The notes below the pieces were generated by a model. The model searched no databases and was not told the DNA's origin. It was given only the letters and a program-made list of their open reading frames with translations. From a virus, in the IMG/VR virus record IMGVR_UViG_3300048592_000644, positions 1 through 54,668 of that record: DNA of 54,668 nucleotides; one strand, written 5' to 3'. Position 1 is the first letter of the stretch. The number at the start of each line of letters is the position of its first letter. This document shows positions 1 through 54,668 of the stretch, one piece after another. The translations under genes were made by a program, and so were the position numbers.

Positions 1-26
1 TTATGACATTTGCGTTACGTTGTCAA
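1..26 (-). promoter_or_regulatory. Early-type sigma70 promoter P1, reading out of the window
   Basis: Reading leftward, TTGACA (26-21) is followed by a 17-base spacer and the first three bases of a -10 box (TAA) before the window ends. The spacer holds GTAACGCAAA directly after the -35, as in the promoters at 8056-8084 and 52057-52085. It would transcribe genes left of the window. The palindrome at 37-50 lies about 10 bp upstream of the -35. The -10 is cut off, so strength cannot be judged. Confidence 0.6.
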
Positions 27-36
27 TATCTTTTGT

Positions 37-50
37 CTTGAATGTTCAAG
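37..50. repeat. Dispersed palindrome CTTGAATGTTCAAG, copy 1
   Basis: A 14-bp perfect palindrome apart from the central T-G pair. It overlaps the stop codon of the 46-756 gene and sits just upstream of promoter P1. It belongs to a family of ten perfect TTGAAYRTTCAA copies in the window; an operator-like role is inferred. Confidence 0.7.
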
Positions 51-756
51 GTATCAAATAAACCACTTCCCCGTTACCAGCCTCCCCCTTAACCAGTAGC
101 CCATCCCTAACTGCCCAAACTAAGTACCGTTTTTGCCAACGCTCTCTACCTGTTTTGAACATAGCCCGTTGTATGGCTTGTTTGGTGGTTGGTACTCTGG
201 CCTCTGTTAGCTCTTTTACAGTAGCCAATAGCTCAATAAACTTTTGTTTGCTCTTTAGGTTATGAGCCTGTTTTATGTTTGGCTTAGGGGCTTCTAGCGG
301 GTTCAGAGTATCAAGTTCGGTAACAGCATAAAACCATTTATCCTCCCCCGCCCATCTCCTTAAAATCCCCGCCTTTACGCCGTTGTCCATAGCTTGCCTT
401 AAAGCAGTGTCGCTAACTACGGCATCATGGTAAAAGTCGCCTATAAACTGTCTAATAATGTCAACGTCTATGTGCCTTAACCCTTCACTCTGCAAATAGC
501 CTATACAGCCCATTACCGCCCCTTCTAGCGTGTTTGGTGCATCGGCCGAGGCAAGAGGCGCACCCCACATTTTAGCGGCCTTCTTTTCAGCCTCTTGTAT
601 CGTTTTACCTTCGGCAAAAAAGGCTATCATCTCATTTATCCGGCGGGGAGCAAACACATAACCAGTCTTACTTTTCCTCACCACAAAACCATGAGGCCAT
701 TTGTAACCACATAACTCAGGTAATTCTTGCCCTGGGGCAATGTCATAAATCAGCAT
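46..756 (-). CDS. Hypothetical protein with two winged-helix-like segments
   Basis: A 236-residue soluble protein with no family I recognise. The middle (about 75-150) and the C-terminus (about 170-236) each read like a short winged-helix unit: helices followed by a basic recognition-like stretch and a hairpin ending in an aromatic or hydrophobic strand. DNA binding is therefore inferred, not shown. It lies after the terminator at 773-798, so it is probably expressed by read-through or from a promoter I cannot see. The stop overlaps the palindrome at 37-50. It closes the membrane/DNA module at the left end. Confidence 0.6.
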   Translation of the reverse strand: MLIYDIAPGQELPELCGYKWPHGFVVRKSKTGYVFAPRRINEMIAFFAEGKTIQEAEKKAAKMWGAPLASADAPNTLEGAVMGCIGYLQSEGLRHIDVDIIRQFIGDFYHDAVVSDTALRQAMDNGVKAGILRRWAGEDKWFYAVTELDTLNPLEAPKPNIKQAHNLKSKQKFIELLATVKELTEARVPTTKQAIQRAMFKTGRERWQKRYLVWAVRDGLLVKGEAGNGEVVYLIP

Positions 757-772
757 AGTTCACCTAACAAAA

Positions 773-798
773 AACAGCCTCGAATATTCGAGGCTGTT
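773..798 (-). terminator. Intrinsic terminator after the membrane coiled-coil gene
   Basis: A perfect inverted repeat with AACAGCCTCGAA as its left arm, followed on the minus strand by a run of T. It ends the 6186 to 820 leftward unit. The loop centre CGAATATTCG resembles the dispersed palindrome family with two changes. Confidence 0.85.
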
Positions 799-819
799 TA
801 CTAGAAAGATTATTTAATT

Positions 820-1833
820 TTAGTTTAGATGTTTAGAAGCATCTTCTACCCAACGCCGGGCGGTACGTTCAGCTTGCCCGTATTTTTCCATGACTGCTTT
901 CCAGTCACTTCCCGCAATAAACAACCAATCCTCTTGGGTTAGTTCGTTTTTGCGTTTTGGTGCGGCCGGGGCCGGGCTAGAAGCCGGGGCAATGGCTTGT
1001 ACTTGGATTTGCGCCTGTTTGGTTTGCTCTTGAGCGATACGCAACTGGTAAGCCAATTGGTCACGCTCTAATTTTTGACGGGCTTCGTCGGCTTCTTTTT
1101 GTAGTTTAAGGCTATGTTCTAGCTCTTGTGCTTTTAAGGCCATCTGGTGGGTAAATTCTCGTTCCTCTTTTTCCAGTTGATAAGCACGGTCGGCCGCTTC
1201 TTTGGCCTCACTCTCTAAGCGTGTTTGTTCAGCCTTAGCTACAGCCGAATCACTTTCAATCTTGGCTATTGCGGCTAATTGTTCGGCTTCTTTTTCTGTG
1301 GCGTGTTTTTGGTCAACCATGTTGGCAAAGTTCATCATACCATTAACCGCATAAGAAAGTGGGGCCAAGATGTAAAGCATGATACCGATAATCCGTAAGG
1401 CTTGGCTCATTTCTTCCAGTAGGATTAGGGCAACGATGGCAATAACAACATACAGCACCACACCTAAGCCGGAAACAAGGGCAAAGAATTTGTAGATTTT
1501 GACATGCTCTTTTAATTCAGCATCCCACAAGGCCATTAAGAAGCGAATGGTTGATTTAGCTGAACCCATACCCAACAGGTCAAGGCCAATAGCCATAGAA
1601 GCGGCCATAAAGAAAGCCACAAAATCACCTAACGCCTCACGCGCCCCATGATAGACGGCCGCCCCCATAAAGATAACCGGGGATAGCACAATAATCATAG
1701 GGGCAATGCGCCAAGAGGTTTCAGTAAACAGCCGTTGGATAGCGTCTACCGCTCCAATGGAGCTATCTACAAATGACCATTTAGAGGAACGTTCATTTAA
1801 CTTAATCATAGCAGGGCGGACATTTGTCAACAT
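820..1833 (-). CDS. Membrane protein with long coiled coil and C-terminal HTH-like segment
   Basis: A 337-residue protein. Roughly residues 45-165 hold four hydrophobic membrane segments. Residues about 175-275 form a charged Ala/Glu/Lys/Gln-rich coiled coil. After a Pro/Ala linker, the last 45 residues read like a helix-turn-helix (QAERTARRWVEDA would be the recognition helix). The start is set by GGAGATGC eight bases upstream. If the last segment binds DNA, this would be a membrane-anchored DNA tether. Neighbours are a cell-wall hydrolase and an FtsK-like ATPase. No named family is recognised. Confidence 0.65.
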   Translation of the reverse strand: MLTNVRPAMIKLNERSSKWSFVDSSIGAVDAIQRLFTETSWRIAPMIIVLSPVIFMGAAVYHGAREALGDFVAFFMAASMAIGLDLLGMGSAKSTIRFLMALWDAELKEHVKIYKFFALVSGLGVVLYVVIAIVALILLEEMSQALRIIGIMLYILAPLSYAVNGMMNFANMVDQKHATEKEAEQLAAIAKIESDSAVAKAEQTRLESEAKEAADRAYQLEKEEREFTHQMALKAQELEHSLKLQKEADEARQKLERDQLAYQLRIAQEQTKQAQIQVQAIAPASSPAPAAPKRKNELTQEDWLFIAGSDWKAVMEKYGQAERTARRWVEDASKHLN

Positions 1834-1888
1834 ATTAGCATCTCCTTTTACAAATCATGTGTCAAATGTCTGTCAAATGACAGACAAA

Positions 1889-2998
1889 CTAATTATGACT
1901 GACAAATTGTAATGGGTCAATGATTTGCCCATTTTTCTTTACCGATAGGTGGGTATGGCAATCTGTGGAGTTCCCATTAGAGCGTTCAACCCCTACAACT
2001 GTGCGCCCTTGTACCACCTCTTGCCCCACTTCTACGATGTAATCACCGTGCATCATTACCACTTCCAAGCCCAAAGGCTTGTTTTTTAAAGCCAAATAGC
2101 TGTTATTGGCCCCGTATGGCCCTACATAGCTATCAGTCCCTTTTCGCACGACAACCCCGGAAATAGGGGCATAAAGGGGAGTTCCGCATGGGGCAAGCCA
2201 ATCACGCCCCGGCCAATCACCCACCCCATGTAACCCATTGTCTACCAGAGTGGGGGTGACATTTGACGGGTACGGCAAAATCACCTCTCCCTCACCGGCC
2301 GGATAAATGTCTGGCACTTGTTTAGAGAGGTAGTTCACCCAAGCCGGTAAGGGGTTTTGAATTGACATATCTGGGGTACGCACTAATTCAGCCTTCGTAC
2401 AACCGTATTTATGTTGGGTATAAAACTCTCTAATCGCCTCACCATTACCACTTAAAACGCCCTTGTAAATGTCGTTTGTCCAACGGCTGTATCTTTGCGT
2501 CTCTTCTCCCCAATTCTTTGAATTTAAGGCCATAAAACCGCCGTTATAACCAGCAAAAGCATTGCCTACATCCCCCCCGGCCGCATTGAGGAAGGTGCGA
2601 TAAACCGCCGCTCCTTTGTCAATATTCACTTGCGGGTCATAAGCAAGGGGGAGTTCGTGGGACATGAAGTTTAGGGGCATCACTTGCATAAGCCCCATAG
2701 CCCCGGCCGATGACACCGCCTCTGGGTTGCCACATGATTCAACCAACATAATTGTTGCCAGGGCATTAGGGTCAACATCATAGGCCGATGCAGAACGCAC
2801 GATAAGCCGCTCCCAACGGGTGATAGTGGGGGGGAATAGGTGTGAGATTCGTTCAGTTTCAAACCCACCAGTGAGATAAACGTACCCTAACCAACCCCAA
2901 AAACAATAACGAAGGGCGGTACGGATACCCTTCCATACCGCCCCTAAATCAATCACTGTGCTAATTATGAGCGTTAAAACAGCCAGTAAGGTACTCAT
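1889..2998 (-). CDS. Membrane-anchored lytic transglycosylase-M23 peptidase
   Basis: A bifunctional cell-wall hydrolase of 369 residues. After a hydrophobic N-terminus (about 1-45, anchor), residues 70-160 match the soluble lytic transglycosylase fold: catalytic Glu87 in MLVESCGNP, then SAGAMGLMQVMP and AGYNGG. Residues about 250-366 match M23 (LytM) zinc endopeptidases: His257 and Asp266 near WPGRD, and HTH at 348-350 as remaining ligand and catalytic histidines. Enzymes of this kind open peptidoglycan locally for secretion, conjugation or virion entry. Here it sits 8 bp from an FtsK-like ATPase gene, far from the tail and lysis genes, which suggests a role with that ATPase rather than plain lysis. 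Confidence 0.85.
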   Translation of the reverse strand: MSTLLAVLTLIISTVIDLGAVWKGIRTALRYCFWGWLGYVYLTGGFETERISHLFPPTITRWERLIVRSASAYDVDPNALATIMLVESCGNPEAVSSAGAMGLMQVMPLNFMSHELPLAYDPQVNIDKGAAVYRTFLNAAGGDVGNAFAGYNGGFMALNSKNWGEETQRYSRWTNDIYKGVLSGNGEAIREFYTQHKYGCTKAELVRTPDMSIQNPLPAWVNYLSKQVPDIYPAGEGEVILPYPSNVTPTLVDNGLHGVGDWPGRDWLAPCGTPLYAPISGVVVRKGTDSYVGPYGANNSYLALKNKPLGLEVVMMHGDYIVEVGQEVVQGRTVVGVERSNGNSTDCHTHLSVKKNGQIIDPLQFVSHN

Positions 2999-3006
2999 TT
3001 TTGCCT

Positions 3007-4725
3007 CTAAAACATCTTTTCAAGGTTCTCTTTAATCTGCGAAACAGCGTTGTTACGCACGGCATTTTTGGAGTTCCAAATAGCCAAAATGGTTTTGTTT
3101 TGGCTATAGCCATTGAGCAACATAAACGATACTGCACGATGCTCCCCGGCCGTGATTCCGGGAATTGTGGCGGGGGATATGTCGCTCAAAAACTCAGTTA
3201 ATTTGGCTTTGACATAAGCCGGGATTCCCCCGCTATTAGCCTCTAAATCTTCATCTTCCCCTGGTACAATGCCTTGCACCACTGGCTGGTTATACCCCTC
3301 AAAAAGTGGTGTTTTAGTGGTGTTTTGCACTGGTGTAAACACTGGTGTTTCACCTTGCACCACCTCATAATTGGGGCGTTGCCAGTTCAGTTGGTTATTT
3401 TGCGCCCCGTTTTGCACCGGCCGGGAAACACTGGTGCGGCTGGTGTTTTGCCCGTTTGGATAAACCATAGGCATAGGTCGTTGTGTGGCCTCGTCCGGCC
3501 GGGTAGAGGGGTAATTGCCCATATATTCCCCTTCGCTTTCGTCATCGGTCGGCGGACGGTTATCCCCTTCGTTAATAGCTAATTGCTCCCAAAGAGGAGC
3601 CTGGGCAGGGGTTGGGCAGTGCTTTTTGTACAACTTCGGGTCGGGTAAGCGGGGGGTCACAAACTCTTGTTTGTTGCCTCCATACCCATCGGCAATAACC
3701 AGTTTTCGTTCCCCCGTTTTATGGTCTTTTAAGGCTTGGACAATGTAGGTGAAGTTTTGCATCAAATCAGTTTGCCCTTTCATATCCATTGTTTTCATCT
3801 GCTTGTCTTGTACCCCAAGCATTAGATGAATATTTAATTTCCGGCCCCGGCGTAGGATTTGCTCTACAACGGGTTTGACATACTGTGTATTAGCCGTTAC
3901 CGCCGCATATTCGTCAATAACCACATAAAGCGGGGGAAAATCCTCTGCCCCTTCTGCATATAACTTATTGCGGCGGTCGAATAACCGGCCGATGTTAACC
4001 GCCACTTTATCAATAAGGTCATAGTTGCTCCCCCGTCCGTAAACTTTGCACCCCGGCCACAGACCAATAGCGGCATCAGGGTCTAAGACAACCACTAAGC
4101 CTTGTTTAGCGGGGTCTGGTTCACGTTTAGCCCGTTTTACCCACATAGCGGTTAACGCATGATACAGGGTTGTTTTACCCCCCCCTGTATGCCCAATCAC
4201 AAGGTTATGCAGGGCATCAGCCAATAAAGTCATCACGGCCGGGTCTGATTGTTCACCAGCTAAGACAGGTCGGCCGGTCGGCAATGGTGCATGAGCGGCC
4301 GGGGCGGGGCTTTCGTGCCGCATAACAGGGGCAACGGGGCGGGACGGCTGACTAACCGGCCGGGGTATGTTTGGGGTAGTTGGGTTAGGCGAATTAGAGC
4401 CACCGGCCGGGGGATTGTCACCGAACACGCCCATAGTCACAATTTGACCTAAATCACCATTATTGAGGAAATGGTTAACTACCCGGTATGTGCCGTAGGT
4501 TAAAATGCCACCGCTTACGCAGGTAAAGGCAGAGATGGGTACAACTTCCTCTGGCCCAAAAACGTTTTCAATAAAACTAGCCCAGACAAAGCCTCCCCCA
4601 CAAACGGTAAATACTCCCACCCCGGCCGCTTTCACGACAAAACCGCCAGCATCATTTACGATGTCAGCCAAGCCCCGGCCGGTCGTGCGTTGGTTTACAA
4701 AGTTTCTTACTGTGGTCATGTCCAT
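3007..4725 (-). CDS. FtsK/HerA-superfamily membrane DNA translocase ATPase
   Basis: A 572-residue ATPase. Two N-terminal hydrophobic segments (about 28-48 and 62-80) are followed by a Pro-rich linker, Walker A GHTGGGKTT (about 178-186), Walker B LYVVIDE (about 266-272), and the GRKLNIHLMLGVQD stretch, which parallels the sensor region of FtsK/SpoIIIE and TcpA-type coupling proteins. A disordered Gln/Asn/Pro-rich region follows, then a short C-terminal HTH-like unit (GYSQNKTILAIW). The start at 4725 is chosen because AGGAG precedes it; an upstream in-frame start at 4791 has no ribosome site. It probably moves DNA at the membrane. No relaxase or VirB4-like ATPase is visible, so conjugation is not established. 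Confidence 0.8.
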   Translation of the reverse strand: MDMTTVRNFVNQRTTGRGLADIVNDAGGFVVKAAGVGVFTVCGGGFVWASFIENVFGPEEVVPISAFTCVSGGILTYGTYRVVNHFLNNGDLGQIVTMGVFGDNPPAGGSNSPNPTTPNIPRPVSQPSRPVAPVMRHESPAPAAHAPLPTGRPVLAGEQSDPAVMTLLADALHNLVIGHTGGGKTTLYHALTAMWVKRAKREPDPAKQGLVVVLDPDAAIGLWPGCKVYGRGSNYDLIDKVAVNIGRLFDRRNKLYAEGAEDFPPLYVVIDEYAAVTANTQYVKPVVEQILRRGRKLNIHLMLGVQDKQMKTMDMKGQTDLMQNFTYIVQALKDHKTGERKLVIADGYGGNKQEFVTPRLPDPKLYKKHCPTPAQAPLWEQLAINEGDNRPPTDDESEGEYMGNYPSTRPDEATQRPMPMVYPNGQNTSRTSVSRPVQNGAQNNQLNWQRPNYEVVQGETPVFTPVQNTTKTPLFEGYNQPVVQGIVPGEDEDLEANSGGIPAYVKAKLTEFLSDISPATIPGITAGEHRAVSFMLLNGYSQNKTILAIWNSKNAVRNNAVSQIKENLEKMF

Positions 4726-4736
4726 AACTACTACTC

Positions 4737-4997
4737 CTAACCTTTGAGGCGAGAGGCGACAAAGGCAATAAACAACAAAGTACCCAAACAACCAACAACG
4801 CCTAAAGAGCTATCTTCACTATTGAAAATCAAGGAAACCTGTGCATAAAAACTGAACATTACCCAAAAAACGAAGGTGCATAACAAGAAAAGGGACGTTG
4901 CCACTACCCCAAGCACCCGGCCGGAGTAGTTTTTGAGGCTCTTAAAGCCATTTACCAAAATATCTTTGATGGTACGCATTGCGTCTGGTTGCATCAT
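4737..4997 (-). CDS. Small two-helix membrane protein
   Basis: About 86 residues with two hydrophobic segments (about 30-50 and 62-82). The start at 4997 has AGGTG just upstream and slightly overlaps the end of the next upstream gene, suggesting translational coupling. An in-frame extension to 5159 overlaps the 5002-5877 gene completely and is rejected. It is sandwiched between the ATPase and a membrane-anchored protein, so a partner role in that complex is inferred. No family is recognised. Confidence 0.65.
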   Translation of the reverse strand: MMQPDAMRTIKDILVNGFKSLKNYSGRVLGVVATSLFLLCTFVFWVMFSFYAQVSLIFNSEDSSLGVVGCLGTLLFIAFVASRLKG

Positions 4998-5001
4998 ACA
5001 C

Positions 5002-5877
5002 CTACCGTACTGTGAAGATGGCCCCGGCCACGGCCGTACCAAATTGATTGAGATAACAACGGGGCAGTGAGTAGGTCGTACCAAACAACCAACCTGGGCT
5101 TGTTTCTTGGATAGTGGCTGTTTCATCACAAGCACTTGTCCACGCCTTTGCCCCGTCATTCAAAACCACATAAGTACCCCCCGCCAACATTTGCCGTGTT
5201 TGGGTTTGAATAGAACTGTCAGCCCAAAAACTATGTTGCACCCCGCCAAAGAACTGAGTGCGAGTGGTCAATACGGTTTCAGCCTGATTTAACTTATCTT
5301 GTGCCGCCAAACCTTGAACATCCAAAGGGGACATAGCCAAGATAGACTGAACTACCGCCCGGCCTTTGGTGCGGTCGCCGCTTTTTTCAGCATCGGCTAA
5401 CTGAGTGTAATAGCCGAACAATACCTGCATTTCTGCGGTAACGGTTACAGGCGGGGCATAGGAAACGGGTGGTTGGTTGACGGCCGGTACACCCCCGCTA
5501 TAGTTTGGTGGTGGAGCATACCCCCCGCCCACGGCCGGGGCTTGATACTGTTGAGGGGGAGTGTAGGGGGTGTTGGATTGGTAGTAATAATCCATTGTGG
5601 TATTCGTGGTATTGCCCCACAAACCAGTACGCAACCCCAAATTACCAACGGCGTGACTGGCTTCACCCACGATAGGCAACCAATTGTTTCCTACTTGAGT
5701 TTGGGATTTAGTGAAGGCCGTAGGCACTACCCAAACCAGCATGAATACCACAACTGCGGCCACAACACACATGCCGATAAGGTAATTCACGGCCGCTTTG
5801 GCGTTCATGGGGCGCAAATTCCACGCCACATAACCGGCAATACCAAAAATAATGAGGGTCAAAAAAAACGGGGTCAT
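5002..5877 (-). CDS. Membrane-anchored protein with Pro/Gly/Tyr-rich linker
   Basis: A 291-residue protein. Two hydrophobic segments (about 3-20 and 32-54) are followed by a low-complexity Pro/Tyr/Gly/Gln region (about 95-145), a helical segment (about 148-195), and a C-terminal beta-rich domain with two Cys (SACDE and PRCYL) that could form a disulfide if exported. The start is set by GGAGATGC. It belongs to the same leftward unit as the FtsK-like ATPase and cell-wall hydrolase. Function unknown; an extracytoplasmic scaffold is a reasonable guess. Confidence 0.6.
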   Translation of the reverse strand: MTPFFLTLIIFGIAGYVAWNLRPMNAKAAVNYLIGMCVVAAVVVFMLVWVVPTAFTKSQTQVGNNWLPIVGEASHAVGNLGLRTGLWGNTTNTTMDYYYQSNTPYTPPQQYQAPAVGGGYAPPPNYSGGVPAVNQPPVSYAPPVTVTAEMQVLFGYYTQLADAEKSGDRTKGRAVVQSILAMSPLDVQGLAAQDKLNQAETVLTTRTQFFGGVQHSFWADSSIQTQTRQMLAGGTYVVLNDGAKAWTSACDETATIQETSPGWLFGTTYSLPRCYLNQFGTAVAGAIFTVR

Positions 5878-5910
5878 ACAAGCATCTCCTTTGCTAGAAA
5901 TTCAGTTACA

Positions 5911-6186
5911 TTACAGAGGCCAATCATCAAACCAGATAATCAGCAAAACATCTAAAACAACTTGATACCATTTCAAAGGTATTGGTTGCCAGTTGGGTTT
6001 GTTTGATTTTGCCCGGTTACATTCCCGGCAACTACAAACAACGTTCCCCCAACTTCCCCCGCCCCTAGATACTGGTAAAACATGGTCAAACTCTAAGATG
6101 TCGGGGAACTTTCCACAGTACCTACAATGACCAAAGTCTCTAATAAGTACCCTTAACTTTGTTTTTGTAGATACATGCCTACTCAT
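5911..6186 (-). CDS. HNH endonuclease
   Basis: A 91-residue HNH nuclease. CRYCG (about 21-25) and CRECN (about 53-57) supply four zinc cysteines around the ββα-metal core with EFDHVLPVSRGG (DH being the catalytic pair) and the NVV/N segment. The size fits free-standing phage HNH proteins, which act in packaging, homing or nicking host DNA. It is the first gene of the leftward unit driven by the promoter at 6195-6224. It is not next to the terminase, so a packaging role is less likely than for typical terminase-linked HNH genes. Confidence 0.85.
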   Translation of the reverse strand: MSRHVSTKTKLRVLIRDFGHCRYCGKFPDILEFDHVLPVSRGGGSWGNVVCSCRECNRAKSNKPNWQPIPLKWYQVVLDVLLIIWFDDWPL

Positions 6187-6194
6187 AAACCCCT

Positions 6195-6224
6195 AGTTTA
6201 GCAATGTGGTACAAAATTGGTCAA
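6195..6224 (-). promoter_or_regulatory. Leftward promoter for the HNH/membrane module
   Basis: Reading leftward: TTGACC (6224-6219), an 18-base spacer, and TAAACT (6200-6195), about 8 bp from the HNH start codon. It overlaps the upstream side of the divergent rightward promoter at 6229-6257, so a single regulator could act on both. Confidence 0.5.
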
Positions 6225-6228
6225 ATGA

Positions 6229-6257
6229 TTGCCTAATTTTAACCACATGAATAGAAT
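6229..6257 (+). promoter_or_regulatory. Rightward promoter for the only plus-strand operon
   Basis: TTGCCT (6229-6234), a 17-base spacer and TAGAAT (6252-6257), followed within 20 bp by the GGAGATGC ribosome site of a leader peptide. It lies back-to-back with the leftward promoter at 6195-6224. Confidence 0.6.
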
Positions 6258-6278
6258 ATCGGCTTAGGAGATGCTTTT

Positions 6279-6347
6279 ATGAACAATCAAACGAAATACC
6301 CCTTTAGTTTTCTAAAAGGAGATGCCACCAATGCAGGAAACAAGTGA
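6279..6347 (+). CDS. Leader peptide, 22 residues, overlapping the next gene
   Basis: ATG at 6279 follows AGGAGATGC with a normal spacing. The frame encodes MNNQTKYPFSFLKGDATNAG plus two residues and stops at 6345-6347, inside the first codons of the next gene. The downstream gene's ribosome site (AAAAGGAGATGC) lies within this ORF, so its translation would change access to the next start. A leader peptide or translational coupler is inferred; it may be non-functional. Confidence 0.5.
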   Translation: MNNQTKYPFSFLKGDATNAGNK

Positions 6348-6885
6348 TTATATTTATTCTTTCGGGAAAACACTTCCTACTATCTCCCCCAAAGAACAAG
6401 AAGTTCTTGAGCAAGTCCGAAATATTAGCTTTGAAAGGGCGTTAAGTTCCTTCACAAATAAAGGGCATGACCCTCTCTCTTACACCCTAGTAACTCACGA
6501 AAAGGTTGTATGGCGCACTGAGATATTGATTGACTTTCGGGGGTTTAGTCGGCCGGTTGATTATCTCTACAAACCAACACCGCCCCCAACCAAAGAACGC
6601 CACAGTTTCACCTATCTTAGCCTTAGCATGTTTTTGGCTAACCCCTCAATCCTGCCGCTTAATGGGCAGTTAATCATGCCACCAGAGTATCTAAATCAAT
6701 CCCCTGTGCCAGAAGAAATAGGGATGCAATATTTTAATCTTCTCTCGCATGAACGGCCTAATCGCCCTAAAGACATAGTTCTGCATAGAAAAACTTACAG
6801 GGTTGGTATGATGCACTCTTGTTCCTTTTCGTTGGGCGAAGAGGTTTATTATTTATCTTGTTTTGCTTTTCAGAGGAGCGAGTAA
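6331..6885 (+). CDS. Hypothetical protein of the rightward operon
   Basis: A soluble protein of 184 residues without recognisable motifs. I place the start at 6331 because GGAGATGC ends six bases before it; the in-frame ATG at 6322 overlaps that ribosome site directly and is unlikely to be used. The stop overlaps the start of the helix-turn-helix gene (TAATG), so the two are coupled. It is one of only three full-size genes on the plus strand, together with a regulator-like protein, so a control or lysogeny-type function is possible but unproven. Confidence 0.6.
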   Translation: MQETSDYIYSFGKTLPTISPKEQEVLEQVRNISFERALSSFTNKGHDPLSYTLVTHEKVVWRTEILIDFRGFSRPVDYLYKPTPPPTKERHSFTYLSLSMFLANPSILPLNGQLIMPPEYLNQSPVPEEIGMQYFNLLSHERPNRPKDIVLHRKTYRVGMMHSCSFSLGEEVYYLSCFAFQRSE

Positions 6886-7175
6886 TGGATACCAGCGATT
6901 TATTGAACTCTGGTGAAGTGGCCTTGATGTTTAATGTGTCAATTTCTCGCGCCTCCAGGCTCATAAAAAGGGGCTTTGAAAAAAGCGGGGTTGGTTTTAA
7001 GAAGGGGCGCAACTGGTTTATTTTCCGCACAGAAGTAGAAGCTATTCGGCCCCGGCCCACGGCCGGGCGGCCGCGCAAAGGAACGGTAAAAAGTGAGTTA
7101 CAACAAAGCGATGAAACACGCGAACAATCCCCGGCGGTTCAAAATGACCAAAGCACAACGGGCGGGGAATCGTAA
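6885..7175 (+). CDS. Small helix-turn-helix (excisionase/MerR-like) protein
   Basis: A 96-residue protein starting at the ATG overlapping the previous stop, with AGAGGAG upstream. Residues about 6-50 (LNSGEVALMFNVSISRASRL, then a basic wing GFKKGRNWFIFRTEVEAI) match the layout of HTH_17/excisionase-type winged helices. The rest is a basic, disordered tail (RPRPTAGRPRKG). Such proteins regulate promoters or recombination. It is a candidate regulator of the divergent promoter pair at 6195-6257. No integrase is visible to partner it. Confidence 0.7.
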   Translation: MDTSDLLNSGEVALMFNVSISRASRLIKRGFEKSGVGFKKGRNWFIFRTEVEAIRPRPTAGRPRKGTVKSELQQSDETREQSPAVQNDQSTTGGES

Positions 7176-7419
7176 TGTAGGAATGGGGTTATCTGTTTTA
7201 GGCTCTCAGGAACGGCGGGGAAACCCTTCCTTTGGTGGGGGAATAGAGCATAAAAAGCTAATGAAACTTGTCTTACAGTATGATGACGAGACAGAGAAGT
7301 TACTGAAGGAAAACCCCAATCTGGTGATTGTGGGCAACCGGCCGGACAGACAAAAAATATTGTCTCTTTACTTCCCGGACGGGAATTACAATGACTGGAA
7401 GCCGGGGGATGACGAATAA
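7093..7419 (+). CDS. Hypothetical basic protein, last gene of the rightward operon
   Basis: Up to 108 residues, overlapping the end of the HTH gene by 83 bases in another frame. The start is uncertain: GTG at 7093 with a weak GGAA, ATG at 7111, or ATG at 7143. The N-terminal third is Arg/Lys/Asn/Gly-rich, the rest more ordered with a hydrophobic LVIVGN strand. No family is recognised. It ends 5 bp before the bidirectional terminator at 7425-7457. Confidence 0.5.
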   Translation: MSYNKAMKHANNPRRFKMTKAQRAGNRNVGMGLSVLGSQERRGNPSFGGGIEHKKLMKLVLQYDDETEKLLKENPNLVIVGNRPDRQKILSLYFPDGNYNDWKPGDDE

Positions 7420-7424
7420 CACAC

Positions 7425-7457
7425 AACAAAAAAGAGGCCAATGGCCTCTTTTTTGTT
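7425..7457. terminator. Bidirectional intrinsic terminator between convergent genes
   Basis: A nearly perfect 33-bp inverted repeat with arms AACAAAAAAGAGGCCA and its complement around one central base. It gives a GC stem with A and T runs on both strands, and separates the rightward operon from the leftward gene at 7484-7969. Confidence 0.9.
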
Positions 7458-7483
7458 ACTCTACCTTTTTTTTTACTTACGGC

Positions 7484-7969
7484 TTAGAGAGTAAAAAACT
7501 CTTTTGAGTTTGTATCAAATTCAAATTTATTCCCTTCAAAAACGTAGACAGGGTGGCCTTCCTCTGATAACCCACCATCAAGCATTGCCAACTCTTGAGC
7601 CATAACTTCTAATGCTTCCCGCCATCCCAACTTTTGCCCGGCCGGGTGCGTGGTCAAAAATTGATACCGTGCATCTAAATAAAAAGAGGTTTTATCTTGA
7701 ACGCTAACGTTAATTACATCTTCTAATTTACCAGCTAACCAATCTTGACCAAACTTCTCACCATCAAAATCAACAATTTCTAAGCCGTTGTCAAAATGAA
7801 ATTTGGCGATGGCTTTGGCGGTTGCTTCAACCGTTCCATAAGCGGCAAATTGTTCTGAGGTGGAACTGTTGGCAAGTGCGCTATCTAACATCTCTGAGGC
7901 GAATTGGTAAGGGTTATATGTACGGGTATCAACGGCAACTACAACGGGGCTAACATTTTTATCGGTCAT
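7484..7969 (-). CDS. Acidic early-type protein with its own strong promoter
   Basis: A 161-residue, Asp/Glu-rich protein without a recognised domain. It is the only gene between a near-perfect promoter (8056-8084) and the terminator at 7425-7457, so it is a monocistronic, probably strongly expressed unit. The start has AGGAGATGCACC upstream. Small acidic proteins behind strong early promoters often act in host takeover or as anti-restriction DNA mimics; that is only an analogy here. A leader of about 80 bases separates promoter and start. Confidence 0.65.
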   Translation of the reverse strand: MTDKNVSPVVVAVDTRTYNPYQFASEMLDSALANSSTSEQFAAYGTVEATAKAIAKFHFDNGLEIVDFDGEKFGQDWLAGKLEDVINVSVQDKTSFYLDARYQFLTTHPAGQKLGWREALEVMAQELAMLDGGLSEEGHPVYVFEGNKFEFDTNSKEFFTL

Positions 7970-8055
7970 GGTGCATCTCCTATGCTGAATGTGTGTTTAA
8001 TTAAATTATAAAAGCCAGTTGGAAAATTGTTTTACTTCGTTAAGTTATAAAGCTA

Positions 8056-8084
8056 ATTATAGGCGGTTTGCGTTACTTTGTCAA
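8056..8084 (-). promoter_or_regulatory. Near-consensus early promoter P2
   Basis: Leftward TTGACA (8084-8079), a 17-base spacer and TATAAT (8061-8056): both boxes are perfect consensus. The spacer starts AAGTAACGCAAA, shared with P1 and P3. The sequence after the -10, TAGCTTTATAACTTAAC, is shared with P4 at 50099-50127. The -35 lies inside the last codons of the upstream gene. Confidence 0.9.
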
Positions 8085-8615
8085 TGGTGAGTTTTGTGGC
8101 ACAAAACGACTTCCCGGCCGCGCTCTTAGCGATTGCTCCCAGGGAAGTTCCCCACTAAGAGCCGTTTCCCATGTTTCTTTTCTACCCGGCCCTTCCCATA
8201 CCGACATGAAAGCACCTGTTACAAAGTTCATGTCGGTATAGCACACGGCGGGTAGATATTCATGCCAAGTCCCAACATAAAAGCCTTGAGCGTCCCTGTG
8301 TATCGTGGCACACCTTGCCCATTCTGGGGCGGTACGCCAATCGTACTGTTTCTCCCAAAATGTTGCGTCAATCTTTCCGGCCGGGGCGGGGAGATTGTTA
8401 GATGCCGGGTTGGTAAGTGGGGCGTTTTTTATCTCATGTAATGCTTTAGAGACTAAATCAGCAACCGCACTTAACTCAACCGTGCTTTTACCAATCTCAA
8501 CCGAATCCCCTCTTTCATCAAACAAACTGACAGTAGGCTCACCATCACTAAACTTTATCTGACAGCTAACCTTACATTTCTCATCACTAAAAATAATTCT
8601 TTTTTGGCTGGCCAT
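8073..8615 (-). CDS. Hypothetical protein, last gene of the nucleotide/HTH operon
   Basis: A 180-residue protein. The N-terminal half (1-75) is a likely small beta-rich domain. The second half is rich in Trp and aromatic residues (FWEKQYDWRTAPEWARCAT, then YTDMNFVTGAFMSVWEGPGR). No family is recognised. The final codons overlap the -35 of promoter P2, so transcription of this gene would run through P2. It follows two paralogous genes and shares their operon. Confidence 0.6.
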   Translation of the reverse strand: MASQKRIIFSDEKCKVSCQIKFSDGEPTVSLFDERGDSVEIGKSTVELSAVADLVSKALHEIKNAPLTNPASNNLPAPAGKIDATFWEKQYDWRTAPEWARCATIHRDAQGFYVGTWHEYLPAVCYTDMNFVTGAFMSVWEGPGRKETWETALSGELPWEQSLRARPGSRFVPQNSPLTK

Positions 8616-8627
8616 AACAATTTCCTT

Positions 8628-9296
8628 TTAACCCCTTCTCCTGGCTTTAATAACTGGCTTGTCCCCGGCCGGTGCGTATCGCATGAGAGTAACCAGCATA
8701 GCCATAGTTAAGGGGTCATCTATATGCCCATTAAAGGTTAAATCAACTGAACCAGAAACCGTGACGTTAACCACGCCAGTACCATTGTCCTTTTGTGCTG
8801 ATTTACGCCTTTCTATGGTGTATTGACTTCCAACATCCTGACGGGGCATTTCTAGCCCCGGTATAACTTCCTCTAATCTTTCCATTAAGTCATTCCATCT
8901 TGCCCAATCCTCTCTTGCTTTTCGCGCACTTTCGTCATGCCGGGGGACGAAAAGCGGTAAAAAACGCCGTTGAATGTCTTTCGCTATAGCCCCGGCCGGT
9001 CGTGATTCGCTGACATGGATATTAACTGGTTCACCATATGAGCCTTGAAAAATCTGGTTACGGGGATAACTTGAGTTAATAGAGATAGACCACTTACCAC
9101 CCTCAAATACCAGCATAACCCAAATTTTACGCCCCGCCTTATCCACTATATAAACCATCTTGTTTTCTGTGCCGGGGGAGTTATCCCAACCGTTTCTAGG
9201 CACAAGCTCAACCGTCATATCTAAAGCGGTTGCCAACTCATACCAAAAGTCAGGGTACTCATGGGTTAAGGGTGTTTCTTGTTTTAGCCGTGACAT
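8628..9296 (-). CDS. Hypothetical protein, paralog A of a tandem pair
   Basis: A 222-residue protein clearly related to the next gene upstream (9284-9964). Both start with a YPDFW motif, keep a GRK.W..L.F..GKW strand pair, and share the identical block SESRPAGAIAKDIQRRFLP near residues 115-135, followed by a helical segment. The C-terminus has a beta-rich part ending near YAPAGDKP. The gene overlaps its paralog by 13 bases. A recent tandem duplication is inferred; function unknown. Confidence 0.65.
   Translation of the reverse strand: MSRLKQETPLTHEYPDFWYELATALDMTVELVPRNGWDNSPGTENKMVYIVDKAGRKIWVMLVFEGGKWSISINSSYPRNQIFQGSYGEPVNIHVSESRPAGAIAKDIQRRFLPLFVPRHDESARKAREDWARWNDLMERLEEVIPGLEMPRQDVGSQYTIERRKSAQKDNGTGVVNVTVSGSVDLTFNGHIDDPLTMAMLVTLMRYAPAGDKPVIKARRRG
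8961..9015. repeat. 55-bp direct repeat, copy A
   Basis: Matches 9632-9686 at 53 of 55 positions by hand alignment. It lies in the region encoding the identical SESRPAGAIAKDIQRRFLP block of the two paralogs. The strong DNA identity against weaker identity elsewhere suggests recent gene conversion or selection on this block. Confidence 0.85.
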
Positions 9297-9964
9297 GGGT
9301 GCACCTCTGCCCGGCTGTTGTTATCTTGCCCGGCCGGGGCATAACGAAAGAGGGTAGTCAACATAGCCATTGTCATAGGGTTGTCTAAATCCCCTCTAAA
9401 TTCTATGGTGATTGAGCCGTAAGCGTGAACAGCGGCCGATGCACTGTAACCTCTCTCTAAGTGGCCTGGCGGGGAATAGTGGCGGGTGAGGCGATAAGTT
9501 TTTGCCTGTTCGGTCGGCAAAGGAACGTTGGGTAAAAGTTCCTCCATTCTTTCCATCACTTCCCGCCATTGTGCAATATCTTTTTTTATTTGCACCACCC
9601 GGCCGTCATGCTCTTTCACAAACTCAGGTAGAAAACGCCGTTGAATATCTTTCGCTATGGCCCCGGCCGGTCGTGATTCGCTGACACAAATTGAGAGGGG
9701 CTTGCCACGATACCCCCCAAAGATGGGGTTTTGTGGGTAGGTGCTACTAACCTCAATTACCCATTTTCCCGTTTGAAAGATTAGATAAAGCCAAACCTTG
9801 CGCCCCTCCTTATCCACTAAATACGCACGGTCAAGCATCACTTCTGGGTTATCCGTACCTTCATATTTCTGCATCGTCTCAACCTTCATATTTAAGGCAG
9901 AGGCTATCTCATGCCAGAAATCAGGGTATTGGTGAATAGGGATGGGCTTTTCTTTAAGGGGCAT
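9284..9964 (-). CDS. Hypothetical protein, paralog B of a tandem pair
   Basis: A 226-residue paralog of 8628-9296 with the same order of parts: YPDFW near the N-terminus, GRKVWLYLIF strand, conserved SESRPAGAIAKDIQRRFLP block, helix with E.ME.LLP, and a diverged C-terminus. No catalytic motif is visible. The SRPAG...RRFLP block has two arginines and a lysine in a helix, which could contact nucleic acid or phosphate, but this is speculation. Confidence 0.65.
   Translation of the reverse strand: MPLKEKPIPIHQYPDFWHEIASALNMKVETMQKYEGTDNPEVMLDRAYLVDKEGRKVWLYLIFQTGKWVIEVSSTYPQNPIFGGYRGKPLSICVSESRPAGAIAKDIQRRFLPEFVKEHDGRVVQIKKDIAQWREVMERMEELLPNVPLPTEQAKTYRLTRHYSPPGHLERGYSASAAVHAYGSITIEFRGDLDNPMTMAMLTTLFRYAPAGQDNNSRAEVHPCHG
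9632..9686. repeat. 55-bp direct repeat, copy B
   Basis: Second copy of the repeat at 8961-9015 (53 of 55 identical), in the same place of the paralogous gene. Confidence 0.85.
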
Positions 9965-9969
9965 GGTGA

Positions 9970-10416
9970 TTAGAGGGGTTTAATGGGGTTGTATTCGCAA
10001 ATAAACACTGTTTGTTCGTCGTAATCAATGGTGGTGCTTATTTCTAAATCATCTACATCTAAAGACAGATTGTAAAGATATGTCTCCATATCACTACCTT
10101 TGACCAAATCAGAAACTATCTCTTTGTAGAATGGAATAACGGTGATGTAAACCTTTTCTGGGTCAATCTGTTTCATCACATGCTCAACTAGATTGCGGCG
10201 TTTGTTAACCTGTTCTATCGCCCACTTTTTACCGCCATCCGCCGCACTCAAAACATCTTCACCATTATCATCTTCATTAAAAAGCCAAAGTTCTATGGTT
10301 TCGTCCTTTTTGTCCATTGGCTTTAGTATGTGAAAAATAGCCTTTGCATCCCCATCAATCGCTAAGTCAGTCAAGGTGTTTTGTACTGTGCTTGCCAAAT
10401 CTTCGTTATCCAACAT
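9970..10416 (-). CDS. Hypothetical acidic protein
   Basis: A 148-residue, Asp/Glu-rich soluble protein with alternating strands and helices, ending in a strand-like segment TVFICEYNPI. A clear GGAGG precedes the start. It sits between the dihydrofolate reductase gene and the paralog pair in one operon. No family is recognised. Confidence 0.6.
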   Translation of the reverse strand: MLDNEDLASTVQNTLTDLAIDGDAKAIFHILKPMDKKDETIELWLFNEDDNGEDVLSAADGGKKWAIEQVNKRRNLVEHVMKQIDPEKVYITVIPFYKEIVSDLVKGSDMETYLYNLSLDVDDLEISTTIDYDEQTVFICEYNPIKPL

Positions 10417-10452
10417 TTTTATTTTCCTCCTGTTTCCCTTTTTTACCGGGCA

Positions 10453-11043
10453 TTAGTTTTCTATTAACTCTAAATCTTGGAAGGTGTAAGAGAAATGGTG
10501 GGCTTCATCTGCGGGATTGTGTAAGTAGTTAATGAGCCGCCACTTACTGGTATCCCATGCCGGAAAGACTGACAGAGGAAAGACAGACTTATCCCCCTGC
10601 ACCACCGTATCTACTGCGGTTAGATACAGGTGTGTGGCGATTGGTAAAAACGCCTCATAAATTGCCGCTCCCCCCGCAATGATTATCTCCCCATCATACC
10701 GGCCGCATACTTGAGCAATATCTAAGGCATGGGTCACACTACTGGCAGAAATAAACCCCGGCTTGTAATAATCCTTTCGTTCACTCATTAAGATGGCCGT
10801 CCGGCCGGGCAACGGGTGGAAATGGGGCTGGAACTCCACCAAAATATTCCCATGATGTTGATTAACAATTTTCCCCAGATAAGGCTTAGGTAATGATTCG
10901 GCTGTTTTGCGCCCCATAATAACGGGTTTCCCCATTGTTATGGCCCGGAAACGTTTTAGGTCATTTGGTAAGTGCCAGGGCAGTTGTCCATTTTGCCCTA
11001 TGGCCCCATTCTTTGAGATGGCCGCCACAATTGATATTTTCAT
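10453..11043 (-). CDS. folA: Dihydrofolate reductase
   Basis: Reduces dihydrofolate to tetrahydrofolate with NADPH, regenerating the folate used up by thymidylate synthase. Visible hallmarks: ISIVAAISKNGAIGQNGQLP with PWHLPNDLKRF (substrate and Met20-loop region with the catalytic acidic residue), VIMGRKTAESLP, and IIIAGGAAIYEAFLP (NADPH site). The start is ATG at 11043, overlapping the previous stop (ATGA). At 196 residues it is longer than typical bacterial enzymes (about 160) because of an insertion of about 25 residues between AESLP and PLPGRT. It is co-transcribed with thymidylate synthase, a common phage pairing for dTMP supply. Confidence 0.95.
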   Translation of the reverse strand: MKISIVAAISKNGAIGQNGQLPWHLPNDLKRFRAITMGKPVIMGRKTAESLPKPYLGKIVNQHHGNILVEFQPHFHPLPGRTAILMSERKDYYKPGFISASSVTHALDIAQVCGRYDGEIIIAGGAAIYEAFLPIATHLYLTAVDTVVQGDKSVFPLSVFPAWDTSKWRLINYLHNPADEAHHFSYTFQDLELIEN

Positions 11044-11420
11044 CACTTCCCCTTTCGCCGTGTGCGAATCTCAAAATACCCCTGTAAATGTGGGTACTCT
11101 GACATAATCTTTCGGGCATAAAAAGCCCCATAGGAATTATTTATTTTCCACTTGTCCCCTGATGTGCGTATAGCACCACGCCGGAGGCTTTCCATATAAA
11201 ACTGTATGCTCATATGCCCAACACCCGCATTAAAGTCATCTTGTACCATGTGGACAAGGTTTTTATAAACATGAGGGTTGAGCATATGGAAAGCCTCAAA
11301 TCGTTCCTTCCGTGTTTGCGGCCGCACCTCTTTGGGTAATTGTTTCAATGGCTCAAAGTCTAGGGTGAAGCGAAGCTGTACAGTTTGGTCAATATCATCT
11401 GGGTCAATCAGGTTATTCAT
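11043..11420 (-). CDS. Conserved-looking hypothetical protein between thyA and folA
   Basis: A 125-residue protein. The core (about 40-115) has the pattern ERFEAFHMLNPHVYKNLVHM, then SIQFYMESLRRGAIRTSGD, then KINNSYGAFYARKIM, then a C-terminal FEIRTRR. I recall similar small proteins in other phages but cannot name the family or a function. It is helical and basic, so nucleic-acid binding is possible. The start has AAGGAGATGCT. Its stop overlaps the dihydrofolate reductase start. Confidence 0.6.
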   Translation of the reverse strand: MNNLIDPDDIDQTVQLRFTLDFEPLKQLPKEVRPQTRKERFEAFHMLNPHVYKNLVHMVQDDFNAGVGHMSIQFYMESLRRGAIRTSGDKWKINNSYGAFYARKIMSEYPHLQGYFEIRTRRKGK

Positions 11421-11429
11421 AGCATCTCC

Positions 11430-12224
11430 TTAAACTGCTACAGGGGCTTTAATCGCCGGGTGGGGATTGTAGCCAGACAAAACAATATCATCATAAACAA
11501 AATCAAAAATATCATATCTGCGAGTTAACTTAACCGTTGGGAGCGGCCGTGGCTCACGGTCTAATAATTGATTAACTTGAGAGAGATGGTTTAGGTAAAT
11601 ATGAGCATCCCCCAGGGTATGAATGAACTCCCCCGGCCGGTATCCCGTCACATTGGCAACCAACAGAGTTAAGAGGGCATAACTGGCAAGATTAAACGGC
11701 ACTCCCAGAAAAGCATCTGCACTGCGTTGGTACAACTGGCAAGATAAACGATTGGTGGTGGAAACATAGAACTGAAAGAGGCAATGACAAGGGGGCAAGG
11801 CCATTTGGTCAATTTCCCCCACGTTCCATGCGGAAACAACGTGTCGGCGGGAATGTGGGTTGTCAATCAGGCCATTAACCAGTTCGGTTATTTGGTCTAC
11901 GGTTCGCCCATCGGCCCCGGCCCATGAACGCCATTGTTTGCCATATACTGGCCCCAACTCCCCCACCTCATCTGCCCACTCATTCCAAATAGATACCCCA
12001 TTCTCTTTGAGGTAAGCAATATTTGTTTCGCCTTTCAAAAACCAAAGTAGTTCGTGAACAATGGACTTAAAGTGTACTTTTTTAGTGGTGAGAAGCGGAA
12101 AAGAGGTGCTAAGGTCGAAACGCATCTGATACCCAAAGGTGCTAACTGTTCCCGTTCCTGTGCGGTCACTCTTTTGCTCCCCATTTTTGAGGATGTGCCA
12201 TAAGAGGTCGTGGTATTGCTTCAT
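11430..12224 (-). CDS. thyA: Thymidylate synthase
   Basis: Makes dTMP from dUMP with methylene-tetrahydrofolate. At 264 residues it has the same length as the E. coli enzyme. The nucleophile Cys146 lies in [21 protein letters not shown] (about 19-26) is the phosphate-binding Arg loop; [20 protein letters not shown] is the conserved dUMP-binding stretch with Asn and Tyr ligands; [12 protein letters not shown] completes the site. All key residues appear intact. It raises dTTP for phage replication together with the reductase 1.2 kb downstream. Confidence 0.97.
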
Positions 12225-12493
12225 TATTCCTCTAATTTAGACAGCACCACAAAGGTTTTGCGGGTGCTTAAATTGCCGTTCAAAACTAAGTGGTGTCTGA
12301 TGCCCCCCACCTTGTAAATCGTTTCTAAAGCATCACCCTCAAAGGAGACAAAATCACCAATGCTGTAATGGCTGTTTGGGATAGATACCTCTGTTTCAGG
12401 GCGTTCCCCCCGGCTAAAAATAAACACTACTGAGGTTTGTTTGTTTTGGGCTGGTTTCCCCGTTAATACGGGTTCATCAAATGTCATGTCCAT
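12224..12493 (-). CDS. Small hypothetical protein upstream of thyA
   Basis: An 89-residue protein. I choose ATG at 12493 (MDMTFDEP) because GGAGGC lies seven bases upstream; the in-frame start at 12505 overlaps that site. It contains a beta-rich segment with [20 protein letters not shown], reminiscent of small SH3-like or phage YopX-like barrels, but no assignment is made. Its stop overlaps the thymidylate synthase start, and its start overlaps the end of the tandem HTH gene. Confidence 0.55.
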
Positions 12494-13016
12494 TATCGCC
12501 TCCATTTTGGCGTTTGTATTGGCGTAAATTAAGTCTAATTAGCCAATATGTAATTGTTGATAAAGGCAATTCTAGCTTTTCTGCTAGTTGTTGTTTTGTC
12601 ATGTTAGCTGTTTTGTACTGTTTCAATACCTCCATTTTTTCAGGGGTTAGACTACGGGTGTTACGGGCAGAACTATCTTGAACATTCAAGCCGAATTTAT
12701 TTATTGCCCATCTTAACCGATGCCAGTCTACCCCTATCTTTCGGCTAACATCGGCTCTAGTCAAACCATCATTTACCATTTGAACGGCTTGCGTGGCCTG
12801 TTCTAAGGTGACGGGAGGGAGCGTTTTTTGTCCGTTTCGGGCTTCATTCCAGGGGCGCACCCATAAACCCATTTCCTCAAAACGGCGGTAAAGGTTTTGG
12901 GGATAAACATTTAGCTCGTCGGCCAGTTTGGTAATTGATTCTCCGGCAACATGCCGGGGATGTATGGTAAGAATAACGTGGTCTGTAAGGCTTTTTTTGC
13001 CGTTTTTTCGCTTCAT
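12477..13016 (-). CDS. Triple tandem helix-turn-helix protein
   Basis: A 179-residue basic protein built of three HTH units of about 45-55 residues: (1) ESITKLADELNVYPQNLYRR, ending FEEMGL; (2) DGLTRADVSRKIGVDWHRL, ending INKFGL; (3) NMTKQQLAEKLELPLSTITY, ending LIRLNL. Each has the same ending, aromatic/hydrophobic-x-x-x-x-Gly/Asn-Leu, as in the upstream 503-residue gene. Start and stop of the two genes overlap as ATGA, so they are coupled and probably work together. The frame contains the palindrome at 12677-12690 (encoding LNVQ). Sequence-specific DNA binding is inferred. Confidence 0.75.
   Translation of the reverse strand: MKRKNGKKSLTDHVILTIHPRHVAGESITKLADELNVYPQNLYRRFEEMGLWVRPWNEARNGQKTLPPVTLEQATQAVQMVNDGLTRADVSRKIGVDWHRLRWAINKFGLNVQDSSARNTRSLTPEKMEVLKQYKTANMTKQQLAEKLELPLSTITYWLIRLNLRQYKRQNGGDNGHDI
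12677..12690. repeat. Dispersed palindrome CTTGAACATTCAAG, copy 2
   Basis: Perfect family member inside the triple HTH gene. In frame it encodes LNVQ, like nearly all intragenic copies. Confidence 0.7.
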
Positions 13017-14524
13017 TTCTGCACCAGTGAAAAGCCGGAAACTAACATTTTACGCACTTCAGCTAGTTCTAATTTGTATTTCTTTGCCAAACTCTCCACA
13101 CTGGCCCCAGACTGCCGCTCATGGGCTAAGACGGCCGGGGTTGCCTGTGGGGTTTGTTTGGGTGGAGTAGCCTTCTTTGGTTGCCGTTTTTGTTTTTGTT
13201 GTGCCTTGCGCTCTTTAATTTGCCCGGCCGTTGGCACTTCATTAAGGGGAGGTAAATTAAATTTAGTGAATTGCTTAACTACCTCAGTCCAACTAATTTT
13301 GAGCATGGCACAAACATCTTTGCGGCTGGCCCCGGCCTTGCGTTTTTCGTAAGCCATCACAATCTCTGCCTCACTAAAGTCTTGCCGTTGGAATGGTTTA
13401 GGACGGGGTTTGTTGATAGGCGTTAACCCCAAACGAACAAAACTTTTTTTGAGGGTATCCCACAACACATTGAGGTTATTACACACCTCGTCCCTATCTA
13501 AGCCATCGGTTAATTGCTTATGGGCGGTAATTATTTGGTGGTCACTGAGTAACGCTTTCGCGCCCGGCCGGTTCTTTTTAATCGTTCCCCTGCGCTCCTC
13601 ATAAATTTTTTTGAGGGTGTTGTAATTCAGATTTAACCGCTTTGCTATGTTTACAAAAGATACTCTTTTTTCTAGCAATTCCTTAACTTTATCAAGGGTT
13701 TCATCGGTGACAATAACCCGCCGCACTCTTTGGCGAGTGAGCTTGCGAACAGGTAACTTGACCCCACGCCGTTTTAATATCGCCCCTAGTGACTTTTTGT
13801 GTATACCGTACTTCTCACCAATTTGGGCTAATGTTAAACCCTCCCCATAATGCCCTAGAATCTCCTCTGTTGGCACATGGTTCAAGTTATGTGCCTCTCT
13901 GACAGGATTCCAGCCCAACGCTTCAAACACCTTTTTTAGCCGCTTATGAGTGGTGCTGTATTTCTTGCTGACTTGCTCCCACGTTGATTCCCCTTGTAGC
14001 TCCTCATAAATCTTTTTGGCTAACTCAGGGGCTATCTTTCTATTAACGCTATAAGGGGATGCGTCACATATGGCTTTGACGGTGTAGAAAGACATCTTGT
14101 GTTTCTTAGCCAACAAACATATAGCCACCCCGCTCATATATTCAGACATAATTTTTTCTTTTACTTCCTGTGGGATTTGGTCGGTGTATCCCCTGGGTAC
14201 GCTACGGGGTAAACCATACTGAATAAACCGCCGCCGCAAAACAGAGGACGTGACATTTAGCTCCTGGGCGACAACCGCCAAAACAGCCCCATTGGAGTAT
14301 TTGGCATGGGCATCCCTTACTTCCTGTTCGGTTAAATCTTGCTCCGGCCGGGCGCGTTTTGGCCCTCTTTTGCGGGGTGGTAACTTTAGACCCATTACCC
14401 CAAAGCGGCGGTAGAAATACGTTTCAGAGACGTTGTATTCAGCCGCGATTTGGTAAACCAATTCCCCGGCCTTTGCCCGTTCATAAACTTTTACTATTTC
14501 TTCATTTGAAATTATGCTTGCCAT
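13013..14524 (-). CDS. Nine-unit tandem helix-turn-helix protein
   Basis: A 503-residue basic protein made almost wholly of HTH units. I count nine at roughly 50-55-residue spacing, with cores such as VYQIAAEYNVSETYFYRR, VLAVVAQELNVTSSVLRRR, LAQIGEKYGIHKKSLGAIL and RDEVCNNLNVLWDTLKKS, most closing with a G-L/G-W/G-V turn and a basic linker (PPRKRGPKRARP, LPVRKLTRQRVRR). The last unit is degenerate. The start at 14524 follows GAGGAGATGT; the longer start at 14539 would place the ribosome site inside the ORF. Bead-like repetition suggests reading of a long DNA site or coating of DNA. I know of no named family with this architecture. Confidence 0.8.
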   Translation of the reverse strand: MASIISNEEIVKVYERAKAGELVYQIAAEYNVSETYFYRRFGVMGLKLPPRKRGPKRARPEQDLTEQEVRDAHAKYSNGAVLAVVAQELNVTSSVLRRRFIQYGLPRSVPRGYTDQIPQEVKEKIMSEYMSGVAICLLAKKHKMSFYTVKAICDASPYSVNRKIAPELAKKIYEELQGESTWEQVSKKYSTTHKRLKKVFEALGWNPVREAHNLNHVPTEEILGHYGEGLTLAQIGEKYGIHKKSLGAILKRRGVKLPVRKLTRQRVRRVIVTDETLDKVKELLEKRVSFVNIAKRLNLNYNTLKKIYEERRGTIKKNRPGAKALLSDHQIITAHKQLTDGLDRDEVCNNLNVLWDTLKKSFVRLGLTPINKPRPKPFQRQDFSEAEIVMAYEKRKAGASRKDVCAMLKISWTEVVKQFTKFNLPPLNEVPTAGQIKERKAQQKQKRQPKKATPPKQTPQATPAVLAHERQSGASVESLAKKYKLELAEVRKMLVSGFSLVQK

Positions 14525-14548
14525 ACATCTCCTCAACAAATCATGTAA

Positions 14549-14827
14549 CTATTGGTCTGAACTTTGCAACCGCTCTAAAGCCTCTAATTCATCATAGGTT
14601 AAACCTACCCCATCCTTTGGCTTTAATTGCCCCAGTGTGGCGGGGGAATAAGAATCAAACAACTCAGTAATAAGCGGTAAAAATTCGGGAAAAACATCTT
14701 GACAATGTGTTTTGCAATTTTGTACCCACCACTGCCAACCAGTAGGCTTGTGCTCCATAACCCGCATAGCGGCCCGGTACAAACTATATTCTTTTTTATA
14801 ATGATTAGCTGGTCGGGGTAGTTTCAT
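14549..14827 (-). CDS. Hypothetical protein, first gene of the nucleotide/HTH operon
   Basis: A 92-residue protein, helical, with several Trp/Cys residues near the middle (GWQWWVQNCKTHC) and an acidic C-terminus. The start has AAGAGATGCT upstream. It lies just after the extended -10 promoter at 14848-14856. No family is recognised. Confidence 0.6.
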   Translation of the reverse strand: MKLPRPANHYKKEYSLYRAAMRVMEHKPTGWQWWVQNCKTHCQDVFPEFLPLITELFDSYSPATLGQLKPKDGVGLTYDELEALERLQSSDQ

Positions 14828-14847
14828 AATAGCATCTCTTAATAAGT

Positions 14848-14856
14848 ATTATAACA
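14848..14856 (-). promoter_or_regulatory. Extended -10 promoter for the nucleotide/HTH operon
   Basis: Leftward TGTTATAAT: a perfect TATAAT preceded by TGn, about 20 bp from the first start codon. No good -35 is seen at 16-18 bp (only T-rich sequence belonging to the terminator at 14872-14913), which fits extended -10 promoters or activator dependence. Confidence 0.6.
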
Positions 14857-14871
14857 CACCTGTTGTAACAA

Positions 14872-14913
14872 AAAAGAGGAAATTAGCCTTTTGACTGACT
14901 AATTTCCTCTTTT
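14872..14913 (-). terminator. Intrinsic terminator at the end of the late operon
   Basis: Inverted repeat with 15-base arms (AAAAGAGGAAATTAG and its complement) around a 12-base loop, with a T run on the minus strand. It lies directly after the 14938-15405 gene and closes the 34-kb late unit. Confidence 0.9.
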
Positions 14914-14937
14914 GATAGCCGCTTAAATAAAACTCAG

Positions 14938-15405
14938 TTAGTAGGGAATGATTATCCCGTATTGTGTCGCCACAATTTTAGACACCTTTTCTCTGGTTTG
15001 TGGGTGAAGTTGTGAACTAACTCGCCCCCAATGTTTTTCTAACCATTCTTTCAGGTCAAACCGGCCGGAGTAGGCCATTCCGGCCCCGCCCCAATCGGCT
15101 ATCATCTCGACAATATACTTGTCTGGCATAGGCACTGGTGTACCGTGTAATATCCAGTGTTCATAGTGGTGGGGGTTATGGTGAAGGTGGTGCAGGAAAG
15201 CCCGGTCAAAGTTTACTTTGCCTTGCCCATCCCTCGCTCCCCCTTCCCAATATTTAGCATACGGAATAAATTCGGCCGGTGAGAATTTGCTTAAATCATG
15301 TATGAGAAGTTGCCAGAGGGATACATCTAACTCTATCCCACACATAAACACATAATATTTGTGCCTCAAAATCTTAACGAAGTTTTTCCAGTAAATGTTG
15401 TTCAT
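14938..15405 (-). CDS. DUF5662-like His-rich protein
   Basis: A 155-residue protein with a pattern I associate with the DUF5662 family: an N-terminal helix HKYYVFMCGIEL, then LIHDLSKFSPAEFIPYAKYW, then FDRAFLHHLHHNPHHYEHW. Many conserved His and Asp suggest a metal-dependent, HD-like hydrolase fold, though no activity is established. Such genes are common in phages of many bacteria. It is the last gene before the late terminator. Confidence 0.7.
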   Translation of the reverse strand: MNNIYWKNFVKILRHKYYVFMCGIELDVSLWQLLIHDLSKFSPAEFIPYAKYWEGGARDGQGKVNFDRAFLHHLHHNPHHYEHWILHGTPVPMPDKYIVEMIADWGGAGMAYSGRFDLKEWLEKHWGRVSSQLHPQTREKVSKIVATQYGIIIPY

Positions 15406-15407
15406 TG

Positions 15408-17543
15408 TTAACCTCTAAAATAGTCATCTACCCCGCGCTCATACCAACTCTCCTGGTTACGCCCAACGGGTGGATTTTGAGTGTAATCTTCATGGGGATG
15501 CCATGAAGCGGTAAAGCTGTAAGCGGCCGCTATTCCCGCCACAGGGTTTAGCAAGTCATAAAAGCGGCGGTAAACATCAGCCTTGTATTGAGCCGAGGCG
15601 GGAAGGTTAACGGAAAACTCCCCTATCATTAGCGGCCGGTTGTAAGCCCATCTGCGGCGGAAGTCCATTACTTCATCAAACATGCCTTGTGCCGCTTGTG
15701 TGGTATTAGAGGTATTGCCTGAATAAACGTGTTCCACTATCCCATAAATGTGCGTAAATGCCCCGGCTCTTGCCGAATCTGCAATAAATGTATGTTGCGC
15801 CCCAAAGCCAGGTGAACAGCCGGGATACCACAACCTCACCCCGCCAAACCCCTGCTTTAGCAGGAAACACAACTCAGAGAAAATAACCCCAAACTGAGAG
15901 CCATTAGACCATCTGATGCCCATGCCCTCTATATTAGGTTCGTTTAATACCACAAAATCCCGCGCCCCTTTAACATAAAATCTTTCTACATCTGCCCTTA
16001 CTTCATTGTAGATAGCTTGCGCCCCGCCTTGAAAAGAGGGGTTAAGCAAGATTCTTACAGGGTTAAATGAGGGGTGCTTAAACCCTTCCCATTTGTCAGG
16101 ATTAACCCCGCCTGTGTGAAACTTGGGGTACAAGCCAGTTCCCCGGTACACATCCCAAGCCTCATGCCGCCAATCACTAGCCGGGGAATCTACCCCTCTC
16201 ACAATGGGTTTAGCAACGGGCGGCCCACTATACCCCCCGGCCGGAGGCTGAGGTGGTGGTGGTTGGGTAGGTGGTTGCTCCCCGGTTATAAAACGGTAAA
16301 CCTCATTAGGGTCATTACTGCTAACACTGCTATAAATTGTGCCGGGGTAATATTGGTTATACCAGCCTGGCATGTCCGGCCCCCAGAGTTGCGGGTTAAT
16401 CAAAATAGCATATCGCTTACTTAGCAAACCCACCCCAAAACCCGCATCATCAGCCGAACAGCCACAAGAATACCCTTTAACCTTAGCGGCCTGTAAAGCG
16501 GCGTTAATAACCGCATCACTATCGCCCCTATGCCAGACTACCGTCCGGCGGGTGTAATCAACTCTGGGGGGTAAAATCTCCCCGGCCGGTGGTTCGGTGT
16601 TGAGGTTCGGCACAACGACTTGTACGGCACTGGTGTTAAAGGCCAACGCCTGTTGCTTGATAGGATTTATTAGGGCATTGGTTTGATGCTCTATCCCAAA
16701 CCCCCCGCCCAAATACCATGTAGTGGCCCCTAAAATGTTAGGGTACTTGGCATATTCCCCGGCCGCTTGCCCCATTTGCTCCACACATCGTTCTACTGAG
16801 GGTAATTGGTTATGGGTATACCCAAACTCTTTAATCAGAATGGGCAAGCGTGACCAATCAATACCCATCGCCTCACACTGCGCTAATAACTGCTTAAACC
16901 GATAAACCTTAAAGCCTTCACCATTAAAGAGGTTAGTGGCATCATAACTGTACTCATGCAGGGCAACCCCGGCCATGCCGTTAGACTGAACACAATACTT
17001 TAGGTATTGCTTCATGCCCTCAGTTAGCCAATGTTCACTCTCTGGCTCTCCACTAGAAAAAGCAAAAGCCATCACCTTGTAGCCTTGAACGTTCAAGATT
17101 TGCGCGGCTTTTAATGCGGCTTTTCCTAGATAGTCAGCCCGGTTTTTATCCACCTCATTAAAGAGGCTAATCCAAACATGAGCCTTATTTTGGGCAACTG
17201 TGGGGTGCATAAACTGTAATAATTTCCCCGCTATCCATTCTCCGGCCTGTTCGGGTGTTCCCCCATAATCAACCCCGTTCACTTTGGGGACAGCATAATA
17301 TTCATTGTTTCCTCCGGCCTCGCCATTGTCGGCCGCTACTAACCGCCAACAAAGAGTGTGTTTAACTTGAGAACCAGAGTTAATACATTGTAGGGCATCA
17401 CTTATCCCTACTACCCCATCAACACAAGTGATGGCGGCCGGTCGGCCAGCCCCGTCAAGGGCGCGAACAAAATCACCTATACCAGTGGGATTCCCACCAC
17501 TGCCAGAGGTATGAAAACCTATAGGGTAACGCACTGCGTTCAT
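15408..17543 (-). CDS. Double glycoside hydrolase (two clan GH-A-like barrels), lysin or depolymerase
   Basis: A 711-residue protein. Residues about 1-300 look like a TIM-barrel glycoside hydrolase with acid/base in SLFNEVDKN and nucleophile in LIKEFGYTHN. After a middle domain (about 315-420, one Cys-Gly-Cys) and a Pro-rich linker, residues about 445-711 form a second barrel with VVLNEPN and LMIGEFSVN. The paired Asn-Glu and Glu spacing is typical of clan GH-A. No signal peptide is seen. The position after the distal tail and membrane genes fits an endolysin or tail-associated polysaccharide depolymerase. The substrate cannot be read from sequence. The palindrome at 17084-17097 lies inside. 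Confidence 0.75.
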   Translation of the reverse strand: MNAVRYPIGFHTSGSGGNPTGIGDFVRALDGAGRPAAITCVDGVVGISDALQCINSGSQVKHTLCWRLVAADNGEAGGNNEYYAVPKVNGVDYGGTPEQAGEWIAGKLLQFMHPTVAQNKAHVWISLFNEVDKNRADYLGKAALKAAQILNVQGYKVMAFAFSSGEPESEHWLTEGMKQYLKYCVQSNGMAGVALHEYSYDATNLFNGEGFKVYRFKQLLAQCEAMGIDWSRLPILIKEFGYTHNQLPSVERCVEQMGQAAGEYAKYPNILGATTWYLGGGFGIEHQTNALINPIKQQALAFNTSAVQVVVPNLNTEPPAGEILPPRVDYTRRTVVWHRGDSDAVINAALQAAKVKGYSCGCSADDAGFGVGLLSKRYAILINPQLWGPDMPGWYNQYYPGTIYSSVSSNDPNEVYRFITGEQPPTQPPPPQPPAGGYSGPPVAKPIVRGVDSPASDWRHEAWDVYRGTGLYPKFHTGGVNPDKWEGFKHPSFNPVRILLNPSFQGGAQAIYNEVRADVERFYVKGARDFVVLNEPNIEGMGIRWSNGSQFGVIFSELCFLLKQGFGGVRLWYPGCSPGFGAQHTFIADSARAGAFTHIYGIVEHVYSGNTSNTTQAAQGMFDEVMDFRRRWAYNRPLMIGEFSVNLPASAQYKADVYRRFYDLLNPVAGIAAAYSFTASWHPHEDYTQNPPVGRNQESWYERGVDDYFRG
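17084..17097. repeat. Dispersed palindrome CTTGAACGTTCAAG, copy 3
   Basis: Fully palindromic 14-mer inside the glycoside hydrolase gene, encoding LNVQ in frame. Confidence 0.7.
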
Positions 17544-18322
17544 TATCTTTCTCCACTTTCACAATCGAATAATGCAAAATCCACAATTAGACCGGGGGTG
17601 CTTTGCTGAAAGCCGTTCCCTACTGCCAAGATATTGTGAATATAATAATAATCACCGGCCGGTAAACCAGATAAATCAACCGTGTAATTGCCGGAGTTAG
17701 GGGTGTATTGATTAGCCAACCAAACAGGCTCTAATGTTTTGACCATAGCCCCATTGTTTTTACTGTAAACCGTTGCCACTATAACCGATACTGTTTGCTC
17801 GGAGCGGTCTAAGGGTGTTGTTTCAAAGGATAAGGAGCTATTTAGGCACACTTGTCCGGCCGTGACTTGTAAGAGGGGAGCTTGTGGGTAATTACTGTCT
17901 ATGGAATTGGCAATAGTGACTGTGGCAATCACAATAAAACTAAGAATAGCAAAGGGTAATCCCGCCACTTGCCCCCATCGGTGAGACGGCCGCCCGTAAA
18001 CTAAGTCATGGTAAGCCAATTCATGGAAAAATATTACTGGCCCTGTGGCAAAAAATATGGCGACAACTGAGGCTGTCCAGTACCATTTTGTAATTGCTAC
18101 ATCTGGCCCAAAGAACCAAATTGAATTACTGGCAAAAAAGACATACAGCAAGAGAAAGGCAAACCCCCCGCACTCCATAACCTTTGAATCTAACAAAGGT
18201 TCGCCATGCCCCGTTTGCACCCTGGCGTATTGTGCCAAGCACCATACCCTATACCCCCGGTAAATCCAGTAAGCCAGGGCAGAAAAAAGGCATAGGTCAA
18301 AAACTGCCCATAATAAAATCAT
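17543..18322 (-). CDS. Multi-pass membrane protein with external beta domain
   Basis: A 259-residue protein. About four membrane segments (near 2-22, 52-70, 82-102, 120-140) are followed by a 115-residue soluble part rich in beta strands, Ser, Thr and Asn (VDLSGLPAGDYYYIHN is a typical Ig-like ending). The soluble part has two Cys. The stop overlaps the hydrolase start region, so the two are tightly coupled. A role in lysis or superinfection exclusion is possible. No family is recognised. Confidence 0.6.
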   Translation of the reverse strand: MILLWAVFDLCLFSALAYWIYRGYRVWCLAQYARVQTGHGEPLLDSKVMECGGFAFLLLYVFFASNSIWFFGPDVAITKWYWTASVVAIFFATGPVIFFHELAYHDLVYGRPSHRWGQVAGLPFAILSFIVIATVTIANSIDSNYPQAPLLQVTAGQVCLNSSLSFETTPLDRSEQTVSVIVATVYSKNNGAMVKTLEPVWLANQYTPNSGNYTVDLSGLPAGDYYYIHNILAVGNGFQQSTPGLIVDFALFDCESGER

Positions 18323-18546
18323 GCGCCATCCCCTAGTAGCTCTTTCCCTCTGTTAATAAGTTCTTTCAATAATTCCGCTTCCCGTTCCTGTTGGGCGTTC
18401 AGTTGCCTTACCTCGTCTTTGGCCTTCTGAATGTAGGCACAGGCAATGACAACTTGCGAGTTAATTGGCTGGTTAGAATCCTGTTTTTTGTCAGGGGGTA
18501 CGGGCGCAATGGGGGATGGTGGTGCGTATCGCTTTCTTCTACTCAT
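18319..18546 (-). CDS. Small coiled-coil protein
   Basis: A 75-residue protein: basic Pro-rich N-terminus, then a helix with heptad-like spacing (AKDEVRQLNAQQEREAELLK). It overlaps the next gene by four bases. Function unknown; the position among the membrane and lysis genes is the only clue. Confidence 0.55.
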   Translation of the reverse strand: MSRRKRYAPPSPIAPVPPDKKQDSNQPINSQVVIACAYIQKAKDEVRQLNAQQEREAELLKELINRGKELLGDGA

Positions 18547-18552
18547 ATCTAC

Positions 18553-19068
18553 CTACTTTGGGTGATTAGAATTTACTAATTGCTCTAAACGTTTGTTAAT
18601 TTCCAACGCTTCCCTTAATTGTACTAGATGGTTCATTGTTTGTTGCCCGGTTTTGATTTGCATATCAGCCAACTCCATAAACCTATCCACCATTGTTTTT
18701 AGGCCATCGGCATGGGTGGTTAAGAGACGGGTGTTTTCGGCCTGTAGTGACATTCTTTCTTCCCGCCATGCGGCTTGTAACTGGATAATTCGGTTATCCC
18801 AATTTTGCCGTTCAGTTTTGGCTTCCTCATTGTGCCTATGTTGATTTTGGGCTATTTCTGCCCGAAGCTCTTTTATCTCTAGGATGTGTTCTTTTCTTGC
18901 CGTCCAATAGAGGTATCCGGCCCCGGCCGCCACTACGCCCATAGGCCCCTGTTGGAGGGCGTAGTCTAGCCAAGCAGAGCCGGTGCTTATTTCCTGTAAT
19001 AAGGCACTGGCCCCGGCCGCAAGGGCAACGGAGGTGGGAAGGATGAAGGGGATAAGTGCTAGTTTCAT
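18553..19068 (-). CDS. Membrane protein with long coiled coil, holin- or spanin-like
   Basis: A 171-residue protein. One or two hydrophobic segments at the N-terminus (about 1-22 and 40-58) are followed by a long charged coiled coil (about 60-165; EIKELRAEIAQNQHRHNEEA and onward). This layout is seen in phage holin-like and spanin-like proteins, but no specific family match is claimed. It lies just after the distal tail genes and before the hydrolase, where lysis genes are usual. Confidence 0.55.
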   Translation of the reverse strand: MKLALIPFILPTSVALAAGASALLQEISTGSAWLDYALQQGPMGVVAAGAGYLYWTARKEHILEIKELRAEIAQNQHRHNEEAKTERQNWDNRIIQLQAAWREERMSLQAENTRLLTTHADGLKTMVDRFMELADMQIKTGQQTMNHLVQLREALEINKRLEQLVNSNHPK

Positions 19069-19082
19069 GTTCTTTTCTCTTT

Positions 19083-20174
19083 TTACAATGCCCAGGCCGA
19101 CGGTACATTTTTATACTCCATGCTTACAGCGTCTTGAGTAGCATCATAAGCTATTTTTTCCAGAAACTGTTGCTCTGGTATGGTTTGGATAGAGCCGAAA
19201 TTTGAATATTCAGCTATTTCTAATCGCCTTGCCCATCTGCCCACATAAAGCGGGGCAAGGTGAGCCGGAATAAAGTCGCCTTGAGGGGTTAATAAATCGC
19301 CTTTTTTAAGCAGTAAATCACTCACACCCCGTTCCGGCTCTTCATAAAATGTTAGGTTACGATAGGGGTCTACCTTAGCCAAATACCTCAACAAATTACT
19401 TGAGCCTAATTCTAACAATGAGGCTGATTGACCTGCTACGGTAGCTTGTAGTTCCTCTAAGCAAGTGCGTGAACCATCACGGTATTGGTTGGTATCTAAG
19501 CCAGAGGCCGGGGTGATGGAAATATTATTAAAATAATCCCCCCCAAATACTGCTATATTGATAATTTGGTCGGACGTTTCTAATAGAGCGGTTGCGCCAT
19601 TCTCATAATAAAATAATCCAAGCGTAAACCACAACCCCTTAGCAATAATGCGGCCCTTCGTTAGCTCACTTACCCCGCTTACACTTGGCTTACGGTACAG
19701 TGGCTTGGCTAATTCAAATAGCCTCAAATCTCTCAGTTGCTCGGCCGCCGTTGCCACCATTTCCCCGGTTGTAATGATGCTTTGTTGCCTTCCATACCGG
19801 GCTACACTATCGCTATCCTCTGCCCATGTGGTGTATAACTCGCCTGTGGGTGTTGTGGCCCCGGCCGGTAGGTTTTTGTACTTTACTCTAATGTCATTCG
19901 CCATGCCCTCTAGGGTGAGGCTATCTTGCCCCACTGCTACCTCAACCACCCGGCCCCACCACACGGCCGTTCTTTGTTGGTTGTAAACCCAAACTAATTC
20001 CCCTAGCTTCTTAAATGTTTCCCACAATGTAGCGGTTGAACCAAAGGTAGAAATCTCACAGTCTACCGGCCCCCCTATTGCGGCATGGGAGTAATGTTCA
20101 GGCACAAAAAGGACGTTTGCGCCTAACTTGCTTGGGTTTAGGTCAAGGTCTTTGAATGAGCATGAGAGCATCAT
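19083..20174 (-). CDS. Minor tail protein, probable tail hub (gp27-like)
   Basis: A 363-residue protein immediately downstream of the large distal tail protein, with which its start overlaps (ATGATG over the stop). The N-terminal half contains GELVWVYNQQRTAVWWGRVV and VAVGQDSLTLEGMANDIRV, the style of siphovirus hub or Gp37/Tal-type proteins that close the tail tube. No catalytic motif is visible. The assignment rests mainly on order: tape measure, distal tail, hub. A one-base variant of the palindrome lies at 19202-19213. Confidence 0.55.
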   Translation of the reverse strand: MMLSCSFKDLDLNPSKLGANVLFVPEHYSHAAIGGPVDCEISTFGSTATLWETFKKLGELVWVYNQQRTAVWWGRVVEVAVGQDSLTLEGMANDIRVKYKNLPAGATTPTGELYTTWAEDSDSVARYGRQQSIITTGEMVATAAEQLRDLRLFELAKPLYRKPSVSGVSELTKGRIIAKGLWFTLGLFYYENGATALLETSDQIINIAVFGGDYFNNISITPASGLDTNQYRDGSRTCLEELQATVAGQSASLLELGSSNLLRYLAKVDPYRNLTFYEEPERGVSDLLLKKGDLLTPQGDFIPAHLAPLYVGRWARRLEIAEYSNFGSIQTIPEQQFLEKIAYDATQDAVSMEYKNVPSAWAL

Positions 20175-21625
20175 AACGAAAAGTCCAAATAGCGCGGCCG
20201 GTAGTAAGCCCGGACTGTGGCTTGCATAGAAGAAGGGGATGTGTTTACTGAAGTAGATTGTAAGAAAAACAGGTTTTGATTTGCCCCTGGTTTAACATTT
20301 ATTTGGCTTCCCCCGTCAACATAAAAGTTAGAAATCTTTCCCGCCCCCCAACTGGTAAAAATCTCCTCTATCATACGCCCCATATTAACCTCAAGGCGCA
20401 CATTAGTTGATTGGTGAAAAGCATCACTGTAAACCACTCTAAATTCATCACAAGGAATGAGGTACATCACATCTATTGTCTGGGTATAGGGGGCAGTGTC
20501 ATCATAGCTTTGTAAAACAATCTCTATGGGGTGCATCCCTGACACAAAGCTAAGACGGGGGGGGAGTTGAACCATCCCCATATCTAAAATAACCGCTATG
20601 CCTGAATCCCCATACACCTCCTCAGAGGTAAAAATGGTGGTAGTTCCTGCAATTCTTAGTAAGAATCTGAATCTACGGTCGGGGTTAGCCGAAAAAACAC
20701 CTCCCGCACGCCAAAAAAGGCGGAAGTAGGCCCCGGCCGCTAGTGCCAGAGTAGCAGAGTTGAGAGACCAATACCCAACTGTTTGCCAACTACCGGCCGC
20801 TAACCCTGTTGTGGAGGCGAAGATACCATTAGAGTTGCCTGCCACGGCCGATGTGCTAGTAATGCCTGATGCTGATTCGCCTTCATAAGCAGGTGCTACC
20901 CAACCAGGGCAACGATACCCTTTGCCTATCCAATACCGTGCCGTCCGTTGCCCTGCGTCTGTTTTGGTGATATGTAAATCAAGTGGGGCTTCTAGGTCGC
21001 CCAGAATGTCTGTTCCCCGTAGATTGACCACAATATCATTATTATTGTTTGAAATACTTACCCCGCCCGTTTGGTAGTTCCCGCTTGTGGCGGTACTTTT
21101 TAGGGGCAATTCAACCCGGTCGGCGGCCTCAACATAATAAGCCCGTTCATATTCAAACAACACCCCTACCCAACCTTGCCCGGCCGCCCGTTGCCATGTC
21201 CAAGAGCCTTCATCTGGGGTGAAGGTCATATGATAAACCGGGGAGCGAAGCCAACCACTGTCTTCATCCCGCCGAACTTCCACATAATACTCTGCCCCAT
21301 ATCCCCAAAATACCAGTGCCGTTAAATCATCTGCCCATTGTTTAACCTGGTTATACAAGGCTTGCCCACTCTGATTAGCCGTGAACTTAACATGGGTAGT
21401 ATCCATTACATTCTCATAGGTGAGATTATAAGGTAGGTTGCCATGCCTAAAGCTGGTTTTCAAACTCTGAATATTCAAACGTGGGGCAAGAGGCGTTTTT
21501 TCATCCTGAATAACGAACTCCCCAAATAGGTTGATATATTCAAAAGAGGTATTACCCGCCAATCGGCGGGATAACCTCATTTGTGTCTTATTGATAGTGC
21601 GGTAATTTTGGCTATTTTGTGACAT
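20171..21625 (-). CDS. Distal tail protein (Dit-like, enlarged)
   Basis: A 484-residue structural protein directly after the tape measure gene. Such a position is typical for distal tail proteins. The N-terminal part is beta-rich (YINLFGEFVIQDEK, LEYERAYYVEA). The middle (about 200-390) contains a jelly-roll-like insertion rich in Gly/Ser/Ala that could be a carbohydrate-binding domain. The length exceeds simple Dit proteins (about 250), consistent with an evolved Dit. The ribosome site (CAAGG) overlaps the palindrome at 21632-21645. Confidence 0.55.
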   Translation of the reverse strand: MSQNSQNYRTINKTQMRLSRRLAGNTSFEYINLFGEFVIQDEKTPLAPRLNIQSLKTSFRHGNLPYNLTYENVMDTTHVKFTANQSGQALYNQVKQWADDLTALVFWGYGAEYYVEVRRDEDSGWLRSPVYHMTFTPDEGSWTWQRAAGQGWVGVLFEYERAYYVEAADRVELPLKSTATSGNYQTGGVSISNNNNDIVVNLRGTDILGDLEAPLDLHITKTDAGQRTARYWIGKGYRCPGWVAPAYEGESASGITSTSAVAGNSNGIFASTTGLAAGSWQTVGYWSLNSATLALAAGAYFRLFWRAGGVFSANPDRRFRFLLRIAGTTTIFTSEEVYGDSGIAVILDMGMVQLPPRLSFVSGMHPIEIVLQSYDDTAPYTQTIDVMYLIPCDEFRVVYSDAFHQSTNVRLEVNMGRMIEEIFTSWGAGKISNFYVDGGSQINVKPGANQNLFFLQSTSVNTSPSSMQATVRAYYRPRYLDFSL

Positions 21626-21631
21626 AAGTAC

Positions 21632-21645
21632 CTTGAATATTCAAG
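21632..21645. repeat. Dispersed palindrome CTTGAATATTCAAG, copy 4
   Basis: The full 14-bp consensus, filling the 20-bp gap between the tape measure stop and the distal tail start and overlapping the latter's only ribosome-site-like sequence. Confidence 0.75.
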
Positions 21646-24600
21646 CTATCCGCTAAACCGTCTACGTTGAATAACATCGGCTATTTTTTCGGCAAAGGCT
21701 TCTATGTCGCCTCTTGTGGCTGTTTGTAGCAAAGAAGCGGCCTGTTGTCCCTCTATGATAACACTGACTGATGACGGCCGTGCCAAAAACTCTTTAAGTA
21801 GGTTGATTATTTGTTGCATTTGCGGGTCGTTACTACCGGCCGGTGCATTAGTTGTAGAGCGAGTGCCAGACATTCCCGCCACAGTATCCCCGGCCGGAGG
21901 GCGATTAGCATTAGAGGTTGAGGCACTAGCGGCCCCGGCCGGACGGTCGGCCGCTGTACTGGCGTTGCCTTGTCCACTGGAACTGCTACCACCGCTACCA
22001 GAGTTACCGCCGGGGGTATCTTTGTCTTGCTTATTACCTCCCTCTTTTGCGGCATCCTCAGCTAAACCCATAGCATCTGAGACAGCGTTGATAAACCCTG
22101 CTACCCCGGCTACAAAACCATCTCTAATGCCGTTAATTAACTCAGTCCCAACCGTCACGAATTGAGACACAAAGCCTTTGATGGTGTTGATAACCTCAGT
22201 CATTTTGTCGCTAACAGCCGTGATGATAAACCCAAATTTATCATTAACTGCTAAGGCCATTTCATCATATAGGCCAGTCCATATGCCTAATATTTCCGTG
22301 ACTTTATCCATTAAGGCAGTTTTTAGTTCATCTATTTTAGTGCTAACTGCCGTTTTGACTTCCTCAAATTTGTCTACGGCATCATTGTAAATAGAGAGCA
22401 ACTTGCCTAACCAGTAGACCCCAAATTCATTCCATAGCAGTTTAATGGCCTCAACCATTAAAGCTACCTTTTCTGCCACAGTGGTTTTAATGGCCTCCCA
22501 CTTCTCCACCGCTTTATCTTTAATACTGGTAAACCATTCGACGGCCGCATCATACATTTTGGATACCCAAAGAACTACAGCATCGTAAATGGATTTAGCC
22601 GCATCATAGATAGAGGTTTTTATCTCCTCCCAAGTTTTAGCCGAATCGCCTTCTAACCCTAGAAGGTAGTTAATTGCGGCTGTAGCGGCCCCAGAGATAA
22701 AGCCAGTTATTGCCCCATAGATAGCACTGAACACCCCGCTAACGATATTCCACATACCATTCAGTACCATCCAAAAGCCTTCTTTCATGGCCTCCATTTT
22801 CTGTTGGGCTTCATCCGTTCCCCAATTGCCCGTAAAAATGTCAATGATTAAGCCAAAGGCGTTTTTGACCATTTTAACTAGCCCGGCAAATATCTCTAGT
22901 ATGCCTCGGATAGCTTGGGCAATACCTGGCAAAGCGGCTGTTATCCCTCGGATAAGTCCACCAATAACCGTTACTAAAATAACGGCTATGGCCCGTAGAG
23001 CGGTTGAAACAATGGCTGACATGCCATCAAAAGCATCAGCAAATAAACTGGAAAGAGGGTCTAACATCAAACCTATTTCTGTGAAAGCGGCCTCAAGGTC
23101 GGGTAAAGCATCCTCTATAACCGGGGAGAGAGCGTTAGCCATGCCTTGACCAATATCTGTAATGGTATCCCATAGCCGTTTAGCGGCTTTCTCCACCATG
23201 TCAAACCGCTCTTGTAGTTTCTCAACATCTACCCCTGTGGCCTTGCCCAGGATAATGGCAATATCAATTTCCCCATTCTCATTGCGGAAGTTGTCTAATA
23301 TCTCTTGCCATTTGCCTTTCCCTTCATCTAATCCCTCTGTGATTTGCTCCCAGAAAGATTTACCCTCCATGCCTTTACCAGCGTTCTTTAGTTTCTCGAC
23401 GGCTTCATCTATGCCTGTTGTGAGAGCCTTGAGAGCCGCTTTACCGGCCCCGCCAACCTTTTTGGCAAACTCCTCACCCGCCTTATTCATTTCTTCTAAT
23501 ATTTTTAATTGTTCGGCAAGCAAATCTCTTGTTTCGGTAGCAACATTAAGGCGTTCCTTGAAAATATCAAGCTCATCTTGGGCTTGACTGCTTTCCTGTT
23601 CAGCCATTTGTAATTGCTGTTCGGCGGCCGCTTTTTCGTTTTGGGCGGCCCGGATTTGTTGGCGCATTTGTTCAGACATTTTGCCTTTGCGCCCACCCCC
23701 GGCCGTTTCTTTGGCCCCGGCCAATTGAATTGCCGTGAGCTTCTCTGAGGCACTAGCTACCGCCTCTTGTGCCTTTTTGACCCGCTCTTGTGCCTCTGCT
23801 TGCTTTAGGTACAGTTCGGCTAACCGCGCTACTTCCTCACCAGCTACCCCGGCCGTGTTTTTAATCTGTTCAAAAAACTCAGGGGAAACACTACCTGTTT
23901 GGTTGATTTGTTCAATGGCATTAGCCATCGTATCCCGTAAGGACATCAGTGCTTTATTTGCATCTAATTCACCTATTTGGTCTAAATCAACGGCGGTTTT
24001 GAGTAGCTTTTCAATGTCGCTCCCAAAGTTTTGTAATGTTTGGAAGTCGGCTTTTTCCCAACCTTGCAAATAAACATCGGCCGCACCTTTACCCCACAGG
24101 TCGAGGTTCGGCAAAATGCGGGGTGGGGAGTTGGGTTGTAACCAGTAAGTCATTATAGAGCCAAGATATTGCAAGGCTTCTACAACTACCCCAACCGCAC
24201 TGGTGATGCCGTCGGCAAATACCGTTACTAAATCGCTCCCGTAGGATGCTACCGATTCGACGGCCCCGGCAAACATACCCACAATAACCCCTAAGTTCCC
24301 GCCAAAGGTGGTTTGTAGTGAGCCAAACTGTTGACCGATATTGTTCACCATATCTTCTATGGCTATTTGCACCCGCTCAAAGTCGCTAATCAGCGCATAA
24401 AGAGCGGCCCCGGCCGCTAGGAAGGCAATTACCACAGGCCCGGAGAATACCCCGGCTAAGGCAGTTAACCCGCCTATGGCGGTAGAGAGCATGGTCATTA
24501 ACCCGCCCAAGCCTATCAATAGAGGCCCTATAGCGGCCGCAATGCCCAGGAAGATAAAACCCATTTTAGCCAGTTCGGGATTGGTTTTAACAAAGTCGGT

Positions 24601-26268
24601 TATACGGTTACGAATCCCCTCTAAAACCTCAATTGCCCCGGCAAGTTTGCCTTTGAGGTCAAATGTTTCAATGAGGGATGCACCAATATCTCCCAAAGCT
24701 AATTCAATGTTGTCTTTTAGGGTACTGAACAAACCAGACAACGTTTTAGATTGAGCCTCCATTAACCCGGCAAAGCGGCCACCCTCACCTGTCAGATTCT
24801 TAATAACCTGTTGTAAATCGCTGAAGTGCAACTGCCCATTTTCAGCCATTTTCTTGACTTGCGCCTCAGTCACCCCGTACATTTTGGCGAGTTCAGTAAA
24901 GATGGGGATGCCTCGGTTAGCCAACTCCATTAAATCCATTGTGTATAGAGTTTGTGATGCCCTGGCCTTCCCATATAACAAGGCTAATTCTTTGAGGGGT
25001 GCGCCCGTACCGGCCGCAATATCCCCTAAGCCCCGCATTTCATCAAACACTCCCTCTTGAGTGCTACCAAAAGCAATTAAAATCTTAGTGGCCTCTTGAA
25101 TGTCTGAGAATTGGAAAGGAGTAGCGGCCGAAAAAGATTTAATATCCTCAATCAAAACTTTGGCTTTTTCCGCACTCCCTAACATGGTGGCAAAAGCCAC
25201 TTCTAGTTGCTCGAAGTTAGCGGCCGTCGAAATCGCCGCTCCCCCGGCCAATGTGATAGGGGCGGTAACAAGCATAGAAAGTTGTCCACCAATTGACTGC
25301 ATGGTAGACCCGGCACTTTCCAGCTTAGATTTAAGTGCATCTAGTTTTTGGGACAGACTGGCTACTTGTGCCTCTGCCCCAGATGTATCAACCCCTAACC
25401 GCCCGTTTTTGTCTAGGGGGATGTTTTTAACCTTTTTGCCTAACCTATCAACGCTTTCTTCGGCCCCGGCCGTTTCAGCGTCTACCTTTGTTTTTTTGCG
25501 CCCTTTGGTTGTTTTCTCAATCTTTTGCTCTAAACCGTCTACTTTGGTTTCGGCTTCGGTTGTATCTACTTCTACTTTCGGTTTGCGCCCACGCTTTTTA
25601 CCAACTTTCTCAACAGCCTGTTCTAATTGTTCGGTTTGCTGTTGGGCTTTAGAAGTATCAATATCTATCTTTGGCTTATTAGCCTCAAGGGTTTGGTCTA
25701 ACTTCTCCCCTTGCTGTTCTAAGGCTTTTAACTTTTCTTGTGCTTTGAGGGTATCAATTTCTACCGAATCAGAAAACGCAAATGCCCCTTGCTGTTGCAA
25801 TGCTTGTATTTGCTGTTGGGCTTGAGAGGTATCTAAGGAGACAGGTTCAAAGTTAAAGGTAAGTTGTTTGGCGGCTAACTCATTTAACTTTTGCTCTAGT
25901 TGAGTGACTTGAGAAATGGCCTCTGTGGTGTCAACTTCTACTTTGGCTTTACGGGAACGCCCTTTTTTGGCGGGTGTTTCACCATCGGCCGTGGGCATCC
26001 CTTCCCCGGCCGGTGCAGGTGCTTTGGCTGTCCGTGTTTTTTGGTTGGCACGGTTTAAGGCTTCTGTGGCTTTGGTAAGCTGGTTTATTTGGGCTTGTAT
26101 TTTAGACGAATCAAAACCACCCTGTTCAAGAGAAGATAGGGTGTTCTCTAAATTCTTTAAGTGGTTATCTAATTTATCAAGAGCCTTTTTTGCCCCTTCT
26201 ATCCCCCGTTCAAAGGGAGAGTAGTCGAGGGCAATAATGCCGTAAGCAGAGCCAACATTAACAGCCAT
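21646..26268 (-). CDS. Tail tape measure protein
   Basis: A 1540-residue protein that sets tail length and guides tube assembly. The N-terminus (about 20-320) has at least seven short repeats around VDT-x-x-A, each followed by a coiled-coil segment. Residues about 335-560 match the tape measure N-terminal domain (FSAATPFQFSDIQEATKIL, LIAFGST, LMELANRGIP). Hydrophobic stretches near 565-640 (FLGIAAAIGPLLIGLGGLM) are probable membrane-inserting segments. Later parts are coiled coil and long amphipathic helices, with a Gly/Ser-rich region near 1430-1490. At about 0.15 nm per residue the tail would be near 230 nm. Confidence 0.95.
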   Translation of the reverse strand: MAVNVGSAYGIIALDYSPFERGIEGAKKALDKLDNHLKNLENTLSSLEQGGFDSSKIQAQINQLTKATEALNRANQKTRTAKAPAPAGEGMPTADGETPAKKGRSRKAKVEVDTTEAISQVTQLEQKLNELAAKQLTFNFEPVSLDTSQAQQQIQALQQQGAFAFSDSVEIDTLKAQEKLKALEQQGEKLDQTLEANKPKIDIDTSKAQQQTEQLEQAVEKVGKKRGRKPKVEVDTTEAETKVDGLEQKIEKTTKGRKKTKVDAETAGAEESVDRLGKKVKNIPLDKNGRLGVDTSGAEAQVASLSQKLDALKSKLESAGSTMQSIGGQLSMLVTAPITLAGGAAISTAANFEQLEVAFATMLGSAEKAKVLIEDIKSFSAATPFQFSDIQEATKILIAFGSTQEGVFDEMRGLGDIAAGTGAPLKELALLYGKARASQTLYTMDLMELANRGIPIFTELAKMYGVTEAQVKKMAENGQLHFSDLQQVIKNLTGEGGRFAGLMEAQSKTLSGLFSTLKDNIELALGDIGASLIETFDLKGKLAGAIEVLEGIRNRITDFVKTNPELAKMGFIFLGIAAAIGPLLIGLGGLMTMLSTAIGGLTALAGVFSGPVVIAFLAAGAALYALISDFERVQIAIEDMVNNIGQQFGSLQTTFGGNLGVIVGMFAGAVESVASYGSDLVTVFADGITSAVGVVVEALQYLGSIMTYWLQPNSPPRILPNLDLWGKGAADVYLQGWEKADFQTLQNFGSDIEKLLKTAVDLDQIGELDANKALMSLRDTMANAIEQINQTGSVSPEFFEQIKNTAGVAGEEVARLAELYLKQAEAQERVKKAQEAVASASEKLTAIQLAGAKETAGGGRKGKMSEQMRQQIRAAQNEKAAAEQQLQMAEQESSQAQDELDIFKERLNVATETRDLLAEQLKILEEMNKAGEEFAKKVGGAGKAALKALTTGIDEAVEKLKNAGKGMEGKSFWEQITEGLDEGKGKWQEILDNFRNENGEIDIAIILGKATGVDVEKLQERFDMVEKAAKRLWDTITDIGQGMANALSPVIEDALPDLEAAFTEIGLMLDPLSSLFADAFDGMSAIVSTALRAIAVILVTVIGGLIRGITAALPGIAQAIRGILEIFAGLVKMVKNAFGLIIDIFTGNWGTDEAQQKMEAMKEGFWMVLNGMWNIVSGVFSAIYGAITGFISGAATAAINYLLGLEGDSAKTWEEIKTSIYDAAKSIYDAVVLWVSKMYDAAVEWFTSIKDKAVEKWEAIKTTVAEKVALMVEAIKLLWNEFGVYWLGKLLSIYNDAVDKFEEVKTAVSTKIDELKTALMDKVTEILGIWTGLYDEMALAVNDKFGFIITAVSDKMTEVINTIKGFVSQFVTVGTELINGIRDGFVAGVAGFINAVSDAMGLAEDAAKEGGNKQDKDTPGGNSGSGGSSSSGQGNASTAADRPAGAASASTSNANRPPAGDTVAGMSGTRSTTNAPAGSNDPQMQQIINLLKEFLARPSSVSVIIEGQQAASLLQTATRGDIEAFAEKIADVIQRRRFSG

Positions 26269-26288
26269 TGCCGCACTCCTGGGTTAGT

Positions 26289-27479
26289 TTATAAACCCCA
26301 TTTATCCATTAGTTGGGTAGACAGGGTAGTTACAGTATCATCGGACAACGCGCCGCTAAAAACTAAAATCTCTGACACATCCATATCCATTAACCCACCA
26401 CCAATATAGGAAGTTGCCAGTATTAAACCGTGCATCTGTTGGGCTGGAACGGGGAGGGAGAGGTAATTGGTGGTGTTTTGTAATACCCCATTTCTGAACC
26501 TTTTGGCATTATCATTGCCAATTACAAAGGCCCATACTCGGTTAGTCCCCGTATCATTGCCCACACTTACCGCCCCCATAGACAGCGTTTGTGTGCCAAT
26601 GGTCATTTGCCATGTTCCCCCATCAAATCTTGCGGCAATGCGGGATGTATCGGCCGTGGCAAAGAACGCCCCAGGGGAATCAAAAATGTACCTCACCCCG
26701 GCCGGGGAATTAAAAGAAGCTACCATAATTACAGTAAGCGGCCGGTTGATAATTGGCCCCGTCCCAACTCCACCAGTGCTTAAATTGTCATCTGCCCCAT
26801 CAAAAGAAATATGGGGCAACGTTGTAATGGTTGATTGGGTGAATGTCGGCCGGGCGGCGTTTGTGGCCTGATTAAGATTGTGTTGCCCATTTCCTAAATC
26901 TCGCCATGAACTAACGGCTTGGCCGGTATCAAAGGTGTCAATTTCCGCTATTGCAGAGTAAGACAAAACAGGGGCAAGGGGCAAAGGGGATGGGTTAATT
27001 GCCTGACTACTTGTGTGGGTTACAAGTTCCGCTTGTCTGGCAATCCCGCCACCTGACAAAATATAAAATTCATCTTGTGACATTTGTCCGGCAATGTCAC
27101 CCACCAAAACAGCATTGACCAATCGGAGGTGCATATCTCCCCGGCCGTCTGAGGCAATGGCTTGACCTATGATGGTAAATTGCGGGAAGTAGTCACCACT
27201 CCCCATAGTCAATATTTGGCTAGTACCAACACCCTCAGACACTTCTAAAAGTTCCCGGCCGGTCATAATGGCATAGGCTTCTAGGGAGATTGACCCTTCC
27301 TCAAAGCTGAAATTAAAGCCTGTTGTTTGGGTAAATGCCCCTAGAAGTTGCCCACTAGCTCTTACCTCTTTGGTTTCCGTAGTTTCTTGGATAGACAACA
27401 TAGCCCCGCACATATCAGCGCGGCGGCCGGTGTTATCCACTACAGTTAAAGCACGGAGACCAAAAGGTTTAAGAGACAT
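26289..27479 (-). CDS. Tail tube paralog with C-terminal lectin-like domain (copy 3)
   Basis: A 396-residue protein. Residues about 1-165 match two other genes (27926-29050 and 33121-33732): start SLKPFGLRALTVVDNTGR, a Cys near 24, the segment DYFPQFTIIGQAIASDGRGD, then DEFYILSGGGIA. That domain is read as a tail tube subunit. Residues about 185-396 are a concanavalin/LamG-like beta sandwich (HISFDGADDNLS, LTVIMVASFNS, ISEILVFSGAL-like ending, QLMDKWGL). The lectin part would project from the tail and could bind surface glycans. It lies between a TM protein and the tape measure gene. Confidence 0.7.
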   Translation of the reverse strand: MSLKPFGLRALTVVDNTGRRADMCGAMLSIQETTETKEVRASGQLLGAFTQTTGFNFSFEEGSISLEAYAIMTGRELLEVSEGVGTSQILTMGSGDYFPQFTIIGQAIASDGRGDMHLRLVNAVLVGDIAGQMSQDEFYILSGGGIARQAELVTHTSSQAINPSPLPLAPVLSYSAIAEIDTFDTGQAVSSWRDLGNGQHNLNQATNAARPTFTQSTITTLPHISFDGADDNLSTGGVGTGPIINRPLTVIMVASFNSPAGVRYIFDSPGAFFATADTSRIAARFDGGTWQMTIGTQTLSMGAVSVGNDTGTNRVWAFVIGNDNAKRFRNGVLQNTTNYLSLPVPAQQMHGLILATSYIGGGLMDMDVSEILVFSGALSDDTVTTLSTQLMDKWGL

Positions 27480-27481
27480 AT

Positions 27482-27865
27482 TTACTCCATTCCTTCTAAA
27501 TCGGCATCGCTTTCGTCGTATTCATCGTTAAGATGAACATGGACATGGACTTCTAAGGCACTTTTGACAACATCTACGCCCTTTTTGGCGTTAGTAGGGG
27601 TTGTCCGGGGCGCATCTTCTAAAGTTTGTTTGTACGGGTTACGGGGTTGGCTGTTCTCCCCAAAGCAGGTAAACCCCGCTCCCAGTGCCATCGCAGTAGC
27701 GGCAAACCAAACCACCTGTGCGGCAAATTCGGCCGGTACGTCAATGCCAAACCGCTTATCTAAGGTGAATTGATAACTGTCAGTCTTGCTGATATATGTA
27801 CCAGTCAGTCCGGGGACTTCGCAGTTATCGCAAACAACTTGTCCGTTTTGTTGTAAGGTGAACAT
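27482..27865 (-). CDS. Hypothetical protein between two tail tube paralogs
   Basis: A 127-residue protein. The N-terminus has a Cys-x-x-Cys (VCDNC), followed by a beta segment, a hydrophobic stretch (about 48-68, AAQVVWFAATAMALGAGF) and an acidic C-terminus after HVHVHLN. It follows the intrinsic terminator at 27884-27909, so it should be expressed below the level of the gene upstream. No family is recognised. Confidence 0.55.
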   Translation of the reverse strand: MFTLQQNGQVVCDNCEVPGLTGTYISKTDSYQFTLDKRFGIDVPAEFAAQVVWFAATAMALGAGFTCFGENSQPRNPYKQTLEDAPRTTPTNAKKGVDVVKSALEVHVHVHLNDEYDESDADLEGME

Positions 27866-27883
27866 CTTTTCCCTCTTTCTATA

Positions 27884-27909
27884 AAAAAGTGGGAGGCTTT
27901 TGGCCTCCC
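27884..27909 (-). terminator. Internal terminator after the presumed major tail tube gene
   Basis: GGGAGGC stem with its complement and loop CAAAA, followed leftward by ACTTTTTT. It sits 16 bp after the stop of the 27926-29050 gene. Partial terminators after highly expressed major tail genes are common, so this supports that gene as the abundant tube subunit. Confidence 0.85.
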
Positions 27910-27925
27910 TTCCTTCACAGTTGGG

Positions 27926-29050
27926 TTAGACAATACCCCATTTATCCATCAGTTGTGCGCCTAACAATTGAGCCTCAGCCAGACTTAACGCCCGGCCGAT
28001 GATACGCACTTCGCTAAGGTTCATTTCTACCACGCCCAGGGTAAGGGCGGTTAAGTCACCAGCCATCGTTGCCCCAGAGGTGTCTACCTCATTGTCAAAC
28101 AAAATGTAACTGGTTGCCCCATTACTGATAACAGTAAGCAACTTCCAGTCAGCTACCGTTTCAGAGCCAGTTTGGGCTACGGTATCTACGGTCACTTCCC
28201 CGGTTGTACCCACCTCTACCTCAAAAGTAGCGGCTAACAAGTTTCCTGCTAAAGCGGGAGCTTGGGCTTCTACTACTAAAAAGAGGGTAAAGGGTGCATC
28301 CTGAGCCACCCCTGCGGCTGTTACAGCATCCCCGGCCCCGTCAAAAACGAAGGTTGGGTAAGAGCCGTTAAAGCCGTTGGCGGAATAGAGGGGTTGGTTG
28401 GCGAGTGTGCCTTGAATAGCATCCCAACCATTGGCTGACAGGTCAAAAATAGTTGGTACGGGGTCGCCATCGGTGTAGCTATCGGTGCAGGATTGCGCGT
28501 CAAGCCAAAAGATAGGCAGAAATGCTTCGGGGGCCGGTGTGTTGGTCGGCTCTACTACCGCATCATGTTGTACCCATTCAAACAGGTTTCCATCGCGGCC
28601 TTCTGCTACCCCAGACCAAGAGAATGTAGAAAACTCGTCCTGGTTAGCAGAAAACTCATTGGATTCAACTCTTACGCCAAAAATCCGTAGATGCAGGTCT
28701 GCATCGCCGTTTTGCCCCACAACTTTGCCAACAAAGTCAAAGCGGGGCATTAAGTGGCCTTCAGGGATAATGGTTGATTTAGATGCAACGGGACTGCCGT
28801 CTACAATCAAGTTGTGGTTGATTGGTTCAATGCCATACAAAACCCGCATTTCTTCTGGGCTGTACCCATGTTCCTCTGCGGCAACAGTAATGGTATTGAG
28901 GCGTGTAGCAGAGGTCGTGCGGTCGTTGCACTTACTTTCTGTCCGTGTAAAGTTCATGGTCAGGGTAAGTGAGACAGAACACGGCACAGCTACCCCATCA
29001 CAGTCAATCAGGTGTGTTACCCTGAGACCAAACGTTTTTAGGTTACTCAT
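27926..29050 (-). CDS. Tail tube paralog with C-terminal lectin-like domain (copy 2, probable major tube)
   Basis: A 374-residue protein. The N-terminal tube domain (about 1-165) parallels the other two copies: NLKTFGLRVTHLIDCDGVAV, ESKCNDRTTS, HLMPRFDFVGKVVGQNGDAD, QDEFSTFSWSGVA. The C-terminal 190 residues form a LamG/concanavalin-like domain (FWLDAQS, PTFVFDGAGDAV, FTLFLVVEAQA, LSEVRIIGRALS, ending AQLMDKWGIV). It has a strong GGAGG ribosome site and is followed by its own terminator, both consistent with high expression. Confidence 0.75.
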   Translation of the reverse strand: MSNLKTFGLRVTHLIDCDGVAVPCSVSLTLTMNFTRTESKCNDRTTSATRLNTITVAAEEHGYSPEEMRVLYGIEPINHNLIVDGSPVASKSTIIPEGHLMPRFDFVGKVVGQNGDADLHLRIFGVRVESNEFSANQDEFSTFSWSGVAEGRDGNLFEWVQHDAVVEPTNTPAPEAFLPIFWLDAQSCTDSYTDGDPVPTIFDLSANGWDAIQGTLANQPLYSANGFNGSYPTFVFDGAGDAVTAAGVAQDAPFTLFLVVEAQAPALAGNLLAATFEVEVGTTGEVTVDTVAQTGSETVADWKLLTVISNGATSYILFDNEVDTSGATMAGDLTALTLGVVEMNLSEVRIIGRALSLAEAQLLGAQLMDKWGIV

Positions 29051-29084
29051 TGGTGGTGTTCCTCCATAAATGGCCGCACGTTAT

Positions 29085-29987
29085 CTACAGGTTTTTCCAA
29101 AAGTCATCGGTAATAATTAAATCAGCAAGGGGAGTAACTACCGTTTCTACTTCGGCCTGTCCTAAGTGATTAACGATAGGTCGCCCTTGAGGGTCACGTT
29201 TTTGCCGTGTTTCCTCACGATACCCCAGAATTTTCCGGGGGTCGTGGTCTGACTTCTTTACCTCTGGCTTAATGTCATGTAACTGGCTAGATAATCCGTG
29301 CAGTCTATCATCTTCTTTCGTGGTTTGTTCAACGTGCTTGAAGTTATGCTCAAAATAGTCATATCCAAGCCATTGATACAACTCTTTCATCATAACCTCT
29401 GGTTCGTTTACCAAACGGTCATACTCCACAAAAAACATTGAATCTCTAAAGCCCCATTGAACGGCTAGTTTAATCATGTTAGCCGGATGCCCCGCCATCC
29501 CGTTAGACGAGGCCCATACTTTGATTCTATCTTCAATGGTTGCCATAGAAGCATCTTTTGGAGCGGCCGGGGGTGCGCCTGTCGCAACAGCCCGACGATA
29601 CTCTAGTTCAAGTGAAGTCAAGATACCTACCGTGTCCCGCACAGGCACAATCAGCTTGACGGGGTAAGGTAAAGTAGCCTGTAAAAACATTAGGTGTTCG
29701 GGATTGTTCCAGCCTCGGTTTTTATCAAAAATAACCGGGGCTGTTTCCCTTGCATAAAACCCATCTATGATGCCTCGCAAAACCCCCATTTTGCGTTGCC
29801 CATTGATGGTTTTATCCTCAGCTAAATTCAGATATATCTTGTCCCACTGGTTTTTAATGGATACCGTTAGCTCCATGAGGGAGCTAGTACCAGATGCCCG
29901 AAATTGCGGGTTTTGGTTCAAGATATTACAGAGTAACGTTGACCCTGTGCGGGGTAATCCCCCTATAAAATGCACTGTTTTGTTCAT
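29085..29987 (-). CDS. Sulfotransferase (PAPS-dependent)
   Basis: A 300-residue enzyme predicted to move a sulfuryl group from PAPS to an acceptor. The 5'-phosphosulfate loop GLPRTGSTLLC lies at about 10-20 and the 3'-phosphate motif VRDTVGILTSLE (Arg and Ser) near 116-127. The EYDRLVNEPEVMMKELYQWLGYD stretch is typical of the family's C-terminal part. The acceptor is unknown: host surface glycan, phage tail protein or small molecule. It lies inside the tail cluster between fibre and tube genes, with the palindrome at 30006-30019 about 20 bp upstream of its start, so it may be a separately controlled added gene (moron). Confidence 0.85.
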   Translation of the reverse strand: MNKTVHFIGGLPRTGSTLLCNILNQNPQFRASGTSSLMELTVSIKNQWDKIYLNLAEDKTINGQRKMGVLRGIIDGFYARETAPVIFDKNRGWNNPEHLMFLQATLPYPVKLIVPVRDTVGILTSLELEYRRAVATGAPPAAPKDASMATIEDRIKVWASSNGMAGHPANMIKLAVQWGFRDSMFFVEYDRLVNEPEVMMKELYQWLGYDYFEHNFKHVEQTTKEDDRLHGLSSQLHDIKPEVKKSDHDPRKILGYREETRQKRDPQGRPIVNHLGQAEVETVVTPLADLIITDDFWKNL

Positions 29988-30005
29988 ATTCTTAATTTCC
30001 CCTTT

Positions 30006-30019
30006 CTTGAATATTCAAA
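30006..30019. repeat. Dispersed palindrome CTTGAATATTCAAA, copy 5
   Basis: Perfect TTGAATATTCAA core in the 38-bp gap between the last fibre paralog and the sulfotransferase, upstream of the latter's ribosome site. Confidence 0.75.
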
Positions 30020-30025
30020 ACTAAA

Positions 30026-30790
30026 CTAAATTTGACGAAGTAATAACCAAAAATTAGTGCCATTCACATTGACCAAAATCCGATGCGTAGCGGCACTAGC
30101 CGAACTGCTTAACGCTTGGTTGACATACAGTTTAGGCATGGTGAACTCACCGGCCGGGCTACAACTAAATGTGTAGCTACTGCTTGGCCCCAAAACGATG
30201 GCCCCGTCTACCAAACAATCAACACCATTACCAATTGCTATACCACCTACTCTGGCATTAGCATTTTCACCAATGGCAATTGCCCCATCCCGGCCGGTCG
30301 CATTACGGCCGATAAGGACACTTCCTTTATCCGTTACTCCACCGCCACTGGCTACATTTGCCCCATCACCAATCACGATAGAAAAAGGTTCTCTGGCAAT
30401 GGCATTGCGCCCCATTACCACACAGTCATCGGCAAGCAAGGTAGTTGGCCCTATGGCAACTGAACGGGCGTTATAGCCTGGCCCACTGGTGATATTGAGG
30501 CTGTACAGGGTCGTACCTTTGCGCTTCATAACTTGGTCGCTTGGAACTACCACTACCGGCCCCGCCACTACATCCCCATCTCTGGCTTCTGCACTTGTGG
30601 CAAAACGGGCGATACCAAACACCCCGGTTGTGGCATCAGGGAACGTAGTTGCAGAGGCTATCTCATTAAATACCCCATCGTCCCCTTTCGTTCCAAATGC
30701 CCCTTCCTCAAAGCCAATGGCATACTGCCCTGGCACGGCCGGGGTTGGGAGAAAAGAGCCATAATTACCACCTAAAATAATGCGTGACAT
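30026..30790 (-). CDS. YadA-head-like trimeric fibre protein, paralog 3
   Basis: A 254-residue structural protein. The middle and C-terminal part (about 110-215) is made of short repeats of the type SVAIG, VVMGRNAIA, IVIGDGANV, SVLIGRNATG, AIAIGENANA, GIAIGNG, the signature of YadA/Hep-Hag head repeats that fold as trimeric left-handed beta rolls. The N-terminus is a phage-fibre-like region with TGVFGIARFATSAEARDGD. The end HRILVNVNGTNFWLLL is shared with two upstream paralogs. A receptor-binding or decorating fibre is inferred. Confidence 0.75.
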   Translation of the reverse strand: MSRIILGGNYGSFLPTPAVPGQYAIGFEEGAFGTKGDDGVFNEIASATTFPDATTGVFGIARFATSAEARDGDVVAGPVVVVPSDQVMKRKGTTLYSLNITSGPGYNARSVAIGPTTLLADDCVVMGRNAIAREPFSIVIGDGANVASGGGVTDKGSVLIGRNATGRDGAIAIGENANARVGGIAIGNGVDCLVDGAIVLGPSSSYTFSCSPAGEFTMPKLYVNQALSSSASAATHRILVNVNGTNFWLLLRQI

Positions 30791-30799
30791 AGCTTCTCC

Positions 30800-31549
30800 T
30801 TAGACCAAAGAAATAAGAGCCGCATAAGGCGTACCGTTGACATGAAGGGTTACATAGCGGCTAATACTCCCCCCGCCAATCACGGCCGGGGCAGTATTCA
30901 TTCTGAGGCTTTGAATATTCAAGCGGTTACTGGTGTCTATCCAAAATTCGGCCCCGCCTTTTGACTTAAAGCGTACTTTGTAGGGGGATAAATCAGCGGC
31001 CGCCACGTCGAAACCAACCACTGTTTTGTCAATTCCGGCCGAAGCCGCATAACCTATGGCTGTCCCCCTGGTTGAGGCAAAAGAACGGCCGCCGATGGTG
31101 ACTGCGCTGTAACTATCGGCTTCCGCTTGAGAGCCAATAACCACACTACCGTTAATCCCCCCATTTCGGGCAACAGCCCCATAGCCAATAAGAACACAAT
31201 CATTATTATTGCCATCTGAGACAATCCCATCTCCTAATGTGACTTCACCAAATCCCCAATCGCCATTACCGCCTAGCGTGATGATACTGCCCGAAAGAGT
31301 ATCAACCATTACGTTTTGTCCGGCCGGGGTAAGTGCTTTGTTGCTCACCACGCCTCTGCGCCCTTCGGCCGCTGTGGCAAACTGAACTAACCCCTTTTGA
31401 ACTGTTGTGGCTTGCGGAATAACCGCCGCTAGGGTTTTGGTAGAGCCATCATTGGCTTTAGAAGTAAGTTGCCCAGCTTGCATCCCTAAAATAATGTAAC
31501 TGGTGCTAGGCGGGGTAGGTAGTGTGGCTACGGTTGGTTGTATTAACAT
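30800..31549 (-). CDS. YadA-head-like trimeric fibre protein, paralog 2
   Basis: A protein of 249 residues when started at ATG 31549, which has AGGAG upstream and does not overlap the preceding gene. It has the same order as its neighbours: N-terminal fibre segment (ATTVQKGLVQFATAAEGRRG), head-repeat region (CVLIGYGAVARNG, SVVIGSQAEADS, AVTIGGRSFAS, GTAIGYAASAG, TVVGFDVAA), then YVTLHVNGTPYAALISLV. The palindrome at 30910-30923 lies near the end of the repeat region and encodes LNIQ. Confidence 0.75.
   Translation of the reverse strand: MLIQPTVATLPTPPSTSYIILGMQAGQLTSKANDGSTKTLAAVIPQATTVQKGLVQFATAAEGRRGVVSNKALTPAGQNVMVDTLSGSIITLGGNGDWGFGEVTLGDGIVSDGNNNDCVLIGYGAVARNGGINGSVVIGSQAEADSYSAVTIGGRSFASTRGTAIGYAASAGIDKTVVGFDVAAADLSPYKVRFKSKGGAEFWIDTSNRLNIQSLRMNTAPAVIGGGSISRYVTLHVNGTPYAALISLV
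30910..30923. repeat. Dispersed palindrome TTTGAATATTCAAG, copy 6
   Basis: Perfect TTGAATATTCAA core inside fibre paralog 2, encoding LNIQ. Confidence 0.7.
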
Positions 31550-31556
31550 AACTCTC

Positions 31557-32324
31557 CTACACACTCGCTAAGAGCAGAAAGCAGTCGCCATTTTGCGTGT
31601 TTATAATTACTTTGTGTGTTGGGGCCATAGGCGTTGCTTCCACAGTGCCTAAGAAGTTAATGCCAGACACCCGCAGTTCATTGTTATAAGAATCTAGTGC
31701 CAACACCTCTTGCCCATTTACCCCTACGGAAAACCGGGGATAGATAGCGGAGGGGTCTATATCGCTACCGATAACTACCTGTTCATAATAACAGTTAGCA
31801 CCTTTACCAATGGCAATAGGATTATTACCCCTTGTATAAGAAGCATAGCCTATGGAAATGGGGTCATTCCCCGCCACACCATCATAGATAAAGTTGCCAA
31901 TGATGATTGACCTAACCATGTTGATACTAGCCGGGGATGGTCTACCGCTAATAACGATTGAATATGCCCCTGAAACATAGCTATATGAATTGGCAAAGAC
32001 AATGGCGTGGTTTCCTGTTACATAAGGCTTTGCGTACCTTGTGGCAATACGGTTATTGGTGTTCAAGATGATAGGCATTTGTTCTGGCTTCATAGCCTTA
32101 TCTGCTACCGTATCATCGTAGAGTTCAGGGGTGTCAGCCAACTTAATTAAGCCAGGGGTGGTAGTGTTTCCATACCCAGGGGTTGCGGCTTCACCCAAAA
32201 CAATTTTTTCGCCCAGTGAATCTTTGATAACAATTTCCTCACCATAGGCCCCCAATGAAAAGAAATTTTGGGGCGGGTTTGGAAGTTCAGATAAATTTAC
32301 GCCTAGCTGTATACCTGCGGTCAT
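31557..32324 (-). CDS. YadA-head-like trimeric fibre protein, paralog 1
   Basis: A 255-residue paralog of the two following genes. It has an N-terminal segment with TTPGLIKLADTPELYDD, then repeats such as AIVFANSYSYVSG, SIVISGRPSPAS, SIIIGNFIYDG, PISIGYASYTRGN, PIAIGKGANC, QVVIGSDID, and the shared end HKVIINTQNGDCFLLLASV. The repeats are less regular than in paralog 3. Three tandem copies suggest hetero- or homotrimeric fibres of differing specificity. Confidence 0.7.
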   Translation of the reverse strand: MTAGIQLGVNLSELPNPPQNFFSLGAYGEEIVIKDSLGEKIVLGEAATPGYGNTTTPGLIKLADTPELYDDTVADKAMKPEQMPIILNTNNRIATRYAKPYVTGNHAIVFANSYSYVSGAYSIVISGRPSPASINMVRSIIIGNFIYDGVAGNDPISIGYASYTRGNNPIAIGKGANCYYEQVVIGSDIDPSAIYPRFSVGVNGQEVLALDSYNNELRVSGINFLGTVEATPMAPTHKVIINTQNGDCFLLLASV

Positions 32325-32326
32325 AG

Positions 32327-33121
32327 TTATCCCTCTGGCAAGATGACCAATTCACCTAAAAGGGTAAGCACCCCTTCATTAGTGAATGATTGCCACACAA
32401 TTAGTTGCTTACCGGCCGGAACAGTCAATGTTTCCCCATCACCCAGGCTATTTTTAACCATAGGGTAATCGGTGAACTGAACAGCTATTTGGTCAATAGC
32501 ATCTTGAACATTCAAGGCTGATAGGCCGCTAGTGGATGGGTCATAGCTTACTTGTTCGGCCGTGCCAGAAAATTCAAAGTCATCAATTAACTCTTTTAGT
32601 TCGTCAATAGCATCTTGGACATTCTCAGCCTCTAGCTCAGAATCCGTGTTGTCGTAAGTAATACCGGCCGCCGTTGTAATGACGGGTGGGAGGGCGTTAA
32701 TATCTTCTACAATCTCGTCAATAGCATCTTGGACATTCTCAGCATCTAACTCGGAATCCGTGTTGTCGTAAGTAATGTCAACGGCCGCCCCGCTTACACT
32801 GATAGCGTCAATCTCTGCCTTTAGAGCCTCTATAGCCTCTTGTACATTGCTGGCCCCTAAAGAGGTATCTGTGTCATCATAAGCTACCTCGTCGGCATCT
32901 TGTGGTTCGGCGGCGGCCTCAGCCACCCCTAACACCTCCAAAATAGCCGTTGGAATAGTTGTGGCGGACAGTGCGGGGCTAAAATCGTAAGCCCACATAA
33001 AGGTTCTAATTTCCCCTAATTGCACCTTGTAGTTATCGGTTTCAGTCTGAGAGAAAAAAAGCCGGGATGTATTTAGGTCGGCAAAAACTAGCTCGTCAAA
33101 GTCAGTAGGTTTTAAGCCCAT
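32327..33121 (-). CDS. Tail fibre-like protein with four YD-x-x-N-V-Q-D-A-I repeats
   Basis: A 264-residue protein. Residues about 75-230 carry four copies of a motif common in phage fibre shafts: VAYDDTDTSLGASNVQEAIE, ITYDNTDSELDAENVQDAID, ITYDNTDSELEAENVQDAID, VSYDPSTSGLSALNVQDAID, each followed by a helix. The two central copies are almost identical at DNA level (repeats 32601-32662 and 32715-32776). A C-terminal beta segment follows. It is probably a fibre shaft or neck with the YadA-like genes as tips. Confidence 0.7.
   Translation of the reverse strand: MGLKPTDFDELVFADLNTSRLFFSQTETDNYKVQLGEIRTFMWAYDFSPALSATTIPTAILEVLGVAEAAAEPQDADEVAYDDTDTSLGASNVQEAIEALKAEIDAISVSGAAVDITYDNTDSELDAENVQDAIDEIVEDINALPPVITTAAGITYDNTDSELEAENVQDAIDELKELIDDFEFSGTAEQVSYDPSTSGLSALNVQDAIDQIAVQFTDYPMVKNSLGDGETLTVPAGKQLIVWQSFTNEGVLTLLGELVILPEG
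32503..32516. repeat. Dispersed palindrome CTTGAACATTCAAG, copy 7
   Basis: Perfect family member in the fourth NVQDAI repeat of the fibre gene, encoding LNVQ. The corresponding site of the other three repeats is not palindromic. Confidence 0.7.
32601..32662. repeat. 62-bp direct repeat, copy A, in fibre gene
   Basis: Matches 32715-32776 at 59 of 62 positions; it encodes one YDNTDSEL...AENVQDAIDE unit. Copy-number change by slippage or recombination would alter shaft length. Confidence 0.85.
32715..32776. repeat. 62-bp direct repeat, copy B, in fibre gene
   Basis: Partner of the repeat at 32601-32662 (59 of 62 identical). Confidence 0.85.
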
Positions 33122-33732
33122 TATGCTAACTCCCAGAAATCACCATTGGCTGTTTGCCAATTTTGGGTGATGTCTAATTCGTCAATGGCATTATTAAGTA
33201 GCCAGGGCGTGGCACAGGATAAATCAGGAAAAACAGGTACAAGGCGGGTGTAAACCTCTTGGCTAAGTGATACTGTGCCAGTTTGTAGTAACTCAGTTAC
33301 TTTGCCCGTCCATTCAATACTCATAAAGTCATCTTGTGCGGCCGATACCCGGTAAGTTGTGACTTTTACCCGATATAGCTTAAAAAGCAGAGTGCTTAAC
33401 CCATCGCTAGATAGGATTTGTCCTATGATGTTGAATGAAGGGAGAATGAGTTCCCCCCCCATTCGTAAAGTTTGACCATAACTAACCACGGCCGGGGCCA
33501 ATGTACCGCCAAACATCAGGTTAATTTGCGCTAGGCTGTAATCCTGTTGAGTAGCGGTGATTGTCCAACCCCTGAGAGTAGAAATGAGGCTGGATTCATC
33601 ATTACATCTATCCTCTGCCACCAAAATATCAGCTTCCATGCTGAAAGTCGCCGTACAAGGTACGATGTTTTCATCACAGTTATCAGACATAGAGAGGGCG
33701 CGAAAGCCGTAAGGTTTTATTGATTTGCTCAT
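33121..33732 (-). CDS. Tail tube paralog without lectin domain (copy 1)
   Basis: A 203-residue protein consisting of the tube domain alone: SIKPYGFRALSMSDNCDENI, EDRCNDESS, then ELILPSFNIIGQILSSDGLS, and QDDFMSIEWTGKV. It lies next to the tail chaperone pair. Its start overlaps the stop of the second chaperone frame. With the two lectin-bearing copies it forms a three-member family inside one tail cluster. Confidence 0.7.
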   Translation of the reverse strand: MSKSIKPYGFRALSMSDNCDENIVPCTATFSMEADILVAEDRCNDESSLISTLRGWTITATQQDYSLAQINLMFGGTLAPAVVSYGQTLRMGGELILPSFNIIGQILSSDGLSTLLFKLYRVKVTTYRVSAAQDDFMSIEWTGKVTELLQTGTVSLSQEVYTRLVPVFPDLSCATPWLLNNAIDELDITQNWQTANGDFWELA

Positions 33733-34007
33733 TGTGCTTGTCTAAGAAGAGACATAATTTCCGCTTCGGATGCAAAATTGCTGGTATCAGTGGGGGGGGA
33801 GTGCTTTTTCTTTTCTTTTATTTCATCTCTGAGGTGTTGGGCAGTTGCAAATACCTCTATGTCGAAAAGATAAGCCGCGAATCCCCCGTACCTATTCTGA
33901 ATCCCCGCTATCTCCGATGGTCTCTGGTGATAAGTCTGGGCTAGGTTGTCCAGTATCAACGCCATCTGTGGATTCTTGTCGAAATTGGTCTGTGGCTTGT
34001 TTGCCAC
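33729..34007 (-). CDS. Tail assembly chaperone, second frame (frameshift extension)
   Basis: An ORF of 92 residues, opening with GTG at 34007 right after an in-frame TAG, and overlapping the previous ORF by 116 bases in the +1 (equivalently -2) frame. LDNLAQTYHQRPSEIAGIQN followed by an aromatic segment resembles the C-terminal part of phage GT-type chaperones. Like lambda GT it is probably made as a fusion by programmed frameshift. The best candidate site is CAA-TTT-CGA at 33987-33979, giving a fusion of about 217 residues. Independent initiation at GTG with GAGG only three bases away is less likely. Confidence 0.7.
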   Translation of the reverse strand: MANKPQTNFDKNPQMALILDNLAQTYHQRPSEIAGIQNRYGGFAAYLFDIEVFATAQHLRDEIKEKKKHSPPTDTSNFASEAEIMSLLRQAQ

Positions 34008-34383
34008 CTACCTCATTAAAGATAAAAAACAGGTCATTGACTGTAAAAGCATCTATGCCTACTTCATCTTTGTCTTCATCGGCCGTTTCGTCGAAGTCCA
34101 CAATAACAGGATGGGCAATGGCCGGGCGCACCATAATCCGTAAGGTTTCACGCAAGATAGATAAGCCGTGAATATCACTGGTATCTATCTTGAACGTTTT
34201 ACCACTGCTGAACATATTTTGGGCAAATTCTTTAATTTCTTTGCTATGCCCATCTAATTGCAGGTAAATCTCAATCATGTCCATTGGTTTAATGGACATA
34301 GTTAACTGGCTTTCAGGCAAAACAATTTCTCGGTTGGCTCGTTTTTCGCGCCATTGCTTAACGGTTAATCCTTTCCCTTTCAT
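33892..34383 (-). CDS. Tail assembly chaperone, first frame
   Basis: A 163-residue protein in the lambda gpG position between connector and tube genes. Residues 1-130 are mixed helix and strand (SIKPMDMIEIYLQLDGHSKE); the tail end is acidic and disordered (STDGVDTGQPSPDLSPETIG). No tape-measure-binding motif is diagnostic, so the call rests on size, order and the overlapping second frame. Such chaperones keep the tape measure unfolded during tail assembly. Confidence 0.65.
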   Translation of the reverse strand: MKGKGLTVKQWREKRANREIVLPESQLTMSIKPMDMIEIYLQLDGHSKEIKEFAQNMFSSGKTFKIDTSDIHGLSILRETLRIMVRPAIAHPVIVDFDETADEDKDEVGIDAFTVNDLFFIFNEVGGKQATDQFRQESTDGVDTGQPSPDLSPETIGDSGDSE

Positions 34384-34805
34384 TACTCACCTGTCTTTTG
34401 TTCGGCTTGTGGCTCTACTACTGGCTCTTGTGGAGCTTCAGCGGCCGGGGCCTTAGATTTTTTGGTAACTGGTTTTTCGTTTTCAGGACGCTTACCCGCC
34501 CGGCTTAATTTGGGGTCATTCACTGGCAACAAGCCCATTTGGGCAAGTGCCTTGCGGTAAGGGGTGGTGGTCGGATTAAAAACTTTGACCCCTGGTATTT
34601 TCCCCAACCCGTTCAATAAGTAGGTGTAATCGCTTTGGGTCATTGTGGCTTGACAACCATAATGAGTGATAGCCTGCCCACTGCCCCCGCCACTGTTAAG
34701 CGGTTGGGTAAACATATAGTGTTTGGGGTCATACTTTTTGGCAACTTCCTCAGCTTCGGGAATCTTCCCGGCCGGGACAATAACAATTAGTTGTTTCCAT
34801 GCCAT
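34383..34805 (-). CDS. Hypothetical protein of the head-tail region
   Basis: A 140-residue protein: an ordered N-terminal 95 residues (KQLIVIVPAGKIPEAEEVAK, then a Gly/Ser turn, then strands) and an Ala/Pro/Glu/Lys-rich tail. It overlaps its downstream neighbour by a single base (stop/start). Position between tail terminator and chaperone suggests a structural or assembly role. No family is recognised. Confidence 0.55.
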   Translation of the reverse strand: MAWKQLIVIVPAGKIPEAEEVAKKYDPKHYMFTQPLNSGGGSGQAITHYGCQATMTQSDYTYLLNGLGKIPGVKVFNPTTTPYRKALAQMGLLPVNDPKLSRAGKRPENEKPVTKKSKAPAAEAPQEPVVEPQAEQKTGE

Positions 34806-34808
34806 GTG

Positions 34809-35270
34809 CTACTCTCCACAATTGCTTACTGCGCCAAATCTGTGCCAGTAAACGTTGTATCGGACAAGGTGAACATTACATCTCAACACATCTTCCTTGC
34901 CGTTAGGAACTTCATTCAAAAATAAGGTGCGCCAAACCTGATGGTCTGGGTTTGTCGGCACAATAATTTGGTCGTGCCACAACTGATAAATGCGGCTGGC
35001 CGCTTGCTGTACAACCGTGTACTGGTTTCTCTGGTACAAGTAAACTTCTAACTCAGTCCGGGTAGCACCTTGATAAACATTAGGAACTGGTACGCCTATA
35101 GATACTTTGAATAAAGCACAGGGTAAAAGTTCCTCAGTAGCCGGATCGAAAGCATCTGGGGTGTCTATCTTGCTTATCTCATTGTGAATAGCCTGGTCAT
35201 AGATACCACCTTCTAATAAATTAGTTAGGGTAACATCGTTGATTAGCACATCATAATGAGAATCAAGCAT
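34809..35270 (-). CDS. Probable tail terminator protein
   Basis: A 153-residue protein. An N-terminal helix, a central strand region (LPCALFKVSIGVPVPNVYQG), the helix QYTVVQQAASRIYQLWHDQI and a C-terminal strand pair (LRCNVHLVRYNVYW) resemble the fold order of lambda gpU/DUF3168-type tail terminators, which cap the tube. The assignment is by position and pattern only; it could be another connector. Confidence 0.5.
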   Translation of the reverse strand: MLDSHYDVLINDVTLTNLLEGGIYDQAIHNEISKIDTPDAFDPATEELLPCALFKVSIGVPVPNVYQGATRTELEVYLYQRNQYTVVQQAASRIYQLWHDQIIVPTNPDHQVWRTLFLNEVPNGKEDVLRCNVHLVRYNVYWHRFGAVSNCGE

Positions 35271-35275
35271 GATTT

Positions 35276-35608
35276 TTAGCCTTCGTTAGCTGGTGCGGGG
35301 TTTTCTTCTAAGGGTTTACGGGTACGGCGGGGAGCTTTCTCAGCCTCTAATTCAGGGGCTTTAGGTTCACCCTTTGGGGCTTCGTTGTCGGCCGGTGCTT
35401 TGGTGTCTGGTTCGTTGGCTGAAACAATTTTCAAGTCATTTTTAGCCAAATAAACAGCAAGCAACTCCTCAACTGTTACCCACTCATAGCCTTTCTTGCC
35501 TTTGAGGGGCCGGGCTACACGTTCCCGCCCATCGGCCGGGGGACGCTCTAGTTTGATTGTTTCAAAGCGGCGGTTGTAATAACTTGCCATAGGGTCATTT
35601 TTGGGCAT
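35276..35608 (-). CDS. Hypothetical protein with disordered acidic/basic tail
   Basis: A 110-residue protein. The first 60 residues are basic and end in a helix (WVTVEELLAVYLAKNDLKI); the rest is Ala/Pro/Glu/Lys low complexity. An AAGGAG ribosome site precedes it. It lies between a holin-like gene and the probable tail terminator. A small head-tail or decoration factor is possible. Confidence 0.5.
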   Translation of the reverse strand: MPKNDPMASYYNRRFETIKLERPPADGRERVARPLKGKKGYEWVTVEELLAVYLAKNDLKIVSANEPDTKAPADNEAPKGEPKAPELEAEKAPRRTRKPLEENPAPANEG

Positions 35609-35622
35609 GGGTTTTCTCCTTT

Positions 35623-35955
35623 CTAGTAACGAATTTTCGGGAAATGACGTAAGACGGCCGCTTCTATCTCGGCCGTTAGGGTAGGAAGGTCAACCTCTAC
35701 CCCTAATTTTTTTAATTTTTCTTCGGCATAGGCCAAAGCAACCGCTTTTTTGTTGTCAATCCTTTGAGTAAAGCCAAGCTGTTCAGCATGATAAATGGCG
35801 GTTTCAACCACGTCTTGTACTAACCCTAGCTTTTTACGGGCTGTTTCACTTTTAATCCACTCTCGCCCTTCTCTGCCTAAGACAATGGTGCTTGTACATA
35901 CAAGCACACATACAACAAAAAATGCAATATTGATAGGTTCTAATAGTTCGTTCAT
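35623..35955 (-). CDS. LLH-type holin-like membrane protein
   Basis: A 110-residue protein with one N-terminal membrane segment (about 8-27) and a helix with TAIYHAEQLG, then KKAVALAYAEEKLKKLG and an IEAAVLRHF ending. This AEQ/IEAAV pattern and length fit the phage holin superfamily described from phage LL-H. Its place among head-tail connector genes, 17 kb from the hydrolase, is unusual for a holin, so a structural role is not excluded. Confidence 0.6.
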   Translation of the reverse strand: MNELLEPINIAFFVVCVLVCTSTIVLGREGREWIKSETARKKLGLVQDVVETAIYHAEQLGFTQRIDNKKAVALAYAEEKLKKLGVEVDLPTLTAEIEAAVLRHFPKIRY

Positions 35956-35967
35956 ATCACCTCTTAT

Positions 35968-36324
35968 TTACTTAAAAACGGCCTTAAAACTCTGCATCAC
36001 CTTGTCTACGTTTTGGGTGATTGTAGGCCAAACAATGGCATACCGGCCACTGTTTTTGAGTTCAAGATACACACCATAAAAAACTTTTTCACTATATGAG
36101 ACGGTTATTCTCATGCGGCCGGGAACTTTTTCATTAAAGCCGAACAAACCTGTTCGGGCATCCCCGGTGCGGTCTGTCCAGGGCGCGTTTTGCCGGGCTA
36201 ACTCTGCTAATCTTGTCCCCCAGAAATCGCCGATTTTGTTCATGCGGTTTACTGAGTTAGCCCCAAATTTAGAGAGGTCACGCTTTAAGTCTTGGAGAGA
36301 ACGTTCCCATTTAATGCCAGACAT
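35968..36324 (-). CDS. Head-tail joining protein, HK97 gp10-like
   Basis: A 118-residue protein. N-terminal helix (LQDLKRDLSKFGANSVNRM), then RQNAPWTDRTGDARTGLFGF, strands, YGVYLELKNSGRYAIVWP and a C-terminal helix: the classic order of HK97 gp10/neck type II proteins, in which a 'apvdTG.LR' segment and 'Y...lE.G' follow each other. These connect the tail to the capsid connector. Confidence 0.75.
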   Translation of the reverse strand: MSGIKWERSLQDLKRDLSKFGANSVNRMNKIGDFWGTRLAELARQNAPWTDRTGDARTGLFGFNEKVPGRMRITVSYSEKVFYGVYLELKNSGRYAIVWPTITQNVDKVMQSFKAVFK

Positions 36325-36326
36325 GG

Positions 36327-36692
36327 TTAAAAGTTATTCTCCAATATCGCCTCTGCCCTTACCCCTAATTCGTCACGGGTAAGGCCACTTAACACGGTAT
36401 ACAATGCCCCTTGATAAGTGAAGCGGTCGTTAGATTGAATATCAGCCGTTGGTTTACCCAACAACGTTACTCTAATGCGCCATTGCCTAGCCTGAGCATT
36501 AGCCGGAAGGTCAACTGAACCAGTAGCAGAGTTTTCCGCAATCCTAAACTCTTGCTCCGGCAAAGCTATTTCTACCCCGGATACTCGCCTTCTGATGACT
36601 AGGTTTTGTGGGTTGCCCTGGCGAATCTGCGCCATTTCTGCTTGAAACTCGTCAACATTCCACAAATCTAATTCATCAAATAAGCCGGACAT
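36327..36692 (-). CDS. Head-tail connector/adaptor, small beta protein
   Basis: A 121-residue beta-rich protein with QWRIRVTLLGKPTADIQSND and FTYQGALYTVLSGLT, a pattern like phage stopper proteins of the HK97 gp7/SPP1 gp16 type (beta barrel with 'D.i...g..y.V'). The call is tentative and rests on the position between connector and neck genes. Confidence 0.55.
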   Translation of the reverse strand: MSGLFDELDLWNVDEFQAEMAQIRQGNPQNLVIRRRVSGVEIALPEQEFRIAENSATGSVDLPANAQARQWRIRVTLLGKPTADIQSNDRFTYQGALYTVLSGLTRDELGVRAEAILENNF

Positions 36693-36694
36693 AA

Positions 36695-37630
36695 TTACCA
36701 GTTCCTTAAAAGCGTACTTGGAATGTCGTAAGTGTCTGGGGCTACTCTTGCCCGGTCACGGACGGCCGTAGGTTGGTTGACTAATGCCTTGACAGCCGCT
36801 TCATACATCTGGTTAAAAGTCATGGACATTTTGGCGGGGTTTAATGAGCCATCCCATTTTTTGGTAGCTTGCTCATTCCCTATTTTGGCGGTGTATTCAG
36901 TAATTGCCCCTACTGGTGGCCCGGAACGCCCAAAGGATGCCCCTGGATTAGCACAAGCGATAGCCCATGCCTTGTAGAGAATGATTTGAAAATACTCGTC
37001 GTTTAAGCCGTCAAAATACTGGTTAAGAAGGTCATCGGTTAGGATTGGATAACCAGCCGCATAGGTTAGGTAAAGGGTAGCTGGTGCAAAAGGTTGTTCG
37101 GGGAAAGTTACGGTACGATTGCCGTTGTCAAAAGTAATGTCTTGTACCCCCCATTGTGTGCTATTAAATGGGTTAAAGGGCAAAGCTACTAACCAATCAC
37201 CCTCTATGCTTGCTTCAATCTTAAAAACGTAGTCGGCCGGTAAATCATAAGTTACCGTTCCCGCCACTATCGCTATTTCTGCGGTTTTAATGCGGGGCGC
37301 ACGGCGAGAAAAGTCTTTTACAGCCTCATAAAAAGCCGTTTCTAAAGCATCATAGGAGTAGGTAAAGGCGCATTGGTCGCCATCGGCCACTACGGTACTG
37401 GTTAATACTCTTGTAACTACCCCTGTAAGGTAATTGATGGTGTAGTCAACGCCTCTTACCAAAGCAGTGCCATCATACTTTACGGCTTCATCCCGTCCGG
37501 GCAGTAAAGGGGCGTAGGTAAGGGCGGGTGGAGTAGCATCATTAAGAGTAATCCACTCGTTTTGTTGAGAGCCAAATACTTGCCCTCTTAGTTTGGGGAG
37601 AATGTCAGTCAAATAAAGTGTCATCTTCAT
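36695..37630 (-). CDS. Connector-complex protein with Ig-like inserted domain
   Basis: A 311-residue protein. Near residues 45-110 it contains VKYDGTALVRGVDYTINYLT followed by GV, a basic strand, and FTYSYDA. This small beta domain is also seen in the capsid protein (DDYIINHDLGQIMIL). A helical segment (FYEAVKDFSRRAPRIKTA) and a beta-rich part follow, then helices at the C-terminus. It lies where head-tail adaptors (gp6/gp15 type) are found, but it is larger than those; an adaptor fused to a decoration domain is inferred. Confidence 0.5.
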   Translation of the reverse strand: MKMTLYLTDILPKLRGQVFGSQQNEWITLNDATPPALTYAPLLPGRDEAVKYDGTALVRGVDYTINYLTGVVTRVLTSTVVADGDQCAFTYSYDALETAFYEAVKDFSRRAPRIKTAEIAIVAGTVTYDLPADYVFKIEASIEGDWLVALPFNPFNSTQWGVQDITFDNGNRTVTFPEQPFAPATLYLTYAAGYPILTDDLLNQYFDGLNDEYFQIILYKAWAIACANPGASFGRSGPPVGAITEYTAKIGNEQATKKWDGSLNPAKMSMTFNQMYEAAVKALVNQPTAVRDRARVAPDTYDIPSTLLRNW

Positions 37631-37976
37631 TCCCTCCGTTAAACAGTTCTAGCATGGCCCCTAGCAGGGAGGCGGTTGCTTGTAGAATCACGATTAGTTC
37701 ATCTAAAACAATCACCCCACCTGCTATTGAAAGGGGAAAGATAAACCAGTCTAGCAGAGTAAGTGCTTGTGACTGAGATACCAACAGGGTGAGGGTGAGG
37801 GAGCTAAAAACAGCCGTACAGGTCGGACATTGCGTTAAGCCCCTCAAAACAAACTCCAAAACCACTCTCAAGGCTTTTAATAACCCATATGGCCCAGCAT
37901 ACTCACCCGTTATGAGGCGGGTGAGGGCGTAGCCAGACAAAACTAAGAAAGGAAATGTTTGCCAAGAGAGTGACAT
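37605..37976 (-). CDS. DUF1360-like small membrane protein
   Basis: A protein of 123 residues when started at 37976; longer starts overlap the capsid gene and lack support. The pattern FLVLSGYALTRLITGEY, a short loop, CPTCTAVFSSLTLTLL (Cys-x-x-Cys before a membrane helix) and a second helix pair resembles DUF1360 membrane proteins. Three membrane segments are likely. Why such a gene sits directly after the capsid gene is unclear. Confidence 0.6.
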   Translation of the reverse strand: MSLSWQTFPFLVLSGYALTRLITGEYAGPYGLLKALRVVLEFVLRGLTQCPTCTAVFSSLTLTLLVSQSQALTLLDWFIFPLSIAGGVIVLDELIVILQATASLLGAMLELFNGGNEDDTLFD

Positions 37977-37983
37977 GATAGTT

Positions 37984-40473
37984 TTAGGCGGTGACTTGTA
38001 CCCAACTGCCTTTTTGTGGCAATGGGCTAACCCGGCCGTTGTGTTCGCTAACATAGTAGTGCTTGGTATCCGTTGGGATAACATTGCTACCGCTAACGAT
38101 GTAATCTTGGTGCGGCCCGTCTAACAACATCGGCCGGAATACCCGGTGGGCAACCAATTCACGATTAACCACTAAGAGAGCCGGGAAAGAAGTGCCTAAT
38201 TTGGGGAACAGGTTGGTTTTGTAAATGGGCAAGCCTTTAATGCTACCCGCATAACCAGCCCCGTTCAGTGTGACCATACCGGGAGGCATAGGGTCATTGA
38301 ACCAGTTACCCAACACATCTGCCACAGAGTAAGAACACACAATGGCAGTGGCTTGATAGTTGCGCTCGTCAACCTTAACCCGCGCTCCACCAATGGCCCG
38401 TACTAAATCTTCTACGTCATCGGTGCTTGCAGACCATACCCCACCACGATTGCCGATAATGCTTTGAACGGCAGATAGGGCATGGTAGAAAATGGTTTCG
38501 TCAATCGTTTCCCGAATCCGAGAGATTAAGGAAAGGATGGAACGGGCGGTCGTGTCGTAGTTAATGGTCGAGATGGCATAAGCCTGAGCCTCGGCCGTAA
38601 CTTTGGTGGTTAAGCGCATGGCTTCAGTGGTGAGGGTCACAAAGTTTGTGAGGTTCTTACCAGAGCGAATGGCGTTGCCTTCACCGTTCCGTACCCGGTC
38701 ATACACATAATCAATTTCTAAGGCCAAAGGTAAAGCCCAAACATTGGCTGAACCATCTGGTTCCTCAGAGAGAATCATAATTTGCCCCAGGTCATGGTTG
38801 ATAATGTAATCATCTTGATAAACCAACGTGGTTGGCCCGGCCGTGTCCACTACGACAACAGAATCAATAACTACCGCTTTGTTGTCCAAGTTAACCCAGA
38901 CATCTTCGTCCGTCACCGCTACCGCTTCATTGGTCACAGTCACATAGCGGAGGGCATCGTCTTCGTAGGTTTCGTAGTAAATACGGGTGTCTGGGGTATC
39001 AATAACCCCAAAATCAAACACATTGGCCGCCACTAAGAGCGGGAAGGCTTGAGAGATAACAGCCCGCATGTAGCTGTAAGGGATGTTGAGGTCGGAGGTA
39101 GTGGATTCAGCATAGGCTTGAGCCTCTTTCTCCAAAGCCGCTTTATAAGTCTTGTCGTAATGAGCAAGGTATTGAGCGGTAAACACCTCAGCACGGTTTT
39201 TTGGCTTGCGGGGGTCAAAATGATTTTCAAGGTGAAGCGGGTTTTTCCGTTGGACAAAACTTTCTTCAAAAGCGTAAGAGGCCCGTGCAAACGCAGGTTG
39301 GCCGGTTTCGCTTTCAAAGGCAGTGCCGGAGTAGTTGACCCCTAACCCCCCCAAGTTTTGAGTAGCCATAGTAGCGGCGACTTTAGAGTACATAGAAACG
39401 TACTTCTTAATCACTTCGTTGGCTTCTTCAACGGTTTTGGGGTTTTCCGCTTTAATAGCGGCTGTCATTTGCTCATGCAATTCTTTGGCAAAGCGGGGTT
39501 TGGCTGTTTCGGATTCGATGTACTCACGGACTTGCCGGGTTTGGCTTTCTTGGCGAAGCTGTTCTAATTCGCGCATCCGTTGCTCAACGATAACGGTTAC
39601 ATCATCGTGGCTGTCGGCCCCTAACGCCTGAACCAACCCTTTTTGCCGTGCGGCTAAAGCCTCGGCAATGCGTTTTTGGTCGGCTTCTTTTTTCTCTTGT
39701 TCTTCTTTAATCTCTTGAAGAACTTCGGACTTTAATGACTTGCGCCGTTCCTCAGAGATTTGTTCAGCTTCACCGATAATGGCTTGATAAACAAGAGGGT
39801 AATCATTTTTCAACTGGTCTAAATTTTGTACGGCCGCTAAATCCTTGAGAGTAGGATTAGCCGGATTTGGAGGGGTAGGTACGGGCATTGGTTTGTTCTC
39901 CTGTTGCTGTTCAATAGCTTGGAAATTCTCTAACATGGCAATATTGGTAAAAGAAGCGTTGCTTACTAGGTCGAAGTTCATCAACTCTAGTTCCTCAACC
40001 TGCTCTATTGGTTCACCGTCCATGCTAATCTGCCGCCCCCACCCAGACCCAGATAAAGAGCCGGACGGGTACACTTTTGACTTCATAAGCATTAAGACGG
40101 ATTCACCAACCAAAGGGGTAGGAATAAGTGTTCCTACTAAGTGAACGGCACTGTGGCCGGGGAACTCTACGCTTTCCCCATACTCAAAGCGATTCCACTT
40201 AACAACGGTTTGCTTAAAATCCCGCTTAGAGGGGTGTTCAACCTCTCCCGTAAACTGCCCTGCTATCTCATTTGACCCATAGATATTTGACGGGTTGGCT
40301 GATAACTTGCGAAGGGCATTTTCTACCGCCTGTTGGGTGTAAATCCGGCGGTTGCGGTTAATTACGCCTACTACAATTGCATCTTTGATGCGAACAGTAG
40401 GCAAACCGTTCTCCTCTTTCAGAGAAAATTGGGATGGTTCAATGCTCTCTACTAATTTTTTTAGTTCGGACAT
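37984..40473 (-). CDS. Prohead protease-scaffold-major capsid fusion protein
   Basis: A single 829-residue protein carrying three normally separate functions. Residues 1-185: T4 gp21/S80-type prohead protease with His80 in GEVEHP, Ser139 or Ser141 in YPSGSLSGSGWG, and NFDLVSNASF. Residues about 190-345: Pro-rich hinge and long Glu/Lys/Gln coiled coil, a typical scaffold. Residues about 345-829: HK97-fold capsid protein, with an inserted beta domain (about 520-590, DDYIINHDLGQIMIL) and the end KHYYVSEHNGRVSPLPQKG. Assembly would place protease and scaffold inside the shell, followed by self-cleavage. The gene follows its own promoter and leader terminator. Confidence 0.85.
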   Translation of the reverse strand: MSELKKLVESIEPSQFSLKEENGLPTVRIKDAIVVGVINRNRRIYTQQAVENALRKLSANPSNIYGSNEIAGQFTGEVEHPSKRDFKQTVVKWNRFEYGESVEFPGHSAVHLVGTLIPTPLVGESVLMLMKSKVYPSGSLSGSGWGRQISMDGEPIEQVEELELMNFDLVSNASFTNIAMLENFQAIEQQQENKPMPVPTPPNPANPTLKDLAAVQNLDQLKNDYPLVYQAIIGEAEQISEERRKSLKSEVLQEIKEEQEKKEADQKRIAEALAARQKGLVQALGADSHDDVTVIVEQRMRELEQLRQESQTRQVREYIESETAKPRFAKELHEQMTAAIKAENPKTVEEANEVIKKYVSMYSKVAATMATQNLGGLGVNYSGTAFESETGQPAFARASYAFEESFVQRKNPLHLENHFDPRKPKNRAEVFTAQYLAHYDKTYKAALEKEAQAYAESTTSDLNIPYSYMRAVISQAFPLLVAANVFDFGVIDTPDTRIYYETYEDDALRYVTVTNEAVAVTDEDVWVNLDNKAVVIDSVVVVDTAGPTTLVYQDDYIINHDLGQIMILSEEPDGSANVWALPLALEIDYVYDRVRNGEGNAIRSGKNLTNFVTLTTEAMRLTTKVTAEAQAYAISTINYDTTARSILSLISRIRETIDETIFYHALSAVQSIIGNRGGVWSASTDDVEDLVRAIGGARVKVDERNYQATAIVCSYSVADVLGNWFNDPMPPGMVTLNGAGYAGSIKGLPIYKTNLFPKLGTSFPALLVVNRELVAHRVFRPMLLDGPHQDYIVSGSNVIPTDTKHYYVSEHNGRVSPLPQKGSWVQVTA

Positions 40474-40622
40474 TTGTTACATCCTCTTTTACGGAAACGC
40501 AGGTTACGCAAGTTCCGGGCGGCTCTCCTTAACAGGTCGGAGTTTGCTGGGTCGCGCAATGAAGCATCACCGTATATAGGTGAATCTGTGGTAGTAATTG
40601 TTTGGCTTGTTTTTTTCTTCAT
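40461..40622 (-). CDS. Small basic protein upstream of the capsid gene
   Basis: 53 residues starting at ATG 40622 (MKKKTSQTITTTDSP), with AGAGGT upstream, and overlapping the capsid start by 13 bases. Strongly basic C-terminus (RRAARNLRNLRFRKRGC). It is the first ORF after the leader terminator at 40655-40698, so it may act as a translated lead-in for the capsid gene. No family is recognised. Confidence 0.5.
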   Translation of the reverse strand: MKKKTSQTITTTDSPIYGDASLRDPANSDLLRRAARNLRNLRFRKRGCNKCPN

Positions 40623-40654
40623 TACATACCTCTCGACAAAGGGCAATAGGCAAC

Positions 40655-40698
40655 AAAAAAGCGGTCTGCAAGCGGAAAAATTTCCACTCGCAGACCGC
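40655..40698 (-). terminator. Intrinsic terminator in the capsid leader (attenuator candidate)
   Basis: GCGGTCTGC (40661-40669) pairs with GCAGACCGC (40690-40698), with an inner GGAAA/TTTCC stem; a T6 run follows on the minus strand. It lies between a near-consensus promoter (40731-40759) and the capsid ORFs. Flanking GCAATAG (40643-40649) and CTATTGC (40716-40722) could pair around it. Confidence 0.85.
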
Positions 40699-40726
40699 AG
40701 TATGTTACGGGGGTCTATTGCGATGC

Positions 40727-40740
40727 CTTGAATATACAAG
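40727..40740. repeat. Dispersed palindrome variant CTTGAATATACAAG on a promoter -10
   Basis: One mismatch from the family consensus. Its centre is the TATATT -10 box of the leftward promoter at 40731-40759, exactly where a repressor or regulator would act. Confidence 0.7.
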
Positions 40741-40759
40741 ATTCGCTGTAATATGTCAA
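40731..40759 (-). promoter_or_regulatory. Internal promoter for the capsid genes with operator-like palindrome
   Basis: Leftward TTGACA (40759-40754), a 17-base spacer and TATATT (40736-40731), two bp after the upstream gene ends. The -10 forms the centre of a dispersed palindrome variant. Transcripts would start near 40724 and meet the hairpin at 40655-40698 after about 25-65 bases. Confidence 0.85.
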
Positions 40760-40760
40760 C

Positions 40761-41096
40761 TTATCGGCTGTTTCTTTCGCTCTTACTTGGAATGGTGCGC
40801 TCTACCCCCATTTGATTTTCCATAAAGCCTAACTCCATAATCAAAATGCGCCTTTTTTGTTCCAAAAACTCTTTGGGCATACAGGTTAACCCGCCTACAC
40901 TTTCGGCTATCATCATTGCCCATCGGTCGGGGTCTACGGTCGGCGGCCGGTTGAGAGCGAAGTCAGCCACCACTACCTGCATAATGAGAGAAAGCCGCTT
41001 TACCTCCATATCAAATAGAGCGATTTGAGCGGCGTTGGTTAAGGCACTGTTTTGTTGGGTATTGAGGGCAGTGTCATCAAAGCTAATGCGGGGCAT
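40761..41096 (-). CDS. Hypothetical helical protein between morphogenesis and capsid genes
   Basis: A 111-residue helical protein (NSALTNAAQIALFDMEVKRL, then WAMMIAESVGGLTCMPKEFL) with no recognised family. It ends two bases before the capsid promoter. A small head assembly factor is possible from position only. Confidence 0.55.
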   Translation of the reverse strand: MPRISFDDTALNTQQNSALTNAAQIALFDMEVKRLSLIMQVVVADFALNRPPTVDPDRWAMMIAESVGGLTCMPKEFLEQKRRILIMELGFMENQMGVERTIPSKSERNSR

Positions 41097-41103
41097 ATCT
41101 TAC

Positions 41104-42387
41104 CTACCTGTTCAGGGTATCTAACATTTCATCTGGGTCAGCCAACAGCCAAAATAAAAATACGGCGGAAATAGCCAATAAGTTACGCCAAGCCTTTCCC
41201 CAACTTTCCCCTTTATCCACGGTCGGGGGTTGAATCCCCAAAAAAGCCATGTAATTATCTATTCTAGGATATGCCCCGGTCATTGCCAATCCCATTAAAG
41301 GCTCACCAAAAGCCATGCTAAAGGGTAACTCACCGGCCGGGGGGAGCAATGGTTCTCGTTTTTTAGGGTCAACTCCCACCCATTGCGCCAGTTGTGCCAA
41401 GAAACTATCCTCATCCTCATATTGCCCCACTTTGTAGCAGAGGCAAAGCACATGAATAGGCAACTTAATTGTGCCTAATTGGTAAATACCCTTGCCACCT
41501 TCACCACCAGTTACCACTGTCTCACACTCGCAACCTATGGGGGGATGTTGAGCCGATAGGTAAATACGCTCTTTGGTGATGTATGGCTGTTGCTCTAAGA
41601 GGTAGTCATTCATGGCATGGTGAATGGTTTGAATTTCATTCCGTGCCAACCGTAAAGCATTATAAGATACCCCTTTAGCACTGCATGGTTGCCCATCTTC
41701 TTTGCGAAGTAGCCCCGCCTGACTACCGGCCGCTATAGCGGCTTTAGAGGTACGGTCTAATCGTTCCCTTGTCCACCTGCGGCAATTCTGATTTGCTCCT
41801 AAAAACTGCTCTAGCTCTCTGGCTGTTTCCCATGCTCCTTTGCCCACTGAGTTGAATAATACTTTTTCTATCCCCGCCCAACTTTGGTTATCTAACTTCC
41901 ATATTCTAGCTGATAGGTTTAATCCATCAGGGTACACCCGCTCCCTTGTCTGGTTAATAAATTGGTTTAACTCTGGGGTAAATGGTATTTGCCCTATCCC
42001 GGCCGGGAACGCTTCTTTAACATCCCCTCTTTGGTATGGTTCGGGGCCAATAAAGCGGAAATGATTCCGGGCCACGGCCGCAAAGGGTATGGCAACGGCA
42101 TTTTGTAGGCCGTTGGCTAGTGCCTGTTCGTACTTAGCAAAAGCCGCTTTCCACTCCTCTTTTATAATGCGTGAGGCGGGAAGTACCTCATTAGAATCTA
42201 GTAACCCGTTTGGGCCAGCCTGGTCAATGACAATCTTTTGCGCCTTAGCACTGAACTCACCAAATATTTGATGAACGGTAGCAGTCATAATTAACTGTAA
42301 CCGCATTAAAGCACTGTTTTGGGCAGTGCCTATTTGCTTGCTGGTGTAATTCAAAATATCAGTTGGATTAACCATTCTTTTTATCAT
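41104..42387 (-). CDS. Head morphogenesis protein, Mu gpF/SPP1 gp7-like
   Basis: A protein of about 427 residues (start at 42387 or four codons later at MVNPTD). The C-terminal half contains the hallmark of the SPP1 gp7/Mu F family: ALRLARNEIQTIHHAMNDYL, then ERIYLSAQHPPIGCECETVV and LPIHVLCLCYKVGQ, the pattern of His and Cys residues around a small zinc-like core, and a hydrophobic C-terminus. Family members are minor capsid proteins that stabilise packaged DNA or act with the portal. The order portal to this gene to capsid is as expected. Confidence 0.7.
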   Translation of the reverse strand: MIKRMVNPTDILNYTSKQIGTAQNSALMRLQLIMTATVHQIFGEFSAKAQKIVIDQAGPNGLLDSNEVLPASRIIKEEWKAAFAKYEQALANGLQNAVAIPFAAVARNHFRFIGPEPYQRGDVKEAFPAGIGQIPFTPELNQFINQTRERVYPDGLNLSARIWKLDNQSWAGIEKVLFNSVGKGAWETARELEQFLGANQNCRRWTRERLDRTSKAAIAAGSQAGLLRKEDGQPCSAKGVSYNALRLARNEIQTIHHAMNDYLLEQQPYITKERIYLSAQHPPIGCECETVVTGGEGGKGIYQLGTIKLPIHVLCLCYKVGQYEDEDSFLAQLAQWVGVDPKKREPLLPPAGELPFSMAFGEPLMGLAMTGAYPRIDNYMAFLGIQPPTVDKGESWGKAWRNLLAISAVFLFWLLADPDEMLDTLNR

Positions 42388-42610
42388 GCTGTTGGTTGAT
42401 AGAATCTATCCAACCCAACACCCCGGCCGCCGCCACCAATAAGCAGATTGAAACAACCGCCTCTATATCAAAATCAACCATTTTAAATGGGATACCGCAA
42501 ATAATAGACATGGCTAACAAAAAAGTAACCCCGGCCGTGAAGCCGGAAACACGGGGGAGTTTAGGGTAGGTTATGTTGACTTGTACGGGTTGTGGTTCGT
42601 TCTCGTTCAT
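42368..42610 (-). CDS. Small two-helix membrane protein in the head cluster
   Basis: An 80-residue protein with two hydrophobic segments (about 22-42 and 50-66) and short charged ends, a holin-like layout (KKNG at the C-terminus). It overlaps both neighbours. With the LLH-type gene it gives two holin-like candidates in the head region. Function unproven. Confidence 0.55.
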   Translation of the reverse strand: MNENEPQPVQVNITYPKLPRVSGFTAGVTFLLAMSIICGIPFKMVDFDIEAVVSICLLVAAAGVLGWIDSINQQHDKKNG

Positions 42611-42825
42611 GTTGTCACTGTTATACCCACAGTCATATTGCGGGTATCTAGGGGTATGAGCCAGTCATCTTCACCCGGCCGGGCGTGTTGCCCATAAAAC
42701 AAAATAAACCGATAGGTGGTGTGTCCGGCCGATGTTCGGGGCAACTTTACTTGGCTGTTGTGTTGCTCTATGGCCTCCACTACGGCTTTACTCAACGGGT
42801 ACGGAAGGGAGGTGAAGTTATCCAT
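42607..42825 (-). CDS. Small hypothetical protein
   Basis: A 72-residue protein with ordered strands (TTYRFILFYGQHARPGEDDW, TVGITVTT). No ribosome site is evident upstream, and the 99-bp gap before it (42826-42924) shows no other ORF or hairpin. It overlaps the membrane gene by four bases. No family is recognised. Confidence 0.5.
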   Translation of the reverse strand: MDNFTSLPYPLSKAVVEAIEQHNSQVKLPRTSAGHTTYRFILFYGQHARPGEDDWLIPLDTRNMTVGITVTT

Positions 42826-42924
42826 AAAATTCTTTGGGACAGGACAATTTTGGGGGTGGTTAGGGTGAGTATGCTTGAGGCATGGGTACTTGACGGCCTT
42901 ACTATTTTGTATGGGGTGGTTGAA

Positions 42925-43236
42925 TTAGTTCCCTTCGGTTTCCGTTTCATTTTCCATTACCGCAATAACATCATGCGCCCGAATCAAAATCATTTGCACC
43001 CCATTTAATTTAACCCGTATTCCGGCTAATTTATCAAAAATGATATTGTCCCCCACCTCTACATCCGGCCGGAGGCGCACCCCTTTTTTGCTAAACTTGC
43101 CACGGCCGACACTGTAAACAATGCCCTCATTCTTATACCCTGTTTTAGTGGGGATAATGAGGCCGGAGGGTGTGGCCTCCTCCATTTTCTTTGGGGCCAC
43201 TAAAATACAATCACCATATGCCAGTAAAGAAGTCAT
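42925..43236 (-). CDS. groES: GroES-like co-chaperonin
   Basis: A 103-residue protein with the Cpn10 pattern: LLAYGDCILVAPKKMEEATP, SGLIIPT (mobile loop with the GroEL-binding I-x-I/L-P), NEGIVYSVGRG, VEVGDNIIFDKLAGIRVKLN, MILIRAHDVIAVMEN. Phage co-chaperonins such as T4 gp31 adapt host GroEL for folding capsid subunits. The position between portal and capsid genes supports this, and the large fused capsid protein may need it. No GroEL is present, so host GroEL is the presumed partner. Confidence 0.9.
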   Translation of the reverse strand: MTSLLAYGDCILVAPKKMEEATPSGLIIPTKTGYKNEGIVYSVGRGKFSKKGVRLRPDVEVGDNIIFDKLAGIRVKLNGVQMILIRAHDVIAVMENETETEGN

Positions 43237-43665
43237 CTATTCCCCCTTTGGAATGTCTATAATTTCCCCATAATCATTTAGCTTTTTTTCAAACAACTGT
43301 TTAAGCAACTCTTTTAGCTTTCTCAGTTGCCCTAATTGTACGCTAATGGTGTGAGTGTCAGCGATGCGCCCATGAACCTGCTCTTGTAATTCAATCTTTG
43401 CCATTATTTCCCCAAACAGGCTTTGTATTGAATCTTGAACATTCAAGTCAGAGTTGACCCGGCCGATTAAATCACCTATCACAGCTTTTAAGGCATGGTT
43501 CTCCCCACTCACTTCTATTAGCTTCAGTGCCATATCCCGCACATAAGCCATAGACACATAACTAAGCGATTCACAAACAACTTGGCCTTGTACCATCACT
43601 ATCCACAATGAACCCATTTGCTCTAGGCTAACAAGGGGCTGTTCGGCCGGTTGATTATCACTCAT
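43237..43665 (-). CDS. Hypothetical helical protein in the head cluster
   Basis: A 142-residue, mostly helical protein with a hydrophobic N-terminal strand pair (GSLWIVMVQGQVVCESLS) and a long amphipathic C-terminal helix (QLGQLRKLKELLKQLFEKKL). Oligomerisation is likely; function unknown. The palindrome at 43434-43447 lies inside and encodes LNVQ. It overlaps its upstream neighbour by eight bases. Confidence 0.55.
   Translation of the reverse strand: MSDNQPAEQPLVSLEQMGSLWIVMVQGQVVCESLSYVSMAYVRDMALKLIEVSGENHALKAVIGDLIGRVNSDLNVQDSIQSLFGEIMAKIELQEQVHGRIADTHTISVQLGQLRKLKELLKQLFEKKLNDYGEIIDIPKGE
43434..43447. repeat. Dispersed palindrome CTTGAACATTCAAG, copy 8
   Basis: Perfect family member inside the 43237-43665 gene, encoding LNVQ in frame. 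Confidence 0.7.
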
Positions 43666-44359
43666 CGTTTTTCACCTTGTCTTGTGGTCTAACTCTGGCC
43701 TTACGCGCCGGGGTTGCAATGGCTTGTGGCTCAGGCTCAGGTTCGGGCGTTGGTTCGTCTGGGGCGGGTTGGGCAATAAGGGAGTTAAACATATAACGAA
43801 TAGCATAGGCCAATTCTAAGGCACTACCGGCCGGGGCCGGGGGAACTTTGCCATAAGCCACTTGCACCAAATTAACCCCTTGCATATCGTGAGCCGCTAA
43901 CAAGTGGTCTAAATCACTCTTGATGTTGGTACGGTCTAATTTGCCTAACAACCCCCCACTGCCCAAATTAAGCCGGGCAAACTGTAATTCGGCCGCCACA
44001 CCATGAAGCACAAGGCTTTCTTTAGAGGGGTATGGTTCAAGCCAAAAAGCCAGGGCAGTGGCAATCCCTTGAGGGTGGGAGATAACGGCGGTAACGCTCT
44101 CTCCTAGCTGGTGTTCGTTGACAGCTAGGTACGGCCGGAGGCGATTTTCACGGTTGCCTACATGGGCTTGAGCTTCCTCTGCGCGGTTGGCAAAGCTAAA
44201 GGCTGACAGGTTAGCTTGTCCGGCCGGGCAAAGATTTTCAGGCAAATAGCCGATTCGTTCAGCATAAAACGCCCGGCCGGTATCATCAATTACCGCTAAC
44301 GACAATAAACCGCTCGGAGCGCGGTTATCTACCGGGAAAGAAGCAATGTAAAGGTTCAT
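43658..44359 (-). CDS. Hypothetical head-cluster protein after the portal gene
   Basis: A 233-residue protein. The N-terminus (YIASFPVDNRAPSGLLSLAV) and the Ala/Leu-rich middle with ISHPQGIATALAFWL could form an alpha/beta fold resembling RNase H-like proteins, but catalytic acids are not obvious. The C-terminal 45 residues are disordered (EPTPEPEPEPQAIATPARKA). It follows the portal gene by eight bases. No family is recognised. Confidence 0.5.
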   Translation of the reverse strand: MNLYIASFPVDNRAPSGLLSLAVIDDTGRAFYAERIGYLPENLCPAGQANLSAFSFANRAEEAQAHVGNRENRLRPYLAVNEHQLGESVTAVISHPQGIATALAFWLEPYPSKESLVLHGVAAELQFARLNLGSGGLLGKLDRTNIKSDLDHLLAAHDMQGVNLVQVAYGKVPPAPAGSALELAYAIRYMFNSLIAQPAPDEPTPEPEPEPQAIATPARKARVRPQDKVKNDE

Positions 44360-44367
44360 TTTAAGGT

Positions 44368-45879
44368 TTACTCCTCTGTATCATCGGTATCATCCTCTGG
44401 CTGTTCATCTTGAGTGTCGGCCGGGGGAGCAATAGTTCTAGTTGGTAATTTAGGGGGAATGTTGGGTTGGCTGACTAAGTTAGCCATACGGTTAGTTGGG
44501 TCGGGGAAAGGTGAGGCTATCTCTAAAGCATACGCCTGTTGTAGTTCCTCAAGGCTGACATGGGGGAGCAAAGCGGAAACAATTTTTAGAATAAGGCTAT
44601 CCCCTATAACCATTGTTCCCCGCAAAGAGGCTACGGCTTGCCCCACGTCTATCAATTCGCGGGGGGTTAGTTGGGAGGTTTGTTTCCGGGTAATGGTGTA
44701 GGGGTTGAGTGGGGGAAAAACACCATTTAAATAGAAATGCCTGTCTATGAGAGGCTCAATAAACTGCGCTCCCATCCAATCTACACCATCAGCTACGGCT
44801 TGCCGATATTGCTTGCTTTTTTGTTCTAAAATATCTCGGTTAATGTTTTTGGCGTAACCGATAAGTTCAAGTGGGGTCATAGCCACAATAGCCCCTGTTT
44901 CAATGTGGTGCATAATGTCACCAATGCGGTCAAGCATGGAATCACCCTGAAACTCTTTGTAACTTTCGTTGCCAGAGGCTGTAGTAAAAATGTCTAAGAT
45001 AGAAGCCAAGTTATCAAAAGAAACATTAAGCGTTTCTTTGTTGGCCTCGCGGTACGCTTTTACTGTGGCCTCGCTAACATCTGACAGGGTGTGAACTCTT
45101 GTTTTACCCCCACTCATAGCCCGACGAACAGCCACATCGTCCCATCCCCGGCTTGCCCGGCGAAAAGCACCAATAGCTGAACGGAGTTCCGGCCGCCCGT
45201 ATGGGTTGCGGGGTGTGTTTTGCGGGTTGTTTTTGCCCCAAACAACTAGAAAAAGCGGGTAAAAAACGGCTTCCCCCCCGGCCATGCTCCCAAATTCTTG
45301 CACCTGAAACGCTTTAGAGCGGTCAACAAAGTGACCCCGGCGGTTGAGTACCGGCTTTACATCTAATGTTTCAAATGGGTCAATACGGGTAATTTGCCGG
45401 AGCTTCGTATCTACCCCAACCTCAAGAAAATAATCCCCGTCTATCTTGGCTTGTAAGCACCACTCATAAGTACGGGAATTAACCTTTAAATCTTCCATGA
45501 AGTTGTCAGCTAACTCTTGGGCTTGTCGCTCGGCTATTGCCCCCGGCTGTACCTGAATAACGTACTCTCCCCTGGTGATGTCCACGGCCGATGTTTTTAA
45601 TAAGGCTTCATAAATGGGGTTTTGGTCAAACTGCTTGCGACTTTCAATGATAACCCGTTGCCTTTCGCTTGGCCCCTGCATCATAGCGGCCGCATTTTCG
45701 GCATTAGGTTTTTGGGTGTAGGCCGGGGCAATATAATCTTGCGTGTTTTGTAGTTGATTGCCTTGAGAAACAATTAACTCTGCCCCACGGCCGGGGTTAT
45801 CTTTGCTTTGTCGGCCGACAAGCGTTTGCACAATATTCAATATAGCTTGCACTACCGGGGGTAAATCAAACCGTTCCAT
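44368..45879 (-). CDS. Portal protein
   Basis: A 503-residue portal, the dodecameric ring through which DNA is packaged. Visible pattern: ESRKQFDQNPIYEALLKTSA, then DGDYFLEVGV, RIDPFETLDV, NPYGRPELRSAIGAFRRASR, a long stem-like helical region with YAKNINRDILEQKSKQYRQA, and GAQFIEPLIDRHF. The C-terminus is acidic and disordered. It lies downstream of the terminase and upstream of the morphogenesis genes, the normal order. The palindrome family has no copy here. Confidence 0.85.
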   Translation of the reverse strand: MERFDLPPVVQAILNIVQTLVGRQSKDNPGRGAELIVSQGNQLQNTQDYIAPAYTQKPNAENAAAMMQGPSERQRVIIESRKQFDQNPIYEALLKTSAVDITRGEYVIQVQPGAIAERQAQELADNFMEDLKVNSRTYEWCLQAKIDGDYFLEVGVDTKLRQITRIDPFETLDVKPVLNRRGHFVDRSKAFQVQEFGSMAGGEAVFYPLFLVVWGKNNPQNTPRNPYGRPELRSAIGAFRRASRGWDDVAVRRAMSGGKTRVHTLSDVSEATVKAYREANKETLNVSFDNLASILDIFTTASGNESYKEFQGDSMLDRIGDIMHHIETGAIVAMTPLELIGYAKNINRDILEQKSKQYRQAVADGVDWMGAQFIEPLIDRHFYLNGVFPPLNPYTITRKQTSQLTPRELIDVGQAVASLRGTMVIGDSLILKIVSALLPHVSLEELQQAYALEIASPFPDPTNRMANLVSQPNIPPKLPTRTIAPPADTQDEQPEDDTDDTEE

Positions 45880-45882
45880 CTT

Positions 45883-46116
45883 TTATTCCTCTATTTTCTT
45901 TCTGGCGGGGGGTGGGGTTAAGCTGGCCTGAAAAGAGATAACCGCCCCATTCCCTTCCTGCTCTAACGCCTGTTCAAACTCACTCAAAGAGTTAAATAAT
46001 CTGGGTGGAGTTTTCATAAACTTAGATACCGTCGGAACGGCGCACACATAGCCATTAGAGAAGATAATACCCTCTCCTACAATAACGCCCTCTGAAACAA
46101 TAACAAAACTTTTCAT
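45883..46116 (-). CDS. Small hypothetical protein between terminase and portal
   Basis: A 77-residue protein: a hydrophobic beta N-terminus (FVIVSEGVIVGEGIIFSNGY), a helix, and a Pro/Arg/Lys tail. Genes in this spot are sometimes small connector proteins (gpW-like), but the sequence does not show that fold clearly. No family is recognised. Confidence 0.5.
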   Translation of the reverse strand: MKSFVIVSEGVIVGEGIIFSNGYVCAVPTVSKFMKTPPRLFNSLSEFEQALEQEGNGAVISFQASLTPPPARKKIEE

Positions 46117-46132
46117 AAATCCTCATTATACA

Positions 46133-47791
46133 TCAAACATTATCAAAACCAGTTTGTATGTCTTTTTTAAGGCTTATAATTGCCGTCTCAGGGGCAAGAG
46201 AAGCCATTAAACAGTAGTTTTCGGCATGGGCAAAGTGGTCGGCTTCCGTTTCAATATAAACGCTCCGGCCGTTCTTTATTTGCCTCAGTGGTGCTTTTAG
46301 TTGTGAATAATAGCGGGGAATGGAATCAGCATTGCCCGGCAAAGCGTTCTCTCTGGCTCTAAATCTGGAATAGGTGAGGTCGAGGGTACGGGTGCGGTCG
46401 GCGACAACTATCATATCTTCCTCATTCCACTCAACTGAAGCCACACCCCTCAACCCATCGGGGCTGGTGTGGTAACGGCAAAGCCAAACCCGCCCCCGGC
46501 CGTATTGCGCCTGTATCCCCCGCACCATATTTGTTTCCGGGCCTATGTCGAATACTGCCCGTTTAACCTTGTAGACGCTCATAAGGAGCGGAATATCAGA
46601 AGGTTGGGCTTCTGTGGCACACAGTAAAGGTCGTTTGCCTTGCTCATTTAATGGGGCGCGAATAATGACATGAAGCACCTTGCCCACGTCCACTCCCATT
46701 AAATTACCGCCTCCGGCCGGGCCGGGGAGATAACCCATTTTACAGGCGTTCAAATCCTCATCGGTTAGACGGCCACCTCTCGGAGAGTAGGGTAATCCTA
46801 AATCCTGATTCCAACATTCACGGATTTTAGATTCATCAAACGATTGTAAGGCTTGCACCATCTCTTTAAGGGGGCTACGGGGGTAGCAAAGTTTGGTTGG
46901 GTGGAATCCCACTAAGTCATTGCTTCTACTTGGATACTTAGCCACCCACCGGCCGGGGGATTTGCGGTCTAAAATCTTGTGGCACTTTTTACAACAGCAA
47001 AGATACTGGTTAATCTTTTGCCCATACCACGCTATGGGCTGTTGGTCGTGATTCCAGTCAATGACCACATTGTTAATGTCTATCTCTTGCCATGTGCCAC
47101 AATGAGGGCATTTTAAGCACCATACTCTTTGGTCTGACTGCATCCATTCAGCATGGATACCAATAGAGTTAAACGTAGGGGTTGAGAGGCTTAGTTCCTC
47201 TGCTATAAGAGAGTGACCTAACCGTTTTGAAACTAAATCCTTTACCCTGGGGTTCATCACATCTACTTCATCCCTTACCCCTATATCGGCATCAATAGAG
47301 CGTAACTGAGAGGCGTTTCCCTCAGTATCAATCTTCCCCCCTCGAAAGGTTATGAAGTTGTCTCTCACCCGCTTCATGGTCACTCTGTCGGCCCCGCCCT
47401 CCCCGGCATTGACCACTAAAGAAGCGAGATAGGGACTGCTTTTTAAGGCTGGCCCAAAGCGTTTTTGTGAAAAATCGCTTACATCCCCATCGGTTGGCAT
47501 AACATAGAATACATCAGCCTTTCTTACGTCACATGACCACAAGGCACGATTAACCGCATATTCGCTAAGGCCAAGTTGCCCCCCTTTCATTAAGACAATC
47601 TTTTTGGCCTCACACTCATAAATGCCCCTTAAAAACTGGTGATGCTCCAGGTCAAAGGCAAGGTTAGGTTTAATGAGCGGCCGGTGCTTGATTGTCCATT
47701 CCAGCAAACCCATATATTTGCGGCCGGTCTGAATGTTTACCCGCCGCAGTTTTTCATCTAGTGCTGTAATGAGTTCGTGAGTTTGGTTCAT
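46133..47791 (-). CDS. Terminase large subunit, GpA type
   Basis: A 552-residue packaging ATPase-nuclease. The deviant Walker A KGGQLGLSEY (about 69-78), the DADIGVRDEVD region (Walker B-like), a zinc-ribbon-like pair CLKCPHCG and CCCKKC (about 230-275), and the nuclease segment LMGVDVGKVLHV fit the lambda gpA (Terminase_GpA) family. These cut and translocate concatemeric DNA, usually at cos sites, though headful relatives exist. The ribosome site is poor, and the palindrome at 47796-47809 occupies its place, so translation or transcription may be regulated there. Confidence 0.9.
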   Translation of the reverse strand: MNQTHELITALDEKLRRVNIQTGRKYMGLLEWTIKHRPLIKPNLAFDLEHHQFLRGIYECEAKKIVLMKGGQLGLSEYAVNRALWSCDVRKADVFYVMPTDGDVSDFSQKRFGPALKSSPYLASLVVNAGEGGADRVTMKRVRDNFITFRGGKIDTEGNASQLRSIDADIGVRDEVDVMNPRVKDLVSKRLGHSLIAEELSLSTPTFNSIGIHAEWMQSDQRVWCLKCPHCGTWQEIDINNVVIDWNHDQQPIAWYGQKINQYLCCCKKCHKILDRKSPGRWVAKYPSRSNDLVGFHPTKLCYPRSPLKEMVQALQSFDESKIRECWNQDLGLPYSPRGGRLTDEDLNACKMGYLPGPAGGGNLMGVDVGKVLHVIIRAPLNEQGKRPLLCATEAQPSDIPLLMSVYKVKRAVFDIGPETNMVRGIQAQYGRGRVWLCRYHTSPDGLRGVASVEWNEEDMIVVADRTRTLDLTYSRFRARENALPGNADSIPRYYSQLKAPLRQIKNGRSVYIETEADHFAHAENYCLMASLAPETAIISLKKDIQTGFDNV

Positions 47792-47795
47792 GGTG

Positions 47796-47809
47796 CTTGA
47801 ATGTTCAAG
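47796..47809. repeat. Dispersed palindrome CTTGAATGTTCAAG, copy 9, before the terminase
   Basis: Perfect family member in the 20-bp gap between small and large terminase genes, ending five bases before the large-subunit start codon. Confidence 0.75.
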
Positions 47810-47811
47810 GT

Positions 47812-48495
47812 TTATAACTCGAAGTCTACCACATCGGCCGTGGCCTCATTTTCTTGCGGTTGTCTGTTTGGTTCTAGTCGGCCGGTATCTACAAATTCAG
47901 CATCTATGATGGGGTTATTCCGCTCGGATTGACCACTGAACAATACCTCTACTAAATCAATATCATCTTCATCTGGGGTTGTGGCCTGGGCAGTAATAAG
48001 CGCAAGGTTTTTAATGTGTACCTGTAGTGCTTCATCGCTCATACCCGCCAAGCGGTGATTAATGTCAATTTGTCCGCTCACTAATTGATTAACTTGCCCA
48101 TCTAAGGTGGCTTGTATTCTAGTAATACTTTTCCAACGTTCCGGCGCACGGTTGTACAAAAGTACCTCCATTGCTCTTGTGTCGCCTGACATGCCCTTGA
48201 GATAAAGAGAATCTTCTATATCTTCTACCCGGCTATCTTTGGCCTTGTCAGCTAAAGCGGCAAAAATTGGGTTAGCCAATCGCTCTTTACGGTAGGTTGA
48301 GGTATCTATACCGCACAAAGCGCAAGCGGCATCTACCGTCTTGCAGTCATTAAGCAACTCAAGAAACATGGCTTGCATTTTAGGCGTGAATCTTTTTTTG
48401 CGCCCGGCCCCTTTCGGGTTTTTTGGTTTTTCTTTTTTCTCGCTTTTTTCACTTTGGGGGTCGGCCGGGGGAGTAGCTTTCTTTTTTCTAGGCAT
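47812..48495 (-). CDS. Terminase small subunit (probable)
   Basis: A 227-residue protein directly upstream of the large terminase. A Lys-rich N-terminus precedes an HTH-like region (about 38-75, LELLNDCKTVDAACALCGID followed by TSTYRKERLANP), typical of terminase small subunits that bind packaging sites. A helical oligomerisation region and an acidic tail follow. The call rests on position and this HTH. Confidence 0.75.
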   Translation of the reverse strand: MPRKKKATPPADPQSEKSEKKEKPKNPKGAGRKKRFTPKMQAMFLELLNDCKTVDAACALCGIDTSTYRKERLANPIFAALADKAKDSRVEDIEDSLYLKGMSGDTRAMEVLLYNRAPERWKSITRIQATLDGQVNQLVSGQIDINHRLAGMSDEALQVHIKNLALITAQATTPDEDDIDLVEVLFSGQSERNNPIIDAEFVDTGRLEPNRQPQENEATADVVDFEL

Positions 48496-48498
48496 GGG

Positions 48499-49203
48499 TT
48501 AAATCTCGTTTTCCTCAAAAGACACACTTTCGCCATGTTCTAGCCAGTCAGACAAACTTTCTTCCATGGCCATCTGTAACATTCTCACATTGCTCTTGAG
48601 GGTTTTCACATTAGCATCTATTTTAACTACGCTTACTGGTTGCCCGTCTATCACAAAACAGACTACGGCCGCCTCCTCATTTTTGGCTATTACCTCAGCT
48701 ACTTTCTTGCTCACTCTTTGGGCTATTTTTAGCACATCGGCTTTTAGCTTCATGCTTTCCCGCCCTTGCTCCACCCGTTGCTCTTGCATCATTTTCATTA
48801 TTTCTACGGTGGGATGCCGGAAAATATCTAGTTTGGCTAGGGTTAACTCTTGAGCGTCAATGATTTGTTTTAGCTTTTTCTTACTGGTTTTGCCATGAAC
48901 GGTGTTGAGGTTGTTTACTAAATTAAACTTCTCCTCTTTAGACAAGTTTCCGGCAAAAACATTGCAAACAATACTGTCATGGCCTAAATTCCCCCATTCA
49001 GTTATGCGGTGTCGGCCCCCAAGCACCTCATACCCATCCTCTTTCTTGAGTAAAGAGGGTAAGGTAACAGGGAGGCCAATACCCTCTAATTCAGATGATA
49101 GGCGTTGCCTTTGGCTATCATCCATCTCATTTGCGCTGAACTCACTCCAAGAAATGTTTTCTAATGGCACTTCATAAGTGCCAACATACTGTAACTTTGA
49201 CAT
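48499..49203 (-). CDS. ParB/sulfiredoxin-like protein, first gene of the late operon
   Basis: A 234-residue protein. Residues about 8-90 match the ParB N-terminal domain (VPLENISW, then ELEGIGLPVTLPSLL, VLGGRHRITEWGNLG with GGRHR at 62-66). The rest is helical with KTSKKKLKQI and a C-terminal coiled coil, not a standard ParB HTH. Such phage proteins may bind DNA, hydrolyse CTP or act as nucleases; no ParA is present. The start has AGGGG upstream. It could be the binder of the dispersed palindromes, but nothing in sequence proves it. Confidence 0.75.
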   Translation of the reverse strand: MSKLQYVGTYEVPLENISWSEFSANEMDDSQRQRLSSELEGIGLPVTLPSLLKKEDGYEVLGGRHRITEWGNLGHDSIVCNVFAGNLSKEEKFNLVNNLNTVHGKTSKKKLKQIIDAQELTLAKLDIFRHPTVEIMKMMQEQRVEQGRESMKLKADVLKIAQRVSKKVAEVIAKNEEAAVVCFVIDGQPVSVVKIDANVKTLKSNVRMLQMAMEESLSDWLEHGESVSFEENEI

Positions 49204-49235
49204 GATTTATTACCCCTTTCTTTTCAGGATAATTC

Positions 49236-49265
49236 ATTTTAATATATTTGTCATCTTAACAACAA
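49236..49265 (-). promoter_or_regulatory. Weak promoter candidate for the late operon
   Basis: Leftward TTGTTG (49265-49260), an 18-base spacer and TAAAAT (49241-49236), about 35 bp upstream of the ParB-like start. The -35 is poor and overlaps the terminator's T run, so an activator or antiterminator may be needed. Confidence 0.4.
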
Positions 49266-49294
49266 AAAAAACACCTCGTCAGAGGTGTTTTTTT
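49264..49294. terminator. Bidirectional terminator at the early/late boundary
   Basis: Stem ACACCTC/GAGGTGT with loop GTCA, extended by A and T runs on both sides. It separates early-type transcription from the late operon. Confidence 0.9.
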
Positions 49295-49311
49295 CTATTA
49301 ACTTAACTTCA

Positions 49312-49405
49312 CCCTTAGTCATCGGAGATGCCTGGTCATGGGGCTTTTGCATAACCCGAACTTTTGGAGGTTCTTTAATGGGTTAAGTGACCTAACGACT
49401 AAAGG
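49312..49405 (-). ncRNA. Candidate structured RNA downstream of early unit
   Basis: On the minus strand 94 bases fold on paper into nested stems: outer 49397-49405 with 49312-49320 (nine pairs; the plus-strand C/A mismatch becomes a U-G wobble on the minus strand, favouring that strand); 49388-49392 with 49334-49338; 49380-49384 with 49353-49357; 49370-49373 with 49358-49361 (loop containing CUCC); and a small hairpin 49320-49330. It contains GCAUCUCC, the exact complement of the GGAGATGC ribosome-site class. It lies 11 bases after an early gene and 18 before the terminator. Alternative: a plus-strand 23-codon ORF at 49338-49409. Confidence 0.45.
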
Positions 49406-49415
49406 ATAAATCTGA

Positions 49416-49613
49416 TTATACTTCGCTTTCGGGGTTGGTCAACATGGTTTTGTTAGCGGCCGCAATTCTTTCTAAAACCGTTTGGCAATCCTGCATGACC
49501 TCACTTAGAATCTCGCTAAAGTACCGCTCATTACTTTCCCGCCTCTCCGCCATACCCGATACGATATTTTGTAATATCCAGGGAACGCCCTCTCGGTCTG
49601 CCCATTCCAGCAA
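49416..49613 (-). CDS. Small protein in frame with an upstream amber stop (second half)
   Basis: About 65 residues from TTG at 49613 (LLEWADREGVPWILQNIVSG, then a helix to the C-terminus). There is no ribosome site upstream. The frame continues directly from the 49623-49751 ORF across a single TAG (49623-49625) via F-G-A. Either the two form one gene read through the TAG, or a nonsense mutation split it, or the second half starts on its own. It is followed by the candidate structured RNA. Confidence 0.5.
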   Translation of the reverse strand: MLEWADREGVPWILQNIVSGMAERRESNERYFSEILSEVMQDCQTVLERIAAANKTMLTNPESEV

Positions 49614-49622
49614 AGCCCCAAA

Positions 49623-49751
49623 CTATACCTTTCGCTCCCCATGTACGCAGGTGCGGTGCTGGTGATGGTTAAAGTAACTATGTCGAAACAAAGCCTCTAA
49701 GATGTTTCTTTGGGTGTCATTCAACACCCCGTCCCATAATTTCTTGTTCAT
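49623..49751 (-). CDS. Small protein ending in an amber codon (first half)
   Basis: 42 residues from ATG 49751 (MNKKLWDGVLNDTQRNILEA and onward), ending at TAG 49625-49623; the frame reopens at once into the 49416-49613 ORF. It begins 46 bp after the 49798-50061 gene with no clear ribosome site. No family is recognised. A product of about 110 residues would result from read-through. Confidence 0.45.
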   Translation of the reverse strand: MNKKLWDGVLNDTQRNILEALFRHSYFNHHQHRTCVHGERKV

Positions 49752-49797
49752 ATTAAGAGGGAGTGCCGGGTTTACCCGCCCGGCCGGGCTAATAAAA

Positions 49798-50061
49798 CTA
49801 CTCAGTGGCAGAAAGAGGGTTAAAGTCACGGTAAGACGAAAGGGGCAGTGCCTTTTCATCGTAATAATCAACTGTTTTCGCAAAGTATTTGTCGTGGACT
49901 TTAACATAGCAATCTGTTTGTGTACCCCACTGGAACTCCATACAGAAAAACCGTTGGGTAAAGCCGTATTCGTCGGAGTTCCAAGAGAGCGGGGGAAGTT
50001 GCCCTAAAGCATCAAACCATTGCTCCTCTGTAATTTCCTTAAAACCGTTTAGTTCGTTCAT
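49798..50061 (-). CDS. Hypothetical early protein behind promoter P4
   Basis: An 87-residue protein, acidic and aromatic-rich (ITEEQWFDALGQLPPLSWNS, then FFCMEFQWGTQTDCYVKVHD). AAAGGAGATGCT precedes the start. It is the first gene after promoter P4 (50099-50127). No family is recognised. Early, short, acidic proteins of this kind often act on the host, which is only an analogy. Confidence 0.65.
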   Translation of the reverse strand: MNELNGFKEITEEQWFDALGQLPPLSWNSDEYGFTQRFFCMEFQWGTQTDCYVKVHDKYFAKTVDYYDEKALPLSSYRDFNPLSATE

Positions 50062-50098
50062 AGCATCTCCTTTGTGAAGTGGTTAAGTTATAAAGCTA

Positions 50099-50127
50099 AT
50101 TGTAACAAAAACGTAACGCAAAAGCAA
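50099..50127 (-). promoter_or_regulatory. Early promoter P4 with inverted spacer element
   Basis: Leftward TTGCTT (50127-50122), 17-base spacer and TACAAT (50104-50099). The spacer holds TTGCGTTACG, the inverted form of the element in P1-P3. Downstream, TAGCTTTATAACTTAAC is identical to P2. Confidence 0.75.
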
Positions 50128-50129
50128 AC

Positions 50130-50155
50130 AAAAAGAGCCTATTTAGGCTCTTTTT
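50130..50155. terminator. Intrinsic terminator upstream of P4
   Basis: Stem AAAAAGAGCCT with its complement and a four-base loop, with A/T runs on both sides. It ends the leftward unit 52018 to 50186 just before promoter P4. Confidence 0.9.
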
Positions 50156-50185
50156 GGTAAGAAGTTTTGAGGTTAATAAAGCTAA

Positions 50186-50335
50186 TTAGCGTTTTGTGCC
50201 TTGTTTTTTACCACTTGGCTTTCCATCCCGGCCGAACAATGGCTTAACAAAGGTTCGTTTCCCGCCCCGGTGCTTGGATAAGCGGGGGTATGGGGCAAAA
50301 GTTGGTACACCTGCATAATCTTTTTCTACTAACAT
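50186..50335 (-). CDS. Small basic protein, 49 residues
   Basis: ATG at 50335 with AAAGGAG seven to eleven bases upstream, reading to TAA at 50186. The protein is strongly basic (YPRLSKHRGGKRTFVKPLFG, ending KPSGKKQGTKR), with no recognised family; RNA or ribosome binding is conceivable. It is the last gene before the terminator at 50130-50155. Confidence 0.65.
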   Translation of the reverse strand: MLVEKDYAGVPTFAPYPRLSKHRGGKRTFVKPLFGRDGKPSGKKQGTKR

Positions 50336-50350
50336 GGTCACTTTCTCCTT

Positions 50351-50611
50351 TTATGAGTGGCTTAAATTGCGGGGCCAGAGTGCTTTTATTTTATCTTCTA
50401 GCTCATTGACCCTTGTTTCATCAAAACGCCCCTTGTAGGCTTGCCTACGGCGTAGGGCAAGCAGTTTTTGGGCATTGGTTAGGCGGGAGCGTATCTTTCT
50501 TACTGCTATCCCCCTACCCCGGCCGCCTTCCGGGAAAGGGATGGCACTAGCTTCATTAACCAGCTTGTCAACCAACTGAAGGATGTAAGCGGGTGTTCTC
50601 AGGGTACTCAT
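50351..50611 (-). CDS. Small basic hypothetical protein
   Basis: An 86-residue, Arg/Lys-rich helical protein (GRGIAVRKIRSRLTNAQKLL, ALRRRQAYKGRF). The start overlaps the stop of the upstream gene by four bases. DNA or RNA binding is possible from charge. No family is recognised. Confidence 0.6.
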   Translation of the reverse strand: MSTLRTPAYILQLVDKLVNEASAIPFPEGGRGRGIAVRKIRSRLTNAQKLLALRRRQAYKGRFDETRVNELEDKIKALWPRNLSHS

Positions 50612-51168
50612 TGCGCCCCGGCCGACACGTTAAGGTGCGCCTCAATAAAGGTCGCACACTCTAAGAATAGGCTGATTGAATTTAAGGCCATCACTTTGTC
50701 GTAATTGACATTGTAATATTCAATCAAATCAATAACTGAACATAGGCGGGAATAACCTTCCTTTCCTTCCCCATCGCTAATTGACATATCCCCGGCCGGT
50801 GAGAGTTGCGATAAGAAAATATCTTTTCCGGCTTTTTCCGTTAACCGTTCTGGGGTGCAGAAAAAGCGAAAGAAAGAACTTTCAGAACATCTTGCCATTT
50901 CTTGCCGTGCTGACTGCCGTTCATCTCGAATAACGATGGCTCGGCTTGTATGTTCAAGGGCAACCAGTTCTAACTCGCTTTGGTTTTCAGAGATAACAAC
51001 CTCTCCTAAGTTGGCATGGTACATCTCGTTAGGCATGGCACACCAAAGGGTACATTTATCCTGTTGGCTTGCCTTAACAAATAACAAGGCGTGGTAAGCC
51101 TGTTCATAGTACCCCGTTGTCTGGGGTTTATCTTCCTTCCAGTATGTTGCATAAAATAACATGGGCAT
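50608..51168 (-). CDS. Hypothetical early protein
   Basis: A 186-residue protein. The N-terminal half is beta-rich (MLFYATYWKEDKPQTTGYYE, CTLWCAMPNEMYHANLGEVV); the second half is helical, ending VDLIEYYNV-like and ECATFIEAHLNVS. It starts after AAAGGAGATGCCC and follows the long hairpin at 51178-51235. A one-mismatch palindrome copy lies at 50945-50958. No family is recognised. Confidence 0.6.
   Translation of the reverse strand: MPMLFYATYWKEDKPQTTGYYEQAYHALLFVKASQQDKCTLWCAMPNEMYHANLGEVVISENQSELELVALEHTSRAIVIRDERQSARQEMARCSESSFFRFFCTPERLTEKAGKDIFLSQLSPAGDMSISDGEGKEGYSRLCSVIDLIEYYNVNYDKVMALNSISLFLECATFIEAHLNVSAGAQ
50945..50958. repeat. Dispersed palindrome variant CTTGTATGTTCAAG
   Basis: One mismatch from the consensus, inside the 50608-51168 gene, in a different frame (LEHT) from the other intragenic copies. 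Confidence 0.45.
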
Positions 51169-51177
51169 CTCCTTTGG

Positions 51178-51235
51178 GTTATTGATTTATCTCAGCCTAA
51201 TAACTCAAGGCTATTAGACTGAGTAAGCCAATAAC
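51178..51235 (-). promoter_or_regulatory. Long intergenic hairpin between two early genes
   Basis: Outer arms GTTATTG (51178-51184) and CAATAAC (51229-51235) flank inner arms CTCAGCCTAATA (51191-51202) and TATTAGACTGAG (51212-51223; 11 of 12 paired). It fills the 66-bp gap, from the upstream stop codon almost to the GGAGATGC site of the next gene. There is no T run, so it is not a standard terminator; RNA processing or translation control is inferred. Confidence 0.6.
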
Positions 51236-51711
51236 TACCGGCCCCGGCCGCTACCAATACCTTTGGCAATTTCCCCTAAAACATCCCAAACATTTTCGCC
51301 TGGGCTTGGGTTTTCAAACAGGCCGGGAATGTCGTCATCCGGCACATAATCACCCTCAGAGGCTAATACTTCTAAACCAGCTTTAACATAACCATCTGGG
51401 TCAATTTCTGGGTCATCTTCATTGAAAAGCCAGTTATCTAAGGCTTCTTTCGCCATATGGCGAAGTTCGGCGTTGCTGGTTGGTACAGTCGTGCCACAAT
51501 CCCCATCGGCTGGCATGTTGCGCGGGGTAAAAGTTACGTCACTACCCTCACCATCAACCTCATAATAGGCTAACACTTTCTTGCCCAAAGCATACTTGGC
51601 AAAATCTTCGGCGGTTGGGTTATCAACAAAGCCTAATTCATTTGCTTGTAAAGCGAATAATGCGGCTTGTTTTTCTTCTACGGACAAGGTGGTGGCGGTT
51701 TTGGTACTCAT
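51235..51711 (-). CDS. Acidic early protein
   Basis: A 158-residue protein rich in Asp and Glu (LFNEDDPEIDPDGYVKAGLE, EGDYVPDDDIPGLFENPSPG) with a short Gly/Arg-rich C-terminus. AGGAGATGC precedes its start. It is second in the unit driven by promoter P3. No family is recognised; a DNA mimic or inhibitor is a guess from charge alone. Confidence 0.6.
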   Translation of the reverse strand: MSTKTATTLSVEEKQAALFALQANELGFVDNPTAEDFAKYALGKKVLAYYEVDGEGSDVTFTPRNMPADGDCGTTVPTSNAELRHMAKEALDNWLFNEDDPEIDPDGYVKAGLEVLASEGDYVPDDDIPGLFENPSPGENVWDVLGEIAKGIGSGRGR

Positions 51712-51748
51712 GTTGCATCTCCTGGAATATAAAGGTTAATAAAAAAAA

Positions 51749-52018
51749 CTAATCTAAGTCCAAATAAGCACCCCAATCAGCAAGGGTCTTTGTGTTGGTT
51801 GGTTCAACTACGCCATCCTCACCTTCTACGGGTGTTAACTCTGAGACCACCCAATCTTTGCGGCTTTCTGTTTTGCCGTAAAAGGCGCAAACTTGAGCGA
51901 AGGTCATGTATTGGTGTTGGCGGAGTGATGGTTCAACGTTAAATGTTCCTTCCTCAGTCGGAACATCTTTAATAACTTTGTTAATTTCATATCGGTAGTC
52001 ATTCATTGTGTTGGTCAT
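51749..52018 (-). CDS. Small acidic early protein, first gene behind P3
   Basis: An 89-residue protein with AGGAGATGCAAC upstream. It contains YRYEINKVIKDVPTEEGTFN and a C-terminal acidic segment. It is the first gene after promoter P3, so it is likely strongly and early expressed. No family is recognised. Confidence 0.65.
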   Translation of the reverse strand: MTNTMNDYRYEINKVIKDVPTEEGTFNVEPSLRQHQYMTFAQVCAFYGKTESRKDWVVSELTPVEGEDGVVEPTNTKTLADWGAYLDLD

Positions 52019-52056
52019 GTTGCATCTCCTAGCGGGTTAATTAAGTTATAGTGCCT

Positions 52057-52085
52057 ATTTTACGCTCTTTGTGTTACGCTGTCAA
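52057..52085 (-). promoter_or_regulatory. Early promoter P3
   Basis: Leftward TTGACA (52085-52080), 17-base spacer beginning GCGTAACACAAA, and TAAAAT (52062-52057). ATAACTTAA follows at the same distance as in P2 and P4. Confidence 0.85.
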
Positions 52086-52093
52086 TGGGTTTA

Positions 52094-52387
52094 TTAACCA
52101 ATTTCCCGTTTTGCTTTGAGTGCGGTTAACCCCGGCCGGTAGTGGAGTAGATACCATTCCGGCGGCCGGGGCATTTTTCTTCTGTGCGCTCCCCATGCCT
52201 CAGCCAACCGCTCATTAAAAATTTCGACTATGGCCTCTGAGAAGGGGTCTATAGGCTCAAAGCGACTACTATCAAGGATTCGCTCTATCTCATGTCTGGA
52301 AAGCGGTATTTGTTGTTGGACAACCAAACACTTTGCATCTTTTATCATTTCCCTTAGCTCTAAGAGAGTTACTTCCTCAGCTTTCAT
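52094..52387 (-). CDS. Small hypothetical helical protein
   Basis: 97 residues from ATG 52387 (MKAEEVTLLELREMIKDAKC), overlapping the upstream stop by 11 bases; longer starts at 52435 lie wholly inside the upstream gene. The C-terminus is basic and Pro-rich (HRRKMPRPPEWYLLHYRPGL). No family is recognised. It is the last gene before promoter P3. Confidence 0.55.
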   Translation of the reverse strand: MKAEEVTLLELREMIKDAKCLVVQQQIPLSRHEIERILDSSRFEPIDPFSEAIVEIFNERLAEAWGAHRRKMPRPPEWYLLHYRPGLTALKAKREIG

Positions 52388-52727
52388 ACTCCCCCTTCGC
52401 AATATCCAAAATAGCCTGATTAAACTCACTCTCACCTATTTCTTTGGCCTCAACCTTAGAAAATAATTTTTCCAGCAAAAGGGAATTTTTAGGGTTTTTG
52501 ATGCCGTTGACTAATTGCTCAAAGAGTGTAAACCCGTCAACCCATATAAGCAGGGATGGTTCTGATTCGGCTATGCCATGAAAAGCCCGTCTCAATTCCG
52601 ATGAAGCATCTATGATGCAGAGGGATGAATAGCGACTGTATATTGGTGCGTCATTAAGATAAAGAGCCAATACACCGCCAATTGTTAAGCCAATACGCTC
52701 AAGGCAGTTGTTAATAGGTGGGTGCAT
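52377..52727 (-). CDS. Hypothetical early protein
   Basis: A 116-residue helical protein (LCIIDASSELRRAFHGIAES, then FTLFEQLVNGIKNPKNSLLL). No motif is recognised. It is tightly packed between neighbours (one-base gap upstream, 11-base overlap downstream), implying one operon. Confidence 0.55.
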   Translation of the reverse strand: MHPPINNCLERIGLTIGGVLALYLNDAPIYSRYSSLCIIDASSELRRAFHGIAESEPSLLIWVDGFTLFEQLVNGIKNPKNSLLLEKLFSKVEAKEIGESEFNQAILDIAKGEYES

Positions 52728-52728
52728 A

Positions 52729-52983
52729 TTACTTATCCCTATCTAACCCTATTTGCTTGTGTAACATCTGGTACTGTTGTTTCTCCACCTGTTTTAAGTA
52801 GTAATAAAACTCAGTAGAGAGAAGGTCGTTAATGGCCTCGCTTGCCTCTTTGCCGCTTAGGTCACAATCTGGCAAAACATTAAAGATGCCAATAGCGGCA
52901 TCTATCAACCCCACCACCTTACCCTCGTCGCTTCGGCAATCTGTTCTAGTTATGATTGAACCCTTTGTTTTTTCTTCACTCAT
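52729..52983 (-). CDS. Small hypothetical early protein
   Basis: An 84-residue protein with a helical second half (SEAINDLLSTEFYYYLKQVE, KQQYQMLHKQIG). Its start overlaps the previous stop by eight bases. No family is recognised. Confidence 0.55.
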   Translation of the reverse strand: MSEEKTKGSIITRTDCRSDEGKVVGLIDAAIGIFNVLPDCDLSGKEASEAINDLLSTEFYYYLKQVEKQQYQMLHKQIGLDRDK

Positions 52984-53509
52984 TGTTCACCCCACCTTTA
53001 TCTTGAATATTCAAACTTAATTCAATCTTCATAGAATCCCGTAGCCGGATGGGGAACTCGGCGGCCGGGAACTCGTGGTGAAGGCGATTGACCAGCACTT
53101 CCTCAACCGTTTTTACCGCTAATTGATTAGTGAGGTGAAACAGGCCCCGGCACACAATAGTCGGCCGGGTAAGGCTTGCCCTTTTCGTTACCTCGAAAAC
53201 AGGGGAGGCCATATCAACCCTGATGCCGCTCATGCCTAAAAAATGCAACTGGTAAGGCTCAGGCCGTGCGGCCGATGAAACAACAGTGTTCACTAAGTTA
53301 GGGTTACAAAAGGCAATATCAAAGTTATGCCCCACCCACCCGTCCTTTTGCGGAAAAAGAGTGCTTAACTTGTGCCGGGCGTTGCTTCTTACGTCCTTTT
53401 CGTCGGCCGAATGTAAGGCATGAAGGGAGATGTATAACCTCATACCATATTTTTCCTCTCGACGTGCGGCACTCAGTACCATGCCATAGAGGTTGCGTTC
53501 TTTGCTCAT
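52976..53509 (-). CDS. Hypothetical early protein next to the ClpP-like gene
   Basis: A 177-residue alpha/beta protein (NLYGMVLSAARREEKYGMRL, LFPQKDGWVGHNFDIAFCNP, then TRPTIVCRGLFHLTNQLAVK). The start overlaps the protease stop (ATGA), so the two are coupled. It contains the palindrome at 53002-53015, encoding LNIQ near its C-terminus. No family is recognised. Confidence 0.55.
   Translation of the reverse strand: MSKERNLYGMVLSAARREEKYGMRLYISLHALHSADEKDVRSNARHKLSTLFPQKDGWVGHNFDIAFCNPNLVNTVVSSAARPEPYQLHFLGMSGIRVDMASPVFEVTKRASLTRPTIVCRGLFHLTNQLAVKTVEEVLVNRLHHEFPAAEFPIRLRDSMKIELSLNIQDKGGVNNE
53002..53015. repeat. Dispersed palindrome CTTGAATATTCAAA, copy 10
   Basis: Perfect TTGAATATTCAA core near the 3' end of the 52976-53509 gene, encoding LNIQ in frame. 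Confidence 0.7.
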
Positions 53510-54219
53510 ACTTCATCTCCCCCATAACGTGCCTCACGCGCCTCCATAACACCCCCACCTTTTGCTAAGGGTACATTACTGGCTTGGCGGGGGGGTATCC
53601 CACCAATCACGGTATCCACCATCCCATAGGCCAACGCTTCCCCGCCCGTCAGCCATGTTTCCCGTTCCAGCATATCTGCGATTTTTTCACGGGTAACATT
53701 AGAGCGGAGGGCATACAGGTCAATCGCCTGTTGGTAAACGTACTCAATGACCTTTGTGGTGTCCTTTATCTCCCGATATGTGCCTAAGATTAAGCCTCGT
53801 GGGGGATGGATAAGAAACAAGCTGTTACTGGTGGCAAAACGTTGGTTACAGACCAAATAAATGAGCGTTCCGGCACTTGCCACCAAACCCTCATTAAACG
53901 CCCAAATTTCGTTAGTTGTGAGGCTGTTTAATTCACTGGCAAAAGATAGGGCAATTAACGCCTCTCCCCCGGCCGTGTTGATATGCAGTCTAATGGGGAT
54001 GTCTACGTTCAGTTGGTATTCAGCCTTAAACCGTTCTATGCGGCGGTCGGCCTCAATCAACTCCTTTCGTAAACTCAAAATTGTTTCCGGGGTGATGTCC
54101 TGGTAAAAGAAAATATCAACCCCGCTCCCACCACTTATAGGGGCTGGTGGAGGGGCAATCGGTGAATCAGAATCGTTATTGTGCGGGGGAACTAAACTAC
54201 TTAATTTAGGTAAATTCAT
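53506..54219 (-). CDS. ClpP-like serine protease
   Basis: A 237-residue protein. After a disordered Pro/Ser N-terminus (1-33), residues 35-207 follow the ClpP fold: DIPIRLHINTAGGEALIALS, nucleophile Ser115 in GLVASAGTLIYL, His138 in FLIHPPRG, and LERETWLTGGEALAYGMVD. In ClpP the last motif normally reads ERD with the catalytic Asp; here it is Glu187. The gene lies in the early-type region, not beside the portal, and the capsid gene has its own protease domain, so a role in virion maturation is unlikely. Modification of host Clp function or a weakened protease is possible. Confidence 0.85.
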   Translation of the reverse strand: MNLPKLSSLVPPHNNDSDSPIAPPPAPISGGSGVDIFFYQDITPETILSLRKELIEADRRIERFKAEYQLNVDIPIRLHINTAGGEALIALSFASELNSLTTNEIWAFNEGLVASAGTLIYLVCNQRFATSNSLFLIHPPRGLILGTYREIKDTTKVIEYVYQQAIDLYALRSNVTREKIADMLERETWLTGGEALAYGMVDTVIGGIPPRQASNVPLAKGGGVMEAREARYGGDEV

Positions 54220-54234
54220 TGTGCCTCTTTTGTG

Positions 54235-54654
54235 TTAAATGCTGATGCCTATTCTTGCCTCTGGGTAATCCCGGCAAGCCTGTAAATAACTCTCGACAAA
54301 GCCGATTAACCCTTTATAGGTACTTGCTATGCCAATATCTTTTTGTAAGGGGATAAAGCGGTCTGGGTGTGACTTTAGTTCGTTCAGTGCTTTTTCTAAG
54401 GTTGGTACAAGTTTCTCTGGCCGCCCCCAACCATCCCTTTCATACAAGCCCCATGTGACTTCCTGCAAACCGCTTTCTATGACCATTTCTTTAACGCAGG
54501 GGGTTAGGTGGTGTTGCCATACTCTTCGGCCGGGGGATTTGACATTACTTTCCGGCACAAAAAACGATATACCAAAAAACACAGGTATTCTACGGGGCGG
54601 GGTAGGATTAAATAGGGGCAATTGTTTGGCCTCTGGCAAGGTGTCAGTTTCCAC
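54235..54654 (-). CDS. Hypothetical early protein at the right edge
   Basis: A 139-residue protein starting at GTG 54654 with AGGAG upstream (54661-54665). Near its N-terminus it has RRIPVFFGISFFVPESNVKS, then a helical C-terminal half (LVPTLEKALNELKSHPDRFI). No family is recognised. It is the first gene at the right edge, so its promoter lies outside the window. Confidence 0.6.
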   Translation of the reverse strand: METDTLPEAKQLPLFNPTPPRRIPVFFGISFFVPESNVKSPGRRVWQHHLTPCVKEMVIESGLQEVTWGLYERDGWGRPEKLVPTLEKALNELKSHPDRFIPLQKDIGIASTYKGLIGFVESYLQACRDYPEARIGISI

Positions 54655-54668
54655 AGGTAGCTCCTAAA

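What the first reader, a model, noticed from the sequence alone, without database searches (positions are those of the whole stretch)
820..5877. Membrane/DNA module: FtsK-like ATPase, cell-wall hydrolase and membrane tether in a siphophage
Five consecutive genes encode membrane-anchored products: a four-TM coiled-coil protein with an HTH-like end, a transglycosylase-M23 hydrolase, an FtsK/HerA-type ATPase with two TMs and an HTH-like C-terminus, and two further membrane proteins. Such a set resembles the DNA-transfer core of conjugative elements or the packaging and entry genes of tectiviruses, neither expected beside a GpA terminase and a siphovirus tail. Relaxase, VirB4 and double-jelly-roll capsid genes are absent here. 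The module could tether, segregate or transfer phage DNA at the membrane.
Basis: partly seen in the sequence, partly recalled or inferred. Interest (0 to 1): 0.75.

Follow-up and report, generated by a model that had tools for sequence, protein, structure and literature searches.

The report
Phage membrane DNA-motor gene cluster
A tailed phage carries an operon for a membrane-bound DNA pump of the FtsK type, a cell-wall enzyme and a membrane protein ending in a DNA-binding fold; in related phages the pump and the DNA-binding protein sit where plasmid-style partition genes normally sit, which suggests the phage keeps its DNA in cells like a plasmid.

Summary
The five-gene cluster is real (820-5877, minus strand; a terminator-like hairpin follows at 799-772). 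The ATPase is a divergent FtsK/SpoIIIE-type motor: 9 of 11 family members hit Pfam FtsK, though the window copy stays below the cut-off, and the best fold match is the E. coli FtsK motor. The hydrolase pairs a transglycosylase domain that keeps its motifs with an M23 domain that has lost one zinc histidine. The four-TM protein ends in an HTH homologous to that of similar proteins in related phages.

Relatives come from metagenomic siphophages. Of 28 phages sharing the capsid gene, 6 carry the motor, 4 the four-TM/HTH protein and 16 a ParM-like actin, 15 of those with a small adapter gene. Among 18 with the replication helicase, ParM (13) and four-TM/HTH (4) never co-occur. They appear in the same place and have swapped at least two to three times on the helicase tree.

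Best reading: a membrane-anchored apparatus that maintains, segregates or transfers the phage's plasmid-like DNA, closest in kind to Streptomyces TraB/SpdB. It is not a conjugative T4SS; tectiviral P9 was not tested. The window contig lacks replication and partition genes and may be a fragment, so function is inferred from relatives.

The parts
5002..5877 (-). 291-aa protein, two N-terminal TM segments, Pro/Gln/Tyr-rich linker, unknown C-terminal domain
   Evidence: ORF; TM; AAGGAG upstream; no relative in 33 records
4737..4997 (-). small two-TM protein (listed as ORF 4737-5159; likely starts at 4979-4997)
   Evidence: a small two-TM gene also precedes the ATPase in L101, L102, L103
3007..4725 (-). 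FtsK/SpoIIIE-type membrane ATPase (ORF open to 4791; likely start ATG 4725), two TM, Walker A GHTGGGKT, Walker B VVIDEY, RRGRKLNIHL motif, C-terminal tail of uncertain fold
1889..2998 (-). membrane-anchored peptidoglycan hydrolase: SLT domain plus M23 domain lacking the first zinc histidine
   Evidence: Pfam; motifs; M23 alignments
820..1833 (-). four-TM, coiled-coil protein with C-terminal HTH, homologous in its tail to proteins found in the ParM slot of related phages
772..799 (-). intrinsic-terminator-like hairpin closing the operon
   Evidence: inverted repeat I7
5911..6186 (-). HNH endonuclease upstream of the module on the same strand; membership in the operon uncertain
   Evidence: Pfam HNH E=1.1e-9

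Best explanation
The cluster is a membrane-anchored DNA-handling apparatus of a siphophage that probably persists as a plasmid-like episome. An FtsK/TraB-type hexameric motor (inferred) sits in the inner membrane and binds and moves double-stranded phage DNA. The four-TM/coiled-coil/HTH protein fixes a phage DNA site to the membrane, a role that in sister phages is taken by the ParM/adapter partition pair. The small membrane proteins scaffold the motor. In this phage the SLT enzyme opens or remodels peptidoglycan at the site, with its degenerate M23 domain as a structural or regulatory part, so the apparatus could work at a septum. Shown: gene content, FtsK class of the motor, HTH homology, and in relatives replacement of ParM and adjacency to the replication helicase. 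Inferred: hexamer, DNA movement, membrane tethering, episomal life of this phage, and the role of the hydrolase.
For: FtsK class: 9 of 11 family members hit PF01580 at E<=0.01; three relatives tested singly pass the Pfam cut-off at E=2.1e-9, 2.5e-7 and 6.8e-7; Foldseek top hit is the E. coli FtsK motor, E=6.2e-5. The HTH-tail profile built without the window hits window 820-1833 at E=2.7e-7 among 8225 ORFs, with no hit in shuffled ORFs. Slot exchange: of 18 records with the helicase anchor, 13 have ParM, 4 have four-TM/HTH, none both, 1 neither; Fisher p=0.0016, and the helicase tree needs 3 changes, at least 2 of them forced by starred branches. The motor gene lies directly before ParM in G005 and G023, one small gene before it in G002, and directly before the four-TM/HTH gene in G016 and G028. 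ParM-like hit to ALP_N E=1.1e-10. A small adapter gene occurs in 15 of 28 clade records, all ParM carriers. Tyrosine recombinases are in 19 of 28 clade records; ParM plus Xer is the set described for Bacillus plasmid prophages (passages of PMC8026635).
Against: The window contig itself has no hit to the ParM, ParA, ParB, Xer or helicase profiles; it is a linear record that may be a fragment. Its SLT-M23, 291-aa, small TM and 236-aa proteins have no convincing relative in the other 32 records. The TM part of the window four-TM protein is not recognisably related to the others (hhalign E=0.57). Group A and window ATPases match each other only through intermediates. The motor was not found in 22 of 28 clade records (many are fragments), so it looks accessory. 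Iterated 8-mers after the helicase also occur in G029, which lacks ParM and four-TM/HTH, so they may be a replication origin rather than a centromere.
Confidence: 0.45

Rival explanations
1. TraB/SpdB-like transfer: the motor pumps double-stranded phage-plasmid DNA into a neighbouring cell or across a septum, the wall enzyme clears peptidoglycan, and the four-TM/HTH protein is the Spd-type partner.
For: Streptomyces needs a single FtsK homologue, TraB, with no T4SS, and SpdB2 is an oligomeric DNA-binding membrane protein that interacts with TraB and affects plasmid stability (passages of PMC4170104). The wall enzyme is inside this operon and a similar SLT-M23 protein sits in a flagellar operon of Thermomicrobium. 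In most relatives the motor carries or follows a lipobox plus coiled segment outside the membrane.
Against: No relative shows the wall enzyme beside the motor; no clt-like 8-mer above chance near the module in the window (48 of 200 shuffles); no TraB profile was run.
Confidence: 0.25
2. Virion-linked entry or exit cassette, as in tectiviruses: the hydrolase and membrane proteins deliver or package DNA.
For: SLT and M23 domains are common in virion-associated lysins; PHROG hits are tail and internal virion lysins. One ATPase hit is to a PHROG named terminase, E=3e-8.
Against: The genome already has a GpA terminase, tape measure and tail genes elsewhere. In relatives the module sits by the replication helicase, not by structural genes.
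Confidence: 0.1
3. Lysis or superinfection-exclusion membrane cluster that merely neighbours an FtsK-like gene.
For: Membrane proteins plus a wall hydrolase are typical of such clusters; the window proteins other than the motor and the HTH tail have no relatives in the surveyed set.
Against: A holin family hit (PF09682) lies among other window ORFs. The motor and four-TM/HTH genes are adjacent in G028 and G016 without a hydrolase, so their link is not through lysis.
Confidence: 0.1
4. Protein export by an EccC/EssC-like ATPase (type VII secretion).
For: Best curated NCBIfam hits of the window ATPase are EccCa (4.6e-8) and EccCb; 7 of 11 family members hit EccCb.
Against: Only one ATPase domain, the hits are far below the curated cut-offs, no WXG100 or other T7SS gene was seen among the Pfam hits, and the partner carries a DNA-binding fold.
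Confidence: 0.04

Closest known systems
Streptomyces TraB with SpdB-type spread proteins
   Same: FtsK-type membrane motor with a membrane DNA-binding partner, no relaxase or VirB4 seen, plasmid context (function from passages of PMC4170104)
   Different: Found in tailed phages; partner has four TM, coiled coil and HTH; the window adds an SLT-M23 enzyme; sequence similarity to TraB not tested
FtsK/SpoIIIE DNA translocases
   Same: Walker motifs and fold of the motor, N-terminal TM segments, Pro/Gln-rich linker
   Different: About 220-aa core, no recognised FtsK gamma domain, window copy under the Pfam cut-off; several relatives have a lipobox and an extracytoplasmic coil
Type II partition (ParM/adapter), incl. 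plasmid prophages of Bacillus and prophage AlpA/AlpC
   Same: The four-TM/HTH gene takes the place of ParM after the replication helicase; phage-borne DNA positioning is known for AlpC (abstract of PMC4446434)
   Different: No actin-like protein on the window contig; membrane protein instead of filament
TubY of type III partition
   Same: HTH plus coiled coil that binds DNA and membrane in a partition machine (abstract of PMC7762940)
   Different: TubY has an amphipathic C-terminal tail, not four TM; the HTH is at the other end; homology not tested

Membership tests
FtsK/SpoIIIE translocase | Walker A and Walker B (DE) with the following GRK-type segment before a glutamine | tested here: met
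   alignments
FtsK/SpoIIIE translocase | Pfam FtsK_SpoIIIE above curated cut-off | tested here: not met
   window E=0.032, 14.1 bits against 24; relatives L127, L149 and L131 do pass
FtsK/SpoIIIE translocase | FtsK motor fold | tested here: met
   Foldseek 2ius E=6.2e-5, but overall model pLDDT 45.7, core about 70-83
FtsK/SpoIIIE translocase | DNA-reading winged-helix gamma domain | tested here: inconclusive
   no Pfam hit; tail profile of relatives misses the window; low-confidence model
Conjugative T4SS | relaxase and VirB4-type ATPase | tested here: not met
   no such Pfam family in 53 other window ORFs at E<=1e-5; contig may be incomplete
Tectiviral packaging/entry | double-jelly-roll capsid and P9 ATPase | not tested
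   no P9 or double-jelly-roll profile run; the capsid is instead of the Rctr41k protease-capsid type
Streptomyces TraB/Spd system | TraB homology and 8-bp clt repeats | not tested
   no TraB profile; an 8-mer repeat scan near the module in the window showed nothing above chance
Type II partition | ParM-like actin with adapter | tested here: not met
   no window hit to the ParM or adapter profiles, though 16 and 15 of 28 clade records have them
Active M23 endopeptidase | all zinc ligands | tested here: not met
   Trp in place of the first His, HxH kept; ligand roles recalled
Rctr41k-type siphophages | protease-capsid fusion and head genes | tested here: met
   capsid 30% identity over 99% of the query to KX853513; further head genes

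The most novel reading that the evidence does not exclude
The motor plus four-TM/coiled-coil/HTH pair is a partition principle distinct from ParA, ParM and TubZ: a membrane-fixed FtsK-type pump and a membrane DNA anchor that segregate a phage episome without a cytoskeletal filament, and that have replaced ParM more than once among these phages.
Probability: 0.2. Interest if true: 0.88.

Novelty: new variant of a known kind. Interest (0 to 1): 0.62.

Why it matters
If right, a widespread group of uncultured siphophages keeps its genome as a plasmid and uses either an actin-like partition pair or a membrane motor with a membrane DNA anchor for the same slot. That would offer a natural swap experiment between cytoskeletal and membrane-motor segregation, and show TraB-like machinery inside tailed phages.

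Tried and rejected
Single-sequence scans of viral contigs with the ATPase and with the four-TM protein, and of genome contigs with the ATPase core, found nothing; the capsid profile found nothing in genome contigs, so no host was identified. The SLT-M23 scan gave only common SLT domains. Single-sequence searches of 45 capsid-clade records (44 of 80 loci plus Rctr41k; the other 36 loci were left out, mostly short contigs) gave 0 of 45 for both the ATPase and the hydrolase. This would have been misread as absence, because the profile then found three of them.

Pattern scans: one search gave 0; one search gave two chance hits in wrong frames; one search gave five, of which L099 is chance (stop codon inside).

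The first four-TM match of the window (E=1.9e-8) was partly coiled-coil composition, since in the four-seed run the hit covers residues 194-335 with bias 14.7. I therefore rely on the HTH-tail result (bias 0.3). G023 entered the ATPase profile through its low-complexity N-terminus and is kept on motifs seen. Foldseek of the four-TM model gave nothing significant.

Weak plasmid hits to Actinobacteria that I opened were a T7SS locus and another FtsK-domain protein. MT836307 (H1) was fetched and its ORFs listed, but it was not used further than one tblastn. Literature: searches returned 0 papers and one search (Rctr41k) 0; two gave the papers cited. This is not proof that nothing is in print.

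Full report
What is there. The window is a 54,668-base linear IMG/VR virus record. Reading down the minus strand from 5877 there are a 291-aa protein with two TM segments, a small two-TM protein, an ATPase, a transglycosylase/M23 protein with an N-terminal TM segment, and a four-TM protein with coiled coil and HTH. A perfect hairpin with a T run follows the last stop codon. Translation starts of the second and third genes need shortening. An HNH gene lies upstream on the same strand.

The motor. Alone, the window ATPase gives sub-threshold Pfam hits to FtsK and HerA and weak curated hits to EccC and TraD-type proteins. A pattern for a motif shared with a Pseudanabaena plasmid protein found four true relatives in 60-74 kb viral contigs. 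Their profile then found three more among 45 records of phages with a related capsid gene, and the plasmid protein; iterated profiles on the pieces read brought the capsid-clade total to six. Over 11 members the common core is Walker A, a DE Walker B and a GRK-like segment before a glutamine. Nine of the 11 match Pfam FtsK_SpoIIIE at E<=0.01, and the model core is nearest to the E. coli FtsK motor, EccC, HerA and TcpA.

The hydrolase. The SLT motifs ES, GLMQ and AYN are present. In the M23 domain the alignment to solved M23 enzymes starts right after the position where they carry the first zinc histidine; the window has Trp there (ligand roles recalled). It therefore probably cuts glycan strands but not peptide bridges.

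The four-TM protein. A profile of the C-terminal tails of four related-phage proteins, built without the window, hits it at E=2.7e-7 among 8225 ORFs with little bias. Nothing in shuffled ORFs is hit. The TM part is too divergent to match.

Context in relatives. I read 27 IMG/VR capsid-clade records (25 whole, G013 and G017 nearly so), Rctr41k, and four further records carrying the motor (G047 and G048 whole, G045 and G046 up to base 58,000). In G028 and G016 the order after the replication helicase is small two-TM protein, lipobox/coil protein, motor, four-TM/HTH protein. In G005 and G023 the motor is followed directly by a ParM-like actin; in G002 a 98-aa gene lies between. Counts over the 28 clade records: motor 6, four-TM/HTH 4, ParM 16, ParM adapter 15 (all ParM carriers), tyrosine recombinase 19. 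Of the 18 with the helicase anchor, 13 have ParM, 4 four-TM/HTH, none both, 1 neither; Fisher p=0.0016. Rows are related, so the helicase tree matters more: it needs 3 changes, at least 2 forced by well-supported branches. The four-TM/HTH protein thus appears to stand in for ParM.

Repeats. In the 660 nt after the helicase the best 8-mer beats all 200 shuffles in 9 of 18 records and is reached by at most 1 shuffle in 12 of 18. This fits iterons or a centromere. G029, with no partition gene found, has it too, so an origin is as likely. Near the window module nothing exceeds chance.

Mechanism. Taken together, the best reading is a membrane apparatus that holds and moves the phage's own episomal DNA. 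The TraB/SpdB system shows that an FtsK-type motor with a membrane DNA-binding partner can do this without relaxase or T4SS (passages of PMC4170104), and TubY shows a coiled-coil/HTH protein that ties a partition complex to membrane (abstract of PMC7762940). Whether the DNA stays in the cell (partition) or passes a septum or wall (transfer) is open. The wall enzyme, and the lipobox stalks on relatives' motors, lean a little to the latter.

Limits. The window carries no helicase, Xer, ParM, ParA or ParB hit and could be a fragment. Host unknown: no match in genome contigs. Three of the five window proteins (291-aa, small TM, SLT-M23) have no convincing relatives in the set. The episomal life of these phages is inferred from gene content alone.

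Noticed in passing
L010 (Virus Rctr41k), L131, L137, L127 and other capsid-clade loci: Rctr41k-type siphophages carry ParM-like actin, small adapter and tyrosine recombinases, so many are predicted plasmid-like phages.
   Followed up: partly
L149 6994-7304; L131 6996-7241: Iterated 8-mers (CGATGAAC; AGTGAACA) in the gap after the replication helicase, origin- or centromere-like.
   Followed up: partly
L116 16734-18245; L120 7813-9462; L124 1298-2869: FtsK-like motors fused to an N-terminal lipobox, Ala/Thr-rich coil and one TM: an unusual envelope-spanning layout.
   Followed up: partly
29085-29987: Sulfotransferase (PF13469 E=7.8e-14) within the tail region.
   Followed up: no
42925-43236: GroES-like Cpn10 gene by sequence (PF00166 E=4.1e-19 among the 53 ORFs scanned), near the head genes.
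   Followed up: no
13013-14539: 508-aa protein with many successive HTH-like hits.
   Followed up: no
10453-12224: DHFR and thymidylate synthase genes; ClpP at 53506-54219.
   Followed up: no
46133-47791: Terminase 47% identical to that of G048 (L122 5729-7405), a phage whose capsid gene was not matched by the window's capsid profile.
   Followed up: partly
8628-9964: Two adjacent similar genes (8628-9296, 9284-9964) of unknown function.
   Followed up: no
14938-15405: DUF5662 gene with a 38% identical relative in L122 3978-4424.
   Followed up: no

Follow-up and report, generated by a model that had tools for sequence, protein, structure and literature searches.

The DNA analysed here, the window, is the whole of an IMG/VR virus record of 54.7 kb (54,668 nt) from an uncultured tailed phage, and its minus strand carries almost all of the genes. 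Read from high to low coordinates, the map is as follows.

53506-54219, minus strand: ClpP-type head maturation protease
Between the ClpP-type protease and the terminase genes: small genes
47812-48495, minus strand: terminase small subunit
46133-47791, minus strand: terminase large subunit
41104-45879: head genes
40761-41096, minus strand: head-region gene of 111 aa directly upstream of the capsid promoter, without a family match
40461-40622, minus strand: 53-aa ORF (ATG at 40622, SD GAGAGG) of no family, overlapping the capsid start
37984-40473, minus strand: fused prohead protease/major capsid protein, 829 aa
Below the capsid gene in coordinates: tail genes, including the tape measure (21646-26268)
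After the tail genes, toward low coordinates: multi-HTH proteins, thymidylate synthase, DHFR, an HNH protein and a lysis-type SLT/M23 protein

The 829-aa protein aligns with the “putative phage capsid protein and protease” of Rctr41k (30% identity over 99%) and with about 110 IMG/VR proteins, most of them around 30% identical; the “capsid” label is therefore right by homology, and the earlier note's placing of capsid ORFs after a leader terminator is borne out, with the 53-aa ORF coming first. The phage has this ClpP-type protease and, separately, a protease domain as part of the capsid fusion. No close relatives of the phage were found in single-protein scans of viral contigs with the capsid and terminase proteins, a scan of the capsid alignment against genomes for prophages gave no match, and a plasmid search and a nucleotide search of phages returned no relatives.

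The leader of the capsid gene

Between the 111-aa gene and the 53-aa ORF lies a compact set of elements:

40754-40759, minus strand: -35 element, TTGACA
40731-40736, minus strand: -10 element, TATATT, after a 17-bp spacer
40724, minus strand: transcription start, predicted from the sequence at 7 nt past the -10 element
40716-40722, minus strand: heptamer GCAATAG, the 5' arm of an outer stem, which includes an AATAG box
40661-40698, minus strand: intrinsic terminator hairpin, 17 bp, -31.5 kcal/mol
40655-40660, minus strand: U6 tract of the terminator
40643-40649, minus strand: heptamer CTATTGC, the 3' arm of the outer stem

The promoter (TTGACA-17-TATATT, 40759-40731) scores 11/12 against consensus and lies, as claimed, inside the late operon directly after the upstream gene, with a -35 element that starts one base past the stop codon. 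Four sites in the whole window reach at least 11/12, each on the coding (minus) strand, against 1.7 expected from mononucleotide shuffles, so the score by itself is not significant; the weight of the promoter call rests on its position and context. Start site, promoter strength and termination efficiency were predicted by E. coli-type rules, which may not be those of the host; what the sequences themselves show is the elements, how they compare with chance, and that their layout recurs in relatives.

About 26 nt past the predicted start begins the stem of the terminator, which occupies 40698-40661, is followed immediately by the U6 tract, and outranks every other terminator of the window (-31.5 kcal/mol, vs. 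-19.9 kcal/mol for the next best); here the original description holds. The two heptamers, together with GUAACA/UGUUGC, make a 13-bp outer helix in the minimum free energy fold, and the whole 82-nt leader becomes one hairpin of -44.5 kcal/mol (z -10). So extended a structure could serve in processing or stability of the capsid mRNA, as a target of RNase III or by protecting the 5' end, a role we consider very unlikely: the terminator stem gives most of the energy, and the U6 tract directly behind it is the signature of termination. The gain from the outer helix was equalled by 11 of 2000 shuffled flanks and by 619 of 5000 genomic flanks (12%), and is thus only modestly unusual and statistically weak. 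The heptamers are present and able to pair, as had been suggested, but their pairing cannot itself decide termination, because it can form only once RNA polymerase has passed the terminator; with its 3' arm beyond the terminator and such weak statistics, the outer stem was rejected as the main regulatory switch. Rfam gave nothing relevant.

The layout of promoter, leader and terminator has a second copy in the window, before the terminase operon:

49415-49442, minus strand: main late promoter (TTGACC-16-TATAAT), ahead of the terminase operon
49266-49293, minus strand: terminator of the structured main-late leader, ahead of the gene at 48499-49203

The capsid unit is thus separate from the main late promoter, as the earlier note had it. 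The main-late leader (49293-49412, minus strand) is highly structured, with nested GGTCA/TGACC and AACCC/GGGTT stems and a CUCC loop.

Capsid and late-operon leaders in related phages

Terminators of -25 kcal/mol or stronger within the 150 nt upstream of the start were found for 8 of the 67 capsid genes sampled, which come from related contigs that are partly redundant, and for 11 of 716 other ORFs. The eight loci fall into five leader-sequence groups besides that of the window, and a sigma-70-like promoter lies ahead of the terminator in every group except L009, where the terminator is present and no clear promoter is seen. Leaders L029, L034 and L081 have TTG[C/A]AA-17-TGGTAAGCT and a terminator in common, the stem of which shows a compensatory change from G-C to A-U; L094 has TAGACA-17-TGCTACACT and a terminator; L114 and L116 have TTGAC[G/C]-16-TATAAT and a terminator, with leaders about 90% identical and capsid proteins 71% identical; and L013 has TTGACA-18-TAAGAT and a terminator. 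What is conserved in these leaders is the promoter and the terminator. Most relatives of the capsid lack such a unit, their capsid gene coming only tens of bases after the terminase.

A promoter and a terminator spaced as in the window could also delimit a gene for a small phage RNA of about 70 nt, made next to the capsid gene, the capsid being transcribed by other means; the spacing fits, and the lambda pR'-tR' pair likewise gives rise to 6S RNA. A trans-acting RNA would be expected to be conserved, however, and in L029/L034/L081 it is the promoter and terminator that are kept, whereas the leader between the promoter and the stem is poorly conserved; the window terminator, moreover, also stands where late transcripts from upstream would run into it, and the putative RNA has no Rfam match. 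We regard a small-RNA gene as quite unlikely.

Among the other ORFs, 22 terminators reach -20 kcal/mol or stronger, and most of these belong to a late-operon leader. It stands some 4 kb upstream from the capsid gene, ahead of the gene for a small membrane protein that we call holin-like on the basis of its size, membrane segments predicted by eye and position rather than a family match. The order of elements there is a CTTGACA-17/18-TAAAAT promoter, a leader stem-loop whose pairs covary freely, a GAGAT box, a terminator, and the holin-like first late gene, an order shared with lambda pR'-tR'-S. A covariance model of this leader (R1) matches 22 relatives, Rctr41k included, 14 of the 22 having been used in building it; records with the structured leader at this distance of some 4 kb from the capsid gene include L003, L004, L005, L007, L008, L018, L020, L021, L027, L031, L052, L068, L071, L072 and L083. 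Both R1 stems keep their pairing through double changes, in an alignment that is model-fitted and holds some antisense terminator copies. The R1 leader has no match in Rfam, and comparison of the window leaders with R1 gave no window match at E<=1. Within the promoter spacer, where a Q-binding element would lie, AGAACAAATG is common to several relatives and does not occur in the window. In the initially transcribed region, where a -10-like sigma-dependent pause element would be expected, AATA is enriched: the motif stands 7-17 nt past the -10 element in 12 of 25 leaders, a pattern chosen post hoc and only a lead; for a strict -10-like hexamer the capsid leader of the window scores 0.

The R1 element was absent from the six records searched that have a capsid unit, as was the late-promoter pattern from the genomes with such a unit, and L010 and L012 lack the unit of L013 although L013 shares about 75% identity with each of them in the capsid protein. 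From the absence of R1 and the patchy occurrence among L010, L012 and L013, the capsid unit looks to have been gained and lost as a module.

The same comparison bears on whether the hairpin is simple operon punctuation, ending the upstream head operon or tuning stoichiometry, with constitutive partial readthrough and no regulated antitermination. Terminators inside late operons are common, and a strong capsid promoter could supply enough readthrough. Against this, a terminator that insulates should stand ahead of the next promoter and would not be expected to separate a promoter from its gene; the 17-bp stem with U6 predicts little readthrough; and the promoter-then-terminator order recurs at the start of late operons in the 22 relatives. 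Punctuation of this kind therefore appears unlikely.

Dispersed palindromes and the capsid -10 element

The -10 element of the capsid promoter is contained in a 14-bp palindrome, CTTGAATATACAAG (40727-40740; CTTGTATATTCAAG in the minus-strand reading), and its reported membership of a dispersed palindrome family was confirmed. Allowing up to 2 mismatches, CTTGAAYRTTCAAG has 15 sites in the window, compared with a mean of 0.6 and a maximum of 3 in 100 dinucleotide shuffles; a separate test of the palindrome family gave 35 matches against 5.4 expected. The family was trimmed from 15 to 13 members by leaving out 5313, a poor match, and 779-792, which was rejected as an operator copy, the palindrome CTCGAATATTCGAG (773-798) being the stem of a terminator. 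Five of the 13 are intergenic, compared with 3.3% of positions (p=4e-5, a value that depends on the ORF choice made), and eight lie mainly inside genes. Several occupy gaps of 20-40 bp adjoining start codons; members between genes include:

47796-47809: palindrome in the gap of 20 bp ahead of the terminase start
30006-30019: intergenic palindrome
21632-21645: palindrome in the gap between the tape measure and the next gene

The copy at 40727 alone has a good -35 element in register (11/12, compared with 5-8 for the other copies). By our own rough estimate, the chance of a palindrome overlapping one of the four strong promoters is about 1%.

Repression at the capsid -10 element by a palindrome-binding protein is plausible but unproven. 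The palindromes may instead be sites for partition, packaging or a host factor, their overlap with the -10 element being incidental; this bears on the repression step only, and we give it a substantial chance, somewhat short of even. Twelve of the 13 sites are not linked to a promoter, and no repressor or other palindrome-binding protein was recognised among the window proteins scanned, both of which agree with such a role and also make stoperator-like blocks to elongation, or another DNA-binding role, conceivable; the intergenic enrichment, the sites filling short gaps by start codons and the low chance of promoter overlap argue for operators. Two adjacent proteins (12477-13016 and 13013-14539, minus strand), each with several weak matches to HTH families, are possible candidates for a multi-HTH regulator that binds the palindromes. 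Another HTH protein is encoded at 6885-7175, and small ORFs lie at 49416-50061 beside the late promoter. A search of the relatives brought out no comparable family of dispersed palindromes, and the palindrome at the -10 element of L094, TAGTGCTACACTA, is not dispersed.

The conserved inverted repeats of phiC31 are also dispersed, and there they are repressor sites, some of them overlapping promoters; phiC31 is a different genome, as far as known with another site sequence, and no phiC31-type repressor was found here. Operators and stoperators of the mycobacteriophage L5 type are many near-identical repressor-type sites spread genome-wide, some at promoters and some in short intergenic gaps (PMC9283540). 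The window palindromes are likewise many, near-identical and dispersed, and we infer that the copies away from promoters would fit stoperator-like blocks; L5 sites, however, are 13-bp, asymmetric and oriented with transcription, whereas those of the window are 14-bp palindromes without orientation, only one of which is at a promoter.

Palindromes of the CCGGCCGG type are also very frequent throughout the window (52 sites within 2 mismatches of CCCCGGCCGGGG), an abundance that somewhat resembles HIP1 in cyanobacteria.

Antitermination as a proposed control of the capsid gene

On the minus strand the unit reads promoter, leader, strong intrinsic terminator, 53-aa ORF and capsid gene. Unmodified RNA polymerase starting at the capsid promoter would be expected to stop after the hairpin, giving an RNA of about 70 nt, and polymerase arriving from the upstream late operon would stop there too; because the terminator would also halt main-late transcripts, expression of the capsid would need readthrough on either route. 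Late in infection polymerase would be made resistant to termination and the capsid gene expressed, probably through a phage antiterminator that loads at the promoter or in the leader, much like lambda Q at pR'-tR'. A palindrome-binding protein would probably block the capsid promoter at its -10 element as a second, initiation-level lock; in a lysogen or in early infection it may also halt elongation at the other sites. Relief by antitermination is the best reading of the terminator, because a terminator between promoter and gene recurs at late-gene entry points, as in lambda pR'-tR'. Taken as a whole, promoter-proximal termination relieved by antitermination, with a probable -10 block by a palindrome binder, has in our judgement slightly better than an even chance of being how the capsid unit works. 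Against it weigh the lack of such a unit in most capsid relatives and in L010 and L012, the terminator of L009 with no clear promoter, the window leaders that do not match R1, the failure to recognise an antiterminator or repressor among the window proteins scanned, and a promoter score no rarer than chance over the window. Of the two-step control envisaged in the earlier note, attenuation or antitermination is thus supported by the recurrence in relatives and by the second unit of the window, and repression at the -10 element is left as plausible.

A close likeness is to the lambdoid pR'-tR'-Q systems of lambda, 21 and 82, in which a promoter is followed by a close intrinsic terminator in a short leader before the late genes; the holin-like first gene of the 22 relatives has its counterpart in lambda S. 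Unlike in those phages, the unit here also precedes the capsid gene, and the window proteins scanned, though Q proteins differ greatly from one another, yielded no Q homologue or other antiterminator family; nor was a Q-binding element or a -10-like pause element established. The 21pR'-21tR' region and its Q requirements have been described (PMC6606751). In AlpA of Pseudomonas and GafYZ of the Caulobacter GTA, a promoter-loaded factor takes polymerase past downstream terminators, and GafYZ combines the control of initiation with antitermination on a cluster of virion genes (PMC9371919; PMC11150451); these are systems of other hosts, and no homologue was recognised here.

More broadly, the phage group may have an antitermination system of its own, unrelated in sequence to known Q and acting at modular cassettes placed at the start of the late operon or at the capsid gene, and in the present phage a repressor of the 13 palindromes may further lock both the capsid promoter and elongation; we hold this wider proposal to be doubtful. 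The cultured systems known to control their late genes by antitermination are few: lambdoid phages, AlpA and the Caulobacter GTA. If antitermination does act here, it would be a main late switch in a phage group that is large and almost wholly uncultured, and would include a checkpoint specific to the capsid; the conserved leader sequences would be direct entry points to whichever protein or RNA lifts the block.

Elsewhere in the window, three further minus-strand promoters (52085-52040, 50115-50080 and 8084-8040) have the initially transcribed motif TATAACTTAA in common, and their upstream sequences are alike, with GTAACRCAAA in two of the three; together they have the look of a coordinated early group, separate from the two late promoters.

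Follow-up and report, generated by a model that had tools for sequence, protein, structure and literature searches.

Promoter, leader and terminator units placed before late genes are well known in lambdoid phages. In phage HK022, the put RNAs form two hairpins and the folded leader RNA itself makes the polymerase resistant to terminators. The PR'-6S-tR' unit of lambda, with its equivalents in phages 21 and 82, comprises a strong promoter, a short stable RNA and an intrinsic terminator ahead of the late operon, and Q brings about read-through of that terminator. Lambda-type late leaders carry a -10-like hexamer in the initial transcribed region, where the Q factors load (PMC6606751), and lambda 6S has been found as an Hfq-dependent RNA (PMC12197685). 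In the Caulobacter GTA cluster, controlled by GafZ/GafY, and in Pseudomonas, with AlpA, a Q-like factor is loaded at the promoter and enables the polymerase to pass a terminator (PMC11150451, PMC9371919). Small phage RNAs may also act on other transcripts. For example, one promoter of the Gifsy-1 prophage yields both a terminated small RNA, IsrK, and a read-through mRNA, the short form being trans-acting (PMC4825925), and the C4 antisense RNA of P1 and P7 is a folded molecule whose segment b' covers a ribosome site while a' binds upstream (PMC5320573).

The window analysed here, the 54,668 bases of IMG/VR record IMGVR_UViG_3300048592_000644, is a phage genome. Its minus strand carries a unit composed as in lambda, with a strong sigma-70 promoter, a short predicted RNA and an intrinsic terminator before the late operon (Table 1), the labels 'early' and 'late' being inferred throughout from gene content. 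The promoter, at 49442-49415, is new relative to the original prediction, which had proposed a small structured RNA from this strand. It is one of four minus-strand promoters matching the consensus at 11 or more of 12 positions in the whole window (8084, 40759, 49442 and 52085); the plus strand has none, and the shuffle control of the scan gave 0-1 sites per strand at this threshold. Its -10 shares bases with the stop codon of the ORF upstream, and the predicted start lies three bases above the outer helix of the folded element. The hexamer TATCCT lies 12 nt below the -10 of this promoter, the spacing expected of such an element, matches the consensus at 4 of 6 positions and is a candidate for the -10-like pause element of a lambda-type initial transcribed region. 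The GC core of the terminator helix has an ensemble probability of 1, and the complete predicted transcript folds with a z-score of -3.7. Bracketed by a near-consensus promoter and a strong terminator, the element is very likely a real, free-standing transcription unit. The case for a discrete minus-strand small RNA is stronger than when it was proposed, since both a near-consensus promoter and a terminator belong to it. The suggestion that it derives from a 3' UTR agrees with its position between the stop codon 49416-49418 and the terminator, but with its own promoter an origin by 3'-UTR processing is unneeded.

Table 1. Positions of the unit, its internal features and neighbouring genes in the window
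Feature	Position	Strand	Basis or remark
sigma-70-type promoter TTGACC-16-TATAAT	49415..49442	-	consensus scan, 11/12 positions, -10 perfect
transcript start region with -10-like hexamer TATCCT, possible sigma-dependent pause element	49398..49408	-	sequence; function inferred
predicted small RNA / terminated leader, ~145 nt	49261..49408	-	inferred from promoter and terminator
structured RNA domain, nested helices, 9-pair closing helix	49312..49405	-	folding
CCUCC, last four bases CUCC in hairpin loop, generic anti-Shine-Dalgarno	49366..49370	-	predicted fold
box 1 GCAUCUCC, mostly unpaired, complementary to early ribosome site GGAGATGC	49324..49331	-	fold and motif counts
box 2 GUGAAGUUAAGUUA, complement of early 5'-leader box TAACTTAA(C), single-stranded linker	49299..49312	-	predicted fold and sequence
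intrinsic terminator, 13 perfect pairs, 4-base loop, then Ts	49265..49294	-	works on paper in both directions
rival 23-codon ORF MGLLHNPNFWRFFNGLSDLTTKG	49338..49409	+	codon score 0.025 vs gene mean 0.167
first gene past terminator, 234 aa, function unassigned	48499..49203	-	weak PHROG matches
terminase small subunit	47812..48495	-	PHROG 309, 4044, 4102
terminase large subunit	46133..47791	-	many phage terminases matched in tblastn
second promoter / leader / terminator unit	40661..40759	-	TTGACA-17-TATATT and 17-pair perfect hairpin, z -9.7

The minus-strand element is predicted to fold by a closing outer helix of nine pairs (CCUUUAGUC/GACUAAGGG), the inner half of which has an ensemble probability of about 1, and by the inner helices GGUCA/UGACC, UAACCC/GGGUUA and GAAC/GUUC. 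A nested fold with a U-G wobble on the minus strand only had been foreseen; indeed, the outer mismatch of the plus strand is a U-G pair of this nine-pair helix on the minus strand. The CUCC said to be exposed in a loop is also present, and is mostly unpaired in the predicted fold. Folding against dinucleotide-shuffled controls, the check suggested for the original prediction, gave a divided answer. The minus strand is more stable than its shuffles, with a z-score of -2.6 (p 0.013) for the exact bounds 49312-49405 and -2.2 for the bounds 49308-49409, the contrast between strands being -2.0 to -2.6 (minus) against only -0.5 to -0.9 (plus). However, this stability is ordinary for the genome: among 581 arbitrary minus-strand windows of 94 nt, 10.5% lie at or below a z-score of -2.0 and 6.4% at -2.5, so that the fold by itself is no evidence of function.

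Downstream of the unit, all on the minus strand, lie the 234-aa gene, the genes of the small and large terminase subunits and head genes. Only two minus-strand promoters of the window with at least 10/12 positions reach a terminator within 220 nt, those at 49442 and 40759, and the second unit is located directly before the capsid-protease gene (37984-40473), whose homologue in Virus Rctr41k is the 'capsid protein and protease'. At the protein level, viral and genome collections yielded no close relative near enough for covariation, the best identities in the alignment-based scans being 34% (portal) and 48% (terminase), and DNA searches of a phage collection gave no match. The layout was surveyed among 99 loci related via portal or terminase at 27-48% identity, with 7 duplicates excluded, a unit being defined as a promoter of at least 10/12, a leader of 15-220 nt and a strong terminator. 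Within 4.5 kb upstream of terminase, 210 kb of sequence hold seven units (L002, L011, L020, L023, L050, L052 and L053, the terminase anchors of L011 and L020 being estimated from the capsid gene) against 0.69 expected (Poisson p 8e-6), and the 1.84 Mb of other or opposite-strand sequence hold six. The density is thus 3.3 per 100 kb upstream of terminase versus 0.3-0.4 elsewhere or on the opposite strand, about nine times higher. Counted by locus, a unit occurs in 7 of the 53 with at least 1.5 kb of upstream sequence. L002 is the named record Rctr41k, whose unit lies 1.8 kb upstream of its terminase, and in L027 a unit stands directly before the capsid-protease gene, in the same place as the second unit of the window.

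The leaders of these relatives vary in length, sequence and fold, and inspection revealed neither a common sequence nor the antisense boxes described below. The conserved feature, as judged from these loci, is the layout of a late leader apparently under terminator read-through control, not the leader sequence. No promoter of at least 9/12 was found within 160 nt after the terminator in L002, L011, L020, L023, L050 and L027, nor at 40759, which implies that the operons concerned need read-through or upstream transcription. In the window, the packaging operon may have its own promoter below the terminator, because two weak candidates (9/12) precede the first gene there and a strong promoter follows the terminator of L053.

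On balance, we lean towards the view that the main role of the unit is that of a terminated leader heading the packaging operon and controlled by terminator read-through. RNA polymerase would start at about 49408, transcribe the folded leader and, by default, halt at the terminator, with release of a small, stable RNA some 145 nt long. Under changed conditions, a phage antitermination factor or the leader itself would allow read-through into the terminase genes and beyond, and read-through at 49294-49265 would thus time packaging-gene expression; the released RNA may additionally pair with early-gene leaders. Promoter, leader, terminator and gene order can be read directly from the DNA, as can the recurrence of the layout; production of the RNA, regulated bypass of the terminator and the identity of the factor are inferred. 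By likeness of layout, the unit most likely works like PR'-6S-tR' of lambda. It differs from the lambda unit in belonging to an unrelated phage, in preceding terminase genes, with a second unit before the capsid gene, and in that no Q homologue was recognised among the window genes scanned. More generally, no antitermination protein family was recognised among the scanned gene products of the window, nor was a factor of the GafZ/GafY or AlpA kind identified there. Q proteins diverge widely. As with the put RNAs, the folded window leader could itself confer terminator resistance; it has one nested domain, and put has two hairpins. The layout recurs in divergent environmental phages, before packaging and sometimes capsid genes, and this suggests that among such phages late genes are more widely controlled by terminator read-through.

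An alternative main function, compatible with the leader role, is that of a trans-acting antisense small RNA. GCAUCUCC would pair with GGAGATGC, and UUAAGUUA with TAACTTAA, which several early mRNAs have at their 5' end, and the pairing would block translation of non-structural genes after the late promoter fires. As a main function this is possible but doubtful. GGAGATGC occurs 11 times in the window against 0.8 expected, and ten of these copies are true ribosome sites, every one reading AGGAGATGC with A before GG. The claim that the element carries the complement of an early ribosome-site class holds in so far as the eight-base complement of GGAGATGC is present, but the class is AGGAGATGC and the copy here reads CGGAGATGC. 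Among the 21 minus-strand genes with a GGAG site, GGAGATGC is used by 8 of the 10 non-structural genes and by none of the 11 structural ones (Fisher p 2e-4), so that its ATGC extension marks the former group although it is dispensable for ribosome binding. GCAUCUCC has a mean unpaired probability of 0.63 in the predicted RNA and an opening cost of 1.4 kcal/mol. A second complementary box, UUAAGUUA (49299-49306), lies in the unpaired linker just outside the element as first delimited and is absent from the original prediction; boxes 1 and 2 are both largely unpaired in the predicted fold. The window has only six copies of TAACTTAA: three belong to early promoters, one lies at 49299 and the remaining two are elsewhere on the plus strand. 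The left flank reaches p 0.007 by dinucleotide shuffle. The three early promoters have TATAACTTAA in common, just below the -10, at the expected mRNA 5' end. With a CCA bulge, box 2 is also complementary to CTTCAC in the leader of the early gene that starts at 50061. Of all plus-strand sequence, 49281-49350 best matches the leaders of this gene and of the one starting at 52018.

The predicted duplexes point in the same direction. The RNA pairs with the ten class sites at a mean of -25.8 kcal/mol, compared with -17.8 for the sites of other genes and -15.6 +/- 1.4 for shuffles, and none of 150 shuffles and 120 genome windows is as good. However, this selectivity comes mostly from the 8-base motif: the one match on which the original prediction was built dominates the whole-RNA controls, which are for this reason partly post hoc, and with GGAGATGC held fixed the similarity of the remainder to the ten leaders has a p of only 0.048. 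Moreover, TAACTTAA could be a DNA promoter element instead of an RNA target, and the leaders of the relatives, in which inspection revealed neither a common sequence nor the boxes, speak against this reading. The proposed silencing of early mRNAs is therefore selective on paper in its pairing with the early site class, but the conserved context indicates a different main role. An antisense role is plausible as a second function, carried mainly by the two short boxes, and the sequence alone does not distinguish it from the possibility that the plus strand is a former early leader.

Known RNAs offer partial parallels for such a function. The two complementary segments of the window RNA, 49324-49331 and 49299-49312, resemble the arrangement in C4. 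Unlike C4, which is processed by RNase P, the window RNA has its own promoter and terminator and would act in trans on many leaders; it has no C4 match in Rfam even at a relaxed threshold and by this test is not a C4 RNA. IsrK shares with the arrangement proposed here a single promoter for a terminated RNA and a read-through mRNA, but IsrK activates the translation of its own read-through form and is linked to an antitermination gene. It is unlikely, though conceivable, that one RNA fills both roles, as terminated leader of the packaging operon and as trans repressor of an early regulon, with read-through producing the late mRNA. That regulon would consist, with the same reserve, of the genes tagged with AGGAGATGC and, in part, with the 5'-end box TAACTTAA. 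If the released RNA does silence tagged early genes, firing of the late promoter alone would switch off early translation, and the ribosome-site extension common to early genes would gain a purpose.

Control of the packaging operon by terminator read-through must also be weighed against readings that give the locus another nature. It is improbable that the plus strand holds an early-type gene or its remnant, made up of a copy of the early leader (TAACTTAAC ... GGAGATGC ... ATG) and the 23-codon ORF, the minus-strand complementarity being a by-product. The plus strand is leader-like, its ATG stands at a usable distance from GGAGATGC, and further plus-strand starts with a GGAGATGC site exist at 6282 and 6332. 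Yet the base before GGAG is C here and A in all ten true sites, and the codon score is low, albeit over just 23 codons. The scan also bore out the earlier remark that this ORF has no visible plus promoter: the sole upstream candidate (9/12) precedes the terminator, which is active in the plus direction and lies immediately upstream. Slightly less credible still is a leader that acts in cis as an attenuator or in the way of a riboswitch, an alternative fold of the element opening the terminator for gene 48499-49203. The order of promoter, folded domain, terminator and gene is that of a riboswitch, and five bases of the terminator's 5' arm recur in the loop ACCUC, which could pair with the 3' arm, but chance alone would produce such a match in roughly one case in ten, the core helix of the terminator is fully formed in the ensemble, and the leaders of relatives are unlike in length and fold. 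Rfam, at gathering and relaxed thresholds, returned terminator-like or chance matches only and no riboswitch or leader family, the relaxed matches being at chance level and nearly all resting on the terminator. Least credible of all is a fold and motif that arose by chance in an ordinary spacer between genes, which would accord with a stability in the top 6-10% of arbitrary windows, but not with a promoter and terminator that bracket the element exactly or with the recurrence of the layout in relatives.

Several other candidates were discarded. A tRNA/tmRNA search was negative, the leader of L052, tRNA-like by eye, is not a tRNA according to ARAGORN, and an attC-like integron site was dropped by inspection, its core sites being in the wrong order. 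A search of viral contigs for the early-leader pattern and the two boxes gave no match, and one for the helix-arm pattern gave four (L101-L104), all of them unrelated tandem repeats of the TAATGACC type. A ParB-like identity for the first genes of the window unit and of L050, an idea formed by eye, was unsupported when checked. In L050 (2609-2640), the promoter spacer of the unit holds CAGGCATCTCCG, twelve bases identical to the box 1 region of the window; chance should yield a match of this length at some place in the loci, but its position is curious.

Further features of the window deserve mention. The early promoters at 8084, ~50105 and 52085 (minus) have a -10-like TATAAC 12 nt below the -10, inside TATAACTTAA, with the spacing of a sigma-dependent pause element. 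The motif GTAAC[GA]CAAA lies between -35 and -10 in two early promoters, and occurs inverted close by near 50105. The ORF upstream of the unit (49416-49907, minus) is split by an in-frame TAG (49623-49625) into 94 and 68 codons of one frame; since TAG serves as a normal stop codon in the rest of the window (19 of 71 genes), this suggests mutation, sequencing error or read-through, not recoding. At 6282-6350 (plus), a 22-codon ORF with AGGAGATGC overlaps the ribosome site that serves the following plus-strand ATG, in the manner of a leader peptide. Two adjacent proteins encoded at 12477-14539 (minus), with genes at 12477-13016 and 13013-14539 and one of them of 508 aa, each have several helix-turn-helix matches and are candidate phage regulators. 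Finally, near-identical direct repeats of about 60 bases (95%) are found at 8956-9015 and 9627-9686, and at 32601-32662 and 32715-32776.
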